Shown piece by piece: positions 1 to 64,000 of a stretch of 64,000 nucleotides of DNA (its first letter is position 1; each line of letters begins with the position of its first letter). Both the position numbers and the translations under genes were made by a program. The notes under the pieces were generated by a model that had not been told where the DNA came from, did no database searches, and saw only the letters and a list, made by a program, of their open reading frames with translations. Source of the stretch: Pseudonocardia ammonioxydans (GTDB taxonomy: Bacteria > Actinomycetota > Actinomycetes > Mycobacteriales > Pseudonocardiaceae); NCBI RefSeq assembly GCF_900115005.1, contig NZ_FOUY01000013.1, positions 1-64,000 of the forward strand. Direction: 5' to 3'.

Positions 1-68
1 TCGACTTGCATGTGTTAAGCACGCCGCCAGCGTTCGTCCTGAGCCAGGATCAAACTCTCCAACAAAAA
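1..68 (-). rRNA. rrs: 16S ribosomal RNA, 5' end (partial)
   Basis: Read on the minus strand, this is the conserved start of bacterial 16S rRNA. It contains the universal AGAGTTTGATCCTGGCTCAG segment (complement of about 38-57), followed by the conserved stretch that ends in ACATGCAAGTCGA at base 1. The gene therefore runs out of the window to the left. The mature 5' end is placed near base 68 by analogy with actinobacterial 16S genes, which carry a T-rich TTTTGTTGG stretch before this segment; the exact base is uncertain. Only about 4% of the gene is present, so it cannot give a species. Confidence 0.97.
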
Positions 69-370
69 CCCTGACAAAAAAACCGGCCACAACACGACGG
101 GGTCGCATCACAGCCGAACAAACAATCTGGCACAAAAACGCCAAACCAAAAAATAGCTCGACACACTGTTGAGTTCTCAAAAGACACCCGCACCACCATC
201 ACCAGCCACCAGACCGGATCCAGAAGGCGGATCGCCTTGACCCCACCACTGTAACCACACCGGATTTCTCCGACGCGACCGGGGGGCCTGTTGTGGCCAG
301 CGGGCCTGTTGACCGAACCTCAGTGGCTCGTTCTGTCCGGCTCTCTCGCTGACAAGGAATAAGTTACAGG
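69..370 (-). promoter_or_regulatory. rRNA operon leader and promoter region
   Basis: About 300 bases precede the 16S gene on the minus strand. At 168-190 the complement reads TTTTGAGAACTCAACAGTG, a motif found in actinobacterial rRNA leaders and spacers and linked to processing and antitermination. The AT content is clearly above the rest of the window, with runs of A/T around 60-180. Possible promoter elements on the minus strand are GGTTACAGT near 246-254 and a TTGTCA near 347-352, but no element is clear enough to assign a start site. The outer limit is approximate. Confidence 0.6.
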
Positions 371-1676
371 ACGCTGCGGGGCCCGTGAACAGGGGGGTCG
401 GTTATCGGCGTTCTCGCAGGTGAACGGCCGGATACGGCCGGATGACCGTCCACCGCGGCGCTCGCCGGTGTAGCGCCCGGGCGGCTCGACACCGCCGGCC
501 CCGGTGCTCGCGCCCCCTCTCACCCTCTCGCCGTCTCCGTACCTTTCTGTCTCCGTACCCCCTGTCTCCACAGCCCGCCGTCTCCATTCCCCGCCGTCTC
601 GTGCCCCTGCGGGCTCGTGACCCCTGCGGTCTCGTGACGCCCTGCCTTCTCGTGGGCCTCGGGGGCTCGTGTCCCGGCCGGCAGCTCGTCGGCCACAGCC
701 GGTGCACTCACGCTCCTGGTGCGCGGTCCCGGCTCCGCCGAGCCGGAGGAGTGACGCACCGGCGACGGTGCGGCTGCGCGCCCGGTGACGGTGCGGCTGT
801 GCACCCGCTGGCCCTGTGCCGGACCCGGCGTGCGGCGCACGGCCGCGGCGCACGGGAACAGCACGCCGAACCTGTCCCGGCACGCCGGATGCCCCGGTCC
901 TGCCCCGAGGGGCACCCTCGCGGCGTCCTGGGCCCCGAGGGTGCCCCTGAGACCAGAGCCGAACCGGCCCAGGACGGAGGCCGGGTCCGGGAGCCGGGGT
1001 CAGGGGGCCGGGAGTCAGGGGTCAGGAGTCAGGGGTCAGGGGTCGGCGATGCCCGGACTGCGACCGGAACGACGACCGCCCCGCCGCGCTGGACGCGCGA
1101 CGGGGCGGAGGCCGGTTCCTGGTGACGGTCGGCTGTCGGGGCCGACTGTCGACACCGGCTGCCGGTGCTCGGAGGGGTGCTGATGTTCCTCGTCAGGTCC
1201 GACGCGGTCCGGGTCCACCGGGCGTTCGCGGCCTCGAGCAGCCTGGGCACCCGGTGCTCGGCACCCGGACCTCGGTGTTCGACGCCCAGTGCTCGGTGCT
1301 CGGTGTTCGATGCCCGTGCTCGGTGCTCGGTGCTCGGTGCCCCGTGTGCCCCGTGCTCGGTGTTCGGTGCCCCGTGCTCGGTGCTCGATGCCCCGTGCCC
1401 CGTGTGCCCCGTGCTCGGTGCTCGGCGTGCTCCCGTGCTCGGTCCTTCGTAGTCGGTGCTCCGTGCTCCGTGTTCGGACCCCTTGCCCGGGACTCATCAC
1501 CGGGAACTCATTGCCCGGGGTTCGCTGCCCGGAGTTCGCTGTCCGGAGTTCGCTGCCCAGAGCTCACCATCCGGAGCTCACCCCCAGGAGCTCATCGCCG
1601 GCAGCCGGCTGCTCGGGAACTCACTGCCCTCAGCTCACTGCCCGCAGCTGACTGCTCGGACGTCACTGCTCGGAGC
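371..1676. repeat. Gene-free degenerate repeat region downstream of rRNA leader
   Basis: I see no gene here. Open frames exist in several phases, but none shows a recognisable domain or a plausible ribosome binding site. The stretch is a mosaic of short degenerate direct repeats. Around 530-620 variants of CCGTCTCCGTACC recur. At 1003-1048 GGGGTCAG/GGAGTCAG units recur. At 1245-1460 units such as CGGTGCTCGGTGTTCG and CCCGTGCTCGGTGC recur. At 1495-1680 units like CCCGGAGTTCGCTG and GGAGCTCA recur. An inverted repeat at 908-948 is listed separately. The region separates the rRNA operon from an MFS gene. Confidence 0.7.
908..948. repeat. Perfect 13-bp inverted repeat (copy 1 of a dispersed family)
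   Basis: AGGGGCACCCTCG at 908-920 pairs perfectly with CGAGGGTGCCCCT at 936-948 across a 15-base loop. The same block, arms and part of the loop (GCGTCCTG) included, recurs at about 13467-13515, and a more degenerate version lies at about 13383-13430. The repetition in two intergenic regions 12.5 kb apart suggests a dispersed palindromic element rather than a chance hairpin. Confidence 0.6.
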
Positions 1677-3107
1677 TCACGCCCCGGCCGCCTCGACCGG
1701 CTCGGGCGTGCTGCTGCGCGGCCGGACCAGCAGCGACAGCAGGACCGCGACGACACCCACTCCCCCGGCGACGAGGAACGCCGCGTGCAGCCCGGCGGCG
1801 TCCGGCGCCGGGGCGGCGGAGGCCGAGCCGAGCGCGGCGACCGTGACGAACAGCGCGGTCCCCAGGGCGCCGGCGACCTGCTGCAGCGTCGTCAGGATGG
1901 CGCTGCCGTGCGAGTAGAGCCGGTCCGGCAGCGACCCGAGCGCCTCGGTCATCAGCGGCGTCATCATCAGCGACAACCCGCCCATCAGGATCAGGTGGTA
2001 GACGATCACGACGGCGAGCGGGGTGTCCGGGCCCATCGTGGAGAACAGGCCGAGCCCGCACGCCATCAGCACCGCACCCGGGATCACCAGCGGCCGCGCA
2101 CCGACCCGGTCGAACAGCGCACCCACCGGGCGGCCGAGCAGACCCAGCAGCAACCCCCCGGGCAGCACCGCCAGTCCCGAGACCACGGTGCTCACACCGA
2201 TCACCGACTGCAGGTACAGCGGCAGCAGCACCGCGGCCACGCCGATCAGGCTGAGCAGTACCAGCGCCGTCAGCACCAGCGCGACGACGAACGAACGCTG
2301 CTGGAACGGACGCAGGTCCAGCAGCGCCCGCCCGTCGCGCTGCAGCCGCAGCTGCCGGGCGACGAACACCACGAGCGCGACGACGCCGACCACGGCCGGC
2401 ACCCACGGTGGGACGCCCCCACCGGATCCCGTGCCGATCGCGGACAGCCCGTAGACCAGCCCGCCGAAACCGACCGCGGACAGCAGCACCGACGCGACGT
2501 CCAGCGGGACCGGACGGCCACCGCCGTCGAGCCGCAGCAGACTCGCCCCGACGGCCAGCGCGATCGCGGCCAGCGGCAGCACCAGCCAGAACATCCAGCG
2601 CCAGCCGAGCCCGAGGACGGCGCCACCGATCGTCGGCCCGATCGCCGGCGCGAGGGCGATCACGATCGTGATCGTGCCCATCGTCGCGCCCCGCCGCTCG
2701 GGCGGGACCAGCCGCAGGATCGTCGTCATCAGCAGCGGGATCATGATCGCGGTGCCGGCCGCCTGCACCACCCGGCCCACCAGGAGCACCTCGAACCCGG
2801 GCGCGAACCCGGAGATCGCGGTGCCGGCGGTGAAGGTCCCCACCGAGGTCAGGAAGACACCGCGCGGGGTGAAGCGGTCCAGTACGTAGCCGGTGGTCGG
2901 GATGACCACGGCCATAGTGAGCAGGAAGCCGCTGGTCAGCCACTGCACGGTGGTCGTCGGCACGCCGAGGTCGACGCTCAGGTCGCGCAGCGCGACGCTG
3001 AGGATCGTCTCGTTGAGGATCATCACGAACGCGGCACCGACGAGGACCGCGATCAGCGCTCCGGTGCCGCGCGCGGGTACCGGATCGGTACGGGACTGGG
3101 TACTCAC
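1677..3107 (-). CDS. MFS multidrug-type transporter (DHA2 / EmrB-QacA family)
   Basis: This is a 476-residue integral membrane protein of the major facilitator superfamily with about 14 hydrophobic segments, the DHA2 proton-antiport pattern. Family features include the early LNETILSVALRDL motif, the QWLTSGFLLTMAV stretch and the conserved Arg-rich loop after TM2 (DRFTPRGVF). I start it at GTG 3107, with CAGGAG eight bases upstream, rather than at an earlier codon that would add an Arg-rich non-membrane stretch. The start overlaps the stop of the upstream TetR gene by four bases (GTGA), so regulator and pump form one transcription unit. Probable role: export of a compound sensed by that TetR. 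The substrate cannot be read from sequence. Confidence 0.9.
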   Translation of the reverse strand: MSTQSRTDPVPARGTGALIAVLVGAAFVMILNETILSVALRDLSVDLGVPTTTVQWLTSGFLLTMAVVIPTTGYVLDRFTPRGVFLTSVGTFTAGTAISGFAPGFEVLLVGRVVQAAGTAIMIPLLMTTILRLVPPERRGATMGTITIVIALAPAIGPTIGGAVLGLGWRWMFWLVLPLAAIALAVGASLLRLDGGGRPVPLDVASVLLSAVGFGGLVYGLSAIGTGSGGGVPPWVPAVVGVVALVVFVARQLRLQRDGRALLDLRPFQQRSFVVALVLTALVLLSLIGVAAVLLPLYLQSVIGVSTVVSGLAVLPGGLLLGLLGRPVGALFDRVGARPLVIPGAVLMACGLGLFSTMGPDTPLAVVIVYHLILMGGLSLMMTPLMTEALGSLPDRLYSHGSAILTTLQQVAGALGTALFVTVAALGSASAAPAPDAAGLHAAFLVAGGVGVVAVLLSLLVRPRSSTPEPVEAAGA

Positions 3108-3796
3108 TCGGGCTCTCCTGGGCGGATGTCGACGGAGGTGGTGGCAGTGGCGACGGGGGCCCCGACCGCGGCGCCGACGCCGTCGGTCGCCGCACGCAGG
3201 GCGGTGCACAGCCGCGACACCGGGTCGGCCGGGGCTGCTCCGGCGGCGACCTCCGCGGCGACGTCCTCCCCGCTGATCCGCAGGGCGGCGGCGATCGCCG
3301 CGGCGTGCACCCGGACCTCGACGTCGTCGGCGGCGCGGCCGAGCCGTCCGGCGAGGGCCTCGGCGAGGACCTGCTCGGCGCGCTCGTGCACGGCCAGCCA
3401 GACCGCACGGAGCCCCGGTTCGGTGCGCGCGAGCGCGATCACCGCGAGGCCCGCATCGGCGTCGGCGGCCTCCTCAGGCCCGGCCGGTGGGCGGTACTCG
3501 GCGAGCAGGTGCTCGGCGAGCGTGCGGTCCGGCGGCCAGCACCGCAACGTCGAGACGGCGGGTTCGATGCTCCGCACGAGCACGGGCTCGACGCAGCTCT
3601 CCTTGGTCCCGAAGTAGCGCCACACGGTGCGGGCGGACAGCCCGACCGCGGCTCCGATCCGCTCACCGCTGGTCGCGGCGACGCCGTGGGTACGGAACAG
3701 CCGTACCGCCGCGCGGGAGATCTCGAGCCGCAGCAGGGTCCGCCGCCGCTCGCTCATCGGCGCGCGCCCGCGGGCGGCGGTGTCGACCGCGACCAC
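3104..3796 (-). CDS. TetR family transcriptional regulator (paralogue 1)
   Basis: This is a 230-residue TetR repressor. The N-terminal helix-turn-helix spans about residues 18-62 (LEISRAAVRLFRTHGVAATSG, then VGLSARTVWRYFGTKESC), and a helical ligand domain follows. GTG 3796 has AGGGGGA six bases upstream; an internal ATG at 3757 (MSERRR) is an alternative. The gene is translationally coupled to the MFS pump downstream and divergent from the monooxygenase gene at 3972. It is closely similar to the regulator at 7459-8112: both share the MSERRR start, the RLEISRAA helix and the FxTKESCVEPVL segment. It probably represses its own operon, and perhaps the monooxygenase, from the 3797-3971 region. 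Confidence 0.92.
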   Translation of the reverse strand: MVAVDTAARGRAPMSERRRTLLRLEISRAAVRLFRTHGVAATSGERIGAAVGLSARTVWRYFGTKESCVEPVLVRSIEPAVSTLRCWPPDRTLAEHLLAEYRPPAGPEEAADADAGLAVIALARTEPGLRAVWLAVHERAEQVLAEALAGRLGRAADDVEVRVHAAAIAAALRISGEDVAAEVAAGAAPADPVSRLCTALRAATDGVGAAVGAPVATATTSVDIRPGEPE

Positions 3797-3971
3797 GTCG
3801 TCCCCCTGCCCGTCATCCGGATGTCATTCACTGCCTTGTTGTCGCTCACTGACACTAACGACGCGAGCGGGCCGTCGACCACGAGAGCCTCGTCTCACCA
3901 GACTTTTTGGCAGTCTCTGTCAGTATCGGGGCGTAATGATCTTGTCACCGCGGACATCGGAGGACGACCGC
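3797..3971. promoter_or_regulatory. Divergent control region between TetR/MFS and monooxygenase genes
   Basis: These 175 bases separate two divergent genes and are AT-richer than their surroundings. ACTGACA at 3848-3854 and its inverse TGTCAGT at 3919-3925 form an inverted pair about 64 bases apart. These could be half-sites for the TetR product or parts of the two promoters. No canonical -35/-10 pair is convincing. The monooxygenase ribosome binding site GGAGGA lies at 3958-3963. Confidence 0.4.
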
Positions 3972-5846
3972 GTGAACACCACCGACCTCAGCGCCCCCGA
4001 CCCCGGCACTGCCGGGCCCGCCGCTGTGGAACCGACTGCCGTGGAACCGACTGCTGTGGAACCCACTTCCGGGGAACCGACTGCTGCCGACCTCGGGCGG
4101 CTCCGCGAGCGCTACCGCGCCGAGCGCGACCGCCGGATCCGCCCGGACGGCACCGCCCAGTACCGGCGGACCACCGGGGAGTTCGGCTTCTACGCCGACG
4201 ACCCGTGGTCCCCGCCGGTCGCGCGGGAACCGGTGCGCGACACCGTCGACGCCCTCGTCGTCGGGGGCGGGTTCGGCGGCCTGGTCGCGGCCGCCCGGCT
4301 GCGCGACGCCGGGCTGGAGCGGATCCGGGTCGTCGACACGGCCGGCGACTTCGGTGGTACCTGGTACTGGAACCGCTACCCCGGCATCGCCTGCGACATC
4401 GAGTCGTCGATCTACCTGCCGCTGCTGGAGGAGACCGGCGGCATGCCGACCCGCCGCTACCCGCCGGGCGAGGAGATCCGGGCGCACGCCCGCGCGATCG
4501 GCGAGCGCCACGACCTGCACCGCGACGCGCTGTTCGGCACCGAGGTCACCGGCCTGGACTGGGACGGCGACACGGACCGCTGGCAGGCCCGCACCGACCA
4601 CGGCGACGAGATCGCCGCCCGGTACGTGGTGCTCTCCTCCGGCCCGTTCAACCGGCCCAAGCTGCCCGGCATCCCCGGCATCGAGACCTTCGCCGGGCAC
4701 ACCTTCCACACCAGCCGCTGGGACTACGACTACACCGGCGGCGACGCCACCGGCGGCCTGGACCGGATCGGCGACCGGACGATCGCGGTGATCGGCACCG
4801 GCGCGACGGCGATCCAGTGCGTGCCGCACCTCGCCGAGGGCGCGAAGCACCTCTACGTCGTGCAGCGGACACCGTCCACCGTGGACGTGCGCGACGACGC
4901 GGCCTACGACGCGGACTGGTGGGCGTCGCTGGAGCCGGGCTGGCAGCGGCGCCGCCGCGAGGACTTCCTGAACCTGGTGAACATGCTCCCGCCCGAGCAC
5001 GGCGGGCAGGGCGTCGCCGACCGGTGGACCGACATCGCCCCGGTCCGCGGTGCCGTGCGCTACGCCCGCACCCGCGGCACCGAGACCCTCTCCGAGGCCT
5101 TGGAGATCGCCGACGCGGAGAAGATGGACGAGATCCGGGCCCGGGTCGACGCGGTCGTCGACGATCCGGCCACGGCCGCCGCGCTCAAGCCCTGGTACCG
5201 GCAGATGTGCAAGCGCCCCACGTTCAGCGACCGCTACCTGCAGACGTTCAACCGCCCGGACGTCACCCTGCTCGACACCGGCGGGCAGGGCGTGGAACGG
5301 ATCACCCCGCGCGGGCCGGTCGTCGGCGGGACCGAGTACCCGGTGGACGCGATCGTGTTCGCCACGGGCTTCGAGCTCGGTGCCGATCCCGCCACCCGTG
5401 CCGGGGTGGACATCCGCGGACGCGACGGGCGCACCCTGGCGAGCGCCTGGGCCGACGGGCTCAGCACGCTGCACGGCTGGGTCAGCCGCGGGTTCCCGAA
5501 CCTGTTCCACGTCGGGGCGCTGCAGAACGCGGCGTCGGTGAACTTCGCGCACGTGCTCGAGGAGCAGGCCACCCACATCGCCGCGGTCGTCGCGGCGGCC
5601 CGCCGGCGTGGCCGGCCCGTCGTCGAGCCCACCGCCGAGGCGGAGCGGGACTGGGTGCGCACGATCCGGGAACGGGCCGTCGACGGTCACGCCTTCCTCG
5701 CCGAGTGCACGCCCGGCTACTACAACTTCGAGGGACGCCCGCGCCGCCGCAACGAGCAGTTCGGCGGCGGGCCGGTGGAGTTCCACCGGATCCTGCGTGA
5801 GTGGCGGGACGGGTCCCTCGACGACGTGCTCGGCGGGGCCGGGTGA
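3972..5846 (+). CDS. FAD-dependent Baeyer-Villiger-type monooxygenase
   Basis: This is a 624-residue class B flavoprotein monooxygenase that probably converts a ketone to an ester or lactone with NADPH and O2. An FAD Rossmann motif (VVGGGFGGLVAA, about residue 95) is followed by DFGGTWYWNRYPG. The Baeyer-Villiger fingerprint FAGHTFHTSRWD lies near residue 240, and a second nucleotide motif, IGTGATAIQ, follows. The N-terminal extension of about 60 residues has an AVEPT repeat and then a helical segment, as in the longer cyclododecanone/steroid-type enzymes. GTG 3972 is chosen because GGAGGA sits eight bases upstream; an ATG at 3936 lacks such a site. The stop overlaps the next gene by four bases. 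The substrate is unknown; neighbours suggest a cyclic or long-chain ketone. Confidence 0.88.
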   Translation: MNTTDLSAPDPGTAGPAAVEPTAVEPTAVEPTSGEPTAADLGRLRERYRAERDRRIRPDGTAQYRRTTGEFGFYADDPWSPPVAREPVRDTVDALVVGGGFGGLVAAARLRDAGLERIRVVDTAGDFGGTWYWNRYPGIACDIESSIYLPLLEETGGMPTRRYPPGEEIRAHARAIGERHDLHRDALFGTEVTGLDWDGDTDRWQARTDHGDEIAARYVVLSSGPFNRPKLPGIPGIETFAGHTFHTSRWDYDYTGGDATGGLDRIGDRTIAVIGTGATAIQCVPHLAEGAKHLYVVQRTPSTVDVRDDAAYDADWWASLEPGWQRRRREDFLNLVNMLPPEHGGQGVADRWTDIAPVRGAVRYARTRGTETLSEALEIADAEKMDEIRARVDAVVDDPATAAALKPWYRQMCKRPTFSDRYLQTFNRPDVTLLDTGGQGVERITPRGPVVGGTEYPVDAIVFATGFELGADPATRAGVDIRGRDGRTLASAWADGLSTLHGWVSRGFPNLFHVGALQNAASVNFAHVLEEQATHIAAVVAAARRRGRPVVEPTAEAERDWVRTIRERAVDGHAFLAECTPGYYNFEGRPRRRNEQFGGGPVEFHRILREWRDGSLDDVLGGAG

Positions 5847-7423
5847 GCGCCCGCCCGCACGCGGGGCCCGCTGTCGGTCCGCTGTGGACGGCACCCCACC
5901 TGCGCGCGGAGCGGCTCTGCGGCCCGAACCCGCTGTGGGCGTCGAACGGCGCGGCGTTCGGGCCGGACGGCCGGCTGTGGATCGCGCAGTTCCTCGGCGG
6001 GACCGTCGGCGCACTGGACGTCACCACGGGCGCGATCGAGACCGTGCTCGGCCCGGACGGCCCGCTCACCGGCCCGGACGACCTCGTCTTCGGCGACGGC
6101 GGCGAACTGTTCGTGGTCGACCTGCCGGCCGGGCTGGTGTGGCGCCGGGACCCGGACGGGACGACGACGGTGGTCGCCGACGGCATCGTCGCGCCGGACG
6201 GGATCGCCTGGCACCGCGGGCGGCTGTTCGTCAACGAACTCGCGCCCGACGGGCGACTGCTCGAGATCGATCTCGACGGTGGGCCGCACCGGGTGCTGGC
6301 CACCGGGCTCGCGCTGGGCAACGCGATGGCGGTGGGGCCGGACGGGCTGCTGCACTACCCGCACCTCTACTCCGGTGAGGTGTGGTCGATCGACCCGGAC
6401 GGCGGCACCCCACAGCGGCTGCTGAGCGGGCTGGACCGGCCGGTCGCGGTGCGGTTCGACCCGGCCGGACGGCTGCGTGTGCTCTCCAACGGCGACCGCG
6501 GGACGCTGTGGACCTGCGCCGGCGGCGGCGTGCTCTCCGGGATCGACACCGGCATCACCGGCGCCGACAACGTCGCGTTCACCGCCGACGGCACCGCCTA
6601 CGTCACCGGCGCGTTCCGCGGTGGTATGCACGCGGTCGACCCCGGCGGTGCCGTGCGGCAGGTCGTGCCGGAGGGGCTCAACGGACCCTTCGGGATCGTC
6701 GCCACCCCCGACGGCGTGCTGGTCGCCGACTACTTCACGCTCGCCCACGCCGGTCCCGGGGGCGGTGGGGTCACCGTCCTGACCCATCCGGTGACCGAGG
6801 TCGGTGGAGGGGTGCGCGGCATCGGCCGCCGCAGTGGTGCCACCGTGCTGACCACCGACACCGGCGGGGTGTGGCGGGGCGGCGCCGGGGACTGGACCCG
6901 GATCGCCGACGGGCTCATCGCACCGACCGGTGTCGCCGGTACCGACGACGGGGTGCTGGTGGCCGACACCGGGTCCGGGCGGGTCCTGCACATCGCCGAC
7001 GACGGCACCGTCACCGAACGCGCCCGCGGGCTGGACCGGCCGGTCGACGTGGCCACCGGCCCCGGCGGCGACGTCCACGTCACGGTCACCGGTGGCGGGC
7101 AGGTCCTGCGGCTCAACGGGGACGGGCACACCGCCGTCGTCGCGGCGGGTCTGCACCGGCCCGAGGGGATCGCCGCCGACGGCGAGGCGCTGTGGTGCGC
7201 CGAGGCCGGGGCCGGCCGGCTGGTCCGGATCGACCCGGTGACGCGGGTCGTGTCGACGGCGGCGTCGGGCACGGCGTTCGACGTGCGTCCGCCGCACGTG
7301 CCGGTGGACTGCCGCAGCGGTGCGGCCCGGCGTCCGGCGCCGTTCGCCGGGGTCGCGGCCGACGCGAACGGGGTCGTGGTCGGGCTCTCCGGCGAGGGCG
7401 GCCTGCTGCGGCTGCGCCGCTGA
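5843..7423 (+). CDS. SMP-30/gluconolactonase-like beta-propeller protein
   Basis: This 526-residue protein is built of repeated beta-propeller blades, for example VAPDGIAWHRGRLFVNE, TGADNVAFTADGTAYVTG and RPEGIAADGEALWCAE. The length is roughly twice that of a single six-bladed SMP-30 lactonase, suggesting two propellers or an NHL-type long propeller (inference). The first blade reads CGPNPLWASNG and lacks the obvious EGPxW metal glutamate of classical SMP-30 enzymes, so catalysis is not assured. GTG 5843 overlaps the monooxygenase stop (GTGA), implying coupled translation. The natural hypothesis is opening of the lactone made by the upstream enzyme. No signal peptide is visible. Confidence 0.75.
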   Translation: MSARPHAGPAVGPLWTAPHLRAERLCGPNPLWASNGAAFGPDGRLWIAQFLGGTVGALDVTTGAIETVLGPDGPLTGPDDLVFGDGGELFVVDLPAGLVWRRDPDGTTTVVADGIVAPDGIAWHRGRLFVNELAPDGRLLEIDLDGGPHRVLATGLALGNAMAVGPDGLLHYPHLYSGEVWSIDPDGGTPQRLLSGLDRPVAVRFDPAGRLRVLSNGDRGTLWTCAGGGVLSGIDTGITGADNVAFTADGTAYVTGAFRGGMHAVDPGGAVRQVVPEGLNGPFGIVATPDGVLVADYFTLAHAGPGGGGVTVLTHPVTEVGGGVRGIGRRSGATVLTTDTGGVWRGGAGDWTRIADGLIAPTGVAGTDDGVLVADTGSGRVLHIADDGTVTERARGLDRPVDVATGPGGDVHVTVTGGGQVLRLNGDGHTAVVAAGLHRPEGIAADGEALWCAEAGAGRLVRIDPVTRVVSTAASGTAFDVRPPHVPVDCRSGAARRPAPFAGVAADANGVVVGLSGEGGLLRLRR

Positions 7424-7458
7424 CCTGACCGGGCGCCGCCGCTACCGGGGCGCCGCCG
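7424..7458. repeat. 17-bp tandem repeat at a convergent junction
   Basis: Between the propeller gene and the opposing TetR gene, the unit CCGGGGCGCCGCCGCTA occurs twice almost perfectly, followed by a partial third copy that runs into the TetR stop region. No hairpin terminator is evident in the 35-base gap. Confidence 0.5.
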
Positions 7459-8112
7459 CTACCGGGGTGCCGGCCCGGGGTCCGCAATGCCGTGGCCCGC
7501 GGCGCGCACCGCCGCCGACAGCCGGGCCACCAGGTCGTCGACCGGCGGTTCCTGGCCGTCGGCGGTGGCGGCGGCGATGTCCTCGGTCGCGATCCGCAGG
7601 GCCGCGTTCAGCGCCGCGGCCTGTACCCGGACCCCGACGTCGTCGCTCGTCCGGCCGAGCCGCTCGGCGAGGATGGCGGCGAGTACCGGCTCCGCCCGTT
7701 CCTGCACGACCAGCCAGATCGCTCGCAGCGCCGGTTCGGAGTGGGACAGCCGCAGGACGGCGAACACCAGCTCGCCGTCGTCGGGCCCGCTGCCGTCCGG
7801 GGCCCGGTAGTCGGCGAGGAGGTGCTCGTCGAGCGGGCGGCCCTCCGGCCACCGGCTCAGCGAGGCCGTGAACGCGTCGGTGGCCAGGCTCAGCACCGGC
7901 TCGACACAGCTCTCCTTGGTGCGGAACCAGCGCCACAGCGTGCGCGCGGACAGCCCGACCGCGTGCGCGATGTCCTCACCGCTGGTCGCGGCCACCCCGT
8001 GCGCGCGGAAGAGCCGGATCGCGGCACGGGAGATCTCGAGCCGCTGCAGCGCGCGGCGCCGCTCGCTCATCGGCCGCCGGCCACGCCGGGCCGGTGGCGC
8101 CGTCTCGGTCAC
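7459..8112 (-). CDS. TetR family transcriptional regulator (paralogue 2)
   Basis: This is a 217-residue TetR regulator with an N-terminal HTH (LEISRAAIRLFRAHGVAATSG, then VGLSARTLWRWFRTKESC) and a helical effector domain. It is a clear paralogue of the regulator at 3104-3796 over its whole length, including the C-terminal LAERLGRTSDDVGVRVQAAA segment. The GTG start at 8112 has GGGAGG seven bases upstream. It lies just downstream of the SDR gene on the same strand and converges on the monooxygenase/propeller operon. The two paralogues thus flank that operon and may respond to related ligands. Confidence 0.9.
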   Translation of the reverse strand: MTETAPPARRGRRPMSERRRALQRLEISRAAIRLFRAHGVAATSGEDIAHAVGLSARTLWRWFRTKESCVEPVLSLATDAFTASLSRWPEGRPLDEHLLADYRAPDGSGPDDGELVFAVLRLSHSEPALRAIWLVVQERAEPVLAAILAERLGRTSDDVGVRVQAAALNAALRIATEDIAAATADGQEPPVDDLVARLSAAVRAAGHGIADPGPAPR

Positions 8113-8138
8113 CTGTGCGCCTCCCGATGCCGGGCTGG

Positions 8139-8996
8139 TCAGAACTCGGTGACCCCGGCGTCCGGGGCGATCTCGTGCCCGGTGACGTAGCGCGACTCGT
8201 CGGAGGCGAGGAACAGCACCGAGTCCGCGACGTCCTCCGGCTGGGTCACCGCGACCGGGATCAGGTTGGTGAACATCGGCGCGAGCCGCTGGTCGCGGGC
8301 GATCGCCGCACCGATCGAGGTGCTCATGTCGCCGGTCCCCATCGGGGTCTCGACGCCGGTCGGGTGCAGGCTGTTGACCCGCACGTGGTGGCGTCCCAGC
8401 TCGACCGCGAACGCCTTCGCCATCCCGCGCACCGCCCACTTGCTGGTCGTGTACGGGACCATGAACGGCTGGACCTTCATCCCGGCCGCCGAGCTGACCA
8501 GCACGACCGAGCCGCCGCCCGCGGCGACCAGGTGCGGGGCGCCCGCCATGACGGTGTTCCAGACGCCGGTGACGTTGACCGACAGGGTGTCGGCGAACAC
8601 CTGCGGGTCGACCTCGTCCCACGGCGCCGGGACGCAGATCCCGGCGTTCGCGACGACGACGTCGAGCCGGCCGAGCTGCTCCACCGCACCCTCCACCGCG
8701 GCGCGGAGCGTGTCGAGGTCGCGGACGTCGAGCTGCGCCGACACGATCCGGCGGCCCTGCTCCTCGACCAGCCGGACGGTCTCGGCCAGGTCCTCGGGGC
8801 CGGCGTGCTCGTAGCGCACGCTCGGCAGCGGCCCGGCGACGTCGACGGCGATCACGTCGGCACCCTCGCGCGCGAGCCGGACGCAGTGCGCCCGCCCCAT
8901 GCCGCGGGCCGCGCCGGTGACCAGCGCGACCTTTCCCGCCACCCGTCCCCGGTGCACGGTCCCGCCCGTCCCGGTGCTCGCGCCGTCCCCGCTCAT
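8139..8996 (-). CDS. Mycofactocin-type SDR family oxidoreductase
   Basis: This is a 285-residue short-chain dehydrogenase. The cofactor motif TGAARGMGRA lies near residue 25, NAG is in VVANAGICVP, the catalytic Ser is in VLVSSAAG, and the YTTSK motif supplies Tyr and Lys. The GMGRAHxxRLAREGADVIAVD signature and the long loop after it (GPLPSVRY...DLAETVRLVE) are typical of the actinobacterial SDR subfamily whose members use tightly bound NAD with mycofactocin. It would interconvert an alcohol and a ketone, fitting the step before the monooxygenase. ATG 8996 overlaps the upstream small gene (ATGA), so both are coupled. No mycofactocin biosynthesis gene is in the window. Confidence 0.88.
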   Translation of the reverse strand: MSGDGASTGTGGTVHRGRVAGKVALVTGAARGMGRAHCVRLAREGADVIAVDVAGPLPSVRYEHAGPEDLAETVRLVEEQGRRIVSAQLDVRDLDTLRAAVEGAVEQLGRLDVVVANAGICVPAPWDEVDPQVFADTLSVNVTGVWNTVMAGAPHLVAAGGGSVVLVSSAAGMKVQPFMVPYTTSKWAVRGMAKAFAVELGRHHVRVNSLHPTGVETPMGTGDMSTSIGAAIARDQRLAPMFTNLIPVAVTQPEDVADSVLFLASDESRYVTGHEIAPDAGVTEF

Positions 8997-9316
8997 CGGC
9001 TGCCGGCCAGCCGGCGGGCGTTGCCCCGCACCCGGGTCCGGATCGGGGCGAGCACCGCCGCCGCGGTCGCCGGGCCCGGCACCGAGGTCGCCGCGACGAC
9101 CGCGGACCGGGAGAAGGCGTCGGCCTTCTCCACCCACATCCGCCGGATCTCGCGCCGGTCCCGGGCGCTCGGGAACAGGCCGCCGGTCACCAGCCGGGCG
9201 GTGCGCAGGCCGATCACGAGCGGGGCGGTCATCGTGATCTCGGCGAGCGCGAGCCAGGGCGCCACCACCGCGGCGGTGGACGGGCGGGTGGCGGCCCCGC
9301 GTGCGGCAGACGTCAT
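8993..9316 (-). CDS. Small phasin-like hypothetical protein
   Basis: This 107-residue protein begins at ATG 9316 (MTSAARGAA) and ends inside the start codon of the SDR gene (ATGA overlap). It has an amphipathic or hydrophobic segment (WLALAEITMTAPLVIGLRTARL) followed by a helical charged region (REIRRMWVEKADAFSRSAVVAA). This combination resembles polyhydroxyalkanoate granule-associated phasin-like proteins, but I am not sure of the family. Translational coupling to the SDR and proximity to an acyl-CoA synthetase suggest a lipid- or granule-linked role (inference). Confidence 0.6.
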   Translation of the reverse strand: MTSAARGAATRPSTAAVVAPWLALAEITMTAPLVIGLRTARLVTGGLFPSARDRREIRRMWVEKADAFSRSAVVAATSVPGPATAAAVLAPIRTRVRGNARRLAGSR

Positions 9317-9374
9317 GGGCGGACCGTAGCCCGGGCCACCGACAGGACCCGGCCCGGCCCGGGGCACGGCGCGG

Positions 9375-11009
<1,635 letters not shown>

Positions 11010-11451
11010 CGTTGCTCCTGGGTGGTCGTACTCGCGGGGACGGTCGCGGCCGTGGGTGAGCCGGCTCACTGTTCAACCTACCGTGCCGCGGTCGCGAGAA
11101 CAGGACCTTCCGCTCGTCCGGCGCAAGTCCGGCACGGCATCCGGGCGTCACCGGCCACCCGGCGTCGGCGCCCGCGGCACACTGCTTTAACGTTCTCCGG
11201 ACGCACCCGCGGGTCGAGCGGACCGGCAGGTGCTCAGCAGGGTCAAGCAACCGGCCCGGCATCCCCGGACAGTCAGCGGGTGGCGAGGTTCGCCTCGGCG
11301 GGACACGCCGAGCGCAGCGTCGGTGCCGGCCGCCCGGGGGTCCGTTTCCGCGCACGCACGTCAGCGCTGCCGGACCGCGCCGGGCTCGGCCTCCGGCACC
11401 GCGTCGAGCGGTGCCGACGACCTGTCGCCGTCCGGGGCGGCGGAGGTCGAG
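11010..11451. promoter_or_regulatory. Divergent intergenic region with palindromic operator candidate
   Basis: This 442-base region separates the acyl-CoA ligase gene (minus) and the PAS-ANTAR gene (plus). GTGAGCCGGCTCAC at 11056-11069 is a perfect 14-bp palindrome placed where a repressor would block ligase transcription. Next to it the minus strand reads GGTAGGTTGAAC, a possible -10/-35 neighbourhood. The remainder (11090-11440) shows no domain-bearing frame. A frame continuous with the PAS-ANTAR gene runs from 11230, but it is low-complexity and the better start is at 11452. Confidence 0.45.
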
Positions 11452-12138
11452 ATGCTTTCCGGGTCCCCGGATACGCAGGTCCTGCACGCCTGTCGTGACG
11501 ACCCCGCGTTCCGTGCCACGCGCTCGCCGTACCTGATCGTCGACCGCGACCTGTGCATCGTCGGCGCGAACCCCGCCTACTGCATGGCGACGCTGCGGGC
11601 ACCCGCCGAGCTCCTCGGCCGGACGCCGGCCGCGGCGTTCCCGGAGAACCGGGACGTGCCCGGCGCGAGTGCCGCCGCGGCCGTCGCGGCCTCGATGGAG
11701 CGGGTGCTGCGGCTGGGCCGGCGCGACCGGCTGCCGGTGCTGCGACACGACGTCCCCGGGCCGACCGGGACCCCCGGCTTCGTCGAGCGGGTGTGGGTGG
11801 CGGTCAACTCGCCGCTCATCGCCCCGGACGGCCGGGTGGCCGGCGTGCTGCACCACGCCGAGGACGTGACCGGTCTGCTCACCCCCGGCGCCGACGAGCA
11901 CCCCGTCGCCGCCGCGGTCGCGCTGGCCCGCGCACTGGGCGCGGAGAACGCCCAGCTGCGGGAGCGGTTCGAGCGGCACGTGAGCATCGAGCAGGCCAAG
12001 GGGGCGTTGATGGCCCGGCGGGGCTGCTCGGCCGCCGAGGCCTTCGACCTGCTGCGCACGCTCTCGCACGAGACGAACACCAAGCTGCACGTCGTCGCGG
12101 AGGCCCTGCTCGAGGACACGGCCCGCCCCGGAAGCTGA
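11452..12138 (+). CDS. PAS-ANTAR antitermination regulator
   Basis: This 228-residue protein has a PAS/PAC sensor domain at about residues 20-140 (YLIVDRDLCIVGANPAYCMAT, then VAVNSPLIAPDGRVAGVLHHAEDVT). A coiled linker follows, then a C-terminal ANTAR domain (SIEQAKGALMARRGCSAAEAF, LLRTLSHETNTKLHVVAEALL). ANTAR domains bind paired RNA hairpins and prevent transcription termination. The PAS domain probably senses a small ligand or redox state. ATG 11452 has GGAGG five bases upstream. The gene stands alone; its 3' end faces the universal stress gene. The RNA targets are not visible here. Confidence 0.9.
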   Translation: MLSGSPDTQVLHACRDDPAFRATRSPYLIVDRDLCIVGANPAYCMATLRAPAELLGRTPAAAFPENRDVPGASAAAAVAASMERVLRLGRRDRLPVLRHDVPGPTGTPGFVERVWVAVNSPLIAPDGRVAGVLHHAEDVTGLLTPGADEHPVAAAVALARALGAENAQLRERFERHVSIEQAKGALMARRGCSAAEAFDLLRTLSHETNTKLHVVAEALLEDTARPGS

Positions 12139-12167
12139 TCCGCTCGGGAGCGCACCCGGACGGATCA
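12136..12167. terminator. Bidirectional hairpin between PAS-ANTAR and Usp genes
   Basis: TGATCCG at 12136-12142 pairs with CGGATCA at 12161-12167, with an inner CGGG/CCCG stem. The hairpin spans both stop codons of the convergent genes and has no T-run, as is common for GC-rich actinobacterial terminators. Confidence 0.45.
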
Positions 12168-13127
12168 CGGTCGGGCGATGAGCACCGGGCTCCGCGCGTG
12201 GTGCAGCAGGGCGTGCCCGACCGACCCGAGCAGCAGCCCCGCGAGACCGCCCCGCCCGCGGGACCCGACGACGACCAGCCCGGCCCGGGCGGACTCCTCG
12301 ACCAGCGCGTGCGCCGGACGGTCCCGTACGAGGACGTGCTCCACCTCGACGTCGGGATACTTCTGCGACCAGCCGGCGAGCCGCTCGGCGAGCAGCGCGC
12401 GTTCCTCGGTCTCCATGGCCTCCCGGTCGATCAGGACGGCGACGGCCGGGTCGAGGACGACGTCGGACCAGGCGTGCACCGCCCGCAGCGGCACCGCGCG
12501 GCGGGCCGCCGTCTCGAATGCGAGCCCCACCGCGGCCTCACCGGCCGGCGAGCCGTCGACCCCGAGCACCACCGGCAGGCCGGCCTGCGACGCGCCGTCG
12601 CCGTCCACCACACCGGCGCCACCCGCCGCACCGTCGCCGCCCACCACACCGGCGCCGCCCGCCGCACTGCCACCACGGGCTGCACCGTCACCGCGTACGA
12701 CCAGGACCGGCGATCCGCCGTGCGCGGCCACCGCGACCGCGACCGACCCGACCAGCAGGCCGGAGAACCCGCCGAGCCCACGGCTGCCGACGACGGTGAG
12801 CGACGCGCCGTGCGACTCCTCGACCAGGACCTGCGCCGGATACCCGGTGCGCAGTTCGGTCTCGACCTCTATCCCCGGGGCGGCCGCCGTCGCGACCTCC
12901 GCGGCCGCCGCGAGCTGCTCCCGCAGCACGCCCATCGCCTGCTCCCGGTAGACCGGCGCGAGCCCGAGGTCGTGCCGGGTGCCGGACGGCAGCGGGGTGA
13001 AGACCGCGACCAGCCGGAGCCCACGACGACGGTCCGCCGCCTCCGCTGCGGCACACCGCACGGCGTCCAGTGCGGACTCCGACCCGTCGACCCCGGCGAC
13101 CACCGGACCGCCCTGCTGCTGCGACAT
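12165..13127 (-). CDS. Universal stress protein with two Usp domains
   Basis: This 320-residue cytoplasmic protein has two tandem UspA domains. Domain 1 (about residues 8-145) starts VVAGVDGS and ends with the ATP-binding GSRGLGGFSGLLVGSVA. Domain 2 (about 180-320) starts VVLGVDGSPAGEAA and ends with GSRGRGGLAGLLLGSVG. Both keep the G-x2-G-x9-G(S) nucleotide motif. The linker is a Gly/Ala-rich repeat (GGAGVV units) encoded by imperfect direct repeats at about 12596-12680. ATG 13127 has GGGAGAG upstream. Tandem Usp proteins of this kind are common in actinobacteria under hypoxia or dormancy control; no control site could be identified. Confidence 0.92.
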   Translation of the reverse strand: MSQQQGGPVVAGVDGSESALDAVRCAAAEAADRRRGLRLVAVFTPLPSGTRHDLGLAPVYREQAMGVLREQLAAAAEVATAAAPGIEVETELRTGYPAQVLVEESHGASLTVVGSRGLGGFSGLLVGSVAVAVAAHGGSPVLVVRGDGAARGGSAAGGAGVVGGDGAAGGAGVVDGDGASQAGLPVVLGVDGSPAGEAAVGLAFETAARRAVPLRAVHAWSDVVLDPAVAVLIDREAMETEERALLAERLAGWSQKYPDVEVEHVLVRDRPAHALVEESARAGLVVVGSRGRGGLAGLLLGSVGHALLHHARSPVLIARP

Positions 13128-13725
13128 CGAGGCTCTCCCGTCCCCGGCGGACGTCGCCGGACACCGCCCAGGATCCCCGCGCCGACCGGGCCGCGCCCGG
13201 GTGATCCGTACCGTTCCGCCCGGGCCGGAGGTCCCGAGCCCGCCGGTCACCCGCCTCCGGTGCGCACCGCCCGCGCCCGGCTCCCCGGCTCCCCGGCGCC
13301 CCGGCGCCCCCGGGCACCGCTCCCGCCCGCGCACCGCTCCGGCACACACGCGGCTCCCGGCACGCACGCGGCTCCCGCGCACGTGCCCCGAGGGGCACCC
13401 TGGTAGCGCCACGCGCCCCGAGGGAGCCCCCGGGAGCACACGCACACCGGGGCGACGCTCCCCACGAAGTCCCGAAGGGCACCCTCGTAGCGTCCTGTGC
13501 CCCCAGGGTGTCCCTCGGGGCACGGGGACGGGTGCCTCGGACGGGGCCGCACCGGGCGAAGGGCGCCGGGCGAGGTGCGCCGGGCGAGGCGCACCGACGC
13601 CGGCCCGGCCGGGTGCGCGCGACGCTGCGACCGGGCCGCACGGTGCGGCAGGATGGGACGGCACCGATCATTGTCGGCCGACCGGAGTCGGCGCGGAGTC
13701 GGCACGCAGACGGCACGGAGACGAC
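13128..13725. repeat. 598-base gene-free region with dispersed palindromic repeats
   Basis: No supported gene is seen. At 13467-13515 an imperfect hairpin (CCCGAAGGGCACCCT with AGGGTGTCCCTCGGG, one mismatch and one G-T pair) shares loop sequence GCGTCCTG with the 908-948 element. A further degenerate copy lies at 13383-13430 (GTGCCCCGAGGGGCACCCTG then GCCCCGAGGGAGCC). Short direct repeats such as CACGCGGCTCCCG (13360-13380) and GCGCCGGGCGAG (13563-13590) also occur. The last ~40 bases hold the start signals of the subtilase gene (GGAG at 13717-13720). Confidence 0.6.
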
Positions 13726-14994
13726 ATGGTGGACCCCCGTACGGCGGAACCGGCACGTGCCGGTGGCACGCACACCGGACGGCACCTGCTGGTGCTGCGC
13801 GACGACCTCGTCGGCGACGACGCGGCGGCGCGTGCGGCGGTCGGTGAGCTGACCGGGCTGGCGGAGGTGACCAGCAGCCGGGACCGGGCGGCGGACACGC
13901 ACCCGACGCTGCTGTCGCGGCTCGGGGTCGCGGTCGCGGAGCTCGACCCCGACCGGGTGCGGTCGGCGCGGGCGGACCGGCGCGTCCTCTCGGTGGAGCC
14001 GGAGCGGGTGCTGCGTGCCCTGACCGGGCCCGGCCTGTCCGCGGAGTACCTGCGCGGGTTCGCCGACGCCGCAACGTTCCTGGCCGGCCGGGCGGGCGGT
14101 GATCCGGGCCCGGCCGGCGCCCCGCCGGCGCCGCGGATCGCCGACACCGACCAGCTGACCTGGGGGCTGCAGGTCACCGGCGTCGACGTCTGCCCCGAGA
14201 CCGGCGCGGGGATCGCCGTAGCAGTCCTGGACAGCGGCTTCGACCTCGCCCACCCGGACTTCGCCGGCCGGGAGATCGAGTCCCGCTCGTTCGTCGACGG
14301 GCAGCCGGTGCACGACGTCGCGGGGCACGGCACGCACTGCGCCGGGACGGCGTGCGGGCCGCTCGCGCCCGGCACGGGCCGCCGCTACGGCGTCGCCCAC
14401 GAGGCCCGGCTGCTGGTCGGCAAGGTCCTCGGCGACGACGGCTCCGGCACCGACGCCGGCATCCTCGAGGGCATCGAGTGGGCGATCGGCGCGGGCGCCC
14501 AGATCGTGTCGATGTCGCTGGGCGCCGACCTGAACGAGGTCTCCACCGCCTACGAGAACGCCGGCCGGCGCGCGCTGGACGCCGGGGTGCTGATCGTCGC
14601 CGCGGCCGGGAACAACGCGGAGCGGTCGGCCGGGGACACCGGGTTCGTGGGCGTCCCGGCGAACAGCCCGTCGATCATGGCGGTCGGTGCGGTGGACCCG
14701 GTGCTCGCGATCGCCGACTTCTCCGCCGCCGCCTCGTCGGTGGACGGCGGGCAGGTCGACATCGCCGGTCCCGGCGTCGACGTGTACTCGTCCTGGCCGC
14801 TGCCGCAGGGCACGAACACGATCTCCGGGACCTCGATGGCCACGCCGCACGTCAGCGGGATCGCGGCGCTGTGGGCACAGCGCACCGGGGCCCGCGGCCG
14901 GGAGCTGTGGACCGGGCTGACCCGGTCCGCGCAGCGGCTGCCGCTGTCCCCGGACGACGTCGGTGCCGGTCTCGTCCGGGCCCCGGGGGCCTGA
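13726..14994 (+). CDS. Intracellular subtilisin-family serine peptidase (S8)
   Basis: This is a 422-residue S8 protease with the complete catalytic triad: Asp169 in AVLDSGFD, His201 in GHGTHCAG and Ser370 in GTSMATPH. The oxyanion Asn is in AAAGNN. There is no signal peptide or membrane anchor, so it should act in the cytoplasm or be exported by another route. The N-terminal ~130 residues (HLLVLRDDLVGDDAAARAAV and onward) resemble a propeptide-like or interaction region. ATG 13726 follows GGAG by five bases. The stop is one base before the start of a small gene encoding a propeptide-like protein, implying a two-gene operon. Confidence 0.92.
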   Translation: MVDPRTAEPARAGGTHTGRHLLVLRDDLVGDDAAARAAVGELTGLAEVTSSRDRAADTHPTLLSRLGVAVAELDPDRVRSARADRRVLSVEPERVLRALTGPGLSAEYLRGFADAATFLAGRAGGDPGPAGAPPAPRIADTDQLTWGLQVTGVDVCPETGAGIAVAVLDSGFDLAHPDFAGREIESRSFVDGQPVHDVAGHGTHCAGTACGPLAPGTGRRYGVAHEARLLVGKVLGDDGSGTDAGILEGIEWAIGAGAQIVSMSLGADLNEVSTAYENAGRRALDAGVLIVAAAGNNAERSAGDTGFVGVPANSPSIMAVGAVDPVLAIADFSAAASSVDGGQVDIAGPGVDVYSSWPLPQGTNTISGTSMATPHVSGIAALWAQRTGARGRELWTGLTRSAQRLPLSPDDVGAGLVRAPGA

Positions 14995-14995
14995 G

Positions 14996-15229
14996 ATGGC
15001 GACCCGGCGCCTGCTCGTGTCCGTCGCCGACGGTCACGGCATCGACGACGTCGCCACCGCCCTCGACGCGGCCGGGCTGCAGGTGGAGAAGGTGCTGCGC
15101 GGCGTCGGCGTGATCGTCGGCAGCTGTGACGAGTCGCGGCGCGCCGCGCTGGCCGAGGTGGCCGGGGTCGGCGCAGTGGAGCCGGACCGGGAGGTCCGGC
15201 TGCCCCCACCCGGCTCCGACGTCCAGTGA
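14996..15229 (+). CDS. Small propeptide/inhibitor I9-like protein paired with subtilase
   Basis: This 77-residue protein starts at ATG 14996, one base after the protease stop codon. Its pattern (RLLVSVADGHGIDDVATALD, then AGLQVEKVLRGVGVIVGSC, ending GVGAVEPDREVRLPP) matches the compact beta-alpha-beta fold of subtilisin propeptides and stand-alone I9 inhibitors, including the ending V-E-x-D where propeptides approach the active site. I infer a trans-acting chaperone or inhibitor of the neighbouring protease. Homologues are sometimes labelled aldolase-like in databases, which I consider misleading. The tight pairing supports the protease link. Confidence 0.65.
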   Translation: MATRRLLVSVADGHGIDDVATALDAAGLQVEKVLRGVGVIVGSCDESRRAALAEVAGVGAVEPDREVRLPPPGSDVQ

Positions 15230-15263
15230 GCGGCAGCAGGCGAGAGGCCGCCCGCAGGACCGG

Positions 15264-16310
15264 TCAGGGCACGGCCGGGAACGCCGGACGTGCCGCGGCC
15301 CGGGCCGCCAGCCGCTCCCGCGCGATCTCCTCCGCGACGGTGAGCGTGTCGGTCCCCCGCGCGGCGGCGGCGTCGAGGATCTCCACCGCGGTCACGCCGA
15401 TGGCCTCGATCTTCGTGTCGACGCCGTCGTCGCTGCCGTGCACCTCGGCCTCGCAGGCGATGACGCCGCCGGCGTTCGCGACGAAGTCGGGCACGTAGAC
15501 GACGCCGCGCTCGCGCAGCAGCGCCGCCTGCCCGGGCGTCGCGAGCGGGTTGTTGGCCCCCGAGACGACGGCGCGGGCCCGCAGGCCGGCCAGGACGTCC
15601 GCGGTGAGCACACCCCCCGCCGCGCACGGGCAGAGCACGTCGACGTCGGCGGTGAGGATCTCGTCGGCGCCCACCGGGACCGCACCGGCGGTGTCGCGGG
15701 CCTCGCGCACCCGGGCGTCGTCGACGTCGGCGACCACGACGCTCGCCCCCGCCCGGCGCAGCAGCGTCACCAGCGCACGTCCCACCTTGCCCAGGCCCTG
15801 GACCGCGACCCGGCGGCCGGCGAGATCGCGCTCGCCCGCCCACTCCAGCGTCGCACCGACGGCCCGGAACACCCCACGCGCGGTGAACGGCGACGGGGCG
15901 CGCCGGCTCGACACCACGGGCACGTGCTTGGCCAGGACCTCCATGTCGGAGGCGTCGGTGCCCATGTCCGCGCCCGGGACATAGCGCCCGCCGAGCGAGG
16001 CGATGTGCCGGGCGTGCACGGGCAGGAACCGGGCCTTGTTCGACGCGGTCGGCTCGGCGTCGATGACGCTCTTCCCGCCGCCGAGGTCCAGGCCGGCGAG
16101 GGCGGACTTCACGGTCATCGCGCGGGCGAGGGCCAGTGCGTCGCGGACGGCGTCGTCGTGGGTGGGGTAGGCCCGCATCCGGACGCCACCGAGCGAGGGG
16201 CCCATCGTCGTGTCGTGGACGGCGACGGCCGAGCGGATCCCGCTCTCCGGGTCCCGGACGAGGGTCAGCTGCTCGAAGTCGTCGGTGTCGAGGACGTCCA
16301 GGATGCTCAT
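15264..16310 (-). CDS. Leucine/valine dehydrogenase (Glu/Leu/Phe/Val family)
   Basis: This is a 348-residue NAD-dependent amino-acid dehydrogenase that deaminates branched-chain amino acids to 2-oxo acids. The catalytic motif LDLGGGKSVI places Lys80 at the position used by leucine dehydrogenases, and Lys68 lies in MTVKSALAG. The N-terminal catalytic domain (1-135) is followed by a Rossmann domain (VAVQGLGKVGRAL, about residue 170) and ANNPLA / ANAGGVI motifs. ATG 16310 has GGAG upstream. A perfect 9-bp inverted repeat 139 bases upstream is a likely operator. It probably supplies branched 2-oxo acids for catabolism or for branched fatty-acid primers. Confidence 0.92.
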   Translation of the reverse strand: MSILDVLDTDDFEQLTLVRDPESGIRSAVAVHDTTMGPSLGGVRMRAYPTHDDAVRDALALARAMTVKSALAGLDLGGGKSVIDAEPTASNKARFLPVHARHIASLGGRYVPGADMGTDASDMEVLAKHVPVVSSRRAPSPFTARGVFRAVGATLEWAGERDLAGRRVAVQGLGKVGRALVTLLRRAGASVVVADVDDARVREARDTAGAVPVGADEILTADVDVLCPCAAGGVLTADVLAGLRARAVVSGANNPLATPGQAALLRERGVVYVPDFVANAGGVIACEAEVHGSDDGVDTKIEAIGVTAVEILDAAAARGTDTLTVAEEIARERLAARAAARPAFPAVP

Positions 16311-16743
16311 GGGGTCTCCACGGTGAGGCGGCATCGGGGTGGCCGGGGTGTGGCCGTCGACGCAGTCCACCTCCGGTGCGGGACGCAAGCAAGATCGTCG
16401 AGACCGATCCCCGGAAACACGCAACGAATCCGCAGATGTGGTCTTGTTCGGACGCAATTGTTGCGTCCGGAGCCACGGGGACGGAAGTTCGCTGGGGACG
16501 CGTAACGGCGACCGGGCCCGCGACGAGCAGTGGGGTGGCCGAGCGGTCACCCGCCCGCGACCGGAACGCCGACCCCGCCCGGGCGGTCCAATCCGGTCGA
16601 CGATCGGATGCCGTCCGGCTACCGTGAGTAGAACTGCCCGGCCACCGGCCGGTCGCCATCGCGACGGCCGGTCACGTCCGCCCGGCCCGCCGCGTGCTGT
16701 CCGCACGCGCGTCCTTCGACGAAACGACGAAACGATTCCGACC
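16311..16743. promoter_or_regulatory. Control region upstream of leucine dehydrogenase with 21-bp palindrome
   Basis: This 433-base gap lies before two divergent genes. CGGACGCAA at 16449-16457 and TTGCGTCCG at 16461-16469 form a perfect inverted repeat around TTG. A related half-site ACGCAACGAAT lies about 30 bases away near 16419-16429. The local sequence is AT-richer than the flanks. Lrp/AsnC-type regulators bind such sites near amino-acid dehydrogenases, but no such regulator is in the window, so the assignment is inference. The rest (16480-16740) shows no clear element. Confidence 0.5.
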
Positions 16744-16962
16744 GTGTACCCCTCCGTCCCCCTGTCCGCCGACCCGAGCGTCCGCGGGGCCATCGACCGG
16801 CTCTCCGCCGAGTTCGCCGGCCGTGCGCCCGCCGCCGTCGTCGACCGCATCGTCCGCGGTTCGCGCCGCGACCTCGACGCCGCTCCCGTCGCGGCCCTCC
16901 CCGAGCTGGTCGAGCGGCTCGCCCGGCAGCGGCTGCTCGACGGCGCCGACGTAGCGGGCTGA
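16744..16962 (+). CDS. Small three-helix-bundle-type hypothetical protein
   Basis: This is a 72-residue helical protein from GTG 16744. The core RGAIDRLSAEFAGRAPAAVV, then a helix and LPELVERLARQRLLD, resembles small actinobacterial proteins described as three-helix bundle dimerisation domains. A second member lies at 29770-30021 and shares the spacing of SDRLVAEF...LPELLERLAR. There is no clear Shine-Dalgarno sequence before the GTG (upstream is GAAACGATTCCGACC), so a leaderless transcript or another start is possible. The function is unknown. Confidence 0.5.
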   Translation: MYPSVPLSADPSVRGAIDRLSAEFAGRAPAAVVDRIVRGSRRDLDAAPVAALPELVERLARQRLLDGADVAG

Positions 16963-17077
16963 TCCGCACCGGCGGCCCGGTGTCCGGGATCCACCGGTTC
17001 CCGCAGGCGCCGGGCGGCCGTCATGCTGGTGGTCACGTTCGAGTCCGGTCCCGCACCGGACCGGGAGAGGAGCCGTG

Positions 17078-17551
17078 ATGTCCGACGCCGTCCCGCACGA
17101 CCGGCAGCTGACCGAGGCCCGCTGGACCCACATCGCGCTGCCCACCGGGAATCTCGACGCCGCGATCGACTTCTACACCACGATGACCCCGCTGGTCGTC
17201 GTCGAACGGTTCTCCGACGACGCAGGCGAGAGCGCCTGGCTGTCCAACGAGAAGCAGGTCGAGACGCCGATGGTGCTCGTCCTCGTCTCCTTCGACCAGG
17301 ACCGCGGTGAGTCCCTGGGGCTGTTGCAGCCGTTCGCGCACATCGGCATCGAGGTGCCGCGACGCGAGGACGTCGACGCCGCCGCGGACCGTGCCCGTGC
17401 CGCGGGCTGCCTGCACTGGGAGCCCCGGCAGATGCCGGGCCCGGTCGGCTACATCTGCGCGCTGACCGATCCGGACGGCAACGTCGTCGAGTTCTCCCAC
17501 GGGCAGGACGTCTTCGCACTGGTCCGTGCGCGCTGGGGCAGCGGGTCCTGA
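17078..17551 (+). CDS. VOC superfamily (glyoxalase/bleomycin-resistance) protein
   Basis: This 157-residue cytoplasmic protein has the paired beta-alpha-beta-beta-beta fold of the vicinal oxygen chelate family. Visible features are the start WTHIALPTGNLDAAIDFY, a metal-type His in FAHIGIEV, and the closing ALTDPDGNVVEFSHGQ, where Glu is the usual last ligand. ATG 17078 is preferred over GTG 17075 because the AGAGGAG site at 17066-17072 is five bases from the ATG. It may be a lyase, dioxygenase or ligand-binding protein; the substrate is not indicated by neighbours. Confidence 0.82.
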   Translation: MSDAVPHDRQLTEARWTHIALPTGNLDAAIDFYTTMTPLVVVERFSDDAGESAWLSNEKQVETPMVLVLVSFDQDRGESLGLLQPFAHIGIEVPRREDVDAAADRARAAGCLHWEPRQMPGPVGYICALTDPDGNVVEFSHGQDVFALVRARWGSGS

Positions 17552-17679
17552 CCCGCTCCCGGTGCCGAACTTCCCGGTGCCGAACCTCCGGATGCCGAAC
17601 TTCCCGATACACCGATGAGTCCGGCCGCGCGCCGGGGTCGGCACCTGCGGGGGACGACACCGCACCGTGGGAGGCAATC
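17552..17679. repeat. Short degenerate direct repeats
   Basis: At 17562-17608 the unit GGTGCCGAACTTCCC recurs three times with small changes (CCGAACCTCCGGAT, CCGAACTTCCCGAT). The unit is similar in style to the CCGGAACTTCG repeats at 18433-18475 downstream of the next gene. The remainder holds the ribosome binding site GGGAGG before the GTG at 17680. Confidence 0.5.
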
Positions 17680-18432
17680 GTGACCTCGAACAGCACGAGC
17701 CCGACCAGCACGAGCCCGACCAGCACGAGCCCGACCAGTACGAGCCCGTTCAGCACCGCCCTGCCGCCCGTCGTCGACGCCGCGACCTGGGAGCGGGAGC
17801 TGGCCGCGCTCCGGGTCCGGGAGAAGGCCGCCACCCGCGAGCTCGACGCCATCGCCGCCCGGCGCCGCCGGCTGCCGATGGTGCGGATGCCCGACTACGT
17901 CCTCGAGGGCGCGGACGGCCCGGTCCGGCTCGCCGAGATCTTCGGCGATCACCCGCAGCTGATCGTCTACAGCCACATGTGGCACGACGGCGCCGAGTGG
18001 CAGTGCGGCGGCTGCACCGGGTTCACCTCGCAGTTCACCCGCCTCGCCGGCCTGGAGAAGTTCGACGCCCGGTTCGTGATCGTCACCCAGGGCCCGATCG
18101 ACGAGGCGCTCGCCTACCGGCGCCGGGTCGGCAACACCATGACCTGGTACTCCACCGCGCACAGCGCGTTCGGCAGCGACGTCGGCGCCCCGCCGGACGC
18201 CGGGTTCGCCGTGAACGTGTTCCTGCGCGACGGCGACACCGTCTACCGGACCTGGCACACCGACGGCCGCGGCACCGAGCAGCTGAGCTACCTGTTCGGG
18301 CTGGTCGACCTGCTGCCCTACGGCCGTCAGGAGGTGTGGCAGGACTCCCCCGAGGGGTGGCCGCAGGGGCCGACCTACAGCCGCTGGGCCGGTCCGGAGG
18401 AGATCGCGGCCGCCTACGGCGACCCGCACTGA
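17680..18432 (+). CDS. DUF899 (thioredoxin-fold) family protein
   Basis: This is a 250-residue protein of the DUF899 group. Characteristic segments are LPMVRMPDYVLEGADGPVRL, QLIVYSHMWHDGAEWQCGGC (a CGGC pair like a thioredoxin-type redox motif), FDARFVIVTQGPIDEALAYR and FLRDGDTVYRTWHTDGRGTE. The biochemical role of the family is not established; the fold suggests thiol redox chemistry. The first ~25 residues are an STSPT repeat encoded by a 15-bp tandem DNA repeat (17692-17750) and look disordered. GTG 17680 has GGGAGG six bases upstream. Confidence 0.85.
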   Translation: MTSNSTSPTSTSPTSTSPTSTSPFSTALPPVVDAATWERELAALRVREKAATRELDAIAARRRRLPMVRMPDYVLEGADGPVRLAEIFGDHPQLIVYSHMWHDGAEWQCGGCTGFTSQFTRLAGLEKFDARFVIVTQGPIDEALAYRRRVGNTMTWYSTAHSAFGSDVGAPPDAGFAVNVFLRDGDTVYRTWHTDGRGTEQLSYLFGLVDLLPYGRQEVWQDSPEGWPQGPTYSRWAGPEEIAAAYGDPH

Positions 18433-18521
18433 GCCGGAACTTCGCTCTGCCGGAACTTCGCTGCGCCGGGACCTCAGTGCGCCGGTTCTTCAGTGTGCCG
18501 GTTCTTCAGTGTGCCGGTTCT
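18433..18521. repeat. 16-bp tandem repeat at a convergent junction
   Basis: GTGCCGGTTCTTCAGT recurs three times head to tail (about 18480-18530), preceded by looser relatives (GCCGGAACTTCGCT twice). The last unit extends into the 3' end of the aminotransferase gene. There are no spacers, so it is not a CRISPR array. Confidence 0.6.
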
Positions 18522-20324
<1,803 letters not shown>

Positions 20325-20792
20325 TCAGCGGGGGTCGTCGGTCTCCCGCGGCCGCGCGGCGTGCCCGGGCCGCCCGCGGGTCCGGCGGCGTTCCTTGGCC
20401 TCGGCCTCCATCACGTGCCGGCGTCCTCCGACGACCGCGTCGCGGACAGCCGTGTCGAGGTCGCAGAACGTGCGGTAGTAGCCGTCGTCGTACTCCTCGA
20501 CGACCTGGAACGTCCAACGGCCCGCGATGACGTTGAGGCCGATCAGCTCCTGGTCGATCCGGTCGGCCACCTCCGGGTGCCCGGTGCGGCGCAGGCCGTC
20601 GATGACGTCGTCGAGCAGCTCGTCGGCGTAGCCGGTCATCTGGTGGAACGCGTAGAGGTGGCCACGGGCGCGCTCGATCATCTCGACGGCCTCGTTCATC
20701 TTCCCCACCGCGGCGACGGCGTCGTCGGACACGCCCTCCGGGCGCAGGTGCAGGGGATCGGGTTCGTCGGCGTGCTGCGGCTCATCGGTCAC
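20325..20792 (-). CDS. Conserved actinobacterial hypothetical protein
   Basis: This is a 155-residue soluble helical protein starting at GTG 20792 (VTDEPQHADEPD). The motif set MNEAVEMIERARGHLYAFHQ, LRRTGHPEVADRIDQELIG, WTFQVVEEYDDGYY and VGGRRHVMEAEAKERRR looks like a conserved family often seen in high-GC actinobacteria, but I cannot name a function. Weak SD-like GGGAAG lies upstream. It is divergent from the FCD regulator gene and shares its control region. Confidence 0.65.
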   Translation of the reverse strand: MTDEPQHADEPDPLHLRPEGVSDDAVAAVGKMNEAVEMIERARGHLYAFHQMTGYADELLDDVIDGLRRTGHPEVADRIDQELIGLNVIAGRWTFQVVEEYDDGYYRTFCDLDTAVRDAVVGGRRHVMEAEAKERRRTRGRPGHAARPRETDDPR

Positions 20793-20873
20793 GACCGGGA
20801 CTTCCCGGACCGGCCGTGACCAAACCGACGGGTCGCCGGCCGAGAAACCCCGTCGTACCCCTTCCGAATTTCT

Positions 20874-20896
20874 TTGACATGAGTTCTGATATGTCA
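20874..20896. promoter_or_regulatory. Inverted-repeat operator with TTGACA element
   Basis: TGACAT at 20875-20880 and ATGTCA at 20891-20896 form a perfect inverted repeat with a 10-base spacer, overlapping a TTGACA hexamer at 20874-20879. The site lies 30 bases before the ATG of the FCD gene and also upstream of the divergent gene ending at 20792. A GntR/FCD-type dimer could bind here. Confidence 0.5.
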
Positions 20897-20925
20897 GTCT
20901 GCGGATCTTGATCGGGAGGAGCCCC

Positions 20926-21603
20926 ATGAGCAGCACGCGGCAGCCGGAGCGGCGGCTGATGCCGGCCGAGACCGTCTACCGGAGCCTGCGGGGCGGCGAC
21001 CACGCCCCGGCCGCACTGTCCGGGGCGGCCCTGGTCGGGGTCCGGACGGCCGCCGACCTCGCGTCCGGGGCGATCACCTTCGAGCAGGCCGCCGACCGGC
21101 TCGACGAAGCCGGGCTCCCGGTGCGGTGGCCGCGCACCGCGGGCACCGCGACGGCCGCGGGGCTCGAGCAGATCACCGCGGCGCGACTGGTCCTGGAACC
21201 GGCCGCGGCGGCCGGTGCGGCCGCGGCCGCCGGCCCGGAGGACCGCGACCTGCTCCGCGAGCGGGCGAGCTTCCTGGCCACGGCCGCCTGCGGCGAGTCG
21301 GACCCCGACCGGCTGTTCCGGCACGACGCCGAGGTGCACGCGCTGCTCTACCGGATCGCGGGCGGCGGACCGGCCGACCCCGACCTGCCCGACCTGTGCG
21401 CCCTCGCCCACCGGGACTGGGCGGGCCGGGCACGGGCGACCGGCGACGTCCTCGACGCGGTGCGACCGCACCTGACCGAGCTCGGTGACGTGCTGCGGGC
21501 CGTCGCCGAGGGGACGCCCGAGCAGGCGCGGCGGACGGCGACGACACACGTGTGGGGCACCCACCTCATGCTCATGCAGGCGGCAGCCGGTTCCGCCCGC
21601 TGA
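20926..21603 (+). CDS. FCD-domain (GntR-like) regulator lacking a recognisable HTH
   Basis: This is a 225-residue protein. The C-terminal ~140 residues (ITAARLVLEPAAAAGAAAAA, then LFRHDAEVHALLYRIAGG and ending TTHVWGTHLMLMQAA) follow the all-helical FCD ligand domain of FadR/GntR regulators, with His/Asp residues of the metal-binding type. The first ~85 residues (PAETVYRSLRGGDHAPAALS...) do not show a normal winged helix, so DNA binding is uncertain. ATG 20926 has GGGAGGA five bases upstream. The 3' end overlaps the opposing PucR gene by 32 bases. It could be a ligand sensor for the creatine-type locus next to it. Confidence 0.6.
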   Translation: MSSTRQPERRLMPAETVYRSLRGGDHAPAALSGAALVGVRTAADLASGAITFEQAADRLDEAGLPVRWPRTAGTATAAGLEQITAARLVLEPAAAAGAAAAAGPEDRDLLRERASFLATAACGESDPDRLFRHDAEVHALLYRIAGGGPADPDLPDLCALAHRDWAGRARATGDVLDAVRPHLTELGDVLRAVAEGTPEQARRTATTHVWGTHLMLMQAAAGSAR

Positions 21604-23122
21604 GCCGCGAGGGCACCGGGCCGGCGCCGGAGCCCGCCAGCCGCCGCCGGGCGATCTCCAGCTCGGTGGCGACGACGACCGCCCCGACCCGCGCCGAGCC
21701 CGGGCGGATCCGGCCGATGATCCCCAAGATCGTGTCCAGTCTCCGGTAGAGCCCTTGGCGGCCCAGATGCAGATCCCGCGCGGTGTCGACCTTGCGCCCC
21801 CAGTGCCGCACGTAGGTGCTCAGCGTCGACACCAGGCCCCGGTCGCGCCGGGCGTCGTCGAGCAGGTCGCCGAGCTGGTCGGCGATGAAGTCGGCGACCG
21901 CGTCGTCGTCGAGGCGGAGCAGCAGGGACTCGACGGCGTAGTCGGCGCTGTCGACGACCTGCGGCCCGGCCCGGTCGATGCCGTGCACCGTCAGCGCCTC
22001 GTGCAGCGACCGGGGCACCCCGGCCAGCCGGTGCGCGAGCGGGCCGACCACGACGCGCGTGTCGACGGCGGGGATGCCCCGTCCGAGGTCGTCGAGCAGT
22101 GCGGCACGGCCGGGCTCGTCGTGCACCGCCACGACACCGAGGAGCCGGCCGTCCCGCACCTGCGCCACGACCGTGCGCGCCCGCGTACCGAGCACCGCCT
22201 CGACCGCGCCGGCCGACGCCGGGGCGGGCAGGTCGGCGACGAGGGCGACGACACCGGCGTCCGGGTCGAACCCGAGCGTGTGCCCCAGCTCGGCGAACCG
22301 GGCGGGGTCCGGGTCACCGGCGACCGCCAGCCCGAGCAGGTCGTGGGCCGCGTGGTCGAGGGCCGATGGCGGGCGGCTGCGCAGCAGCTCCAGGGCCAGC
22401 ACCTCCGGGGCCTTCTCCAGCGCCACCTCGAGCACCGTCACGTCGGCCGCACGGCGCGGGCTGATCGTCAGCACCGCCATCGTCAGGCCGCTGACGACCA
22501 CCGGCGCGGACAGCCCGCCCTCCCCGAGACCGGGCCCGTCGCGGTCCTGCGGGGCGACCGCCGAGGCGATGGTCGCACCGTCGAGGCCGTTCAGCTCGAC
22601 GTCCGAGGCGACCTGGTCGGCGAGCACCGCGAGCAGCTCGGTGAGGTCCGCGCCGCCGGAGAGCGCCTCGACCAGCGCGTGCGAGATGCGGTCGCCGGCC
22701 TGCAGGCGGCGGACCGAGCGGTTGGCGAGCTGGCCGTTCACCGCCCGGCACAGGTCGACGAACCGGACCACCCGGCGGAGCTCGATCAGGGGCAGGCCGA
22801 CCTCGTCGGCGACCTCACACATCTCGGCCGGGATCCCCGCCAGCCCGGTGCCGCACTCGACGGCCAGCGCCGTGACCGCCCGCGCGGCGAGGTTGCGCAC
22901 GTAGCGGCGCCGGCGCTCGGCGTCGGCGTCGCGGAGCACGACGCCGCCGACCAGCAGCAGCTCACCGCCGCGCAGCAACGTCGCGATGTGCAGCACCTCA
23001 CTGGTGTGCACCCAGCTCACCGCCCGCTCCAGGGCGTCCCCGCTCCCGGCGCCGGCAACCACACACGGGTCCGCCTCGGCCAGTAACGGCTCGTCCAGCA
23101 CGTCCCGCAACGGGATCGGCAC
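21572..23122 (-). CDS. PucR family transcriptional regulator (1)
   Basis: This is a 516-residue PucR-type regulator. The N-terminal purine-catabolism regulator domain (VPIPLRDVLDEPLLAEADPC...) spans about 1-130. A central GGDEF-like region (VVVGPLAHRLAGVPRSLHEA) and a C-terminal HTH_30 domain (TLSTYVRHWGRKVDTARDLH, GLYRRLDTI) follow. GTG 23122 is preferred since AAGGAGG lies nine bases upstream; an in-frame ATG at 23143 precedes that site. It is divergent from the NCS1 permease / NodB hydrolase / creatinase operon, the classic arrangement for a PucR activator of nitrogen-heterocycle use. Confidence 0.88.
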   Translation of the reverse strand: MPIPLRDVLDEPLLAEADPCVVAGAGSGDALERAVSWVHTSEVLHIATLLRGGELLLVGGVVLRDADAERRRRYVRNLAARAVTALAVECGTGLAGIPAEMCEVADEVGLPLIELRRVVRFVDLCRAVNGQLANRSVRRLQAGDRISHALVEALSGGADLTELLAVLADQVASDVELNGLDGATIASAVAPQDRDGPGLGEGGLSAPVVVSGLTMAVLTISPRRAADVTVLEVALEKAPEVLALELLRSRPPSALDHAAHDLLGLAVAGDPDPARFAELGHTLGFDPDAGVVALVADLPAPASAGAVEAVLGTRARTVVAQVRDGRLLGVVAVHDEPGRAALLDDLGRGIPAVDTRVVVGPLAHRLAGVPRSLHEALTVHGIDRAGPQVVDSADYAVESLLLRLDDDAVADFIADQLGDLLDDARRDRGLVSTLSTYVRHWGRKVDTARDLHLGRQGLYRRLDTILGIIGRIRPGSARVGAVVVATELEIARRRLAGSGAGPVPSRLSGRNRLPPA

Positions 23123-23256
23123 GATATGTCGCCTCCTTCGCATGATCAGTGGACATTCTGAACCTTCTGGCCCGGCCACCACCTCCGTCACCCTTTCTCG
23201 ACACGCATCGACTTCTGACACGCAATCGACGGAACCCCAGCCGGAAGGACACCTCC
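23123..23256. promoter_or_regulatory. Divergent promoter region, PucR and creatinase-operon genes
   Basis: These 134 bases separate the divergent regulator and permease genes. The region is AT-richer than the coding flanks, with the TGATCA palindrome at 23143-23148 and GGACATTCTGAACCTTCTGG after it. No confident -35/-10 pair was identified. GGAAGGA at 23242-23248 is the permease ribosome binding site. Confidence 0.4.
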
Positions 23257-24726
23257 ATGGACGCACCGGTCGGATCGGCCGCCGGCCCGGACTTCGAACA
23301 GGCGACCCGGCGCGTCCCCGACTCCGAGCGGACGTCGAGCGTCTCGGGCCAGTTCTGGATCTGGGCCGGCGCCAACATCGCCCCGATCAACTGGGTCCTG
23401 GGCGCCCTCGGGATCAAGCTCGGGCTGTCCCTCTCGGACACCCTGATCGTGCTGATCGCCGGGAACCTGATCGGGATGGCCGGCTTCGGCGTCTTCGTCC
23501 TGCTCGGACAGAAGACCGGCGTCACCGGGATGGTGCTGTCCCGGGGCCCGTTCGGCCGCCGCGGCGCGTATCTCCCCGCGACCATCCAGGCGTGCCTGGC
23601 CATCGGCTGGTGCGCGGTCAACACCTGGATCGTGCTCGACCTGGTGATGGCGCTGTTCGGCAAGATCGGCCTGGTCGACCCGCTCGCCGCCAACGCCGGC
23701 TGGCGGATCGGCGTCGCCGCCGCGATCATGGCGATCCAGGTCGCCATCTCGTGGGCCGGCTACCGCGCCATCGCCGGCTTCGAACGCTGGACGGTCCCGC
23801 CCACCATCGTCGTCCTGGTCGTCATGTCGGTGGCGGCGTGGTTCTTCATCGGCGTCGACTGGGGCTACCAGGGCCCGCCCGGGGAGATCCTGACCGGGAC
23901 CGACCGGATCGTGGCGATGTCCGGGGTGATGACGGCGATCGGCATCGGCTGGGGCATCACGTGGTTCACCTACGCCGCCGACTACTCCCGCTTCGTCAGC
24001 CGCTCGATGCCGCGCTCCCGGCTCTACCTCGCCAGCGTCCTGGGGCAGTTCATCCCGGTCGTCTGGCTCGGGGTGCTGGGCGCGTCGCTGGCCACCCGCA
24101 ACGGCTCGATCGACCCCGGCCAGCTCGTCGTCGAGAACTTCGGGGCGCTCGCGATCCCGGTCCTGCTCCTCGTGGTGCACGGGCCGATCGCCACCAACAT
24201 CCTCAACATCTACACGTTCTCGGTGGCCGTGCAGGCGCTGGACATCAAGGTCTCGCGCCGGGCGCTGAGCCTCGCGGTCGGCGTCGTCGCACTCGTCGCG
24301 GTGATCTTCTTCGTCTACGCCGAGGACTTCGCGACGGTGCTCGACACCTGGCTGGTCGGCATCGTCGCCTGGATCGCCGCCTGGGCGGGGGTGATGCTCG
24401 TGCACTGGTTCGTGTTCGAGCGCGGCACGGTCGACACCGACCGGCTGCTCGCCGAACCCGCCGAGCGGCGCATCCCCGCGTTCCACACCCCCGGCCTGGT
24501 GTCCTTCGCCGCAGGTGTCGTCGCGACCTGGCTGTTCCTGCACGGCGAGGCGTCGCTGCTGCAGGGCCCGATCTCCACCGCACTCGGCGGCCTCGACCTG
24601 TCCTGGCTGGCCGGCGGCCTCGTCTCGGCCGGGACCTACCTGGTGCTCGGCCGCCCTACCACGCCGGCCACGACCGGCGTCCCCGCCCGGGCGGCCCGCC
24701 CGGAGCCGACCCCGACCCAGCAGTGA
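23257..24726 (+). CDS. NCS1 family permease (nucleobase/allantoin/hydantoin type)
   Basis: This is a 489-residue membrane transporter with about 12 hydrophobic segments. Early features are SGQFWIWAGANIAPINWVLG and GMVLSRGPFGRRGAYLPATI, diagnostic of nucleobase-cation-symport-1 proteins. GIGWGITWFTYAADYSRFVS is the TM6 region that contacts the ring substrate. Known family substrates include cytosine, uracil, allantoin and hydantoins, usually with H+ or Na+. ATG 23257 follows GGAAGGA by eight bases. It is the first gene of an operon with a NodB-fold hydrolase (four-base gap) and creatinase, so a creatinine-like ring compound is a reasonable substrate (inference). Confidence 0.9.
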   Translation: MDAPVGSAAGPDFEQATRRVPDSERTSSVSGQFWIWAGANIAPINWVLGALGIKLGLSLSDTLIVLIAGNLIGMAGFGVFVLLGQKTGVTGMVLSRGPFGRRGAYLPATIQACLAIGWCAVNTWIVLDLVMALFGKIGLVDPLAANAGWRIGVAAAIMAIQVAISWAGYRAIAGFERWTVPPTIVVLVVMSVAAWFFIGVDWGYQGPPGEILTGTDRIVAMSGVMTAIGIGWGITWFTYAADYSRFVSRSMPRSRLYLASVLGQFIPVVWLGVLGASLATRNGSIDPGQLVVENFGALAIPVLLLVVHGPIATNILNIYTFSVAVQALDIKVSRRALSLAVGVVALVAVIFFVYAEDFATVLDTWLVGIVAWIAAWAGVMLVHWFVFERGTVDTDRLLAEPAERRIPAFHTPGLVSFAAGVVATWLFLHGEASLLQGPISTALGGLDLSWLAGGLVSAGTYLVLGRPTTPATTGVPARAARPEPTPTQQ

Positions 24727-24730
24727 GTGG

Positions 24731-25621
24731 ATGATGAGCGAGTTCGAGATCACCTGGCCGAGCGGCGTGCGCGCCGCCGCCGCGTTCACCTTCGACGTCG
24801 ACGCCGAGTCGTGCGCGCTGGCCCACGACCCGGCGCTGGCGCGCCGCACGTCGGTCATGTCGCACCAGTCCTACGGGCCGCGGGTCGCGGTACCGCGGAT
24901 CCTCGACATCCTCGACGGCCACGGCGTGCGGGCGACGTTCTTCGTCCCCGGCTACACCGCCGAGCTCTACCCGGACACCGTGCGGGCGATCGCCGAGCGC
25001 GGACACGAGATCGCCCACCACGGCTACCTGCACGAGAACATGCTCGGCCTCGACGAGGCCGAGGAGCTCGCCGTGCTCGACCGCGGCCTGGACGTGCTGC
25101 GCGACGTCGCCGGGGTCGTCCCGACCGGGTACCGGGCTCCCTGGTGGGAGATGAACTGGCACACCCCGAAGCTGCTCGCCGAGCGCGGCTTCCGCTACGA
25201 CTCCAGCCTGCTCGACGGCGACCGGCCCTACCGGTTCACCGCCGCCGCGGGGGCCGACCTGATCGAGATCCCGGTCGACTGGGCCCTCGACGACTGGGAG
25301 CAGTACGCCTTCTTCCCCGGCTGGACCGGCAGCGGGGTGATCGAGGACCCGGACAAGGCGACCGGCATGTGGTACCGCGAGGCCGCCGCGCACCACCGCT
25401 GGGGCGGGTGCTTCGTGCTGACCAACCACCCGTTCCTCTCCGGGCGGCCCGGACGGGCGCACGCCCTCGACGAGCTGATCGGCCGCGTCGCCGCCCTGGA
25501 GGGCATGTGGGTCACGACGCTGGCCGAGATCGCGGAGCAGGCCTGGTCGACCTGCACCGCGACGTTCACCCACCTGCGCCCGGAGATGCCCGCCCCCACC
25601 CGGGCACCCGGGCAGCCCTGA
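24731..25621 (+). CDS. NodB-fold (polysaccharide deacetylase family) cyclic-amide hydrolase-like protein
   Basis: This is a 296-residue cytoplasmic protein of the NodB homology group: FTFDVDAES (motif 1, residues 19-27), HGYLH (97-101, H-x3-H), GYRAPWWEMN (133-142), FRYDSS (154-159) and the final NHP (232-234). There is no signal peptide and the body lacks glycan-binding modules. This fits PuuE-type allantoinases and cyclic-imide hydrolases better than envelope deacetylases. It sits between an NCS1 permease and creatinase, exactly where a ring-opening enzyme would be expected. I propose action on creatinine or a related ureide; the direct evidence is only family and position. The start codon is ATG 24731 or ATG 24734. 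Confidence 0.78.
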   Translation: MMSEFEITWPSGVRAAAAFTFDVDAESCALAHDPALARRTSVMSHQSYGPRVAVPRILDILDGHGVRATFFVPGYTAELYPDTVRAIAERGHEIAHHGYLHENMLGLDEAEELAVLDRGLDVLRDVAGVVPTGYRAPWWEMNWHTPKLLAERGFRYDSSLLDGDRPYRFTAAAGADLIEIPVDWALDDWEQYAFFPGWTGSGVIEDPDKATGMWYREAAAHHRWGGCFVLTNHPFLSGRPGRAHALDELIGRVAALEGMWVTTLAEIAEQAWSTCTATFTHLRPEMPAPTRAPGQP

Positions 25622-25664
25622 CCCACCCACCCGTACGCACATCCACGATCCGAAGGGAAGCACC

Positions 25665-26885
25665 GTGACGCTCGAACGGCTGAAGGACATCCACAACGGC
25701 GAGAAGGTCACCCCGACGTTCTCCCGCGAGGAGATGGACCGGAGGCTGGGCCGGCTCCGCAAGCACATGGCCGACGGCGGGCTCGACGCCGTCCTGTTCA
25801 CCAGCTACCAGAACATCAACTACTACAGCGACTTCCTCTACACGACGTTCGGGCGCAACTACGGGCTGCTCGTCACTCAGGACGCGCACACCACGATCTC
25901 GGCGAACATCGACGCCGGGCAGCCGTGGCGGCGCAGCACCCACGACAACGTCGTCTACACCGACTGGCAGCGCGACAACTACTTCCACGCCGTCCGCACC
26001 GTGCTGGCCGACGGCGGGCTGACCCGCGGCCGGCTCGGCATCGAGGACGACACGGTGCCGATGCGCACCCGCGGGCAGCTCGCCGACGCCCTGCCGGACT
26101 TCGAGTTCGTCGACGTCTCGCAGGCCGTGATGCGACACCGGATGGTCAAGTCCCCCGAGGAGATCGCGTTGATCACCGGGGGGGCCCGGATCGCGGACAT
26201 CGGCGGGGCGGCGGTCACCGCCGCCGTGGCCGAGGGGGTGGCCGAGTACGAGGTCGCCCTGGCCGGCACCGAGGCCATGGTGCGCGAGATCGCCGCCACC
26301 TACCCGCACGCCGAGCTGCGCGACACCTGGGTCTGGTTCCAGTCCGGGATCAACACCGACGGCGCGCACAACTGGGCCACCTCCCGGCGGGTCCAGCGCG
26401 GCGACATCCTGTCGCTGAACTGCTTCCCGATGATCGCGGGCTACTACACCGCGCTGGAGCGCACGCTGTTCCTCGGCCGGCCCAGCGACGAGCACCTGCG
26501 GCTGTGGGAGGTCAACACCCGGGTGCACCGCCGCGGGCTGGAGCTGCTGCGGCCGGGTGCGGTGTGCAAGGACATCGCCGCCGAGCTGAACGAGATCTAT
26601 GAGGCCGAGGGCCTGCTCCCGAACCGCACGTTCGGCTACGGCCACTCCTTCGGCGTGCTCTCGCACTACTACGGCCGCGAGGCCGGCCTCGAGCTGCGCG
26701 AGGACATCGAGACCGTCCTCGAGCCCGGCATGGTCGTCTCGATGGAGCCGATGATCATGATCCCGGAGGGTCGGCCCGGCGCGGGCGGGTACCGCGAGCA
26801 CGACATCCTCGTCATCGAGGAGAACGGCGCGCGCAACATCACCGGCTTCCCGTTCGGCCCGGAGCACAACATCCTCGGCGGCTGA
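25665..26885 (+). CDS. Creatinase (creatine amidinohydrolase), M24 fold
   Basis: This is a 406-residue pita-bread-fold enzyme that hydrolyses creatine to sarcosine and urea. It follows the Pseudomonas creatinase sequence nearly end to end as I recall it. The catalytic His is at 235 (NTDGAHN), the substrate glutamates at 265 (TALERTLF) and 361 (VSMEPMIM), Phe62 and Arg64 in TTFGRNY, His327 in GYGHSFG, Arg338 in HYYGREAG and His379 in YREHDIL. These are the creatinase active-site residues with a +3 offset beyond residue 100. The metal ligands of M24 aminopeptidases are not retained as a set. GTG 25665 has AAGGGAAG upstream. It is the last gene of the operon. Confidence 0.93.
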   Translation: MTLERLKDIHNGEKVTPTFSREEMDRRLGRLRKHMADGGLDAVLFTSYQNINYYSDFLYTTFGRNYGLLVTQDAHTTISANIDAGQPWRRSTHDNVVYTDWQRDNYFHAVRTVLADGGLTRGRLGIEDDTVPMRTRGQLADALPDFEFVDVSQAVMRHRMVKSPEEIALITGGARIADIGGAAVTAAVAEGVAEYEVALAGTEAMVREIAATYPHAELRDTWVWFQSGINTDGAHNWATSRRVQRGDILSLNCFPMIAGYYTALERTLFLGRPSDEHLRLWEVNTRVHRRGLELLRPGAVCKDIAAELNEIYEAEGLLPNRTFGYGHSFGVLSHYYGREAGLELREDIETVLEPGMVVSMEPMIMIPEGRPGAGGYREHDILVIEENGARNITGFPFGPEHNILGG

Positions 26886-27008
26886 TCCGCTCGGCGACCG
26901 TGCGCCGCACAGGTCCGGTGCCCGCCGCACAGGTCCGGTGCCCGCCGCACGGGTCCGATCCTGTGCGGCAGATGCGTCGGCGAGCGCGCAGAGCCGGCCG
27001 GGGCGGGT
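26886..27008. terminator. Repeat-containing hairpin between convergent genes
   Basis: After the creatinase stop the unit CCGCACAGGTCCGGTGCCCG occurs twice. It is followed by a hairpin in which GCCGCAC at 26944-26950 pairs with GTGCGGC at 26963-26969, extended by one G-T and one G-C pair. The same hairpin core recurs at 39877-39902, also between convergent genes. It probably works as a bidirectional terminator. Confidence 0.55.
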
Positions 27009-27494
27009 CTACTCCCAGCGGAGCAGCGCGGTCCGCAGCAGGGCCGCGAGCGAGCGGCGCTGGTCCGGGCTCAGGACCTCGAGCAGCGCCGCGTCGGCCT
27101 CGAGCTGGCGCGGCAGGAGCTCGTCGACCAGCCGCTCCCCCGCCGGCGTCAGCGACACCCGGGCGGCCCGCCCGTCCTGCGGGTCGGCCGCGCGCCGCAC
27201 CAGGCCGGCGTCGAGCAGCTTGTGCAGCCGCTTGGTGGTGGCCGCCGGGGAACCGACCACACCGGCGGTGAGCTCGCCGGGACGTAGCGGGCCATCGCTG
27301 CGCCGGAGCTGGCTGAGCACGTCGAACTCGGTCCGGGTGAGGCCCGCGCCGGCCAGCCGCTCGTCCGCGGCCTCCTGCAGGAAGCGGGCGGCACGCAAGA
27401 TCCGCCCGACGACCGCGACCGGCTCGGTGTCGAGCTCGGGGAACCGCTCGGCCCAGGCGGTCTGGATCGTGTCGACGACATCACGTCCGCTCAT
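27009..27494 (-). CDS. MarR family transcriptional regulator
   Basis: This is a 161-residue winged-helix regulator. The recognition region LRPGELTAGVVGSPAATTKR and wing DPQDGRAARVSLTPAGERLV are typical of MarR, flanked by helical dimerisation segments (VGRILRAARFLQEAADERL at the start, LSPDQRRSLAALLRTALLRW at the end). It is divergent from a FUSC-type membrane protein gene. The 54 bases between them hold two copies of a 13-bp palindrome, so the protein very probably controls itself and the FUSC gene. Confidence 0.92.
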   Translation of the reverse strand: MSGRDVVDTIQTAWAERFPELDTEPVAVVGRILRAARFLQEAADERLAGAGLTRTEFDVLSQLRRSDGPLRPGELTAGVVGSPAATTKRLHKLLDAGLVRRAADPQDGRAARVSLTPAGERLVDELLPRQLEADAALLEVLSPDQRRSLAALLRTALLRWE

Positions 27495-27500
27495 CGTGAC

Positions 27501-27543
27501 CTCCTTTCACCGGTGAACTATAGTGCTTCACTGGTGAAAGGAG
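27501..27543. promoter_or_regulatory. Twin MarR operators over overlapping divergent promoters
   Basis: TTTCACCGGTGAA at 27505-27517 and TTCACTGGTGAAA at 27527-27539 are near-identical palindromes whose centres lie 22 bases (two helical turns) apart. Together they form a larger inverted repeat whose outer arms (CCTCCTTTCACC / GGTGAAAGGAG) contain the ribosome binding sites of both divergent genes. TATAGT at 27519-27524 lies between them as a -10 candidate. The layout predicts simultaneous repression of both genes. Confidence 0.7.
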
Positions 27544-27548
27544 TATGC

Positions 27549-28583
27549 GTGCCGCAGGTACTGACCCGCGAGCTGGTCCGGTTCGCGCCGCACGACGGGG
27601 CGCACCGCCCCGCGCTGCGGTGTGCGATCTCGGTCGCCGTCCCGATGCTGACGCTGCTCGTGGCCGGCCGGATCGACCTCGTCGGCGCGGCGGCGTTCGG
27701 CGCGTTCACGGCGATCTTCGCGCGCGACCTGACCGCGCCGGCCCGTAGCGCAGTGCAGGCCGTCTGCGGTCTCGGGCTCACCGCGAGCGTCGCGCTCGGC
27801 GTGGCGGCCGCGCACCTCCCGGCCGCGCCGTGGGGGGCGCTGCTGGTCGTCATCGCCGTCGCCGCCGTGGCGACCGTGGCCGGCGAGATGATCGCCTGGA
27901 AGCCCCGCGGCCCGCTGTTCTTCGTCTTCGCCGCCGGCGCGTTCGCCGGCTCGGCCCCGATGCCGGCGGGCTGGGGCGTGCAGGCCGTCGCGACGACGGC
28001 GGCGACCGCGCTGTTCGCGGTCCTGGTCGGCAGCGCCTGCCGGCTCCTGCCCTCGCACTCCCCGCTGCGCAGGCCGCTGGTGGTGACCGGGTTCCGGGAG
28101 GCCCTGGCACGGCGGCCGGTCACCGACATCGTCGTGGCCTGCCTGCTGACCGTGCCGCTGACCGTCGCGCTCGGCACCGAGCACCACTACTGGGCGCTGG
28201 TGGCGGCCGTCGTCCCGCTGACCGTCGCCGGGACCACCGGCCAGGTGGTACGTGCCGTCATGCGGATCGGCGGGACGGTCGCCGGCCTCGCCGTCGCCGC
28301 CGCCCTGCTCGCCCCCGACCTGCCGACGTGGGGCGTCGTGCTGGTGGTGATCGTGCTGCAGGGGCTCGCCGAGCTGCTGGTGCTGCGCAACTACGCGGTC
28401 GCACTGCTGTTCATCACACCGCTGGCGCTGTTGGTCTCGCACCTCACGCACCCCGGTCCGGCGGGAGCGTTGCTGCTCGACCGGCTGCTGTCGACCTCGA
28501 TCGGGGTCGTCGTCGCGCTGCTCGTGCTCGGCGTCCGGATCACCACCGAGCGGTACCGGCGGGCTCCCGACCCGGCACCCTGA
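27549..28583 (+). CDS. FUSC family integral membrane protein
   Basis: This is a 344-residue protein with about ten hydrophobic segments in two similar halves and a middle region (LPSHSPLRRPLVVTGFREAL), the topology of fusaric-acid-resistance/aromatic acid exporter-like (FUSC) proteins. The second half starts ACLLTVPLTVALGTEHHYWALVAAVV, matching the family core. GTG 27549 follows AAAGGAG by five bases; an earlier in-frame GTG lies inside the operator and lacks such a site. It is probably an efflux component controlled by the divergent MarR. The substrate is unknown, perhaps an aromatic or weak acid. Confidence 0.82.
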   Translation: MPQVLTRELVRFAPHDGAHRPALRCAISVAVPMLTLLVAGRIDLVGAAAFGAFTAIFARDLTAPARSAVQAVCGLGLTASVALGVAAAHLPAAPWGALLVVIAVAAVATVAGEMIAWKPRGPLFFVFAAGAFAGSAPMPAGWGVQAVATTAATALFAVLVGSACRLLPSHSPLRRPLVVTGFREALARRPVTDIVVACLLTVPLTVALGTEHHYWALVAAVVPLTVAGTTGQVVRAVMRIGGTVAGLAVAAALLAPDLPTWGVVLVVIVLQGLAELLVLRNYAVALLFITPLALLVSHLTHPGPAGALLLDRLLSTSIGVVVALLVLGVRITTERYRRAPDPAP

Positions 28584-28642
28584 CCTGCCCGACCTCCGGA
28601 TCGCGGACAGGAACCGACCGCATCGGGTGCGACCGTGGCCCC

Positions 28643-29758
28643 GTGTCCACCACCCGCACCACGACGCCCCGGTTGAGCGCCCGGGCACTCAACCGCGCCG
28701 CCCTCGCCCGCCAGCGCCTGCTCGAGCGCTCCGCGGCCGGCGTGCTCGACACCGTCGCCCACCTCGGCGGCCTGCAGGCCCAGGAACCGCAGGAACCGTT
28801 CACCGGCCTGTGGTCGCGGCTGCGCGGGTTCGACCCGGCCGCGTTGTCGGAGCTGCTTGCCGCACGCCAGGTGGTGCGCATCCATCTGATGCGCGGGACG
28901 GTGCACCTGGTGACCGCCGCGGACGCGCAGGCCTGGCGCCCACGGCACCAGGCGATGCTGCGGCAGCGGATGCTCGGCGCGGCACGCCGCGAACTCGCCG
29001 GGGTCGACCTCGACGCGCTCGCGGAGGCCACGCGCGCGCAGCTCGCCGGTGACACGACGCGCACCGCCGGGGAGATCGGCCGGGCGTTGGCGGCCCGGTG
29101 GCCAGGCCCGGACCCACGGGTCCTCGGGCAGACCGCGGTGGCGCTGGTGCCGATGGTGCAGGTGCCGCCGCGCGGGCTGTGGCGCAGTACCGGCCCGGCG
29201 CGCTACGCGCTGCTGGTGACCTGGTCGGGCGAGCACGATCCCGACGCAGCCGACGCAGCCGACGCGGCCGGTCGGGCGCTGGTCCGCCGCCACCTCGCGG
29301 CGTTCGGGCCGGCCGCGACGGCCGACGTGCGGGCGTGGTCCGGTCTCGCCGGGCTCCCCGCGGCCGTGGCGGCCGTGCGCGACGAGCTCGTGACGTTCCG
29401 CGACGACCGCGGACGCGAACTGCTCGACCTGCCGGACGCACCGCGCCCGGACCCCGACACGCCTGCTCCGGTGCGGTACCTGCCGGCGTTCGACAACGCG
29501 ATCCTCGGCTACCACGACCGCAGCCGCATCATCGACACCGAGCACCGGGGGCTGTCGGTGGCCGGGGCACGGGTCGTGCTCGTCGACGGACGGGTCGCCG
29601 CGACCTGGACCGTCGACGACGGCACGGTCGTCGTCACACCGCTGCGCCGGTTCACCCGGGCCGAGCGGGGCGCGGTCGCCGAGGAGGGCCGGGAACTGGC
29701 CGCGTTCCTCTCCGGTGGGGAGAGCCTGCGCGTGCGGGTCCACGCGTCCCCGTGCTGA
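28643..29758 (+). CDS. HTH_42 winged-helix DNA-binding domain protein
   Basis: This is a 371-residue protein of the HTH_42 (YcaQ/AlkX-related) group. Typical segments are LSARALNRAALARQRLLERS, VAHLGGLQAQEPQEPFTGLW, VVRIHLMRGTVHLVTAADA and VRYLPAFDNAILGYHDRSRI, ending with a beta-rich region. Relatives include DNA glycosylases that unhook interstrand crosslinks, but many actinobacterial members are uncharacterised. GTG 28643 is chosen from the start of similarity; no strong ribosome binding site is visible, so a leaderless transcript is possible. A short Ala-Asp repeat (DAADAADAAG) lies near residue 200. Confidence 0.82.
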   Translation: MSTTRTTTPRLSARALNRAALARQRLLERSAAGVLDTVAHLGGLQAQEPQEPFTGLWSRLRGFDPAALSELLAARQVVRIHLMRGTVHLVTAADAQAWRPRHQAMLRQRMLGAARRELAGVDLDALAEATRAQLAGDTTRTAGEIGRALAARWPGPDPRVLGQTAVALVPMVQVPPRGLWRSTGPARYALLVTWSGEHDPDAADAADAAGRALVRRHLAAFGPAATADVRAWSGLAGLPAAVAAVRDELVTFRDDRGRELLDLPDAPRPDPDTPAPVRYLPAFDNAILGYHDRSRIIDTEHRGLSVAGARVVLVDGRVAATWTVDDGTVVVTPLRRFTRAERGAVAEEGRELAAFLSGGESLRVRVHASPC

Positions 29759-29769
29759 CCGGCTCGCAC

Positions 29770-30021
29770 TCAGCAGGCCTCGGCCAGGAGATCCACCAGG
29801 TCGGCGCGGGCGAGACGTTCGAGCAGCTCGGGCAGGGCGGCCTCCGGCAGGCCCTGGCCCTGCAGCTGCTGCGCGCAGCGCGCCGTCACCCCGGTCACGA
29901 CCGGCCGGGTGACCCGGCCCTCGAACTCGGCGACCAGGCGGTCGCTCACCGACAGCACCGCCTCGGCCCGTCCCCGGGACACACGTTGCTGCGGCTCCGT
30001 ACCGGTCACGACAAGGTTCAC
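29770..30021 (-). CDS. Small three-helix-bundle-type hypothetical protein (second copy)
   Basis: This is an 83-residue helical protein if started at GTG 30021; GTG 30009 or an upstream start at 30123 is also possible because no ribosome binding site is convincing. The core LSVSDRLVAEFEGRVTRPVV ... LPEALPELLERLARADLVDLL-type pattern parallels the protein at 16744-16962. Function unknown. It converges with the HTH_42 gene with an 11-base gap and lies downstream of the MFS transporter on the opposite side. Confidence 0.5.
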   Translation of the reverse strand: MNLVVTGTEPQQRVSRGRAEAVLSVSDRLVAEFEGRVTRPVVTGVTARCAQQLQGQGLPEAALPELLERLARADLVDLLAEAC

Positions 30022-30132
30022 GAACCCCACTTTCCCCGGCCGGATGAACACCCGGTGACACCCGAGGAGGCCGGGGCCGATCGAACGGTGCAACGCCCCG
30101 CGAACAGCCCGGGCCGGGGGCATCGGCCCTGG

Positions 30133-31374
30133 TCAGCCCGCGGAGACCCGCACGGCCTCCGGCCCGGTGGGGCGAGTCACCGCCGACACGGTCCCGACCA
30201 CGAGCAGCACCAGCAGCGCGACGAGCACGACCAGCAGCGGCACCTCCCACCCGCCGGTGCGCTCGTACGCCGCCCCCACCACCAGCGGTGCAGTGGCGGC
30301 CACCAGGTAGCCGCCGCCCTGCACCAGCGCCGACATCCGGCGGTTCTCGGTCAGGTCCCGGGCCCGGCGCACCACCAGCGCGAAGATCACCGTGATGCCG
30401 CCGCCCTGGGCCGCGCCGCCCAGCATCGACCACACCGGCCACGATCCCGGTGCGAGGAGCAGCCCGAGCGGCAGCGCGGTCCAGACGACGCCCACGAGCG
30501 CCATCGGCATCCACGGCGCGGGGCAGACCCGCAGCAGGACCGGGACACCGAACGCGCCCGCGATCGCCGAGATCTGGAACAGCGACGCGGCGACCCCGGC
30601 GCCCTCCGGGGTCATGCCGAGCTCGTCGGTCAGCAGCACCGGTAGCCAGGCCGTGACGCCGTAGTAGGCGAAGGCCTGGCCGGCGAACGCGACCGTCAGT
30701 CCCCAGACAACCGGTCGCCGCCACCAGACCGGCCCGGTCGTCTCCCCGGCCGGACGGGTGCCGGCCGCGTCACCGTCGTCGTCGGGCAGGTGGCGGGTCG
30801 CGAGCCACCACGACAGCCCGGCCACCACGGCCAGCCCGCCCCACACCGCCAGCGCGAACCGCCAGTCGGTGGCACCCGCGATCGGCGCGGTCAGCGAGAG
30901 GGTCGCCATCGAGCCGACGTTGAGCGTCGCGGTGTAGAGCCCGAGCACCGGCCCGGCCCGGCGCGACAGGTCCCGGCCGATGATCACGGGTACCGCGACG
31001 TTCCCGACGGTCACCGCGGCGCCGATCAGCAGCGTCCCCGCGACCGCCGTGCCGAGGCCCCCGACCGATCTCAGGACGATGCCCGCGGCGAGCACCGCCA
31101 GCGCGACCAGCACACCCCGCCCGAGCCCGGTCCGGGCCAGCAACGCCGACGCCGCCGGCGTCGCGAGACCGAAGCAGAGCACCGGCAGGCTGGTCAGCAG
31201 GCCGGCGGTCGCCGCGTCGATCCCCAGGTCGGCCTGGATGTCGCCGGTCACCGCGGAGACCGCCACGATCGGCCCGCGCAGGTTCAACGCCAGCAGGACG
31301 ATCGCGGTGATCAGCAGTGCGGGGGCGACGGCCCGGCGGGTGGGGGTGGGATGCGTCGTGGACACCGGGTCCAT
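30133..31374 (-). CDS. MFS transporter, CynX/NimT type
   Basis: This is a 413-residue transporter with 12 hydrophobic segments. The opening LLALNLRGPIVAVSAVTGDI and VGNVAVPVIIGRDLSRRAG match the cyanate/2-nitroimidazole (CynX/NimT) branch of the major facilitator superfamily. ATG 31374 (MDPVSTTHP) is chosen; an upstream GTG at 31401 has no ribosome binding site. It follows the Rieske/HDO gene set on the same strand with a 105-base gap. It could import the substrate or export the product of that system, but independent function is equally possible. Confidence 0.85.
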   Translation of the reverse strand: MDPVSTTHPTPTRRAVAPALLITAIVLLALNLRGPIVAVSAVTGDIQADLGIDAATAGLLTSLPVLCFGLATPAASALLARTGLGRGVLVALAVLAAGIVLRSVGGLGTAVAGTLLIGAAVTVGNVAVPVIIGRDLSRRAGPVLGLYTATLNVGSMATLSLTAPIAGATDWRFALAVWGGLAVVAGLSWWLATRHLPDDDGDAAGTRPAGETTGPVWWRRPVVWGLTVAFAGQAFAYYGVTAWLPVLLTDELGMTPEGAGVAASLFQISAIAGAFGVPVLLRVCPAPWMPMALVGVVWTALPLGLLLAPGSWPVWSMLGGAAQGGGITVIFALVVRRARDLTENRRMSALVQGGGYLVAATAPLVVGAAYERTGGWEVPLLVVLVALLVLLVVGTVSAVTRPTGPEAVRVSAG

Positions 31375-31479
31375 GCTGGCGTCCGCCGCGCTCCGCGGCA
31401 CCCGGTCGTGAGCAAGGACAAGTTCCCGCGATCAGGACAGGACGTGGACCGCGACGACCGACGTGCGTCGCTCCACCGC

Positions 31480-31857
31480 TCAGGACGCGGTGTCCCCGAG
31501 CCGCCGTGCCCCGACCGCGCGGCGACGCATGGCGGCCTCCGCGAGCTCGGCGTCGACGCCGACGTAGACGTGCCCGTCCTCCTCCCGCACCGGGAACACG
31601 GTGATCGGGCGGGTCGCCGGCGGGCACAACGGCTCACCGGAGGCGTAGTCGAACACGCTGCCGTGACAGGAGCACAGCAGACCCTCGTCGGTCACCTTGC
31701 CGCTGGAGAGCAGGCAGTCCAGATGGCTGCAGTAGTTGGAGGTCGCGTGGACCTCGCCGTCGGAACGCGAGAGCGCGACCTCGACCTCACCGGCGAAGAA
31801 CCTGCGCACGACCCCCTCGGGGATCTGGCCGGAACGGGCGATCTTGTGGAACTCCAC
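31480..31857 (-). CDS. Rieske [2Fe-2S] ferredoxin (1)
   Basis: This is a 125-residue Rieske protein. The cluster ligands are in CSHLDC (Cys and His of C-x-H) and CSCHGS (C-x2-H), 18 residues apart; the segment FDYASGEPLCPPATRPI after them is the proline-loop region. There is no membrane helix, so it is a soluble electron carrier. GTG 31857 follows AGGAG by five bases and lies eight bases after the reductase stop, so the two genes are co-transcribed and probably co-translated. It should pass electrons from the FAD reductase to an oxygenase. Confidence 0.92.
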   Translation of the reverse strand: MEFHKIARSGQIPEGVVRRFFAGEVEVALSRSDGEVHATSNYCSHLDCLLSSGKVTDEGLLCSCHGSVFDYASGEPLCPPATRPITVFPVREEDGHVYVGVDAELAEAAMRRRAVGARRLGDTAS

Positions 31858-31865
31858 GATGACTC

Positions 31866-33092
31866 CTAGGCGGTGATGCTGTCGAGCAGGTCGAAGAGGT
31901 CCTGGTCGTCGTCGGCCAGGGCCTCGCGCGGGACCGGGGTCCCGAGCGCGAGGAGCCGGCGGGCCGCGGGGACGTCGCCCCCGCGTTCGACGGCGAAGGC
32001 CGCACGGACGCAGCCGTCGGCCAGGTAGAAGGCGGTGAAGTCCCGCTCGGTGACGCTGCCGCGGATCACGATCTCGGCGTCGGCGGGGGCGTGGCCGACG
32101 AACTGGAGGTTGAGGTCGTACTGGTCGGACCAGAACCACGGCGCCTCGGCGGGCGGGGTCGGCTTGCCGAGCAGTGCCCGTGCCACCGTCCCGCCCTGGG
32201 TCGTGGCGTTGTCGACGTGTTCGATGCGCAGGTACCCCTCCCCCGCGGCGCGGGTCGCGACGTCCCCCGCGGCGAAGACCCCCGGAGCGGAGGTGCGGCA
32301 GGCGTCGTCGACGACGATGCCGCCGCGGACCGGGTCGGTGGCGATGCCGGCGGCCCGGGCCAGTTCGTCGTTCGGCACCGACCCGACGGCGACGACCACC
32401 AGGTCGGCCGCCACGGGCCCGGCCGCCGTGCGGATCACGACCCCGTCCGCGGTCTCCTCGATCGACCCGATCTCCTGCCCGCACCGCAGGTCCACCCCGT
32501 GGTCGCGGGCCAGGTCCGCGCAGAACCCGGCCATGCCCGGGCCGAGCTGCCCGAGCATCGGCAGCTGCCCGGCCTCCAGGACGGTCACGTCGATCCCCCG
32601 CGCACGGGCCGAGGACGCCACCTCGGCGCCGATCAGCCCGCCGCCGACGACGGCGAGCCGCTCGACCGCCGGCAGCGCGTCGCGCAGCCGGGTGGCGTCG
32701 GCGACGGTGCGCAGGTGCAGGACGCGCTCGCCGGCGAGGCCCGGCAGGGTGCGGGCCCGGACGCCGGTGGCGAGCAGGACAGCGTCCGCGTCGATCCGGG
32801 AGCCGTCGGCGAGCACCACCTCGCCCGGGGCGACGGCCGCCGCCGCACTGCCGGGCCGCAGCACGACGTCATTCGCGGCGGCCCAGGCCTCGTCGAGCAG
32901 CACCAGGTCGGCGGAGCCGGACTCGCCGGTCAGGAAGTCCTTCGACAGCGGCGGACGCTGGTAGGGCAGATGGGGCTCGTCGGACAGGACGGTCACCGGG
33001 CCGTCGAAGCCCCGGCGGCGCAACATCCGCACCGCAGCGACGGCGGCCTGGCCGGCACCCACGGTGACCAGGCTGCGGGGTAGGTCGGGCAT
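31866..33092 (-). CDS. FAD-dependent ferredoxin reductase (BphA4/CamA type)
   Basis: This is a 408-residue NAD(P)H:ferredoxin reductase. The FAD motif LVTVGAGQAAVAAVRMLRR is at the N terminus, LPYQRPPLSKDFL follows, the NAD motif LAVVGGGLIGAEVASSARA is near residue 150, and APGVFAAGDVA is near 270. The C-terminal domain ends DFTAFYLADGCVRAAFAVER. This is the oxygenase-coupled reductase family. ATG 33092 shares one base with the stop of the upstream Rieske gene (TGATG). It sits between two Rieske genes, so it can reduce one or both. Confidence 0.93.
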   Translation of the reverse strand: MPDLPRSLVTVGAGQAAVAAVRMLRRRGFDGPVTVLSDEPHLPYQRPPLSKDFLTGESGSADLVLLDEAWAAANDVVLRPGSAAAAVAPGEVVLADGSRIDADAVLLATGVRARTLPGLAGERVLHLRTVADATRLRDALPAVERLAVVGGGLIGAEVASSARARGIDVTVLEAGQLPMLGQLGPGMAGFCADLARDHGVDLRCGQEIGSIEETADGVVIRTAAGPVAADLVVVAVGSVPNDELARAAGIATDPVRGGIVVDDACRTSAPGVFAAGDVATRAAGEGYLRIEHVDNATTQGGTVARALLGKPTPPAEAPWFWSDQYDLNLQFVGHAPADAEIVIRGSVTERDFTAFYLADGCVRAAFAVERGGDVPAARRLLALGTPVPREALADDDQDLFDLLDSITA

Positions 33093-33433
33093 CAGATCTC
33101 CTCGTGGCTGCGGGGCCGGGGGTCGACGTGCACCACGCCGTCGACGATCCGGACGTCGTGCACCGGCTGGCACTCGTCGCGCCCCTCGGCCCGGCCGGTC
33201 TCGGGATCGAACGCCCACTGGTGGGCCGGGCACACGACCCGGCCCTGCCAGACGACGCCACGGGCCAACGACCGTCCCTTGTGGACGCAGACGTCGTCGA
33301 AGGCGAAGACCCGGTCGCCGACGAGGAACAGCGCGACGGCGCGGTCGCCGAGCTCGACCCGGGTCCGGCGCCGGCGCGCGAGGTCGGCGTAGCGGACGGT
33401 GGCGATCCAGTGGGTGGTGTCGGTGTCGGTCAC
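33092..33433 (-). CDS. Rieske [2Fe-2S] protein (2), NirD-like
   Basis: This is a 113-residue single-domain Rieske protein: CVHKGRSL (C-x-H) and CPAHQWAFD (C-x2-H), 18 residues apart, then PETGRAEGRD and a closing beta pair. The Arg-rich segment DLARRRRTRVELGDRAV precedes the cluster. It is similar in size to NirD and to biphenyl-dioxygenase ferredoxins. It lies 63 bases downstream of the HDO gene and overlaps the reductase gene, making it the more likely direct electron donor to the HDO (inference). Confidence 0.9.
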   Translation of the reverse strand: MTDTDTTHWIATVRYADLARRRRTRVELGDRAVALFLVGDRVFAFDDVCVHKGRSLARGVVWQGRVVCPAHQWAFDPETGRAEGRDECQPVHDVRIVDGVVHVDPRPRSHEEI

Positions 33434-33496
33434 GAGCCCTCCTCCCTGGCGTCGGGCCGCGGCGGGTGCGGTCGGGCACCCGCCGCGGCGGGGCGG

Positions 33497-34237
33497 TCAG
33501 AGGGTGGGCGCGACGTAGGTGTCGTAGAGCGCGCGGGTGTAGGAGAAGCGCATCTCCGCGCCCCAGCGCACGAACTGCAGGCAACGCTGCTGCAGTTCCG
33601 GGGTGTCGGCGTGGTCGAGCACGATCTGGAAGCCCCGCTCGCCGTGCACCTCGTCCGAGGTGATGTGCAGGTCGAAGAACTCGATCTCGTCCTCGGTGAA
33701 GCCGTAGGCCTCGCGCAGCGGCACGATCTGCTTCTTGTAGATGCTCGGCACCTGCGACTCGAGGCCGACGACCAGCGCGGCGGTGGCGACCACGAAGTGC
33801 TCGCGCATCGCGACCGCGTAGCACCAGGACTGCAGACCGCGGGTGACCGCGTTCATGTTGTCCGGGTTCTCGATCCGCTCCCGGCTGGTCCCGCACGCCT
33901 CGCCGAACCGGATGAGGAGGTCGGTGTGCCGGATGTCGGCGAGCTCCTCCTCGTACATGTTCTGGAGGGTGAAGTCCTTGGCGTCGGTGCAGTGGTCGGG
34001 GGTGTTGCCGTAGATGTAGCCGAGGTAGTCGGCGAACGGCCCGACGTAGTGGTAGTGGTTCTCGGCCCAGCGGCTGAAGTGCTCGCGGGTCAGCGTGCCG
34101 TCCGCCCAGGCCTTCGAGAACGAGGCGTTCTTCGCCTCGCGGCCCTTGATCGCGTCCTCCAGGGCGGCCCGGAAGTCCTCCCGGGACAGCATCCCCGGGG
34201 CGGGTGTCCCGGTGGTCTCGTCGACGGTCAGGGTCAT
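33497..34237 (-). CDS. Haem-oxygenase-like diiron oxidase (PqqC/TenA/CADD-like)
   Basis: This is a 246-residue all-helical protein of the PqqC/TenA fold. Glu97 and His104 (YEEELADIRH), Glu160 (VVGLESQVP), His191, Asp195 and His198 (DLHITSDEVH) have the spacing E-x6-H ... E ... H-x3-D-x2-H that supplies the two-iron site in CADD-type HDO enzymes. The full ligand set therefore appears present, unlike in thiaminase-type TenA. ATG 34237 has GGAGG eight bases upstream. It heads an operon with two Rieske proteins and a reductase, suggesting an O2-activating enzyme with a dedicated electron supply. The substrate is not known; no other oxygenase is in the operon. Confidence 0.8.
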   Translation of the reverse strand: MTLTVDETTGTPAPGMLSREDFRAALEDAIKGREAKNASFSKAWADGTLTREHFSRWAENHYHYVGPFADYLGYIYGNTPDHCTDAKDFTLQNMYEEELADIRHTDLLIRFGEACGTSRERIENPDNMNAVTRGLQSWCYAVAMREHFVVATAALVVGLESQVPSIYKKQIVPLREAYGFTEDEIEFFDLHITSDEVHGERGFQIVLDHADTPELQQRCLQFVRWGAEMRFSYTRALYDTYVAPTL

Positions 34238-34446
34238 GGCGAACCCTCCAGAGGAGTGGGTGTTCGGTGTCGGGTGAACCGGCCGAAGGGTCTGCCTCCG
34301 ACCCGGTGACCTCGACGTTATGCGGGCCGGCACGCCGGATCGCCGGTCATTGCGCACAACGATCGATGCGTTCTTGCAGCACTTCGCACCCGGTGCGTCC
34401 CGGTGGCACAGGGGGCGACGACGGAGACGACGACAGCGACGACGAC
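34238..34446. promoter_or_regulatory. Upstream region of the HDO/Rieske operon
   Basis: This region lies between the HDO start and the terminator of the preceding gene. TTGCGCACAA at 34350-34359 is nearly palindromic and CATAAC lies at 34317-34322 on the minus strand, about 85 bases before the start; these are the best promoter or operator candidates. At 34417-34449 a GAC triplet repeat (GACGACGGAGACGACGACAG...) is seen. No gene is supported. Confidence 0.35.
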
Positions 34447-34486
34447 GGCCCCGGACCCGCAGGCGGGCGCCTGCGGGTCCGGGGCC
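34447..34486 (-). terminator. 19-bp perfect stem terminator after the large transporter
   Basis: The 19 bases at 34447-34465 (GGCCCCGGACCCGCAGGCG) pair perfectly with 34468-34486 across a two-base centre, 20 bases beyond the stop of the transporter gene. It is one of the strongest hairpins in the window, and separates that gene from the HDO operon. Confidence 0.8.
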
Positions 34487-34505
34487 GTGGACGTGCCGTG
34501 AGGGG

Positions 34506-36164
34506 TCAGAAGAAGGTCGCGGCCACCAGCGTCGAGACCGCCAGCCCGGCCATCACCGGCAGGAAGCACCGGCGGGCGAGCTCGATGACGGGCACGCGGG
34601 TCACCCCGGCGACGACCAGCAGTGACGACCAGGCGACGAGGACGCCGCCGCCGGCCCAGATCGAGCCCATCTGCCCGACGGCGGCCAGCGTCGCCGGGTC
34701 CACGCCGACCGTCGGTCCCAGTGCACCGGCGAGCGAACCGGTCATCGGCAGCCCGGAGAAGCCGGAGCCGTCGAGCCCGCCGAGCAGCCCGACGATCAGC
34801 ACTCCGAAACACATGACGACGGGGTTGTCCGGGATGAGGTGCTGCGCGGACACGACGAGGTCGAGCAACAGCGACGGTGCCTGCGCGTCGTCGGGCAGCC
34901 CCAGGATCTCGCCCGCGAAGTCGGAGTTCCCCATGAAGAAGAACCCGGCGATCGGCAGGACCGCACCCATCGCCCGGAACGCGAAGACCAGCCCGTCGGT
35001 GACGTGCTCCCCGACCGAGGACAGCGCGGCCCGGGGGCCGTCGAGCGCGATGCAGGCCAGCACGGCGAGCACGACCGCGAGCCCGCCGACCAGCGCCGCG
35101 GCGGAGCCGCTCTCGACCGGCGGCACGAGCGACAGCTCGCCGAGCACCAGATAGACGATCATCAATCCGAACGTCACCGGAACCGCGACGGCGAAGACCC
35201 TCGCCAGCCGCTCGGTGCGCGGGTCCTGGGGCACGGTGTCCCGCCCGGCCGGCTCCGCGTCGCGGTCCGGAACGTCCCCGGACCCACCCGACGGCGGTGG
35301 CGCCGCACCGTTCGCGTCGCTCTCCCCGGTCCGGGGCCCGCCACCCACCGCCGCGCCGACCGCGACCCGTTCCTCGACCTGCTCGGTCACGGCGATCGGC
35401 TCGGCCCCGCTGCCGCCGGCCTCTCGTGCACCGAGCAGGCGCAGCCGCAGCCGGCGGACCAGCCCGGCCGAGGGCCGCGGCCCGACGACGACACCGGACT
35501 CCCACTCCTCGAGGTGCGCGTCCGAGGGTGCCCGCATGTGCCGGGCCAGCAGCGCCCCCATGATCGCGAGCGCGGTGATCCCGGTGACGATCGAGAGGAC
35601 GAGTGCGACGTCGGCGACCCGGCCCGGATCGGTCCCGGCCGCGGTCGCGGAGAGGCCCGGTGCCACCTGCATGACGTAGTCGCTGGACAGCGCCATGCCC
35701 TGGCCGGCCACCGCGATCGCCATGGCGGCCCCCATCGCTGGGAGCCCGGCCCGGATCGCGGCCGGCACCAGGATCGCGCCGATCAACGGGACCGCGGGCG
35801 TCGGCCAGAAGAACAGGCTGACCACGAACGTGACCACGATCAGCACGGTCCAGGCGGACCAGCCGCCGCGCATCACCTTCTGGAACGGGGTGACCATGCG
35901 CTGGTCGGCGCGCATCGCCCGGAGCGCGCCGAGCAGGGCCGTCACCATCGCGATGATCAGGAAGATGTTGAACAGTTCGGCCGCCGCGGTCAACGTGGCG
36001 TTGAAGATGGCCTGGACGGCGACGATCGGGTCGGCCGTCACGGTCCAGGCCGTCGCGACCGTCGCCAGCAGGGCCGGTACCAGGACGTTCCTCCGGGCGA
36101 TCATCGTGCCGAGGATCAGGATTACGCCGCCCAGATAGACCCAGTGCGCAGCAGTCAGAGCCAC
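34506..36164 (-). CDS. Large integral membrane transporter-like protein, family not identified
   Basis: This is a 552-residue protein with about 11-12 hydrophobic segments. A long charged, probably cytoplasmic loop (about residues 215-335) is rich in Gly, Pro, Glu and Arg. Conserved-looking signatures include AGQGMALSSDYVMQVAPGLS, MGAVLPIAGFFFMGNSDFAG and the C-terminal LLGGLDGSGFSGLPMTGSLA with QMGSIWAGGG, a helix-hairpin style seen in ion-transporter-superfamily (DcuC/GntP/NhaC-like) carriers. I do not recognise the exact family. GTG 36164 follows AAGGAGG by five bases. It is divergent from a gamma-glutamyltransferase operon, so uptake of an amino acid or peptide-like acid is a fair guess. 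Confidence 0.7.
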   Translation of the reverse strand: MALTAAHWVYLGGVILILGTMIARRNVLVPALLATVATAWTVTADPIVAVQAIFNATLTAAAELFNIFLIIAMVTALLGALRAMRADQRMVTPFQKVMRGGWSAWTVLIVVTFVVSLFFWPTPAVPLIGAILVPAAIRAGLPAMGAAMAIAVAGQGMALSSDYVMQVAPGLSATAAGTDPGRVADVALVLSIVTGITALAIMGALLARHMRAPSDAHLEEWESGVVVGPRPSAGLVRRLRLRLLGAREAGGSGAEPIAVTEQVEERVAVGAAVGGGPRTGESDANGAAPPPSGGSGDVPDRDAEPAGRDTVPQDPRTERLARVFAVAVPVTFGLMIVYLVLGELSLVPPVESGSAAALVGGLAVVLAVLACIALDGPRAALSSVGEHVTDGLVFAFRAMGAVLPIAGFFFMGNSDFAGEILGLPDDAQAPSLLLDLVVSAQHLIPDNPVVMCFGVLIVGLLGGLDGSGFSGLPMTGSLAGALGPTVGVDPATLAAVGQMGSIWAGGGVLVAWSSLLVVAGVTRVPVIELARRCFLPVMAGLAVSTLVAATFF

Positions 36165-36381
36165 CGCTGCCTCCTTCCCGCCGAGCACACGGCGGTGTGT
36201 GTGGTGGTGTGGCGGAACACACTCACACTCCCCCGACCGGTGGGCCAGGCCAACAGTGCACAGCCCTGCGGTCACCGATTGTGCAAGGTGCCGTGACGAC
36301 GCCGTGCCGACACAGTGCCCTCGTCGAGGGCTCGGTTCTGTGCAGGTTTCACGTAGGCGGCACAGAGCACCGGAGTGGATC
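36165..36381. promoter_or_regulatory. Divergent control region, transporter and gamma-glutamyltransferase
   Basis: The region contains GCCCTCG at 36317-36323 and CGAGGGC at 36325-36331, an inverted repeat around one base. It is flanked by CACAG (36311-36315) and CTGTG (36338-36342), extending the symmetry. A GT-rich block at 36190-36215 faces AACACACTCACAC at 36217-36230. These are operator candidates; no regulator gene adjoins. Confidence 0.4.
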
Positions 36382-38022
36382 GTGCCTCGCATGACCGTCC
36401 TCGCACCCGCGTCCCCGTTCCCCGTGTCCGCCCGCGTACCGGCGCTCGGCGCCGACGGCATGGTGTCCGCCAGCCATCCGGCGATCAGCCGTGCCGGGGC
36501 CGAGGTACTGGCCTCGGGCGGCAACGCCGTCGACGCGGCGCTGGCGATGGCCGCCGTCGCCTGGCTGGCGCTGCCGGGGCAGTGCGGGGTCGGCGGGGAC
36601 GCGTTCGCGCTGGTCCGCGAGGCCGACGGCGAGGTACGTGCGTTCTGCGGCAGCGGCTTCGGTCCGGACGGCGGCACCCCGGACCGCTACGGCGCCGCGA
36701 CGACGCTGCCCCGGTACGGACCGTTGTCGGTCACCGCACCGGGAGCGGTCGCCGCGCTCGCCGCGCTGCACGTCGCGGGCGCAACCCGGCCCCTGCCTGA
36801 GCTGTGGCAGCCCGCGGTCCGGATCGCCGCCGCCGGGCTGCCGTGCACGGCGCGGACCCGCGACGACATCGGCCGCCACCGCGACCGGCTGGCCGCGGAC
36901 CCGGACACGGCCGCCGCCCTGCTCCGCGACGGCCGGGCACCGGCCGTCGGGACCCGCCTCGCCCACCCCCGCCTCGCCGAGTCGATCGCGACCCTCGCCC
37001 GCGACCCGGACGCCCTCTACACCGGCTCCCTCGCGGACCGGGCGGTCGAGGCCCTGGTCGCGGGCGGTGCGCCCTTCACCGGCGACGAGTGGGCCGCCAG
37101 TGGGCACGTCCCGGCCCAGGCCCCGCTCGAGGGCCGGTACGCGGGCCACCGCGTCTTCCAGACCCCGCTGCCGACCCCGGGCTGGATGGTGCTCGACCAG
37201 CTGGCGATGTGCGACGGCGAGCTGCGCACCGGTGGTACCGCCCCGGCGCCGCTCGGCGTCGAGGCCGTCCACCGGCTCGCCGGCGCCGCCCGCATCGCGT
37301 TCGACGACCGCTATCACCGGGCGGGAGCCGACGTCCCCGTCCCCGCCCGGGCCGGCGACCCGGCCGCACTGGCCCACGCCCGGGAACGGATCCGGGCCGG
37401 GGACCTGCCGGGTCCGGCCGGTGCCCGGGCCGGCGGGGACACGACGTCGATGGTCGCCGTCGACGCCGAGGGGCGGGCGGTCGGGCTGATCGCGTCCCTG
37501 GCGTTCACCTTCGGTGCCGGGACGACCGTGCCGGGCACCGGCATCGTGCTCAACAACCGGCTCGCCCGGGGCGCCTACCTCGTGCCCGGACATCCGAACG
37601 AGGTACGGCCGCGCCGCCGCCCCCTGCACACGCTCAACACCTGGCTGGTCACCGACGACGGCGGCCGGCTGCAGCACGTCGGCAACACCCCCGGCGGCGA
37701 CGGCCAGGTGCAGTGGAACGCCCAGCTGATCTCCCACCTGCTCGACCACGGCGCGGGCCCGCAGGACGCGGTGGACGCGCCCCGGTTCTCGGTCTTCCCG
37801 GGCAGCGACGCCGGTGACCTGGGCAGCCCGGCGGAGCTGCGGTGCGAGGACCGGCTCGGGCCCGCGGTCCTCGCCGGCCTGGCCGCGCGGGGGCACCGGG
37901 TCGTCGACGTCGGCGGGCACGGGGCGGGCGGGAGCGCCCAGGTCGTGTCGGTCGACCAGCGCAGCGGCTGCCTGGTGGCGGGGTCGGACTCCCGCCAGGA
38001 AGGGGTGGCGCTCGGTGTCTGA
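36382..38022 (+). CDS. Gamma-glutamyltransferase family Ntn hydrolase
   Basis: This is a 546-residue protein of the gamma-glutamyltranspeptidase family. GMVSASHPAISRAGAEVLAS and GGNAVDAALAMAAVAWLALP open the large subunit; the autocatalytic nucleophile is Thr354 in GGDTTSMVAVD, followed by FGAGTTVPGTGIVLNNRLA and NTPGGDGQVQWN. No signal peptide is visible, in contrast to periplasmic Ggt. Actinobacterial cytoplasmic members include cephalosporin-acylase-like and other amidases, so the substrate is open. GTG 36382 is favoured by GGAGTGG upstream; ATG 36391 is possible. The stop overlaps the RidA gene by eight bases. Confidence 0.88.
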   Translation: MPRMTVLAPASPFPVSARVPALGADGMVSASHPAISRAGAEVLASGGNAVDAALAMAAVAWLALPGQCGVGGDAFALVREADGEVRAFCGSGFGPDGGTPDRYGAATTLPRYGPLSVTAPGAVAALAALHVAGATRPLPELWQPAVRIAAAGLPCTARTRDDIGRHRDRLAADPDTAAALLRDGRAPAVGTRLAHPRLAESIATLARDPDALYTGSLADRAVEALVAGGAPFTGDEWAASGHVPAQAPLEGRYAGHRVFQTPLPTPGWMVLDQLAMCDGELRTGGTAPAPLGVEAVHRLAGAARIAFDDRYHRAGADVPVPARAGDPAALAHARERIRAGDLPGPAGARAGGDTTSMVAVDAEGRAVGLIASLAFTFGAGTTVPGTGIVLNNRLARGAYLVPGHPNEVRPRRRPLHTLNTWLVTDDGGRLQHVGNTPGGDGQVQWNAQLISHLLDHGAGPQDAVDAPRFSVFPGSDAGDLGSPAELRCEDRLGPAVLAGLAARGHRVVDVGGHGAGGSAQVVSVDQRSGCLVAGSDSRQEGVALGV

Positions 38023-38485
38023 GCAGGAGGCGGTGGAGCCGGTGGCGGCCGGGGCTCCGCCGGTGCCCCAGGGGCGGTACGTGGCGGCCGTCGTCGACGG
38101 CGATCTCGTCCACAGCGCCGGGATGACTCCCCGCCGGGACGGCCGGCTGCTGGTGACCGGCCGGGTGGGCGACACGGTCGGGGTCGCCGAGGCCGCAGAG
38201 GCCGCCGGGATCGCCGTGCGCAACGCGCTGCGGGCGTGCACGGCCGCCGCCGAGGCGGCCGGGCGGGTCCTCACCCGGCCGGTGCGGATGAGGGTGTGGG
38301 TGGCGTGCTCGGCCGGTTTCACCGGACAGTCGACCGTCGCGGACGGGGCCTCCGCCGTGCTCGCTCAGGTCTTCGGCCCGGACCTCCTGCCGGTGCGGGC
38401 CGCCGTCGGCGCGCTCGCGCTGCCCGGCGGTGCCCCGGTCGAGGTCGAGCTCGTCGCCGCGCTCGCGCCGGCGGGCCCGCGGTGA
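38015..38485 (+). CDS. RidA (YjgF/YER057c) family protein
   Basis: This is a 156-residue Rid-superfamily protein. GRYVAAVVDGDLVHSAGMTP, VGDTVGVAEAAEAAGIAVRN, ALRACTAAAEAAGRVLTRPV and the closing PVEVELVAALA give the chorismate-mutase-like trimer fold. The usual RidA arginine position before the final strand is not clearly conserved, so deaminase activity is uncertain. Many such subgroups act inside catabolic operons. GTG 38015 overlaps the Ggt stop and the stop overlaps the MFS start by four bases, so the three genes are tightly coupled. Confidence 0.88.
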   Translation: MSEQEAVEPVAAGAPPVPQGRYVAAVVDGDLVHSAGMTPRRDGRLLVTGRVGDTVGVAEAAEAAGIAVRNALRACTAAAEAAGRVLTRPVRMRVWVACSAGFTGQSTVADGASAVLAQVFGPDLLPVRAAVGALALPGGAPVEVELVAALAPAGPR

Positions 38486-39849
38486 CCGGCACGGTCGACG
38501 CCGTCCGGACCGGCGGCCGGCTCGGACCGGCCACCGGGTTCCTGGTGCTCGGGACGTTCGCGAGCACGATCGCGAACACCCTGGTCACGGTGCCGCTCAC
38601 GGCCATCGTCACCGACCTCGGGGCTCCGCTGACCGCCGGGACACTCGTGGTGGTCGCGTTCAACCTGACCTGCGCGGCGATGCTCCCGTTCGCCGGGTGG
38701 CTGGGTGACCGGCTCGGCCGGCGGCGGCTCTTCCTGATCTCGATGATCGGGGTCGCCGCCGGCGCGACGGGTGCCGCCCTCGCCCCGAGCCTGCCGCTGC
38801 TCGTCGCGTTCCGCGCGGTGCAGGGCTTCTCCGGCGCGCTCGTGCTGCCGACGGTGCTGGCGCTGCTGACCGCGGCCGCCACACCGGAGCACCGTGGCCG
38901 CGCGGTGTCGTGGTGGGCGGCGGCCAACGGCGCCGGTCAGGCGGCCGGACCGACCCTCGGCGGGTTCCTGGCGGACGCGACCGGCTGGCGGTCGGTCTTC
39001 GCGGTGATCGTCCCCTTCGCGCTCGTGGCGTTCGCCGGTGCGCTACGCGGGCTCCCCCGCGACGAGCCGCGCGCCGTCCGGCTGGAGTGGGCCGGTGCCC
39101 TCACCCTCACCCTCGGCACGGTCGGCGTGCTCCTCGGTGCCGCGGCACTCGGCGCGGTCGGCCCCGCAGCCGCCGTGACGTGGGGCGGCTTCGGCGCGGG
39201 GCTGGCCTCGCTGGTCATGTTCGTGCTGGTCGAGCGGCGGGCCACCCGCCCGTTCGTCCCGCTCGGTCTGTTCGGCGACGCCCGGTTCGCGCGCTCGGCG
39301 GTGGCGGCGCTGGTCCAAATGATGTGTCTGACCGCGACCCTGCTGGCCGTCCCGCTGTTCCTGCTCGCCGAGTTCGGGATCCCGGCCCGGGACGCCGGCC
39401 TGCTGGTCGTCGCCGTGCCGGTCGTGATGACCGTGCTCGCGCCGGTCGTCGGCCGGCTGACCGAGGGGTGGAGCCCCCGCCTCGCACTACGCTGCGGGCT
39501 GCTCGTGCTCGCCGCGGCCGAGGCCGCCCTGGCCGTCGTGCTCGGCACGGCCTCGGCGTTGCCCGCGCTCGTCGCCGGCTGTGCGGCGATCGGCTGCGGC
39601 ATGGCCCTGACCCAGACCCCGGCGGCCACCGGCGCCGCACGGTCGGCGCAGCTGGCCGGGTCGGGGGCGGGACTGGGGGTGTTCAACTCCCTGCGTTTCG
39701 TCGGTGCCGCGCTCGGGGGCGTGGTGGTGGCCCTGGCCGTCGGCGACGGCCCGTCCGACCGGACCGCGACCGTGGTCGTCGCGCTCGTGTGTGCCGGGTC
39801 GGCACTGGTCGCCCTGGGTGTCAGCTTCGCGGGCCGCGTCCGCGGCTGA
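38482..39849 (+). CDS. MFS transporter (DHA2-like, 14-TM type)
   Basis: This is a 455-residue major facilitator with the motif WLGDRLGRRRLFLISM between TM2 and TM3, and FRAVQGFSGALVLPTVLALL in TM4, typical of drug:H+ antiporters. About 12-14 hydrophobic segments are predicted. GTG 38482 overlaps the RidA stop (GTGA). As the third gene of the Ggt/RidA operon it probably moves a substrate or product of that pathway, or exports a toxic analogue. A hairpin element follows the stop. Confidence 0.88.
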   Translation: MTGTVDAVRTGGRLGPATGFLVLGTFASTIANTLVTVPLTAIVTDLGAPLTAGTLVVVAFNLTCAAMLPFAGWLGDRLGRRRLFLISMIGVAAGATGAALAPSLPLLVAFRAVQGFSGALVLPTVLALLTAAATPEHRGRAVSWWAAANGAGQAAGPTLGGFLADATGWRSVFAVIVPFALVAFAGALRGLPRDEPRAVRLEWAGALTLTLGTVGVLLGAAALGAVGPAAAVTWGGFGAGLASLVMFVLVERRATRPFVPLGLFGDARFARSAVAALVQMMCLTATLLAVPLFLLAEFGIPARDAGLLVVAVPVVMTVLAPVVGRLTEGWSPRLALRCGLLVLAAAEAALAVVLGTASALPALVAGCAAIGCGMALTQTPAATGAARSAQLAGSGAGLGVFNSLRFVGAALGGVVVALAVGDGPSDRTATVVVALVCAGSALVALGVSFAGRVRG

Positions 39850-39876
39850 CCCTGCGCGTCGCACGGGTCAGTGGTC

Positions 39877-39902
39877 GCCGCACGGGTCCGGTCTGGTGCG
39901 GC
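39877..39902. repeat. Hairpin repeat element (second copy)
   Basis: GCCGCAC at 39877-39883 pairs with GTGCGGC at 39896-39902. The loop and flanks (GGGTCCGGTCTG) match the element at 26944-26969 almost base for base, and a direct repeat CGCACGGGTC precedes it. Both copies follow the end of a plus-strand gene at a convergent junction. It may terminate the Ggt operon. Confidence 0.55.
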
Positions 39903-39945
39903 ACGTCCGCACCATGTGCGGCGCCCGGCCACTCGACCGGACCGC

Positions 39946-39978
39946 GACGGGCCCCTCGCCGGCGGCGAGGGGCCCGTC
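39946..39978. terminator. 15-bp perfect stem terminator after the GlcG-like gene
   Basis: GACGGGCCCCTCGCC at 39946-39960 pairs perfectly with GGCGAGGGGCCCGTC at 39964-39978, with a three-base loop. It lies 12 bases beyond the GlcG-like stop on the minus strand and between convergent genes, so it can serve both directions. It ends in a short T-poor tail as usual here. Confidence 0.8.
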
Positions 39979-39990
39979 TGACCGAGACGA

Positions 39991-40443
39991 TCAGGCGGGG
40001 ACCGCGTCCGCGACCAGCTCCTCGAAGGCGCTCAGCGCCGCCGCCCCGACCGCCTTGTCCTGCTCCCCGTTGCCGCCGCTGATGCCCACCGCGCCGACGA
40101 CCTGGCCGTCGTGCACCAGCGGGAAGCCGCCGACGAACACGGCGAACCGGCCGGTGTGCATGTGCTGGATCCCGAACGCCTCGTTGCCCGGCAGCGCCGG
40201 GCCGTTGGGCGCCTCGTTGAACAGGTGGGTGGCCCGCTGGTGGCCGGCCGCGGTGAACGCCTTGGCGATGGCGATCTCGACGCCGGTCAGCCGGGCACCC
40301 GTCATGCGGTGCAGCGCGATCGGGTGGGCGCCGTCGTCGGCGACACAGATGGTCTGGCGGACGCCGATCCGCTCGGCCTCGGCCTCGGCCGCCCGCAGCA
40401 CGACGAGCGCGTCCTCGAGGGTCAGTCGGTGGATGGTCTGCAC
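39991..40443 (-). CDS. GlcG/HbpS family protein
   Basis: This is a 150-residue protein of the GlcG/HbpS fold. LTLEDALVVLRAAEAEAERI, QTICVADDGAHPIALHRMTG, SVEIAIAKAF-type TGVEIAIAKAFTAAGHQRAT and VVGAVGISGGNGEQDKAVGA are hallmark segments. Family members include haem-binding HbpS and proteins encoded with alcohol/aldehyde or propanediol catabolic enzymes. It lies 48 bases downstream of an aldehyde dehydrogenase gene on the same strand. The function is not firmly known for the family; an accessory role in aldehyde oxidation is inference. Confidence 0.85.
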   Translation of the reverse strand: MQTIHRLTLEDALVVLRAAEAEAERIGVRQTICVADDGAHPIALHRMTGARLTGVEIAIAKAFTAAGHQRATHLFNEAPNGPALPGNEAFGIQHMHTGRFAVFVGGFPLVHDGQVVGAVGISGGNGEQDKAVGAAALSAFEELVADAVPA

Positions 40444-40491
40444 GGGTCTCTCCTCCGGTCGGGGTGGTGCTCGGGAATCGGGGGGTCAGGG

Positions 40492-41919
40492 TCAGGGGGT
40501 CAGGTAGACGGTCCGGACGTCGGTGACGAAGTCGAGGGCCTGGCGCCCGCCCTCCGGGAAGCCACCACCGGACGAGGCCCGCAGGCCCCCGAACGGCGGC
40601 GCGACCCCGTTGCCCGTCGTCGGGCCGTTGATCTTGACGATCCCGCAGGGTGCGGTGGCCGCGAACCGGTGGGCGACGGCGAGGTCGGTGGTGTGCACCG
40701 CGGTCGCGAGGCCGTGGGTCGAGTCGTCGAGGACGGCCAGGGCCTCGTCGACGCCGGCGACCGGCAGCACGGTGCAGAACGGGCCGAACACCTCGTCGGT
40801 GACGAGGGGATGGCCGGTGGGGACCTCGGTGAACAGCGTCGGCGGGACCCAGAAGCCGTCCGGATCGCGGTCGGTGACGGCCCCCGCGGAGGCGACGATC
40901 CGGGCGCCCGCCTCGACCGCGCTCGCCCGCAGCGCCTCCAGTCGCCGGAACTGTCCCGCGGTGGCGACCGGACCGGTCGTCGTCGCCGGGTCGTCGCCGG
41001 GGCCGACGGTCAGGGCCCGCACCCGCTCGGCGAGCAGGCCCATCAGCTCGGCGGCCACGGGCCGGGCGACCAGGACCCGGTCGGTGGAGGTGCACGCCTG
41101 CCCGGTGAGCCCGAACGCACCGGTCACGATGTCCGTGGCCGCCCGCTCCAGGTCGGCGTCGGCGCACACCACGGCGCAGTTGCGGCCGCCGAGCTCGAGC
41201 TGCAGCCGGGCCTGGCCGTGCGCCTGCGCGCGGATCGCCGCACCCACCTGGTCGGAGCCGGTGAAGCTGATCCCCCGGACGCGCGGGTCGGCGAGCAGCG
41301 TGGTCATCGCCTGCGGGTCGTGGCCGTGCAGCACGGGCATCGCGTCGTCGGGCAGCCCGGCCGCGGTGGCCGCCGCGGCGAGCCGCTCACCGGTCCCGGC
41401 CGTGACCGGCGAGGGCTTGAACACGACGGCGTTGCCCGCCGCGAGCGCCGGCGCGATCTTGCGGGCGGCCAGCGACAGCGGGAAGTTCCACGGGGTGACG
41501 GCGGCGACCACGCCGAGCGGTCCGCGCAGGGTGTAGGCGAACGTGCCGGGGGTCTCGGACGGGTAGGTCGTCCCCTCGACCAGGAACGCCAGCTGCGCGG
41601 CCAGCCGGAACTGCTCGGCGGCCTTGCCGACCTCGCCGCGGGCGGCACCGAGCGGTTTGCCCTCCTCCCGGGTGATCAGGTCGGCGAGCTCGTCGCGGTC
41701 GGCCTCGAGCTGCTCGGCGATCCCGCCGAGCACCGCGGCCCGGCGGGCCGGGGTGGTGTCGGCCCATCCGGTCGCGGCGGCACGATCGACCGCGGCGCGC
41801 GCGTCGACGGCGGTGGCGGGCCGGAACCGGCTGACGGAACGGCTGGGGCGGGCCGGATCGGTCGTCCACGACTCGGTCGCGCGGACGTCCTCGCCCGGGA
41901 GAGTCGGTGCGGGATGCAC
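40492..41919 (-). CDS. NAD(P)-dependent aldehyde dehydrogenase
   Basis: This is a 475-residue ALDH superfamily enzyme that oxidises an aldehyde to its acid. The motif VTPWNFPLSLAARKIAPALA begins the cofactor fold, VFKPSPVT supplies the NAD-contact lysine, ISFTGSDQVGAAI the glycine motif, LELGGRN the general-base Glu, and TGQACTSTDR the catalytic Cys. EVFGPFCTVLPV is near the end. GTG 41919 has GGAGG six bases upstream. It is transcribed with the GlcG-like gene and divergently from a PucR regulator, which suggests inducible use of an aldehyde. The overall pattern resembles semialdehyde or aliphatic ALDHs; the exact substrate is unknown. Confidence 0.93.
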   Translation of the reverse strand: MHPAPTLPGEDVRATESWTTDPARPSRSVSRFRPATAVDARAAVDRAAATGWADTTPARRAAVLGGIAEQLEADRDELADLITREEGKPLGAARGEVGKAAEQFRLAAQLAFLVEGTTYPSETPGTFAYTLRGPLGVVAAVTPWNFPLSLAARKIAPALAAGNAVVFKPSPVTAGTGERLAAAATAAGLPDDAMPVLHGHDPQAMTTLLADPRVRGISFTGSDQVGAAIRAQAHGQARLQLELGGRNCAVVCADADLERAATDIVTGAFGLTGQACTSTDRVLVARPVAAELMGLLAERVRALTVGPGDDPATTTGPVATAGQFRRLEALRASAVEAGARIVASAGAVTDRDPDGFWVPPTLFTEVPTGHPLVTDEVFGPFCTVLPVAGVDEALAVLDDSTHGLATAVHTTDLAVAHRFAATAPCGIVKINGPTTGNGVAPPFGGLRASSGGGFPEGGRQALDFVTDVRTVYLTP

Positions 41920-42030
41920 GAAGAACCTCCGGCGGATTGTGGAATGTGACGGCTACCGGTGATTCTGGGCGCGGTCCACCATGACCGGCACTGGACGAAG
42001 TGCAGCCGACCACGGATCGGATATAGGCAG
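41920..42030. promoter_or_regulatory. Divergent promoter region, ALDH and PucR (2)
   Basis: These 111 bases separate divergent genes. CGGTC (41976-41980) and GACCG (41987-41991) form a short inverted repeat around CACCAT. GGATATAGG at 42019-42027 gives a TATA-rich spot just before the PucR start. No confident promoter was assigned. Confidence 0.35.
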
Positions 42031-43791
42031 ATGGCACAGACCGCACCCCCCGATGCCGGCCGCGGTGCGCACACCGCGCGGGTCGACCCGTCCGACCTGG
42101 TCTCGATCGCCGACCTCCTGGCCGAGCCGCTGCTCCGCAACACGCTCCTGGCCGGCTCGGACGGGACGTCCCGGACCGTGCGCTGGTGCATCCCGCTGTC
42201 CGAGATCGACGGCGCGCCGCCCCCGGAGCCGGACGCCGGGCTCGTCGTGCACGCGCCGGTCGCCCGGCTGCGCGGCCCGGTGGGTGCCGACGTCGTCCGC
42301 CGCGTCGCGGGGGCCGGAGCGGTCGCGCTGCTGGTGCGCGTCGAACCCGCCGACGCCGCCCCGCCCGCCCAGCTGCGCGGCTACCTGCCCGAGGCACGGG
42401 CCGCCGCCGACGAGGCGGGCCTGCCCCTCGCGCTGCTACCCGCGACGGCGGACTTCCGGGCGGTGAGCCAGCTGGTGGCCACGAAGGTGCTGGCCCAGTC
42501 GACGCACGTGCTGGAGTACAGCGACCGCGTCCACCGTTCGCTCGGCGAGATCCTGGCCCGCGGCACCGGCATCCCGGCGCTCGCCCACGGCATGTCGCGG
42601 ATGGCCGGCGCCCCGGTGATGGTCGTCGATCTCGACGGGGCGGTGCTCGCCCACGAGTCGGGCGTCGGTCAGGCCCGGCCGGCGCCGGAGTACGCCGCCG
42701 ACCTCCTCCGCCGCCATGGCGACACCCTCGGCGCGGGGCCGCCGTCCCACGAGGCCGTCGCGCTCGGCCCCACCGATGCCGGTGGTACGGCCGTCGTGCC
42801 GTTGGCCGCGCCGATCTCGATCGGCGGGGAGCCCTGCGGGCTGGTCGCGGTGCTGGAGCCGGTCGACGGCGACGCCCACGACCGGGCCCAGCGTCGCATC
42901 GTGGTGCAGGAGGGCGCCGTCCTGATCGGTGCGGAGATGCTCCGGATGCGGTCGATGACCGAGGCGGAGGAACGCACCCGCGGGGACTTCGTGGTCGACC
43001 TCGTCCACGGCCGGTTCGCCGACGGGCAGCAGTTGGTCGCCCGGGCACGCCACCACGGTTTCGTTCCCGACGGCCGGCACGTGGTGCTGGTCGCCGAGCC
43101 GGACCCGCCCGTCTCCGACGACGCGCGAGCGGTCCGCCGGTTCCAGGCCGCGGCCCGGGCGGTGGAGCGGATCGATCACGGCGCAGCCGGGCCGATCCTC
43201 GCTACCCAGGTCGGCGGGAACCTGGTCGTGGTCGCCCCGGTCCCCGGCGACCACGGCCCCGAGGAGGTCCGCACGCTCGCCGGCGCGGTCGCGCGCGCCG
43301 TGCAGGAGCGGCTGGTGGGCACGGCCCGGGTGGCGTTCGGCGGTGCCCGGTCCGGCGCGGGCGGTGCCGCGACCGGCTACCGCGAAGCGCGCACGGCCCT
43401 CTCGCTGGCCCGACGCGTCGATGCGGCCCCGGTGGTCGGCTACGAGGACCTCCGGATCTTCGTGGCGCTGCGCGAGATCGCCGACTCCGAGAACGGACGC
43501 CGGTTCGCCGAGGAGGTCCTCACGCCGTTGCGCCGCGCCGACGGACACAACCGCAGCCTGGAGAGTGTCGTGCTCGCCTACATCGGCGAGTCGGGCAATC
43601 TCAACGCCGCCGCGCGACGACTCGGTCTGCACCGGAACACGACGTTGTACAAGCTCGACCGGATCTCGCGCGCGATCGGGATGGACATCCGCTCCTCGGA
43701 CACCCAGTTCATGGTCTGGCTGGCGCACCACGTCGACACCCTGGCGAAGGTGAACGACAGCCTGGACGCCGAGCTGGCCCCGCCGCCGTGA
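42031..43791 (+). CDS. PucR family transcriptional regulator (2)
   Basis: This is a 586-residue PucR-type regulator. The N-terminal PucR domain (VSIADLLAEPLLRNTLLAGS, about 15-150) is followed by a GAF-like sensing region (GIPALAHGMSRMAGAPVMVV...), a GGDEF-like segment (RVAFGGARSGAGGAATGYRE) and a C-terminal HTH_30 (VLAYIGESGNLNAAARRLGL, HRNTTLYKLDRI). ATG 42031 has only a weak AGGCAG upstream. It is divergent from the aldehyde dehydrogenase/GlcG operon and is its likely activator. Only nine bases separate its stop from the opposing TetR gene. Confidence 0.9.
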   Translation: MAQTAPPDAGRGAHTARVDPSDLVSIADLLAEPLLRNTLLAGSDGTSRTVRWCIPLSEIDGAPPPEPDAGLVVHAPVARLRGPVGADVVRRVAGAGAVALLVRVEPADAAPPAQLRGYLPEARAAADEAGLPLALLPATADFRAVSQLVATKVLAQSTHVLEYSDRVHRSLGEILARGTGIPALAHGMSRMAGAPVMVVDLDGAVLAHESGVGQARPAPEYAADLLRRHGDTLGAGPPSHEAVALGPTDAGGTAVVPLAAPISIGGEPCGLVAVLEPVDGDAHDRAQRRIVVQEGAVLIGAEMLRMRSMTEAEERTRGDFVVDLVHGRFADGQQLVARARHHGFVPDGRHVVLVAEPDPPVSDDARAVRRFQAAARAVERIDHGAAGPILATQVGGNLVVVAPVPGDHGPEEVRTLAGAVARAVQERLVGTARVAFGGARSGAGGAATGYREARTALSLARRVDAAPVVGYEDLRIFVALREIADSENGRRFAEEVLTPLRRADGHNRSLESVVLAYIGESGNLNAAARRLGLHRNTTLYKLDRISRAIGMDIRSSDTQFMVWLAHHVDTLAKVNDSLDAELAPPP

Positions 43792-43800
43792 TCAGGCCTC

Positions 43801-44442
43801 TCAGTCGTGGCCTCCCGCCTCGGCGCGGTCCAGCATCCCGTCCACCAGGAAGTCCGCGTAGGCGTCGGCGATCTGCTCCGGACTGCGCGTCCCACCCGGC
43901 CGGTACCAGCGGTAGACCCAGTTCGCGGCGCCGAGCACGGCCAGGGCGACCAGCTGGGCGTCCAGGTCGGACTTCACGCGCGGGTCGGCCTGCGCGTCGC
44001 CGATCAGCCCGGCGATGAGGGCCTGGTACTCGCGCACGGGCAGTTCGACACGGCGCTCGTCGGTGAGCTGGTCGTACTCGTGCAGCAGGACCGTGGTCTT
44101 GACCAGGTTGTCGATCAGGTACAGGACGTGCCCGTGGATGACCGCCCGCAGGCGTTCGACGGGGTCGAGGTCGGCCTCGGCGAGCGTGCGCAGGTTGGCC
44201 AGCCCGGCGGCGAACACCGAGCGGATCACCTCGAAGAGGAGGTCGTCCTTGCTGCGGATGTAGTGGTAGAGGCTGCCCTTGAGCACCCCGAACTCGTCGG
44301 CGATGTCCTGCAGCGTGGTCGAGCGGTACCCCTTGCGTGCGAAGATCGCGGCCGAGATGTCGAGCAGCTCGTGCCAGCGGCCGTCGTCGGAGCGGAAGGG
44401 CGGCGCGGTGTCGGCCCGTGCCGCCCTTCTCCTGTTCACCAC
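43801..44442 (-). CDS. TetR family transcriptional regulator (3)
   Basis: This is a 213-residue TetR regulator. The HTH is at about residues 27-70 (ISAAIFARKGYRSTTLQDIA, FGVLKGSLYHYIRSKDDLLF) and the C-terminal domain (VLGAANWVYRWYRPGGTRSP) belongs to the type found in fatty-acid and steroid catabolic repressors. GTG 44442 is followed by a second GTG. It is unlike the two paralogues at 3.1 and 7.5 kb. The acyl-CoA synthetase and dehydrogenase genes on the same strand at 45-47.9 kb are plausible targets; a TetR-like site ACAACCGTTTGGT lies upstream of the dehydrogenase. Confidence 0.9.
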   Translation of the reverse strand: MVNRRRAARADTAPPFRSDDGRWHELLDISAAIFARKGYRSTTLQDIADEFGVLKGSLYHYIRSKDDLLFEVIRSVFAAGLANLRTLAEADLDPVERLRAVIHGHVLYLIDNLVKTTVLLHEYDQLTDERRVELPVREYQALIAGLIGDAQADPRVKSDLDAQLVALAVLGAANWVYRWYRPGGTRSPEQIADAYADFLVDGMLDRAEAGGHD

Positions 44443-44569
44443 GCGCCCACGCTAACCACCTGGTGACGACGTCCGTCCGCCTGCTGCCGCGGCGCGGTAC
44501 CGACCGGCCCCGGCCGGCGTTGCGGGGGCCCGTGCTGCACCGCCGAGCGGCCGGAGCGATCCTGGTGGG

Positions 44570-44917
44570 GTGAGTAAGGACCCCGTAGCGCTCGATCTCG
44601 ACGACTCTGGACTGGCTCAGGGGCTGCCTCGCCCGACCGACCGCCGCGACGCGGTCGGGGAGGTCCCGTTCCGCCCGGTCCAGTTCTGCGACAACGACCT
44701 GCCCACCGCCCTGGAACGGGCCGCGGGCTGGCTGCGTGAGACACAGGAGTGGCTGGGCGAGCCGGTCGACGTGCTCGCCGTGCACCTCGACTACGACGAC
44801 GCCCCGGATGCGATCTACTACGAGCTGAAGCTGCTCTGCAACGAGGAGGATCTCGCCGGGGCGCCGATCGCCCTCCGGAAGCAGTCGTCCGCGCCCGACG
44901 GGTCACCGCAGACGTAG
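44570..44917 (+). CDS. Hypothetical protein
   Basis: This is a 115-residue acidic protein from GTG 44570. It has no domain I recognise. The middle (LPTALERAAGWLRETQEWLG, then VDVLAVHLDYDDAPDAIYYE) looks like a compact alpha/beta fold, and the ends look disordered. GGTGGGG overlaps the start. It is divergent from the TetR gene and ends at a strong bidirectional terminator, which supports it as a genuine transcription unit. Confidence 0.55.
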   Translation: MSKDPVALDLDDSGLAQGLPRPTDRRDAVGEVPFRPVQFCDNDLPTALERAAGWLRETQEWLGEPVDVLAVHLDYDDAPDAIYYELKLLCNEEDLAGAPIALRKQSSAPDGSPQT

Positions 44918-44953
44918 GAGCACACCCGGCCGGACCGCGAGCGTCGGCCGCGA

Positions 44954-44986
44954 GGTCCGGGACCGTCACCGTGACGGTCCCGGACC
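44954..44986. terminator. 16-bp perfect palindromic bidirectional terminator
   Basis: GGTCCGGGACCGTCAC at 44954-44969 pairs with GTGACGGTCCCGGACC at 44971-44986 around a single base. It lies between the hypothetical gene (plus) and the end of the acyl-CoA synthetase gene (minus), so it probably ends both transcripts. Confidence 0.8.
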
Positions 44987-45001
44987 CGCCGGTGTGCGCG
45001 G

Positions 45002-46639
45002 TCATGTGCCGAGGGCCTGCTCCGCCAGCAGCCGGTCCCGGAGCCGGAACTTCTGGATCTTGGTCGCGGACATCGGCCAGTCCGTGGTGAACCGCACGTG
45101 CCGCGGCACCTTGTACTTCGCCAGCCCCGCCCGGCAGTGCGCCAGCACCGCCTCCTCGGTCAGTACGGCGCCGGGCCGCGGTTCCACGAACGCGGCCGGG
45201 ACCTCGCCGTACTTCGCGTCGGGCACACCCACCACCACCGCCATCTGCACGTCGGGGTGGGTGCCCAGGTACGCCTCGACCTCCAGGCAGCCGACGCTCT
45301 CGCCACCGACCTTGAGCATGTCCTTGGTGCGGCCGCGGAAGGTCAGGTTGCCTGCCGCGTCGATCGAGGCGAGGTCGCCGGTGTGGAACCAGCCGTCGTC
45401 GTCGAAGCACTCCGCGGTCTTCTCCGGGTCGTTGCGATAGCCCTGGAACAGGTTGAACCCGCGGATCCACAGCGGACCGGTCTCCCCCGCGGGCAGCTCG
45501 GCGCCGGTCAGCGGGTCCCGCACCTGTGCCTCGACGCCGGTGAAGGGCTTGCCCGAGGTGAGGCGGGCCTCGAGCGGGTCGTCGAGCCGGCCCATGATCG
45601 CGACTCCGCCGGTCTCGGTGGATCCGTAGCAGCTGACGTGCGCGGTGTGCGGCAACAGTTCCTGGAACGACCGCAGCAGCTCCGGCGGGCCGACGGTGAG
45701 CATCGCCCGCGCCCGGCGGAAGGTGTCCGGGCCGTAGCGGGGATGGTGCAGCAGCGGTCCGGTCAGCGTCGGATAGGCCGGGTACAGCAGCGTGGCGCGT
45801 TCACGTTCTATCTGGTCCAGCGCCGCGTCGACCTCGAACCGGGTCATCGACAGCCAGGCCGCACCCGCGCTGAGCACGCCGACCATCGGCGCCTGGGCGC
45901 TGACGTGGAACATCGGCAGCGGGTTCCACATCCGGTCGGCCGCGGTCAGCCCGAAGGCCTCCTCGCCCACCGCACGTCCGAGCCGGACGACCGAGCGGTG
46001 GGTCAGCGGGCAGCCATTCGGCTCGGCCGTCGTCCCCGACGTGTACATCATGATGTAGGGCGTCTCCGGGGTGACCGCCTCGACCGCGGCCAGGGCGGCG
46101 CCCTCCGCGACCTGGCCGCCCCCGGCCAGGAACGCCTCCCCGGTGACGAACCCCGGCGCCGTCCGGGTACCCAGCACCACCGCCGCCTGCAGCGCGGGCG
46201 CACCGGCGACGGCCGGGGTGACACCGGGCTCCGCCGCGGCCAGCTCCGGGAAGGCCTCGTGCAGCCGCGCGACGTAGTCGACGTGCTCGTCGACGGCGTC
46301 CGTGGTCAGCAGGACCGACATCGCCGAGTCCGGGACCACGTGCGCGATCTCCCGCGGCGCCAGCCGGGCGTTGATCGGTACGAACAGCGCGCCGGTCATC
46401 GAGACACCGAGCATCGCGTGCACGAACGCGAGCCCGTTGGGCATCAGGGTCCCGACTGCGTCCCCGGGGCGCACCCCGAGCGCGAGCAGGGCCCGGGCGA
46501 CCGCGGTCGCCGAGTCGAGCAGCTCGCGGTAGGTCTGGCGGACCTCCGGGAACACGACCGCGTCGGAGTCGGGATGCTCGCGGGCCGCCCGCAGGGCGAG
46601 ACCGGGCACCGTCAGGACGCCGTCCTCCACAATCGACAA
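45002..46639 (-). CDS. Acyl-CoA synthetase (AMP-binding family)
   Basis: This is a 545-residue adenylate-forming ligase. The P-loop is IMMYTSGTTAEPNGCPLTHR, atypical in having Asn-Gly-Cys where PKG is usual, so the P-loop lysine is missing. CYGSTETGG, GWFHTGDLASIDAAGNLTFR, RTKDMLKVGGESV and the catalytic C-terminal lysine in SATKIQKFRLR are present. The pattern fits actinobacterial crotonobetaine/fatty-acid CoA ligases. The start is taken as TTG 46639, because GGGAGG lies seven bases upstream; GTG 46630 is an alternative. It is 46 bases downstream of the acyl-CoA dehydrogenase gene, forming an acyl-CoA catabolic pair. Confidence 0.88.
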   Translation of the reverse strand: MSIVEDGVLTVPGLALRAAREHPDSDAVVFPEVRQTYRELLDSATAVARALLALGVRPGDAVGTLMPNGLAFVHAMLGVSMTGALFVPINARLAPREIAHVVPDSAMSVLLTTDAVDEHVDYVARLHEAFPELAAAEPGVTPAVAGAPALQAAVVLGTRTAPGFVTGEAFLAGGGQVAEGAALAAVEAVTPETPYIMMYTSGTTAEPNGCPLTHRSVVRLGRAVGEEAFGLTAADRMWNPLPMFHVSAQAPMVGVLSAGAAWLSMTRFEVDAALDQIERERATLLYPAYPTLTGPLLHHPRYGPDTFRRARAMLTVGPPELLRSFQELLPHTAHVSCYGSTETGGVAIMGRLDDPLEARLTSGKPFTGVEAQVRDPLTGAELPAGETGPLWIRGFNLFQGYRNDPEKTAECFDDDGWFHTGDLASIDAAGNLTFRGRTKDMLKVGGESVGCLEVEAYLGTHPDVQMAVVVGVPDAKYGEVPAAFVEPRPGAVLTEEAVLAHCRAGLAKYKVPRHVRFTTDWPMSATKIQKFRLRDRLLAEQALGT

Positions 46640-46685
46640 CTGCCTGCCTCCCACTGACGAGTGTCGCCCGGCGATCAGGGCCCGG

Positions 46686-47852
46686 TCATCCGAACGAGCG
46701 CGGCAGGCCGAGCCCCTCGGCGATGCCGTTGCGCGCCATCTCGTTGGTGACCGGCCCGATCCGGAAGAGCCGGACGTCGCGCCAGTAGCGCTGCATGTCC
46801 GTCTCGGCCGAGTAGCCCATCCCGCCGAGGATCTGCAGCCCGAGGTCGGCGGCCTGCCCGGCGAGCTCGGAGGCCACCACCTTGGCCATGTTCGCCTCCT
46901 GGCCACAGGGCCGGCCCAGCGACTGCATCCAGGCCGCGCGGTAGACCATCAGCTCGGCCTGGTCGCGCCACATCGCGATGTTCGCGACGTGGTGCTGCAG
47001 GGCCTGGAACCGGCCGATCGGACCGCCGAAGGCCTCCCGCTCGGACAGGTACCGCAACGCGTCCTCCAGGACGCCGTCCATGATCCCCACGCAGAACGAC
47101 GACAGCATGATCCGTTCGTTGTTCAGCGTGGGCAGCAGCATGTACCAGGCCCGGTCCTGCTCGCCGAGCAGGTTCTCGTCGGGCACGAACACGTCGTCGA
47201 GGAAGATGTCGCACGACCCGAGCGAGCGCATCCCGAGCTTGGGGATCTCGCGGATCGTCACGCCCTCGCTCGCGGTGGGCAGGATCAGCAGCGAGACACC
47301 CTGGTGTCGCTTGGCACCGTGGTCGGCGGTGCGCACGAGCAGCAGGACATGGTCGGCGACGTGCGAGGCCGAGCTCCAGGTCTTCTGCCCGTTCACCACC
47401 CAGCCGCCGTCGACCTTGCGGGCCCGGGTGCGCATGCCACCGAGCAGGTCCGTCCCCCCGCCGGGCTCGGTGAACCCGATCGCCCACTTCTCGCGTCCGG
47501 CCGCGATCGCGGGCAGGTGCTTCGCCTTCTGCTCCTCGGTGCCGTAGAAGCCGACCGACTTGCCGCCGGCGAACGAGGTGATGCCCCAGACCCAGGTCAG
47601 CCCGGCCAGCGAGCGGGCGAGCTCGCGGGCCAGGATCATCTGGGTCAGCACGTCGCCGCCCTGGCCGCCGTACTCCTCGGGGATCCCGATGCCGTGGAAC
47701 CCCGCGGCCGCGATCTTGTCGAAGAGCGCGTGCGGGAAGTTGCGCTCGTCCTTCTCCAGCTCGTTCGCCCAGGACTTGGGTGCCTCGCGCTCCACCCAGT
47801 CGCGCACCGTCTTCCGGAAGAGCTGCTGCTGCTCGGTGAGCTCGAAGTCCAC
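46686..47852 (-). CDS. Acyl-CoA dehydrogenase (1)
   Basis: This is a 388-residue FAD enzyme that forms the 2,3-double bond of an acyl-CoA. The motifs WAIGFTEPGGGTDLLGGMRT, VVNGQKTWSSASHVADHVLL and LQILGGMGYSAETDMQRYWR are typical. The usual catalytic-Glu region near the C terminus (YEGTSEI) reads RIGPVTNEMARN, so the C-terminal base is absent or located elsewhere. GTG 47852 has GGAGG eight bases upstream. A TetR-like partial palindrome, ACAACCGTTTGGT, lies at 47916-47928, about 65 bases before the start, and may bind the TetR encoded at 43801. Downstream is the acyl-CoA synthetase. Confidence 0.9.
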   Translation of the reverse strand: MDFELTEQQQLFRKTVRDWVEREAPKSWANELEKDERNFPHALFDKIAAAGFHGIGIPEEYGGQGGDVLTQMILARELARSLAGLTWVWGITSFAGGKSVGFYGTEEQKAKHLPAIAAGREKWAIGFTEPGGGTDLLGGMRTRARKVDGGWVVNGQKTWSSASHVADHVLLLVRTADHGAKRHQGVSLLILPTASEGVTIREIPKLGMRSLGSCDIFLDDVFVPDENLLGEQDRAWYMLLPTLNNERIMLSSFCVGIMDGVLEDALRYLSEREAFGGPIGRFQALQHHVANIAMWRDQAELMVYRAAWMQSLGRPCGQEANMAKVVASELAGQAADLGLQILGGMGYSAETDMQRYWRDVRLFRIGPVTNEMARNGIAEGLGLPRSFG

Positions 47853-47949
47853 TGCTGCCACCTCCGCTGCCACGACCCACTGCGTTGCGACCCGGGTCAC
47901 ACGGTACGCGCCCAGACAACCGTTTGGTAGGGCAGACGACGCCTACAGC

Positions 47950-49470
47950 TCAGCCGACGCCCTCTGTCGTGCTCTCGGGGTTCCGGCGCCCCGACACCCG
48001 AGAGCGCCACGCCCGGACAGCGGCGACGGCGAGCAACACCACCGTCACGCCGAGCAGCACCGCGGAGACCGGCCGGAGCACGAAGATGCCGAAGCTGCCG
48101 TTGGACAGCAGCAGCGCCTGCCGGAACGAGCTCTCCAACAGCGACCCCAGCACGAAGGCCAGCACCAGCGGCCCCGGTTCGAACCCGGCCTGCTTGAGCA
48201 GGAAGCCCAGCACCCCGAAGGCCAGCACGGCTCCCATGTCGAACGTGCTGTTACCGATGCTGTAGACCCCGATCAGAGTGAGCAGCACCGCGACCGAGGA
48301 CAGCACCCCGATCCGGACCCGCAGCAACCGGATGAACACCCCGACGAGGGGCAGGTTCAGCGCCAGCAGCATCACGTTTCCGATGTACATCGACGCGATG
48401 ACACCCCAGAAGATCTCCGGATTCTCGGTGGCGAGCAACGGCCCCGGCGTCACGCCCTGCAGGAGCAGCGCCCCGAACAGCAGCGCGAGCACCGAGTTCG
48501 ACGGCAGGCCCAGGGTCAGCAGCGGGATGAACGCCGACGTCGAGGACGCGTTGTTGGCGGTCTCCGGACCGGCCACACCTTCGATCGCGCCCCGACCGAA
48601 CCGCTCGGGCTCGGGGGCGACCTTCTTCTCGACCGCGTAGGAGGCGAGCGATCCCATCAGCCCGCCGCCGCCGGGCAGCGCACCGACGAGGAACCCGAGC
48701 ACGGACCCTCGGGCGACCGGCGCGATCGAGCGCTTCGCGTCGGCCCGGTCCGGCAGCAGCCGACCGACGCGGGCCAGCGGTGCTGCACCGTGCCGGTTCG
48801 CGACGTTGTGCAGCAGCTCGCCGACCCCGAACAGTCCCATCGCGACCGACACCAGGTCCAGCCCTCCCAGCAGGTCGAGACTCCCGAAGCTGAACCGGGC
48901 CGCCCCGGTGATCGGGTCCTGTCCGACGGTCGCGAGGAGCAGACCGCCCGCCGCCATGACCAGCGCCCGGCTGAACGAGCCGGTCCCGAGGTAGGCGACC
49001 AGCAGGATGCCGAGCACGGCGAGCGCGGTGTACTCGGCCGGGCCGAAACCGACGGCGAACTCGGCGAGCGGGCGGGCGAGCAGGGTCAGGCCGACGAGTG
49101 CGACGGTCGCTCCCACGAAGGACCCGATCGCGGCGATGCTGAGCGCGGGTCCGGCCCGCCCCTGCCGGGCCATCTCGTAGCCGTCGAAGGTGGTGACCAC
49201 CGATGCCGCCTCGCCGGGCAGCCGCAGCAACACCGAGGTGATCGTGCCGCCGTACATCGATCCGTAGTAGATCCCGGCGAGCAGGATGATCGCCGAGGTC
49301 GGCTCGACGGTGTAGGTGAGCGGCAGCAGCAGCGCGATCGCGGCCGTGGGACCGAGCCCGGGCAGGACGCCGACGACCGTACCCAGCAGCACGCCGGCGA
49401 AGACGTAGAGCAGGTTCGCCGGGGTCAGAGCGACCGAGAAGCCGAAGACGATCGAGTCGAGCACGCCCAT
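47950..49470 (-). CDS. tctA: Tripartite tricarboxylate transporter, large membrane subunit (TctA)
   Basis: This is a 506-residue polytopic protein with about 12 hydrophobic segments. GTVVGVLPGLGPTAAIALLL and AGIYYGSMYGGTITSVLLRL are the duplicated TctA signature, with the second copy as GFLVGALPGGGGLMGSLASY, ETANNASSTSAFIPLLTLGL. It forms the channel of a binding-protein-dependent secondary carrier for carboxylates. ATG 49470 starts 14 bases after the TctB stop. The order tctC-tctB-tctA is the common one. Confidence 0.93.
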   Translation of the reverse strand: MGVLDSIVFGFSVALTPANLLYVFAGVLLGTVVGVLPGLGPTAAIALLLPLTYTVEPTSAIILLAGIYYGSMYGGTITSVLLRLPGEAASVVTTFDGYEMARQGRAGPALSIAAIGSFVGATVALVGLTLLARPLAEFAVGFGPAEYTALAVLGILLVAYLGTGSFSRALVMAAGGLLLATVGQDPITGAARFSFGSLDLLGGLDLVSVAMGLFGVGELLHNVANRHGAAPLARVGRLLPDRADAKRSIAPVARGSVLGFLVGALPGGGGLMGSLASYAVEKKVAPEPERFGRGAIEGVAGPETANNASSTSAFIPLLTLGLPSNSVLALLFGALLLQGVTPGPLLATENPEIFWGVIASMYIGNVMLLALNLPLVGVFIRLLRVRIGVLSSVAVLLTLIGVYSIGNSTFDMGAVLAFGVLGFLLKQAGFEPGPLVLAFVLGSLLESSFRQALLLSNGSFGIFVLRPVSAVLLGVTVVLLAVAAVRAWRSRVSGRRNPESTTEGVG

Positions 49471-49483
49471 CAGGTCACCCCGC

Positions 49484-49990
49484 TCACAGCCCGAACGGTC
49501 CGATCGGTAGCGGCACCTGCAACGCCTCCGCGAAGACCAGCCAGAACCCCGCCGTACCGAGCACGGCGGTGGCGATCGCGACCCGCCATCCGTCGCCGGC
49601 GACGACCCGGACCCAGAACAGCAGGAACAGCGGTGTCGGCAGCAGCAGCCCGTAGGAGCGGAACGCGAGGATGTAGGTGACCAGCGCGGAGATACCGAGC
49701 AGGACCCGCACATTGATCCCGACAGCCGGTCCGTCGGACGCCCGAACGTCGATCAGGGTGCTCACCGCGCCGGATCCGACCAGCAGGAGGCCGGCGACCA
49801 GAGGCCACAGGCCGGGCCCGGGTTCGGCCGCCGACCCGACCCCCATCCGCAGCGCGTGCACGACCGCCGCGGCACCGACGACCGTCGCGACCGCGGACGT
49901 CAGCCAGCGCCCGGGGCCGGACGTCCGCGGGACCGGCTCGGCGTCACCCGCCCCGCCCGGGGTGTTCGACGTGGTCGTCGGCTCAGCCAC
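49484..49990 (-). CDS. tctB: Tripartite tricarboxylate transporter, small membrane subunit (TctB)
   Basis: This is a 168-residue protein with four hydrophobic segments and the family pattern GPGLWPLVAGLLLVGSGAVS, then VLLGISALVTYILAFRSYGL and LLLPTPLFLLFWVRVVAGDG. The hydrophilic N-terminal ~28 residues are probably cytoplasmic. GTG 49990 overlaps the TctC stop by eight bases. It is the accessory membrane partner of TctA. Confidence 0.92.
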   Translation of the reverse strand: MAEPTTTSNTPGGAGDAEPVPRTSGPGRWLTSAVATVVGAAAVVHALRMGVGSAAEPGPGLWPLVAGLLLVGSGAVSTLIDVRASDGPAVGINVRVLLGISALVTYILAFRSYGLLLPTPLFLLFWVRVVAGDGWRVAIATAVLGTAGFWLVFAEALQVPLPIGPFGL

Positions 49991-50990
49991 CGGCGACCAC
50001 CTCCCGGAGCCGTCGCCCGAACGCCTCCAACCGGTCGGTCAGCACGTCCGGGGCGGTGTGCACCGCGTACGGCGCGCCGACGGCGTTGCGGTAGCCGGGA
50101 TCGGCGACGCAGCCCGGCAGTTCGGCACGCAGCCGTTCCACGATCCGCGGATCGAGATCCCGTGGCCCGATCATCGCGTAGTAGGTGGTGGTGTCGATGA
50201 GATCGGTGATGCCGTGCTCGGCCAGCGTCGGCACCTCCGGCAGGAAGGTGAGCCGCTCCTCGGAGCCGGTGGCCAGCGGCCGCATGCGCCCGGCGTCCAC
50301 CAGGGCGAGGGTGTCGCGGCCCGCCGCGTCCCACCGGGCGTCGACGGTGCCGCCGAGCAGTGCCGCGTTGGCCTCGGACGTGCCCTCGAACGGGACCGTG
50401 TTGAACACCGTCCCGCGTCCGGACAGCTCGCGCAGCGCCATCGAGAACGATGTCTGTGCCCCACTGGTGCCGACGCTGACCGTCTCGGGCGTCGCCCGGA
50501 CCGCCGCGAGGAGGTCGTCGATGGTCCGGAACGGGGAGTCGGGACGAACCATGATCAGGCTGGGGATCGCCATCGGCTGCCCGAGGTAGGTGAAATCGCC
50601 GTCGGTGTAGCCGACCGATTCCTCGAGCGTCGGGGTGGTGACCAGTGTGGACTGGGTGCCGAGGCCGAGCAGGTAGCCGTTCGGACCGGCGGTAGCGACG
50701 TCGACCATGGCCGGTGCGCCTGCTCCCCCGGCCTGGTTCTCGACCACCCACGACTCGCCGAACCGCTGCTCGAAGCAGTCCATCAAGGCCCGAGCGCCGA
50801 GGTCGGAGGGGCCACCGGCCGAGTACGGGAGCACGAATCGGACCTCCCGCTGCGGGAAGTTCTCGGCCCCGGACGTCGGTGCGGCCGCACAGCCGGTGAG
50901 GATCACCGCCGACACCGCCACCATCGAGACGAGCGCGACGGTCGGCGCCGGGCGCCGGCGTCCTCGCCGACGGTACGTCCGTGCGGGCAT
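49983..50990 (-). CDS. tctC: Tripartite tricarboxylate transporter, solute-binding lipoprotein (TctC)
   Basis: This is a 335-residue extracytoplasmic binding protein. The Arg-rich N terminus, hydrophobic core VALVSMVAVSAVI and lipobox LTGC mark a lipoprotein. VRFVLPYSAGGPSDLGARAL and VENQAGGAGAPAMVDVATA are the family's ligand-loop signatures. The ligand is some carboxylate; Bug-type proteins vary widely. ATG 50990 (MPARTYRRRG) is chosen: GGGGGT precedes it and a perfect 24-base palindrome lies at 51004-51027, so a longer frame from 51041 would put coding sequence across an operator-like site. Confidence 0.9.
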   Translation of the reverse strand: MPARTYRRRGRRRPAPTVALVSMVAVSAVILTGCAAAPTSGAENFPQREVRFVLPYSAGGPSDLGARALMDCFEQRFGESWVVENQAGGAGAPAMVDVATAGPNGYLLGLGTQSTLVTTPTLEESVGYTDGDFTYLGQPMAIPSLIMVRPDSPFRTIDDLLAAVRATPETVSVGTSGAQTSFSMALRELSGRGTVFNTVPFEGTSEANAALLGGTVDARWDAAGRDTLALVDAGRMRPLATGSEERLTFLPEVPTLAEHGITDLIDTTTYYAMIGPRDLDPRIVERLRAELPGCVADPGYRNAVGAPYAVHTAPDVLTDRLEAFGRRLREVVAGG

Positions 50991-51003
50991 CCGTACCCCC
51001 GAT

Positions 51004-51027
51004 TCACCGCGCACCCTTGCGCGGTGA
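51004..51027. promoter_or_regulatory. Perfect 9-bp inverted repeat upstream of tctC
   Basis: TCACCGCGC at 51004-51012 and GCGCGGTGA at 51019-51027 form a perfect inverted repeat with a six-base centre, 14 bases before the tctC start. It is the right size for a dimeric repressor. A leader hairpin hiding the ribosome binding site is an alternative. Confidence 0.5.
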
Positions 51028-51098
51028 CTCAGGGTAGGCACGAGGGCCGTCGATGAGTCAACCGGTCGTTCGATAGTCGACCTGCGGCCGCACTGCGC

Positions 51099-51755
51099 TC
51101 AGTCGCTCTCGCGGGCCGGCTCGACGAGGCGCCGGGTGGTGCGCCGGAACGCCCAGACCACCACCAGCGCGGCGAGCACCGTCAGCGGCGTCCCCATTGC
51201 GATCTTCGCGAACGCCAGCCAGCCGGTGGCGTCGACGAGGTAGAGCCACTCCTTGACCACGAACCGCGCACCGAACACGACGGACGCGAACAGCGTCGCC
51301 ACGTCGTGCGCTCGCAGCGCGACGCGGTCCTCGCGCCAGCGGTGGGCACCGCCGTGCACGGCGTTCCAGATCACGCCGCTCAGCGGTCGCCGGACGAGCA
51401 CCGACCCGAAGGTGACGACGAAGCCCGCCAGGGCCGCCCAGATGCCGATCGCGAAGAAGTCCTTGGCCGACCCGGTCCAGGCGACGAGGCCGGCGGCCGC
51501 CGCGATGCCGAGCAGCCCCCCGACGGCCGAGGTGAACGCCTCCCCGCGCAGCAGCCGGAACCCGGTGAGCGCGAGCCCGACGGCGATGGAGATCCCGATC
51601 GTCATCGTCAGCGACAGGAATGCGTTGGCCGCGACGAACACGATCACGGGGATGGTGGAGTACACGATCCCCATCGGGCCGCCTGCATGGTCGAGTGCCG
51701 TGCGCGGCTGCGCGGCGGGCTGGTCGTTCCGGCGATGCCGGTCCGGCTGCGTCAT
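51099..51755 (-). CDS. DUF3159 integral membrane protein
   Basis: This is a 218-residue protein with about six hydrophobic segments. GGPMGIVYSTIPVIVFVAAN, GFRLLRGEAFTSAVGGLLGI, AKDFFAIGIWAALAGFVVTF and WNAVHGGAHRWREDR match the actinobacterial DUF3159 pattern. The function is unknown. ATG 51755 is eight bases from GGAGG; ATG 51761 is too close to that site. It is divergent from the MerR gene and has one copy of the TGCCG-N3-CGGCA palindrome on its side of the shared region, so MerR may control it. Confidence 0.85.
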   Translation of the reverse strand: MTQPDRHRRNDQPAAQPRTALDHAGGPMGIVYSTIPVIVFVAANAFLSLTMTIGISIAVGLALTGFRLLRGEAFTSAVGGLLGIAAAAGLVAWTGSAKDFFAIGIWAALAGFVVTFGSVLVRRPLSGVIWNAVHGGAHRWREDRVALRAHDVATLFASVVFGARFVVKEWLYLVDATGWLAFAKIAMGTPLTVLAALVVVWAFRRTTRRLVEPARESD

Positions 51756-51820
51756 GGTCATGTCCGTCCTCCCGGGTGCTGCGCGTCGGCCTGGTGTGGC
51801 GCGATCCCCAGGAGAAGGCG

Positions 51821-51917
51821 TGCCGCAACGGCATACTCAACCCGGTTGTGGCCCATGCCACTGTTTCCGGCGGGACTTGACCATGCCGCTACGGCACGGT
51901 CTGCACTGGACGTGCAG
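51821..51917. promoter_or_regulatory. Paired MerR-type operators between DUF3159 and MerR genes
   Basis: TGCCGCAACGGCA at 51821-51833 and TGCCGCTACGGCA at 51884-51896 differ in one base. Each is part of a longer shared block: the plus strand reads TTGACCATGCCG (from 51878) and the minus strand TTGAGTATGCCG (from 51840), so both palindromes lie just after a -35-like TTGA in opposite directions. This is the layout of MerR-controlled divergent promoters. CTGCAC/GTGCAG at 51901-51906 and 51912-51917 is another inverted repeat nearby. Related palindromes occur at 54006 and 54191. Confidence 0.7.
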
Positions 51918-51937
51918 TCGAGGAGAGAGGGGTCGTC

Positions 51938-52693
51938 GTGGCCTGGAGCACCCGGGAGATCGCCGAGCTCGCCGGCACGAGCCTGCGGGCGGTGCGGCAC
52001 TACCACGAGGTGGGACTGCTGCCCGAGCCCGAGCGGCGGTCCAACGGCTACAAGCAGTACGGCGTCCCGCACCTCGTGCGGCTACTGCGCATCAAGCGGC
52101 TGGTCGACCTCGGCTTCTCCCTGTCCCAGATCGCGGCCATGGGCGAGGAGGACGACCATCCCGAAGAGGCATTGCGCACCCTCGACGCCGAGCTCGCGGC
52201 CACCATCGAGCGTCTGCAGCGCGTCCGCGTCGAGCTCGGGCTGATCCTTCGCACGTCGGTGCCGACCGATCTCCCGGCCGAGCTCGCGCCCGCGGCCGGC
52301 GCCCGGATGTCCGACGCCGACCGCTCGCTGGTCGTCGTGCTGAGCCGGGTGCTGGGCCCGCAGCGCATACAGGCCTACGCGGACATGCTGCAGGATCTCC
52401 CGGCCGACCCGCTCGACGGCGAGCTCGATGCACTGCCCGCCGACGCCGACGAGGCCACCCGCCAGGACCTGGCCGAGCGGCTCGCGCCCTACATCCACAC
52501 GCTGCTCGAGTCGAACCCCGGGCTCACCGGGCCGGACACCGACGCACCGCGCGGCGAGCACTTCGTCGCCCGGACGGTCGGCATCGCGATGCGGGACCTC
52601 TACAACCCGGCCCAGATCGACGTGATGCGCCGCGCCCACACGCTGCTGGAGTCCCGGAAGGCCGAGTCGCACCCGCCCACCGGCGCCGGCTGA
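51938..52693 (+). CDS. MerR family transcriptional regulator
   Basis: This is a 251-residue MerR regulator. The winged helix (STREIAELAGTSLRAVRHYH, GLLPEPERRSNGYKQYGVPH) occupies residues 4-70. A coiled-coil (EALRTLDAELAATIERLQRV) follows, then a ~140-residue effector domain unlike the short metal-binding MerR proteins, so a small organic ligand is likely. GTG 51938 follows GAGGAGAGAGGGG. Operator candidates TGCCG-N3-CGGCA lie just upstream and also before the carbamoylsarcosine amidase operon. It appears to be co-transcribed with the P450 gene 58 bases downstream. Confidence 0.9.
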   Translation: MAWSTREIAELAGTSLRAVRHYHEVGLLPEPERRSNGYKQYGVPHLVRLLRIKRLVDLGFSLSQIAAMGEEDDHPEEALRTLDAELAATIERLQRVRVELGLILRTSVPTDLPAELAPAAGARMSDADRSLVVVLSRVLGPQRIQAYADMLQDLPADPLDGELDALPADADEATRQDLAERLAPYIHTLLESNPGLTGPDTDAPRGEHFVARTVGIAMRDLYNPAQIDVMRRAHTLLESRKAESHPPTGAG

Positions 52694-52751
52694 ACCACGA
52701 CCCGCCCACCGGCCCGCCCTCCGGGAGGAGCGGCGACAGCGAGGAGACACG

Positions 52752-53975
52752 ATGGACCCGACGACACCGCCGGAGACCCCGGAGTGCCCGGTCACCGAGT
52801 TCGGCCGGCTGCGCGAGCAGGCTCGTACCGTCGAGCTGCCGGGGATCGGCGGCGGGCGCACCGTCATGGTCACGCGGCACGACGACGTCCGCGCCGTGCT
52901 GACCGACGCTCGGTTCCGCTGCGACCCGGACGCGATCGAGGGCGCCTCGCAGACGGTGGCGAGCCTGTTCGAGATCCTCGGCTTCCCGGACGATCTCGCC
53001 CACCTCGGTCGTGGCCTGCTCACCCGCGACGGTGCCGACCACAGCCGGCTGCGCAGGCTCGTCTCACGGGCGTTCACCGTCCGGCGGGTCGACGCGCTGC
53101 GGCCCCGCGTCGAGACGATCACCGAGGGCCTGCTCGACGACGTTGCCGCGGCGGGAGCCGACGGCCGCCCGGTCGACCTGGTGAGCAGGTTCGCCTATCC
53201 CCTGCCGGTCGCGGTGATCTGCGAGCTGGTCGGCGTACCCGCGGACCGGCGTGCACGGTGGCAGGAGCTCGGCGCGCTGCTGTTCACCCCGGACACCGGA
53301 CGCATGCCGGAGGTGGCACGCGCGGTGGCCGGCCAGATCACCGAACTGATCGAGGCGCGCCGCGCCGTCCCGGCCGACGACCTCCTCACCGACCTGGTCC
53401 GGGCGCACGACGACGACGGCGACCGGCTCACCGAACGCGAGCTGGTCACGATGGTGTTCGACCTGGTCACGGCCGGGTTCGAGACGACCGCCCACCTGCT
53501 GTCCAAGGCCACGCTGGCGCTGCTGACCCGGCCGGAGCAGCTCGCGGCGCTGCGGGCGGACCCGGGCCTCTGGCCGCGGGCGGTGCACGAGCTGGTGCGC
53601 ACCTGCGGCCCGATCCCGACCGGGCTGCCGCGTCATGCCGCCACGGACGTGGAGATCGGCGACACCACGATCCCCCAGGGGGCCGCGGTGCTCCCCGGCC
53701 TGCTGCCCGCGAACTTCGACCCGCGGACCTACGACGCCCCCGACGAGCTCGACGTCCGGCGCGACACCGGCCGCGGCGACGGGCACCTCGGGTTCGGCCA
53801 CGGGGCGCACTACTGCCTCGGCGCCGCCCTCGCCCGGCAGGAGACCGAGGTGGCGCTGCGGGCACTGTTCACCCGCTTCGAGGACCTGCGTCTCGACCAC
53901 GCCGGCACGGACGCCACGCAGCCGTCGCACCTCGGGTTCCACCGGTTGCCCGAGCTGTTCGTGCGGGTGTCCTGA
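52752..53975 (+). CDS. Cytochrome P450
   Basis: This is a 407-residue soluble class I P450. The haem motif is GFGHGAHYCLGAALAR, with Cys as axial ligand; the I-helix is LVTAGFETTAHLL with Glu-Thr for O2 activation; the K-helix ELVR supplies E-x2-R; and DHSRLRRLVSRAFTVRRVDA is the C-helix region. It most resembles the CYP105/107-like actinobacterial families. No ferredoxin partner is adjacent. ATG 52752 has GAGGAG upstream. It lies after MerR and before the N-carbamoylsarcosine amidase gene. A demethylation or hydroxylation linked to that pathway is only a guess. Confidence 0.93.
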   Translation: MDPTTPPETPECPVTEFGRLREQARTVELPGIGGGRTVMVTRHDDVRAVLTDARFRCDPDAIEGASQTVASLFEILGFPDDLAHLGRGLLTRDGADHSRLRRLVSRAFTVRRVDALRPRVETITEGLLDDVAAAGADGRPVDLVSRFAYPLPVAVICELVGVPADRRARWQELGALLFTPDTGRMPEVARAVAGQITELIEARRAVPADDLLTDLVRAHDDDGDRLTERELVTMVFDLVTAGFETTAHLLSKATLALLTRPEQLAALRADPGLWPRAVHELVRTCGPIPTGLPRHAATDVEIGDTTIPQGAAVLPGLLPANFDPRTYDAPDELDVRRDTGRGDGHLGFGHGAHYCLGAALARQETEVALRALFTRFEDLRLDHAGTDATQPSHLGFHRLPELFVRVS

Positions 53976-54262
53976 CAGCCACTCCTCCCGAGTTCACCTC
54001 GTTGTTGCCATAGCGGCATCACAGTTGTCATATATCGGAACAGCTCCCTCTCGGAGGACGAGTGTGCGCTCACCCCAGACACGGGAGAGACGCCATCTAT
54101 AGCTGCAGGTAGAACCGGAATCCCGCCCTCCTTTGCCGGTCGCACGCGAAGCCTTCGCATCGAACTTCGTTGCCACAGGGGCTATCGCGTTGGCGCAACG
54201 GCAACTAGCGTGCCACCCGCCGGCCACTGCCCGGCCCGTACCGGCACGACCCAGGAGGGTGC
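53976..54262. promoter_or_regulatory. Promoter region of the carbamoylsarcosine amidase operon with two MerR-like sites
   Basis: TGCCATAGCGGCA at 54006-54018 (inverse TGCCGCTATGGCA) and TGGCGCAACGGCA at 54191-54203 each differ by only one base from one of the two palindromes at 51821/51884. The first overlaps TTGCCA (54005-54010), which has an AT-rich CATATATC about 18-20 bases downstream (54029-54036), as a long-spacer MerR-type promoter would. The local sequence 54018-54040 is the AT-richest for several kilobases. AGGAGG before 54263 is the ribosome binding site. No gene is seen in this gap. Confidence 0.65.
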
Positions 54263-54961
54263 ATGAGCCAGGAGCTCCGCGAGCTGCTGCAGAAGACCTT
54301 CGAGACCGATTCGGCGGAGTACCACGAGCGCGGCTTCCAGCGGCGCGTGGGCTACGGCAATCGGCCCGCCGTCATCCACATCGACATGGCCAACGCGTGG
54401 ACGCGCCCGGGCCATGCGTTCTCCTGCGAGAACATGGACACGATCATTCCCGCCTGCCAGGCGCTGAACCAGGCGGCCCGGGCGAAGGGGGTGCCCGTCG
54501 CCTACACGACGACCGCGTACGAGGTCACCGACCCGGGACGGCCGTCCGACATGGGCCTGTGGGTGAACAAGATCCCGGTCGAGAAGCTCGCCGTCGGCAC
54601 GCCCGAGGTGCAGATCGACGACCGGATCGCTCCCGAGCCCGGTGAGCTGGTGCTCACCAAGAAGCGGGCCAGCGCCTTCCCGGGAACGAACCTGCAGCAG
54701 TTCCTCACGGTCAACCGGATCGACACGGTGATCATCACCGGGGTCACCGCGGCCGGGTGCGTGCGCCACACCGTCGAGGACGCCATCGCCGAGGGCTTCC
54801 GGCCGATCGTCGTCCGCGAGGCCGTCGGTGACCGGGTCGCCGGTGTCGTCGACTGGAACCTGTTCGACATCGACGCGAAGTTCGGTGACGTCGAGCCGCT
54901 CGACGCGGTGCTGGCCTATCTGGACGGCCTGCCCAAGTTCGCCGAGACCACGACCCCGTGA
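54263..54961 (+). CDS. N-carbamoylsarcosine amidase (isochorismatase fold)
   Basis: This is a 232-residue cysteine hydrolase that releases sarcosine, CO2 and NH3 from N-carbamoylsarcosine. It follows the Arthrobacter enzyme closely as I recall it: YHERGFQRRVGYGNRPAVIH, FSCENMDTIIP, DMGLWVNKIP, RASAFPGTNLQQFL, ITGVTAAGCVRHTVEDAIAE and FGDVEPLDAVL. The catalytic triad is Asp41 (HIDMANAW), Lys133 (LTKKRA) and Cys166 (AAGCVRH). ATG 54263 follows AGGAGG. It is the first gene of a set with an MHS transporter and a HyuA-HyuB hydantoinase, the two-step route from N-methylhydantoin to sarcosine. Confidence 0.92.
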   Translation: MSQELRELLQKTFETDSAEYHERGFQRRVGYGNRPAVIHIDMANAWTRPGHAFSCENMDTIIPACQALNQAARAKGVPVAYTTTAYEVTDPGRPSDMGLWVNKIPVEKLAVGTPEVQIDDRIAPEPGELVLTKKRASAFPGTNLQQFLTVNRIDTVIITGVTAAGCVRHTVEDAIAEGFRPIVVREAVGDRVAGVVDWNLFDIDAKFGDVEPLDAVLAYLDGLPKFAETTTP

Positions 54962-54967
54962 CACGAC

Positions 54968-54998
54968 CCCGGCGGGCGCGGGACGCGCGCCCGCCGGG
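54968..54998 (+). terminator. 13-bp stem between amidase and transporter genes
   Basis: CCCGGCGGGCGCG at 54968-54980 pairs perfectly with CGCGCCCGCCGGG at 54986-54998 across a five-base loop, seven bases after the amidase stop. It could end or attenuate transcription before the transporter, or stabilise the amidase message. Confidence 0.6.
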
Positions 54999-55051
54999 CC
55001 GGGCGTGCGTCCGGTGTCCATCGACCCGATCACGAGCGACAGGGGGCCGAC

Positions 55052-56422
55052 ATGGCCGACAGCGACGTGGAACCACCGGGTACCCGCCGGAACGAGCTGC
55101 GACAGGTCAGCGGGGCGGCGGCCGCGGGCACCTTCGTCGAGTGGTTCGACTTCGCGGTCTACGGCTTCTTCGCCACCACCCTGGCGGCCACCTTCTTCCC
55201 CTCCGAGGACCCCACGGCCGGGCTCCTCGAGACGTTCGCCGTGTTCGCGGTCGCGTTCGCGATGCGCCCGCTCGGCGGGGTCGTCTTCGGGACGCTCGGC
55301 GACCGGATCGGGCGCAAGCGGGTGCTGGCGCTGACCGTGCTGCTGATGTCCGGGTCGACGGCGGTCATCGGGCTGCTGCCGGGGCACGCCGAGATCGGCC
55401 TGGCCGCCCCGATCCTGCTCGCCGTCGCCCGGTGCGTGCAGGGTGTCTCCGCCGGTGGTGAGTACGCCGGGGCCTGCACCTACCTGGTGGAGCACTGCCC
55501 GCCGCACAAGCGGGCCACCTACGCCGCCCTGATGCCGGCCGCGACGTTCGGCGCGTTCGCGGCCGCCGCGCTGGTGGCGTTCCTGTTCAGCGCCCCGGTC
55601 GCCGGCGAGCAGGTCGCCGAGTGGGGATGGCGCGTGCCGTTCCTGCTGGCCGCACCGCTGGGCCTGGTCGGCTTCGTCATCCGGCGCCGGCTCGACGAGA
55701 GCCCCGCGTTCCGCAGGCTGGAGCAGAGCGCGCCCGAGCACTCGCCGTTGCGCGCGACGCTACGCACCCAGGCCTCGACGATGCTGCGCCTGGGCGGCTT
55801 CATCATGCTGACGGCGCTGTCGTTCTACATCTTCTCGACCTACCTGACCACGTTCCTGCGTTCCGTCGTCGGCATGCGCACGGACGTGGTCCTGGTGACC
55901 AACGTGCTCGCCCTCGGCGCGGCGATGCTGGCCGCACCGCTGGTCGGGCGGCTATCCGACCGGATCGGGCGGCGCCCCACGATGGTCACGGCCTGCGCGG
56001 CGCTGATCGTCCTCACGGTCCCCGGCTACCTGCTGGCGGGCCAGGGCGGCTTCGGCGGCGCGCTGGCCGGCCAGCTGCTGATCGCCGTGGGCGCGGTGAC
56101 CGCGAACGTGGTCACCGCGGTGCTGCTGTCCGAGCTGTTCCCCACCCGGGTCCGGTTCACCGCATCGGCGATCACCTACAACGTGGCCTACGCACTGTTC
56201 GGCGGGACCGCACCGTTCGTCGCCACCTGGCTGGTGACGACGACCGGCCTGCAGCTCGCCCCGGCGTTCTACATGACCGTCGTCGCGGTGGTCGCGCTGG
56301 CGGCCGCCTGGTCGCTGCCCGAGACGGCCGGGCGCCCGCTCGACCACGGCGACGGCGAGCCCGGGGCTGCGACACGGCCCCGGGCAGCGAAAGCGACGAT
56401 CCACGGAAGCGAGGCAGGATGA
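55052..56422 (+). CDS. MFS transporter, metabolite:H+ symporter (MHS) family
   Basis: This is a 456-residue permease with 12 hydrophobic segments. [40 protein letters not shown] and [19 protein letters not shown] are hallmarks of the ProP/KgtP/ShiA metabolite:H+ symporter group. ATG 55052 is preceded by ACAGGGGG. Its stop overlaps the hydantoinase start by four bases (ATGA), so import and hydrolysis genes are coupled. The likely cargo is a hydantoin, creatinine-like or carbamoyl amino acid (inference). Confidence 0.92.
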
Positions 56423-59400
56423 AACGCATCGGTGTCGACGTCGGCGGAACGTTCACCGACCTCTACTTCTCCGACAGCGACGACGGCCGGGTCCTCATCG
56501 AGAAGGTGCCGTCCACACCGGACGAGCCGGCACGCGCCGTGCTCAACGGACTGCAGCTGCTGTGCCGCAAGGCCGGCGTCGAACTCGGTGACGTCGACCA
56601 GCTCGTGCACGGCACCACGGTCGCGACGAACATCGCGCTGACCCACAGCGGTGCGGAGGTCGGCCTGATCACCACCGAGGGCTTCCGCGACATCCTGCAC
56701 ATCGCCCGGCACAAGAAGCCGCACAACTTCTCACTGCAGCAGGAGCTGCCGTGGCAGGCGCACCCGCTGGTCAAGCGCCGGCACCGGCTGACCGTGCGCG
56801 AACGCGTCACCGCGCCCGACGGCGAGGTCCTGGTCCGGCTCGACGAGGACGAGGTGCGCACCCGCGTGCGGACCCTGCGCGCGGCCGGCGTCGAGTCCAT
56901 CGCGGTGTGCCTGCTGCACTCCTACCTCGACGGGACGCACGAGCGACGGGTCAAGGAGATCGTCGCCGAGGAGTACCCCGAGTGCTTCCTCTCGGTCTCG
57001 AGCGAGGTCGTCCCGCTCTACCGGGAGTTCGAGCGGTTCTCGACCACCGCGCTCAACGCCTACGTCGGCCCGAAGGTCTCCCGCTACCTGGGCGAGCTCG
57101 CCGCGGCGGTCAAGGAGCTCGGATACACCCGCGAAGTCCTGATCATGCACTCGTCCGGGGGCATGATCCCGCTGAACGTGGCCGCCGCCCAGCCGGTCGC
57201 CCTGCTCATGTCCGGGCCGGTGGCCGGGCTCATCGGCGGCATCTGGGCCGGTGAGCAGGCCGGCTTCGACAACGTCGTGACGCTCGACATCGGCGGGACC
57301 TCCGCCGACATCGGCGTCGCGCACGACGGCGAGCTGCGCATGCGCCACCTGCTCGACACCAAGGTCGGCGACTACCAGGCCATGGTGCCGATGGTCGACA
57401 TCGACACGATCGGTGCCGGCGGCGGGTCGATCGCCTACGTCGACCCGGGCGGGGTGTTCCGGGTCGGCCCGCAGTCGGCGGGCGCCACCCCCGGCCCGGC
57501 CTGCTACGGCCACGGCGGCACCGAGCCGACCTCGACCGACGCCCAGGTCGTGCTGGGCCGCCTGCGCCCGCGCCGCGGACTCGCCGGCGGCGACATGGAG
57601 CTCGACCGGGACGCCGCCGCCCGCGCGTTCGGGCCGGTCGCGCAGCAGCTGGACATGGACGCCCGCGAGGCCGCCCTGGGTGCGCTGCAGATCCAGCGCT
57701 TCGGCATGTGCCAGGCCATCGAGCTGAACTCGGTCCGCCGCGGCTACGACCCACGCGACTTCACCATCGTCGCGGGCGGCGGCGCCGGCCCGTTGTTCGC
57801 CTGCGAGATCGCGGCCGAGCTGGACATCCCGCACGTCCTCGTGCCGCCACACCCGGGGATCATCGCGGCCAACGGGCTGCTCGCCACGGACCAGAAGTAC
57901 GAGTTCGTCGCCACCGAGCGGCACGCGCTGGCCGAACTGGACCACGCGCGGCTCGACGCCCGCTACCGCGAGCTGATCACGCAGGCACGCGCGCAGCTCG
58001 ACGCCGACGGGGTGCCCGACCCGGCCCGCGAGATCCGGCGGCTGGCCGACTGCCGCTACGCGGGCCAGGGCTACGAGGTCCGCTTCGAGGTGCCCGCCGG
58101 CGAGATCGACGACGACTGGGTGCAGCGCCTGGCCGAGGCGTTCCACGCCGCGCACGAGGAGGAGTTCGGCCACCGCTTCGCCGAGGGCGGCATCGAGGTC
58201 GTCAACATCCGCGTGCTCGGACTCGGCCGGGTCGAGGAGCTCGTCGCGCCGCGCGGCGCCGAGGGCGGGGCGCCCGAGGACGCGCTGCTCGAGACCGCCG
58301 ACGTGACCTTCGACGTGGGCGGGACGCTGCAGACCCGCCCGACCCGCTTCTACGACCGCGACCGCCTCGGGCCGGGGACGACGTTCGACGGTCCTGCGGT
58401 CATCGAGCAGTACGACTCGACCACGGTGGTGCCGCCCGGGTTCGGGGTGCGCGTCGACGACGCCCGCAACCTGGTCATCGACGTCCCTGCCCGGTCCGAC
58501 GGCCAGGACTCCCACGCGCTCGCCACCCCGATCCTCATGCGGGTGATCGGCGGTGCCTTCGCCTCGGCGGCGAAGGAGATGGCCTCGGTCCTGTTCCGGA
58601 TGGCGTACTCGTCGATCATCCGGGAGTCCGAGGACCTCGGCGCGGGCATCTTCGACCGCGAGGGCAACGTGCTGGCCGAGTCGGACTCGACCCCGATGTT
58701 CATGGGCGCGATGCCGAAGATCGTCAAGGGGGTGCTGGGGCTGCTCGGGGACGACATCCACCCCGGCGACGTCATCCTGCACAACGACCCGTACCTGGGC
58801 GCGACCCACTCCCCCGACGTCGCCGTCGTGACACCGATCTTCCACGAGGACGAGCTCGTCGGGTTCGCCGGTGCGTCGGGCCAGCTGCTCGACATCGGCG
58901 GCGCCTTCCCGGGGCTGGCCGTCGACCTGGTCGACAACAAGGCCGAGGGCCAGATCTTCCGGGCCCTCAAGATCGTCGACCGGGGGGTGCGCCAGGACCG
59001 GCTGATCGACCACATCCTGTCCAACACCCGGACACCGACCCACAACGCCGGTGATCTGGAGGCCATGATGGCCGCGTGTGACCTGGCCGGACGCCGGGTC
59101 CTGGACCTGATGGGCCGCTACGGCCGCGACCCCGTGCTCGACGCCGGCACCGCGTGGATCGACTACTCGGAGACGATGCTGCGCGAGGCCATCGCGCGGG
59201 TCCCCGACGGGGTCTACGAGACCGACATCGGCCACCTCGACGACGACGGCCGCAACCGCGACGTGCCGCTGCCGGTCGCGGTGAAGGTGATCGTCTCCGG
59301 TGACGAGATCACCTACGACCTCACCGGCTCCAGCGCCCAGGTCCCCACGGCCTACAACTGCCCGTTCGAGGGCACGACGATGTCGGCGTTCGCCTTCATC

Positions 59401-60264
59401 ACCCGCATGATCTTCCTCGACGAGGTCAGCAACCCGGTGTTCGTGCCGCAGAACGAGGGCATGCTCCGCCCGGTGAAGGTCGTCGCGCCGGAGGGGTCGA
59501 TCTTCAACCCGACCTACCCGACGGCCTGCTTCGCGCGGTTCTGCCAGGTGCAACGCGCCGTCGACCTCGCGCTGCGGGCGCTGGCCCCGGTGCTGCCCGA
59601 GCAGGTCACCGCCGGCAACTCGGCGCACCTGCACTTCATGTCCTACTCCGGGTGGGACGACACCGCGGGCGAGTACTGGGTGTACCTGGAGGTCAACGAG
59701 GGGTCCTACGGCGGCCGCCCGACCTCCGACGGGCTCGACGCCGTCGACTGCCTGGTCGCGAACACCCGCAACAACCCCATCGAGGAGCTCGAGTGGCGCT
59801 TCCCGATGCGCACCGACCGCTACGAGCTGCGCACCGAGCCGTGCGCGGCCGGGGAGCAGCGCGGCGGCGTGGGGATGGTGCGGGTCAACACCTTCCTCAC
59901 CCCCACCGTGGTCACGTGTGAGGGCGAGCGGCACGACTCCGACCCGCCGTGGGGCGTGTTCGGCGGTCACGACGGGCTCAACGCCTCACTGGTGCGCAAC
60001 CCCGGGCACGACGACGAGCCGTGGCCGTCGAAGGTGACCGCACGCCGGATCGAGGCCGGGGACTCGCTGCAGATCACCGTGCCGAGCTCCGGCGGCTACG
60101 GCGACCCGCTGCGCCGGGCGCCGCAGAAGGTGCTCGCCGACGTGCTCGACGACCTGACCACGCTCGAGCGGGCGGAGTCCGACTACGGCGTGGTGATCGA
60201 TCCGGACCGGATGGCCGTCGACGACGCGGCCACCACCGCGCTACGGGCCCACCGCACGGGCTGA
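56419..60264 (+). CDS. Fused HyuA-HyuB ATP-dependent hydantoinase / 5-oxoprolinase family protein
   Basis: This is a 1281-residue protein. The HyuA half (about 1-690) opens with the ATP-binding [20 protein letters not shown], has [20 protein letters not shown] and the second phosphate motif [20 protein letters not shown]. The HyuB half (about 700-1281) starts [20 protein letters not shown] and contains [20 protein letters not shown] and [20 protein letters not shown]. Such enzymes cleave N-methylhydantoin or 5-oxoproline with ATP. Bacterial N-methylhydantoinase is often two genes; here they are one, as in eukaryotic 5-oxoprolinase. The adjacent amidase supports N-methylhydantoin. ATG 56419 overlaps the transporter stop. 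Confidence 0.9.
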
Positions 60265-60276
60265 CGTCCTCCCGCT

Positions 60277-60304
60277 GCGGCCCGGGCCCGGGGGCCCGGG
60301 CCGC
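60277..60304. terminator. 13-bp GC-only bidirectional terminator
   Basis: GCGGCCCGGGCCC at 60277-60289 pairs perfectly with GGGCCCGGGCCGC at 60292-60304 around two bases. It stands between the hydantoinase stop and the convergent IclR stop. The stem is all G/C and lacks a T-run. Confidence 0.75.
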
Positions 60305-60319
60305 GGGAGGGCGCGGGGC

Positions 60320-61129
60320 TCAGCCGCCGGAAACGAGACCGCCCAGCCGGGACGACACGCTGGCGGCGGACCGGCGGACGCGTTCGCCGTAGTCGTCGCG
60401 CAGGAACGGGGTGACCCGGGCGCGGGGCGCGGACAGCAGCACGGCCCCGGTCACCAGGCCGCGATGGTCCCGGATCGGCGAGGAGATCGAGAGCTCCTCG
60501 GGGTCGGTGTCGCCGTCGTTCACCGCGAGACCGTCGCGGTGGACCGCGGCCAGCTCCTCGAGCACGGCCTCGGCGTCGCGGCCGTCGGCCGTCACCAGGC
60601 CCTCGCGCAGCAGGGTGCGCACCCGCGACTCGGGCAGCTCGGCCAGGAACACCCGCACCGAGGCACTGGCGACCTTGCTGAAGCGGGCGCCCAGCGGGGT
60701 GGTGTGCTTGACCTGGCGAGGGCTCGGGATCTGCTCCACGACGATCGACTCGTGCCCGCTCCACAACGCCAGCGCACACGTCTCGCCGGTGGCGTGCACC
60801 AGCGCCTCGATCTCCGGGTAGGCGATCTTGCGGACGTCGAGATGGGCCAGCAGCGGGCCGGCCAGCCCGAGAATGCCGACGCCGAGTCCGAAGTGGCCCT
60901 TGCCGCCGTCGCGCTCGACGAGACCGACGCTCTCCAACGTGCCCAGCAGCCGGGAGACCGTGCTCTTGTGCAGGTCCAGCCGCCGCGCGATCTCGGTGAC
61001 GCTCAGCCGCGGCTCCGCGACCGAGAACGTGTCGAGCAGCGCGACCGCGTTGAGCACGGACACCAGCGGACCCCGGACCGGGCCGTCCTCCACCTGCGCC
61101 GCGTCGCCGACCGGTCGAGTCGACGCCAT
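60320..61129 (-). CDS. IclR family transcriptional regulator
   Basis: This is a 269-residue regulator. The winged helix (SVTEIARRLDLHKSTVSRLL, then TLESVGLVERD) spans about 42-90, and the IclR ligand domain follows (VLGARFSKVASASVRVFLA-type TPLGARFSKVASASVRVFLA, ISSPIRDHRGLVTGAVLLSA). ATG 61129 has GGAGGAG upstream. It is 67 bases downstream of an acyl-CoA dehydrogenase gene on the same strand and convergent with the hydantoinase gene. The acyl-CoA operon above it is the likelier target. Confidence 0.92.
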   Translation of the reverse strand: MASTRPVGDAAQVEDGPVRGPLVSVLNAVALLDTFSVAEPRLSVTEIARRLDLHKSTVSRLLGTLESVGLVERDGGKGHFGLGVGILGLAGPLLAHLDVRKIAYPEIEALVHATGETCALALWSGHESIVVEQIPSPRQVKHTTPLGARFSKVASASVRVFLAELPESRVRTLLREGLVTADGRDAEAVLEELAAVHRDGLAVNDGDTDPEELSISSPIRDHRGLVTGAVLLSAPRARVTPFLRDDYGERVRRSAASVSSRLGGLVSGG

Positions 61130-61196
61130 CGTGGCTCCTCCCCCCGTCGCGGTCGCCGACGAGGATATCCGGGGGCGGGCGCCCCCGGCCGGTGGC

Positions 61197-62369
61197 TCAC
61201 GTCCGCGCGTCCGGCCGCCCCAGCAGCGCGTCGGAGATGATCCTCATCTGGATCTCCGAGGTGCCCTCGAAGATCTTCGTCAGGCGCGCGTCCCGCCAGT
61301 AGCGCTCGACCGGGAAGTCCGTGGTGTACCCGGCACCGCCGTGGATCTGCAGCCCCTCGCTGGTCACCCGCTCGGCCATCTCGGAGGCGACGAGCTTGAC
61401 CATCGACGCCTCGACCGGGCTCGGCCGGCCGGTGTCGACGGCGGTGCAGACCTGGTACATCAGCGCCCGGGACGCCTCGATCTGCGCGGCCATGTCGGCG
61501 ATCTTGAACCGGATGCCCTGGTTCTCCCCGATCGGCCTGCCGAACTGCACGCGCTGCCCGGCGTAGGTGATCGAGTCCTCCAGGGCGCCGCGGGCCAGCC
61601 CGATCGCGCGGGCGGCGGTGTGGATGCGGGCGGTGTCGAGGTCGCCCATGGCCACCCGGAACCCCTTGCCGAGCTCACCGACGACCTCGTCGGCCCAGGC
61701 GTCGGCGAACGAGAGCTCCCAGGTCGTCCAGCCGTGGTAGCCGATCTTGCGGACCGGGGTGCCGGTCACGCCCTCGGGCAGGGTGCCGCGTTCCTTGGGC
61801 ATGAGGAAGCAGGTCACGCCGCGCGAGCGGTGGGCCGGGTCGACCGGCGCGGTGCGGGCGAAGACCTGCAGGTAGTCCGAGCCGTCGGCGAACGTGCACC
61901 ACATCTTCTGGCCGGTGATCCGCCACCCGTCACCGTCCGGGACGGCCCGGCAGCTCAGGTTCGCCACGTCCGAACCGGCCTCGGCCTCGGACAGCGCGAA
62001 CGCGCTGAGGAACTCGCCGCGCGCCATCGCGGGCAGGTAGCGCGCACGCTGCTCCGGGCCGAACCCGGCGGTGAACTGCTGGCCGCGGGCGATCAGGCTC
62101 GCCACGCTCATCCAGGCCCGGGCCAGCTCCTCGACGACGATCGCGTACTCCGACAGGCCCAGGCCGAGCCCGCCGTACTCCTCGGGCACGAGGATGCCGA
62201 AGAAGCCGAGCTCGGCCATCTTCTCGCGCAGCGCCATCGGGATCTCGCCGTGGACCGGGTCGAGCTCGTTGGCGAGCGGGAGGACCTCGGTCGTCGCGAA
62301 CTCGCGCGCCATCTCCCGGATGGCGAGGCGGTCCTCGGTGAGGAAGACCCCGGGGTGGTGTGTGTCCAT
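61197..62369 (-). CDS. Acyl-CoA dehydrogenase (2)
   Basis: This is a 390-residue FAD enzyme of fatty-acid or branched acyl-CoA oxidation. FALSEAEAGSDVANLSC, ITGQKMWCTFADGSDYLQVF, RVQFGRPIGENQGIRFKIAD, LQIHGGAGYTTDFPVERYWR and the catalytic glutamate in FEGTSEIQMRII are all present, giving a complete active site. ATG 62369 follows GAGGA. It is eight bases downstream of the quinone reductase gene, in one operon with the thiolase. Unlike the enzyme at 46.7 kb, it retains the usual C-terminal EGTSEI. Confidence 0.94.
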   Translation of the reverse strand: MDTHHPGVFLTEDRLAIREMAREFATTEVLPLANELDPVHGEIPMALREKMAELGFFGILVPEEYGGLGLGLSEYAIVVEELARAWMSVASLIARGQQFTAGFGPEQRARYLPAMARGEFLSAFALSEAEAGSDVANLSCRAVPDGDGWRITGQKMWCTFADGSDYLQVFARTAPVDPAHRSRGVTCFLMPKERGTLPEGVTGTPVRKIGYHGWTTWELSFADAWADEVVGELGKGFRVAMGDLDTARIHTAARAIGLARGALEDSITYAGQRVQFGRPIGENQGIRFKIADMAAQIEASRALMYQVCTAVDTGRPSPVEASMVKLVASEMAERVTSEGLQIHGGAGYTTDFPVERYWRDARLTKIFEGTSEIQMRIISDALLGRPDART

Positions 62370-62377
62370 GTGTGTCC

Positions 62378-63169
62378 TCAGCTCGGGTCGGTGGGGTCCT
62401 GCTGCAGGTGCACGCCCAGCCCGGCCCGGCCGGGGGCGTGGCGGTCGTCCAGGACGAGGTCGTCGTCGTACCCGCCGTCGTTCTGGGTGCGGTAGGCCAG
62501 CGGCTCCGCGGTCGGGATCGACAGCACCCGCTCACGCAGCATCGCCGAGGTGGCCCGGAACTCGTCGTCGGTGACGCGGTTGGCGCCGGGGACGACGACC
62601 GGGGGCAGCACCTCCATGCCGACGTAGAACAGCGTGCCGTGCAGCAGGGGGAACAGCAGCTCCGAGACGTCGCCGTTGATCCCGCGCGGCCCGAGCGCGG
62701 GCGCCCGGCCACCGGCGGTGGTCACGACCAGCGCGCGGCGCCCGGCCAGGTTGCCGTCGCCGTAGCGCAGGGTGCGTCCCGGGTGCGCGGGGTCCTCGAT
62801 GCCGTAGGCGAAGTCCTTGAGGAACACCCGGTCGAACCAGCCCTTGAGGATCGCCGGCACCGAGTACCACCAGAGCGGGAACTGCACGACCAGCGCGTCG
62901 GCCGCCTTGAGCTTGTCCTGCTCGGCGAGCACGTCCGCGCTGAGCGTGCCCCGTTCCAGCGCCGACGCCGACACCGGCCCGACGCGGAACCGCTCCTGCG
63001 GGTCGTGCCCGTAGTCGGCCGCGGTGACGACCGGGTTCCACCCCATCGCGTACAGGTCGGAGTGGGTGACCGCGTGTTCCTCCCGCTCGAGGGCCCGGGT
63101 CGCGTCGTCGCGCAGCGCACCGCTGAGCGAGCGCGGCTCGGGGTGCGCGAAGACCCACAGGACGTTCAT
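62378..63169 (-). CDS. NAD(P)H:quinone oxidoreductase, flavodoxin-like fold
   Basis: This is a 263-residue FMN/FAD reductase of the MdaB/NQO group. MNVLWVFAHPEPRSLSGALR forms the phosphate loop, VVQFPLWWYSVPAILKGWFD the isoalloxazine-contact loop, and RALVVTTAGG the next flavin loop. It would carry out two-electron reduction of quinones or similar compounds. ATG 63169 overlaps the thiolase stop by four bases (ATGA), so it is translationally coupled to thiolase. Its placement in a beta-oxidation operon is unusual and may point to an aromatic or quinoid intermediate. Confidence 0.9.
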   Translation of the reverse strand: MNVLWVFAHPEPRSLSGALRDDATRALEREEHAVTHSDLYAMGWNPVVTAADYGHDPQERFRVGPVSASALERGTLSADVLAEQDKLKAADALVVQFPLWWYSVPAILKGWFDRVFLKDFAYGIEDPAHPGRTLRYGDGNLAGRRALVVTTAGGRAPALGPRGINGDVSELLFPLLHGTLFYVGMEVLPPVVVPGANRVTDDEFRATSAMLRERVLSIPTAEPLAYRTQNDGGYDDDLVLDDRHAPGRAGLGVHLQQDPTDPS

Positions 63170-64000
63170 CCGACCCGCTCCACGATCGCGGCGAGGCCCT
63201 GGCCACCGCCCATGCACATCGTCTCGATCCCGTAGCGGCTGCCGCGGCGGCGCATCTCGTGCGCGAGCGTGGCGAGGATCCGCCCGCCGGTGGCGCCCGC
63301 GGGGTGGCCGAGCGAGATGCCCGACCCGTTGACGTTGAGCCGCTCGTGGTCGGCCGGGGTGAACCGCCACTCCCGCAGGCAGGCGATCACCTGGGCGGCG
63401 AACGCCTCGTTGATCTCGAGCAGGTCGATGTCGGCGAGGCTCAGGCCGGCCCGGTCGAGTGCCTTCGCCACCGCCGGCACCGGGCCGATGCCCATCGTCC
63501 GCGGCGGCACCCCGGCCACGGCCGAGGACACGATCCGCAGGTACGGGGTCAGGCCCAGCTCGGCGGCGCGGGCCGCCGTGGTGACCACGCAGGCCGCGGC
63601 GCCGTCGCTCTGCCCGCAGGCGTTGCCCGCGGTGACGGTCGCGTCCGGGTCCTCCCGGCGGCGCACCGGCTTGAGCCGGGCCAGGTCGGCCAGGGTGAGC
63701 CCGGGGCGGGGGTGCTCGTCGAGGGTCACCACGGTCTCCGGGGTGCGCCGGGTGCCGGGCACGGTGACCGGGACGATCTCGTCGGTGAACCGGCCGTCCT
63801 TCGCCGCGGCAACGGCCTTCTCCTGGGAGGCGAGCGCGAACTCGTCCTGCTCCTCGCGGCTGATCCGGTACTCGGCGCGCAGGTTCTCCGCGGTCTCCAG
63901 CATGCCGCCCGGCACCGGGAAGTCGGTGCCGCCGGCCGTGGTGCGGCCGCGGGCGATCCGGTTGACCAGCCTCAGCTCGTCCGCCCGGACCCCGTCCTTG
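63166..64000 (-). CDS. Acetyl-CoA acetyltransferase / thiolase (5'-partial)
   Basis: The C-terminal ~278 residues of a thiolase; the gene enters from the right edge. LETAENLRAEYRISREEQDE lies in the loop domain, GNACGQSDGAAACVVTT corresponds to the NxSxxxDGA motif, LLEINEAFAAQVIAC supplies the NEAFA histidine-region motif, and NVNGSGISLGHPAGATGGRI the GHP motif. The final CMGGGQGLAAI carries the second active-site Cys. The nucleophilic N-terminal Cys lies outside the window. It heads an operon with the quinone reductase and acyl-CoA dehydrogenase, so it cleaves 3-oxoacyl-CoA in the same pathway. Confidence 0.93.
   Translation of the reverse strand, partial: KDGVRADELRLVNRIARGRTTAGGTDFPVPGGMLETAENLRAEYRISREEQDEFALASQEKAVAAAKDGRFTDEIVPVTVPGTRRTPETVVTLDEHPRPGLTLADLARLKPVRRREDPDATVTAGNACGQSDGAAACVVTTAARAAELGLTPYLRIVSSAVAGVPPRTMGIGPVPAVAKALDRAGLSLADIDLLEINEAFAAQVIACLREWRFTPADHERLNVNGSGISLGHPAGATGGRILATLAHEMRRRGSRYGIETMCMGGGQGLAAIVERVG

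Follow-up and report, generated by a model that had tools for sequence, protein, structure and literature searches.

A candidate four-component oxygenase of actinobacteria with a haem-oxygenase-like protein as putative terminal component

A window of 64,000 nucleotides from Pseudonocardia ammonioxydans (assembly GCF_900115005.1, contig NZ_FOUY01000013.1, positions 1-64,000), the whole stretch of DNA analysed here, encodes what we take, with a probability of roughly two in three, to be a four-component oxygenase feeding the catabolism of nitrogen compounds. Its putative terminal component is a haem-oxygenase-like diiron oxidase (HDO), encoded together with a reductase and two small Rieske proteins.

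Gene content, conservation and distribution

The conserved locus extends beyond the four genes of the first-pass annotation of this DNA, and comprises the following features.

31480-31857, minus strand: R2, second small Rieske [2Fe-2S] protein, 125 aa (Pfam Rieske, 7.1e-18)
31866-33092, minus strand: BphA4/HcaD-type NAD(P)H:ferredoxin reductase, 408 aa (Pyr_redox_2, 7.2e-56, with Reductase_C, 3.1e-26)
33092-33433, minus strand: R1, small Rieske [2Fe-2S] protein, 113 aa (Pfam Rieske, 4.4e-16)
33497-34237, minus strand: HDO, proposed terminal oxygenase, 246 aa (PF14518, Pfam Haem_oxygenas_2, 8.6e-37, 127 bits, cut-off 28.9)
34506-36200, minus strand: TP, membrane transporter, distantly TRAP/DctM-like; 5' end not fixed
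36391-38022, plus strand: GGT-family Ntn amidohydrolase; ATG start inferred (PF01019, 2.8e-88 for the ORF 36199-38022)
38015-38485, plus strand: Rid (YjgF) family protein, 156 aa; GTG start inferred (PF01042, 4.5e-9 for the frame 37814-38485)
38509-39849, plus strand: MFS transporter
39991-40443, minus strand: HbpS-like (DUF336) protein
40492-41919, minus strand: aldehyde dehydrogenase (ALDH)
41959-43791, plus strand: PucR-type regulator (GGDEF_2 and HTH_30 over cut-off, PucR domain just under)

The first-pass annotation had placed the HDO directly upstream of two closely spaced Rieske genes with a BphA4-type reductase gene between them, and this arrangement holds, with a gap of 63 bp between HDO and R1, an overlap of 1 nt between R1 and the reductase, and a gap of 8 bp between the reductase and R2. 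The NCBIfam matches of the core proteins all fall under their cut-offs, the nearest for the reductase being HcaD (325.7 bits; cut-off 450). The complete metal-ligand set that had been read in the HDO is likewise seen, with E97, H104, E160, H191, D195 and H198 all present in the window and intact in 81 of 82 relatives. The sole relative with an altered ligand (L070:10001-10720) carries Lys in place of Glu160, and may be an error or an inactive copy.

The annotation had further claimed that neither a Rieske-oxygenase alpha subunit nor any other terminal oxygenase is present, and indeed none was named by Pfam among the 31 scanned ORFs of the window, which are part of its ORFs and include some shadow frames. 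Ring_hydroxyl_A has eight matches in the P. ammonioxydans genome, every one on another contig; with none among the 31 scanned ORFs, a classical Rieske oxygenase operon was rejected. R2 is followed immediately, on its own strand, by a CynX/NimT-family MFS transporter (30133-31401, minus strand); as it finds no match in the loci of 80 relatives at the thresholds applied, it was rejected as a part of the system.

These relatives are the best 80 of 496 that were obtained with a profile of four close HDOs against genome contigs; some of the 80 loci are apparently the same records as other loci in the analysis. The gene set recurs in many actinobacteria: at best-segment HDO identities of 80-96%, 73 of these best 80 relatives carry all four genes. 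Since all 73 keep them colinear, the arrangement is not a product of chance, and the order is not confined to this genome. Among the 80 loci, the HDO is found in 80, R1 and the reductase in 79 each, R2 and ALDH in 74 each, PucR in 71, the MFS transporter and the HbpS-like protein in 68 each, Rid in 67 (with the query from relative L086) and the GGT-family protein in 64, while the count for TP depends on the query, being 61, or 70 with the Caballeronia copy. R2 is missing in six loci (L037, L046, L052, L076, L081 and L083) and the reductase in L046; in each of these loci the contig breaks off no more than about 3.2 kb away from the HDO. R1 is absent solely from L103, a metagenome-assembled genome. 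Where the Rieske proteins are present, their C-x-H...C-x2-H motif is intact throughout (79/79 for R1, 74/74 for R2). An ALDH gene stands between the reductase and R2 in 52 of the 80 loci, and the order in Rhodococcus is HDO-R1-Red-ALDH-R2.

The association with Rieske proteins sets this type of HDO apart: of 80 window-type loci, 79 have a Rieske motif no farther than 1.5 kb from the HDO, versus none of 30 other PF14518 loci, these controls being the best-scoring 30 of 74 listed PF14518 matches in the relatives, some of them cut by contig ends, and belonging to another, higher-scoring subfamily that is not matched in descent to the window-type HDO. Two of the controls contain traces of related genes, namely a weak R2-like match without the motif (L120) and a weak reductase match (L130).

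The distribution of the HDO is patchy, with 5 of 394 genomes of the class and, at an identity of at least 87%, 4 of 36 genomes of the genus, the source genome being included in both counts; four more members of the genus have a PF14518 match of similar Pfam score. A tree of 85 HDO rows broadly tracks families, with exceptions such as L068. The same genome encodes a second PF14518 protein (L026:6327-7457, minus strand), which is longer and belongs to a different subfamily.

The recipient of the electrons

What takes up the electrons of this chain? As the only candidate acceptor, the HDO had already been named in the first-pass annotation, and that proposal is supported by relatives from beta-proteobacteria. 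Seven plasmid records match the HDO in tblastn, one of which is PqqC; the other six are 69-73% identical, and five of them were read, two from Caballeronia and three from Cupriavidus. Because the two Caballeronia records are near-identical, the five represent fewer independent cases. All five encode the HDO, TP, the HbpS-like protein, an ALDH, an OCD-family protein and a GntR regulator, together with two plant-type (Fer2) ferredoxins, an FNR-type reductase and a small protein between the ferredoxins, as assigned with Pfam run on the Caballeronia proteins and part of those of Cupriavidus metallidurans CH34. The R1, R2 and reductase queries find no match in these five records, and none of the 80 actinobacterial loci is matched by the ferredoxin or FNR queries; the GGT and Rid queries find none in the beta-proteobacterial loci. 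The HDO, TP and the HbpS-like protein thus persist while an unrelated chain, again of two ferredoxins and one reductase, replaces the Rieske chain, from which we infer that both chains serve the HDO. No other observation speaks as strongly as this swap for the HDO as the recipient; together with gene order, it lends good support to the proposed delivery of electrons to the HDO.

Alternatively, the Rieske/reductase chain could feed a Rieske oxygenase encoded elsewhere, the HDO being self-sufficient or acting in a single turnover on cellular reductant. The Ring_hydroxyl_A proteins of the other contigs could also accept these electrons, and both Caballeronia records encode a Rieske-oxygenase alpha/beta pair at a distance of about 10 kb from the HDO. 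However, a query with this alpha subunit returns nothing from either the 80 actinobacterial loci or the three Cupriavidus records, R1, the reductase and R2 follow the HDO in all 73 four-gene loci, and the beta-proteobacterial HDO has a different chain altogether, making this arrangement improbable.

Two further components of the beta-proteobacterial loci may be recorded here. The small protein flanked by the ferredoxins (106-116 aa; L107:14069-14419, L108:11391-11711) has no Pfam match, and for the OCD-family protein of C. metallidurans the closest relative is 3hdj, followed by mu-crystallin and by thiomorpholine- and pyrroline-carboxylate reductases.

Relation to known oxygenases

In its sequence family and six-ligand set, the HDO resembles the 4-aminobenzoate synthases CADD and NePabS, and its nearest solved sequences are 9pj4, 8va9 and 1rcw (55-71 bits). 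It differs from these synthases, however, in having a dedicated electron chain and catabolic-looking neighbours, and the sacrificial Tyr27 and Lys152 of CADD align with S41 and Q170. It scores 87.4 bits against TIGR04305 (CADD; cut-off 200) and 48.8 bits against TIGR02111 (PqqC; cut-off 240). An identity as PqqC was rejected on this score, far under the cut-off, and on the presence of the six metal ligands, PqqC being metal-independent; a self-sacrificing synthase of the CADD type was rejected on the replaced residues and the score. A biosynthetic or self-processing, CADD-like HDO, to which the catabolic neighbours would be incidental, has in its favour that the solved proteins closest in sequence are of the CADD type, but with both residues replaced, a TIGR04305 score far under cut-off and no biosynthetic family noticed among the genes recurring at the locus, we consider it very improbable.

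Is a dedicated chain without precedent among HDOs? The consulted parts of a 2026 review count about a dozen validated HDOs, describe biosynthetic roles, and state that those studied need no protein effector. In 2026, the mangotoxin HDO MboA was reported with its reductase MboB; according to the authors, this may be the first dedicated pair of an HDO and a redox partner to be characterised (PMC13185094). As proposed for the HDO here, MboA relies on an NADH-dependent redox partner for further turnover; yet MboB is a single flavin/Fe2S2 reductase, with no Rieske protein named in the portion of that source available to us, and MboA is biosynthetic (PMC13185094), whereas the present HDO has catabolic-looking neighbours. 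The suggestion in the first-pass annotation that the system is undescribed therefore needs narrowing: a dedicated HDO/reductase pair has been published, while an HDO with a Rieske chain was not found described in the literature searched, to which subscription papers mostly did not belong.

Rieske ferredoxins next to non-Rieske oxygenases do have a parallel. According to the accessible parts of the reports on AibH1H2-AibG-AibF and SfbO, a Rieske ferredoxin adjoins, and is proposed to feed, a non-Rieske dinuclear oxygenase, which there belongs to the amidohydrolase superfamily PF04909 (PMC7782822, PMC10811679), unlike the HDO here. The chain itself is built from the same Rieske ferredoxin and FAD reductase families as the HcaC/HcaD-like chains of Rieske dioxygenases, albeit under the NCBIfam cut-offs, but it has two Rieske proteins, and no alpha/beta Rieske oxygenase turned up in the locus.

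Finally, the locus could be, or be homologous to, a system already characterised, for example the 2-hydroxypyridine dioxygenase HpoBCDF with HpoE of Rhodococcus rhodochrous PY11. The study of that strain reportedly describes a four-component dioxygenase with the dehydrogenase HpoE interposed, which would fit the Rhodococcus order given above; the lettering fits a classical Rieske dioxygenase operon as well. The PY11 pathway is also said to include a ring-opening cyclase, and no such cyclase stood out among the non-core genes recurring in the 80 loci, which were surveyed with no family-specific search. While PY11 is given as the only reported source of a dioxygenase that hydroxylates the pyridine ring at two positions (PMC6525221), a word search for 'pyridine' in the 2026 HDO review gave zero occurrences. 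On balance, we regard such an identity as unlikely. Text searches of the literature for the name of a substrate gave nothing usable.

Neighbouring genes and the predicted pathway

Judged by their family names, the neighbours place the proposed HDO-terminated oxygenase in a catabolic context: the amidohydrolase, the Rid or OCD protein, the ALDH, the transporters and the PucR regulator suggest the catabolism of a small nitrogen-containing compound, yielding an aldehyde, and the HDO probably starts its breakdown. In the GGT-family protein of relative L086, aligned to 2e0w, the catalytic Thr is kept while the Arg and Asp that bind the gamma-glutamyl group are replaced, at the positions which we take to bind gamma-glutamate in E. 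coli GGT; the window copy has the same kind of stretches (GSGFGP, DTTS, LNNRLARG). The protein probably acts as an amidohydrolase other than a gamma-glutamyltransferase. For the Rid protein of L086, the closest relative is PA0814; the HbpS-like protein is nearest to 2a2l, EfgA (6bws), which is a formaldehyde sensor, 5cx7 and NahX (9jth). For the window ALDH, the nearest NCBIfam is 2,5-dioxovalerate dehydrogenase, at 360 bits below the cut-off of 750. The ALDHs of the loci fall into three groups with a mutual identity of just 40-45%, which may act on different aldehydes. The window copy of TP, in its longer ORF, has no Pfam match; a fragment of TP from L039, which shares 61% identity with the window copy, matches DctM.

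From the observed gene set and its conservation, the preserved ligands of the metal site and the clusters, and the exchange of the electron chain, we infer a path of the electrons, a class of substrate and an order of steps. NADH would reduce the FAD reductase, and the two Rieske proteins would relay the electrons to the HDO, whose dimetal site, once reduced, would activate O2 in repeated turnovers. The HDO would thereby carry out the first oxygenation of a small, imported nitrogen-containing carboxylate or N-heterocycle, probably a ring oxygenation or a cleavage of a C-N or C-C bond. The resulting aldehyde or hemiaminal would be oxidised by the ALDH, and the nitrogen would then be handled by the GGT-family amidohydrolase and the Rid protein, or by the OCD-family protein in beta-proteobacteria.

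More tentatively, and at somewhat less than an even chance, the system could represent a new class of multicomponent oxygenases of many Actinomycetota and some Burkholderiales, in which a catabolic, NADH-driven terminal HDO, the first of its kind, opens or oxygenates a nitrogen heterocycle, and whose electron chain was exchanged between phyla. If so, the fold would reach into the multicomponent oxygenases through a catabolic HDO that is supplied from NADH by a chain of its own; mechanistic studies would gain an HDO that naturally performs multiple turnovers, and a gene set found across many actinobacterial genomes would be assigned a function.

Several further observations concern the surroundings of these genes. 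Elsewhere in the window (21572-26885), a second PucR, a purine/cytosine permease, a polysaccharide deacetylase-like protein and an M24 peptidase form another possible nitrogen-compound cluster. A DUF1275 membrane protein is encoded near the locus in several relatives (L038:9138-9839, L089:3515-4243, L053:9144-9953). The neighbours of HbpS-like genes on other plasmids, of which two were inspected, revealed no common pathway. A tentative lead is an Arthrobacter plasmid (L148:13980-23624), on which a TP homologue, 37% identical, lies beside an LLM flavin oxygenase, an amidase, an ALDH that is 36% identical to the Rhodococcus ALDH, and a Rid hydrolase whose match is weak.
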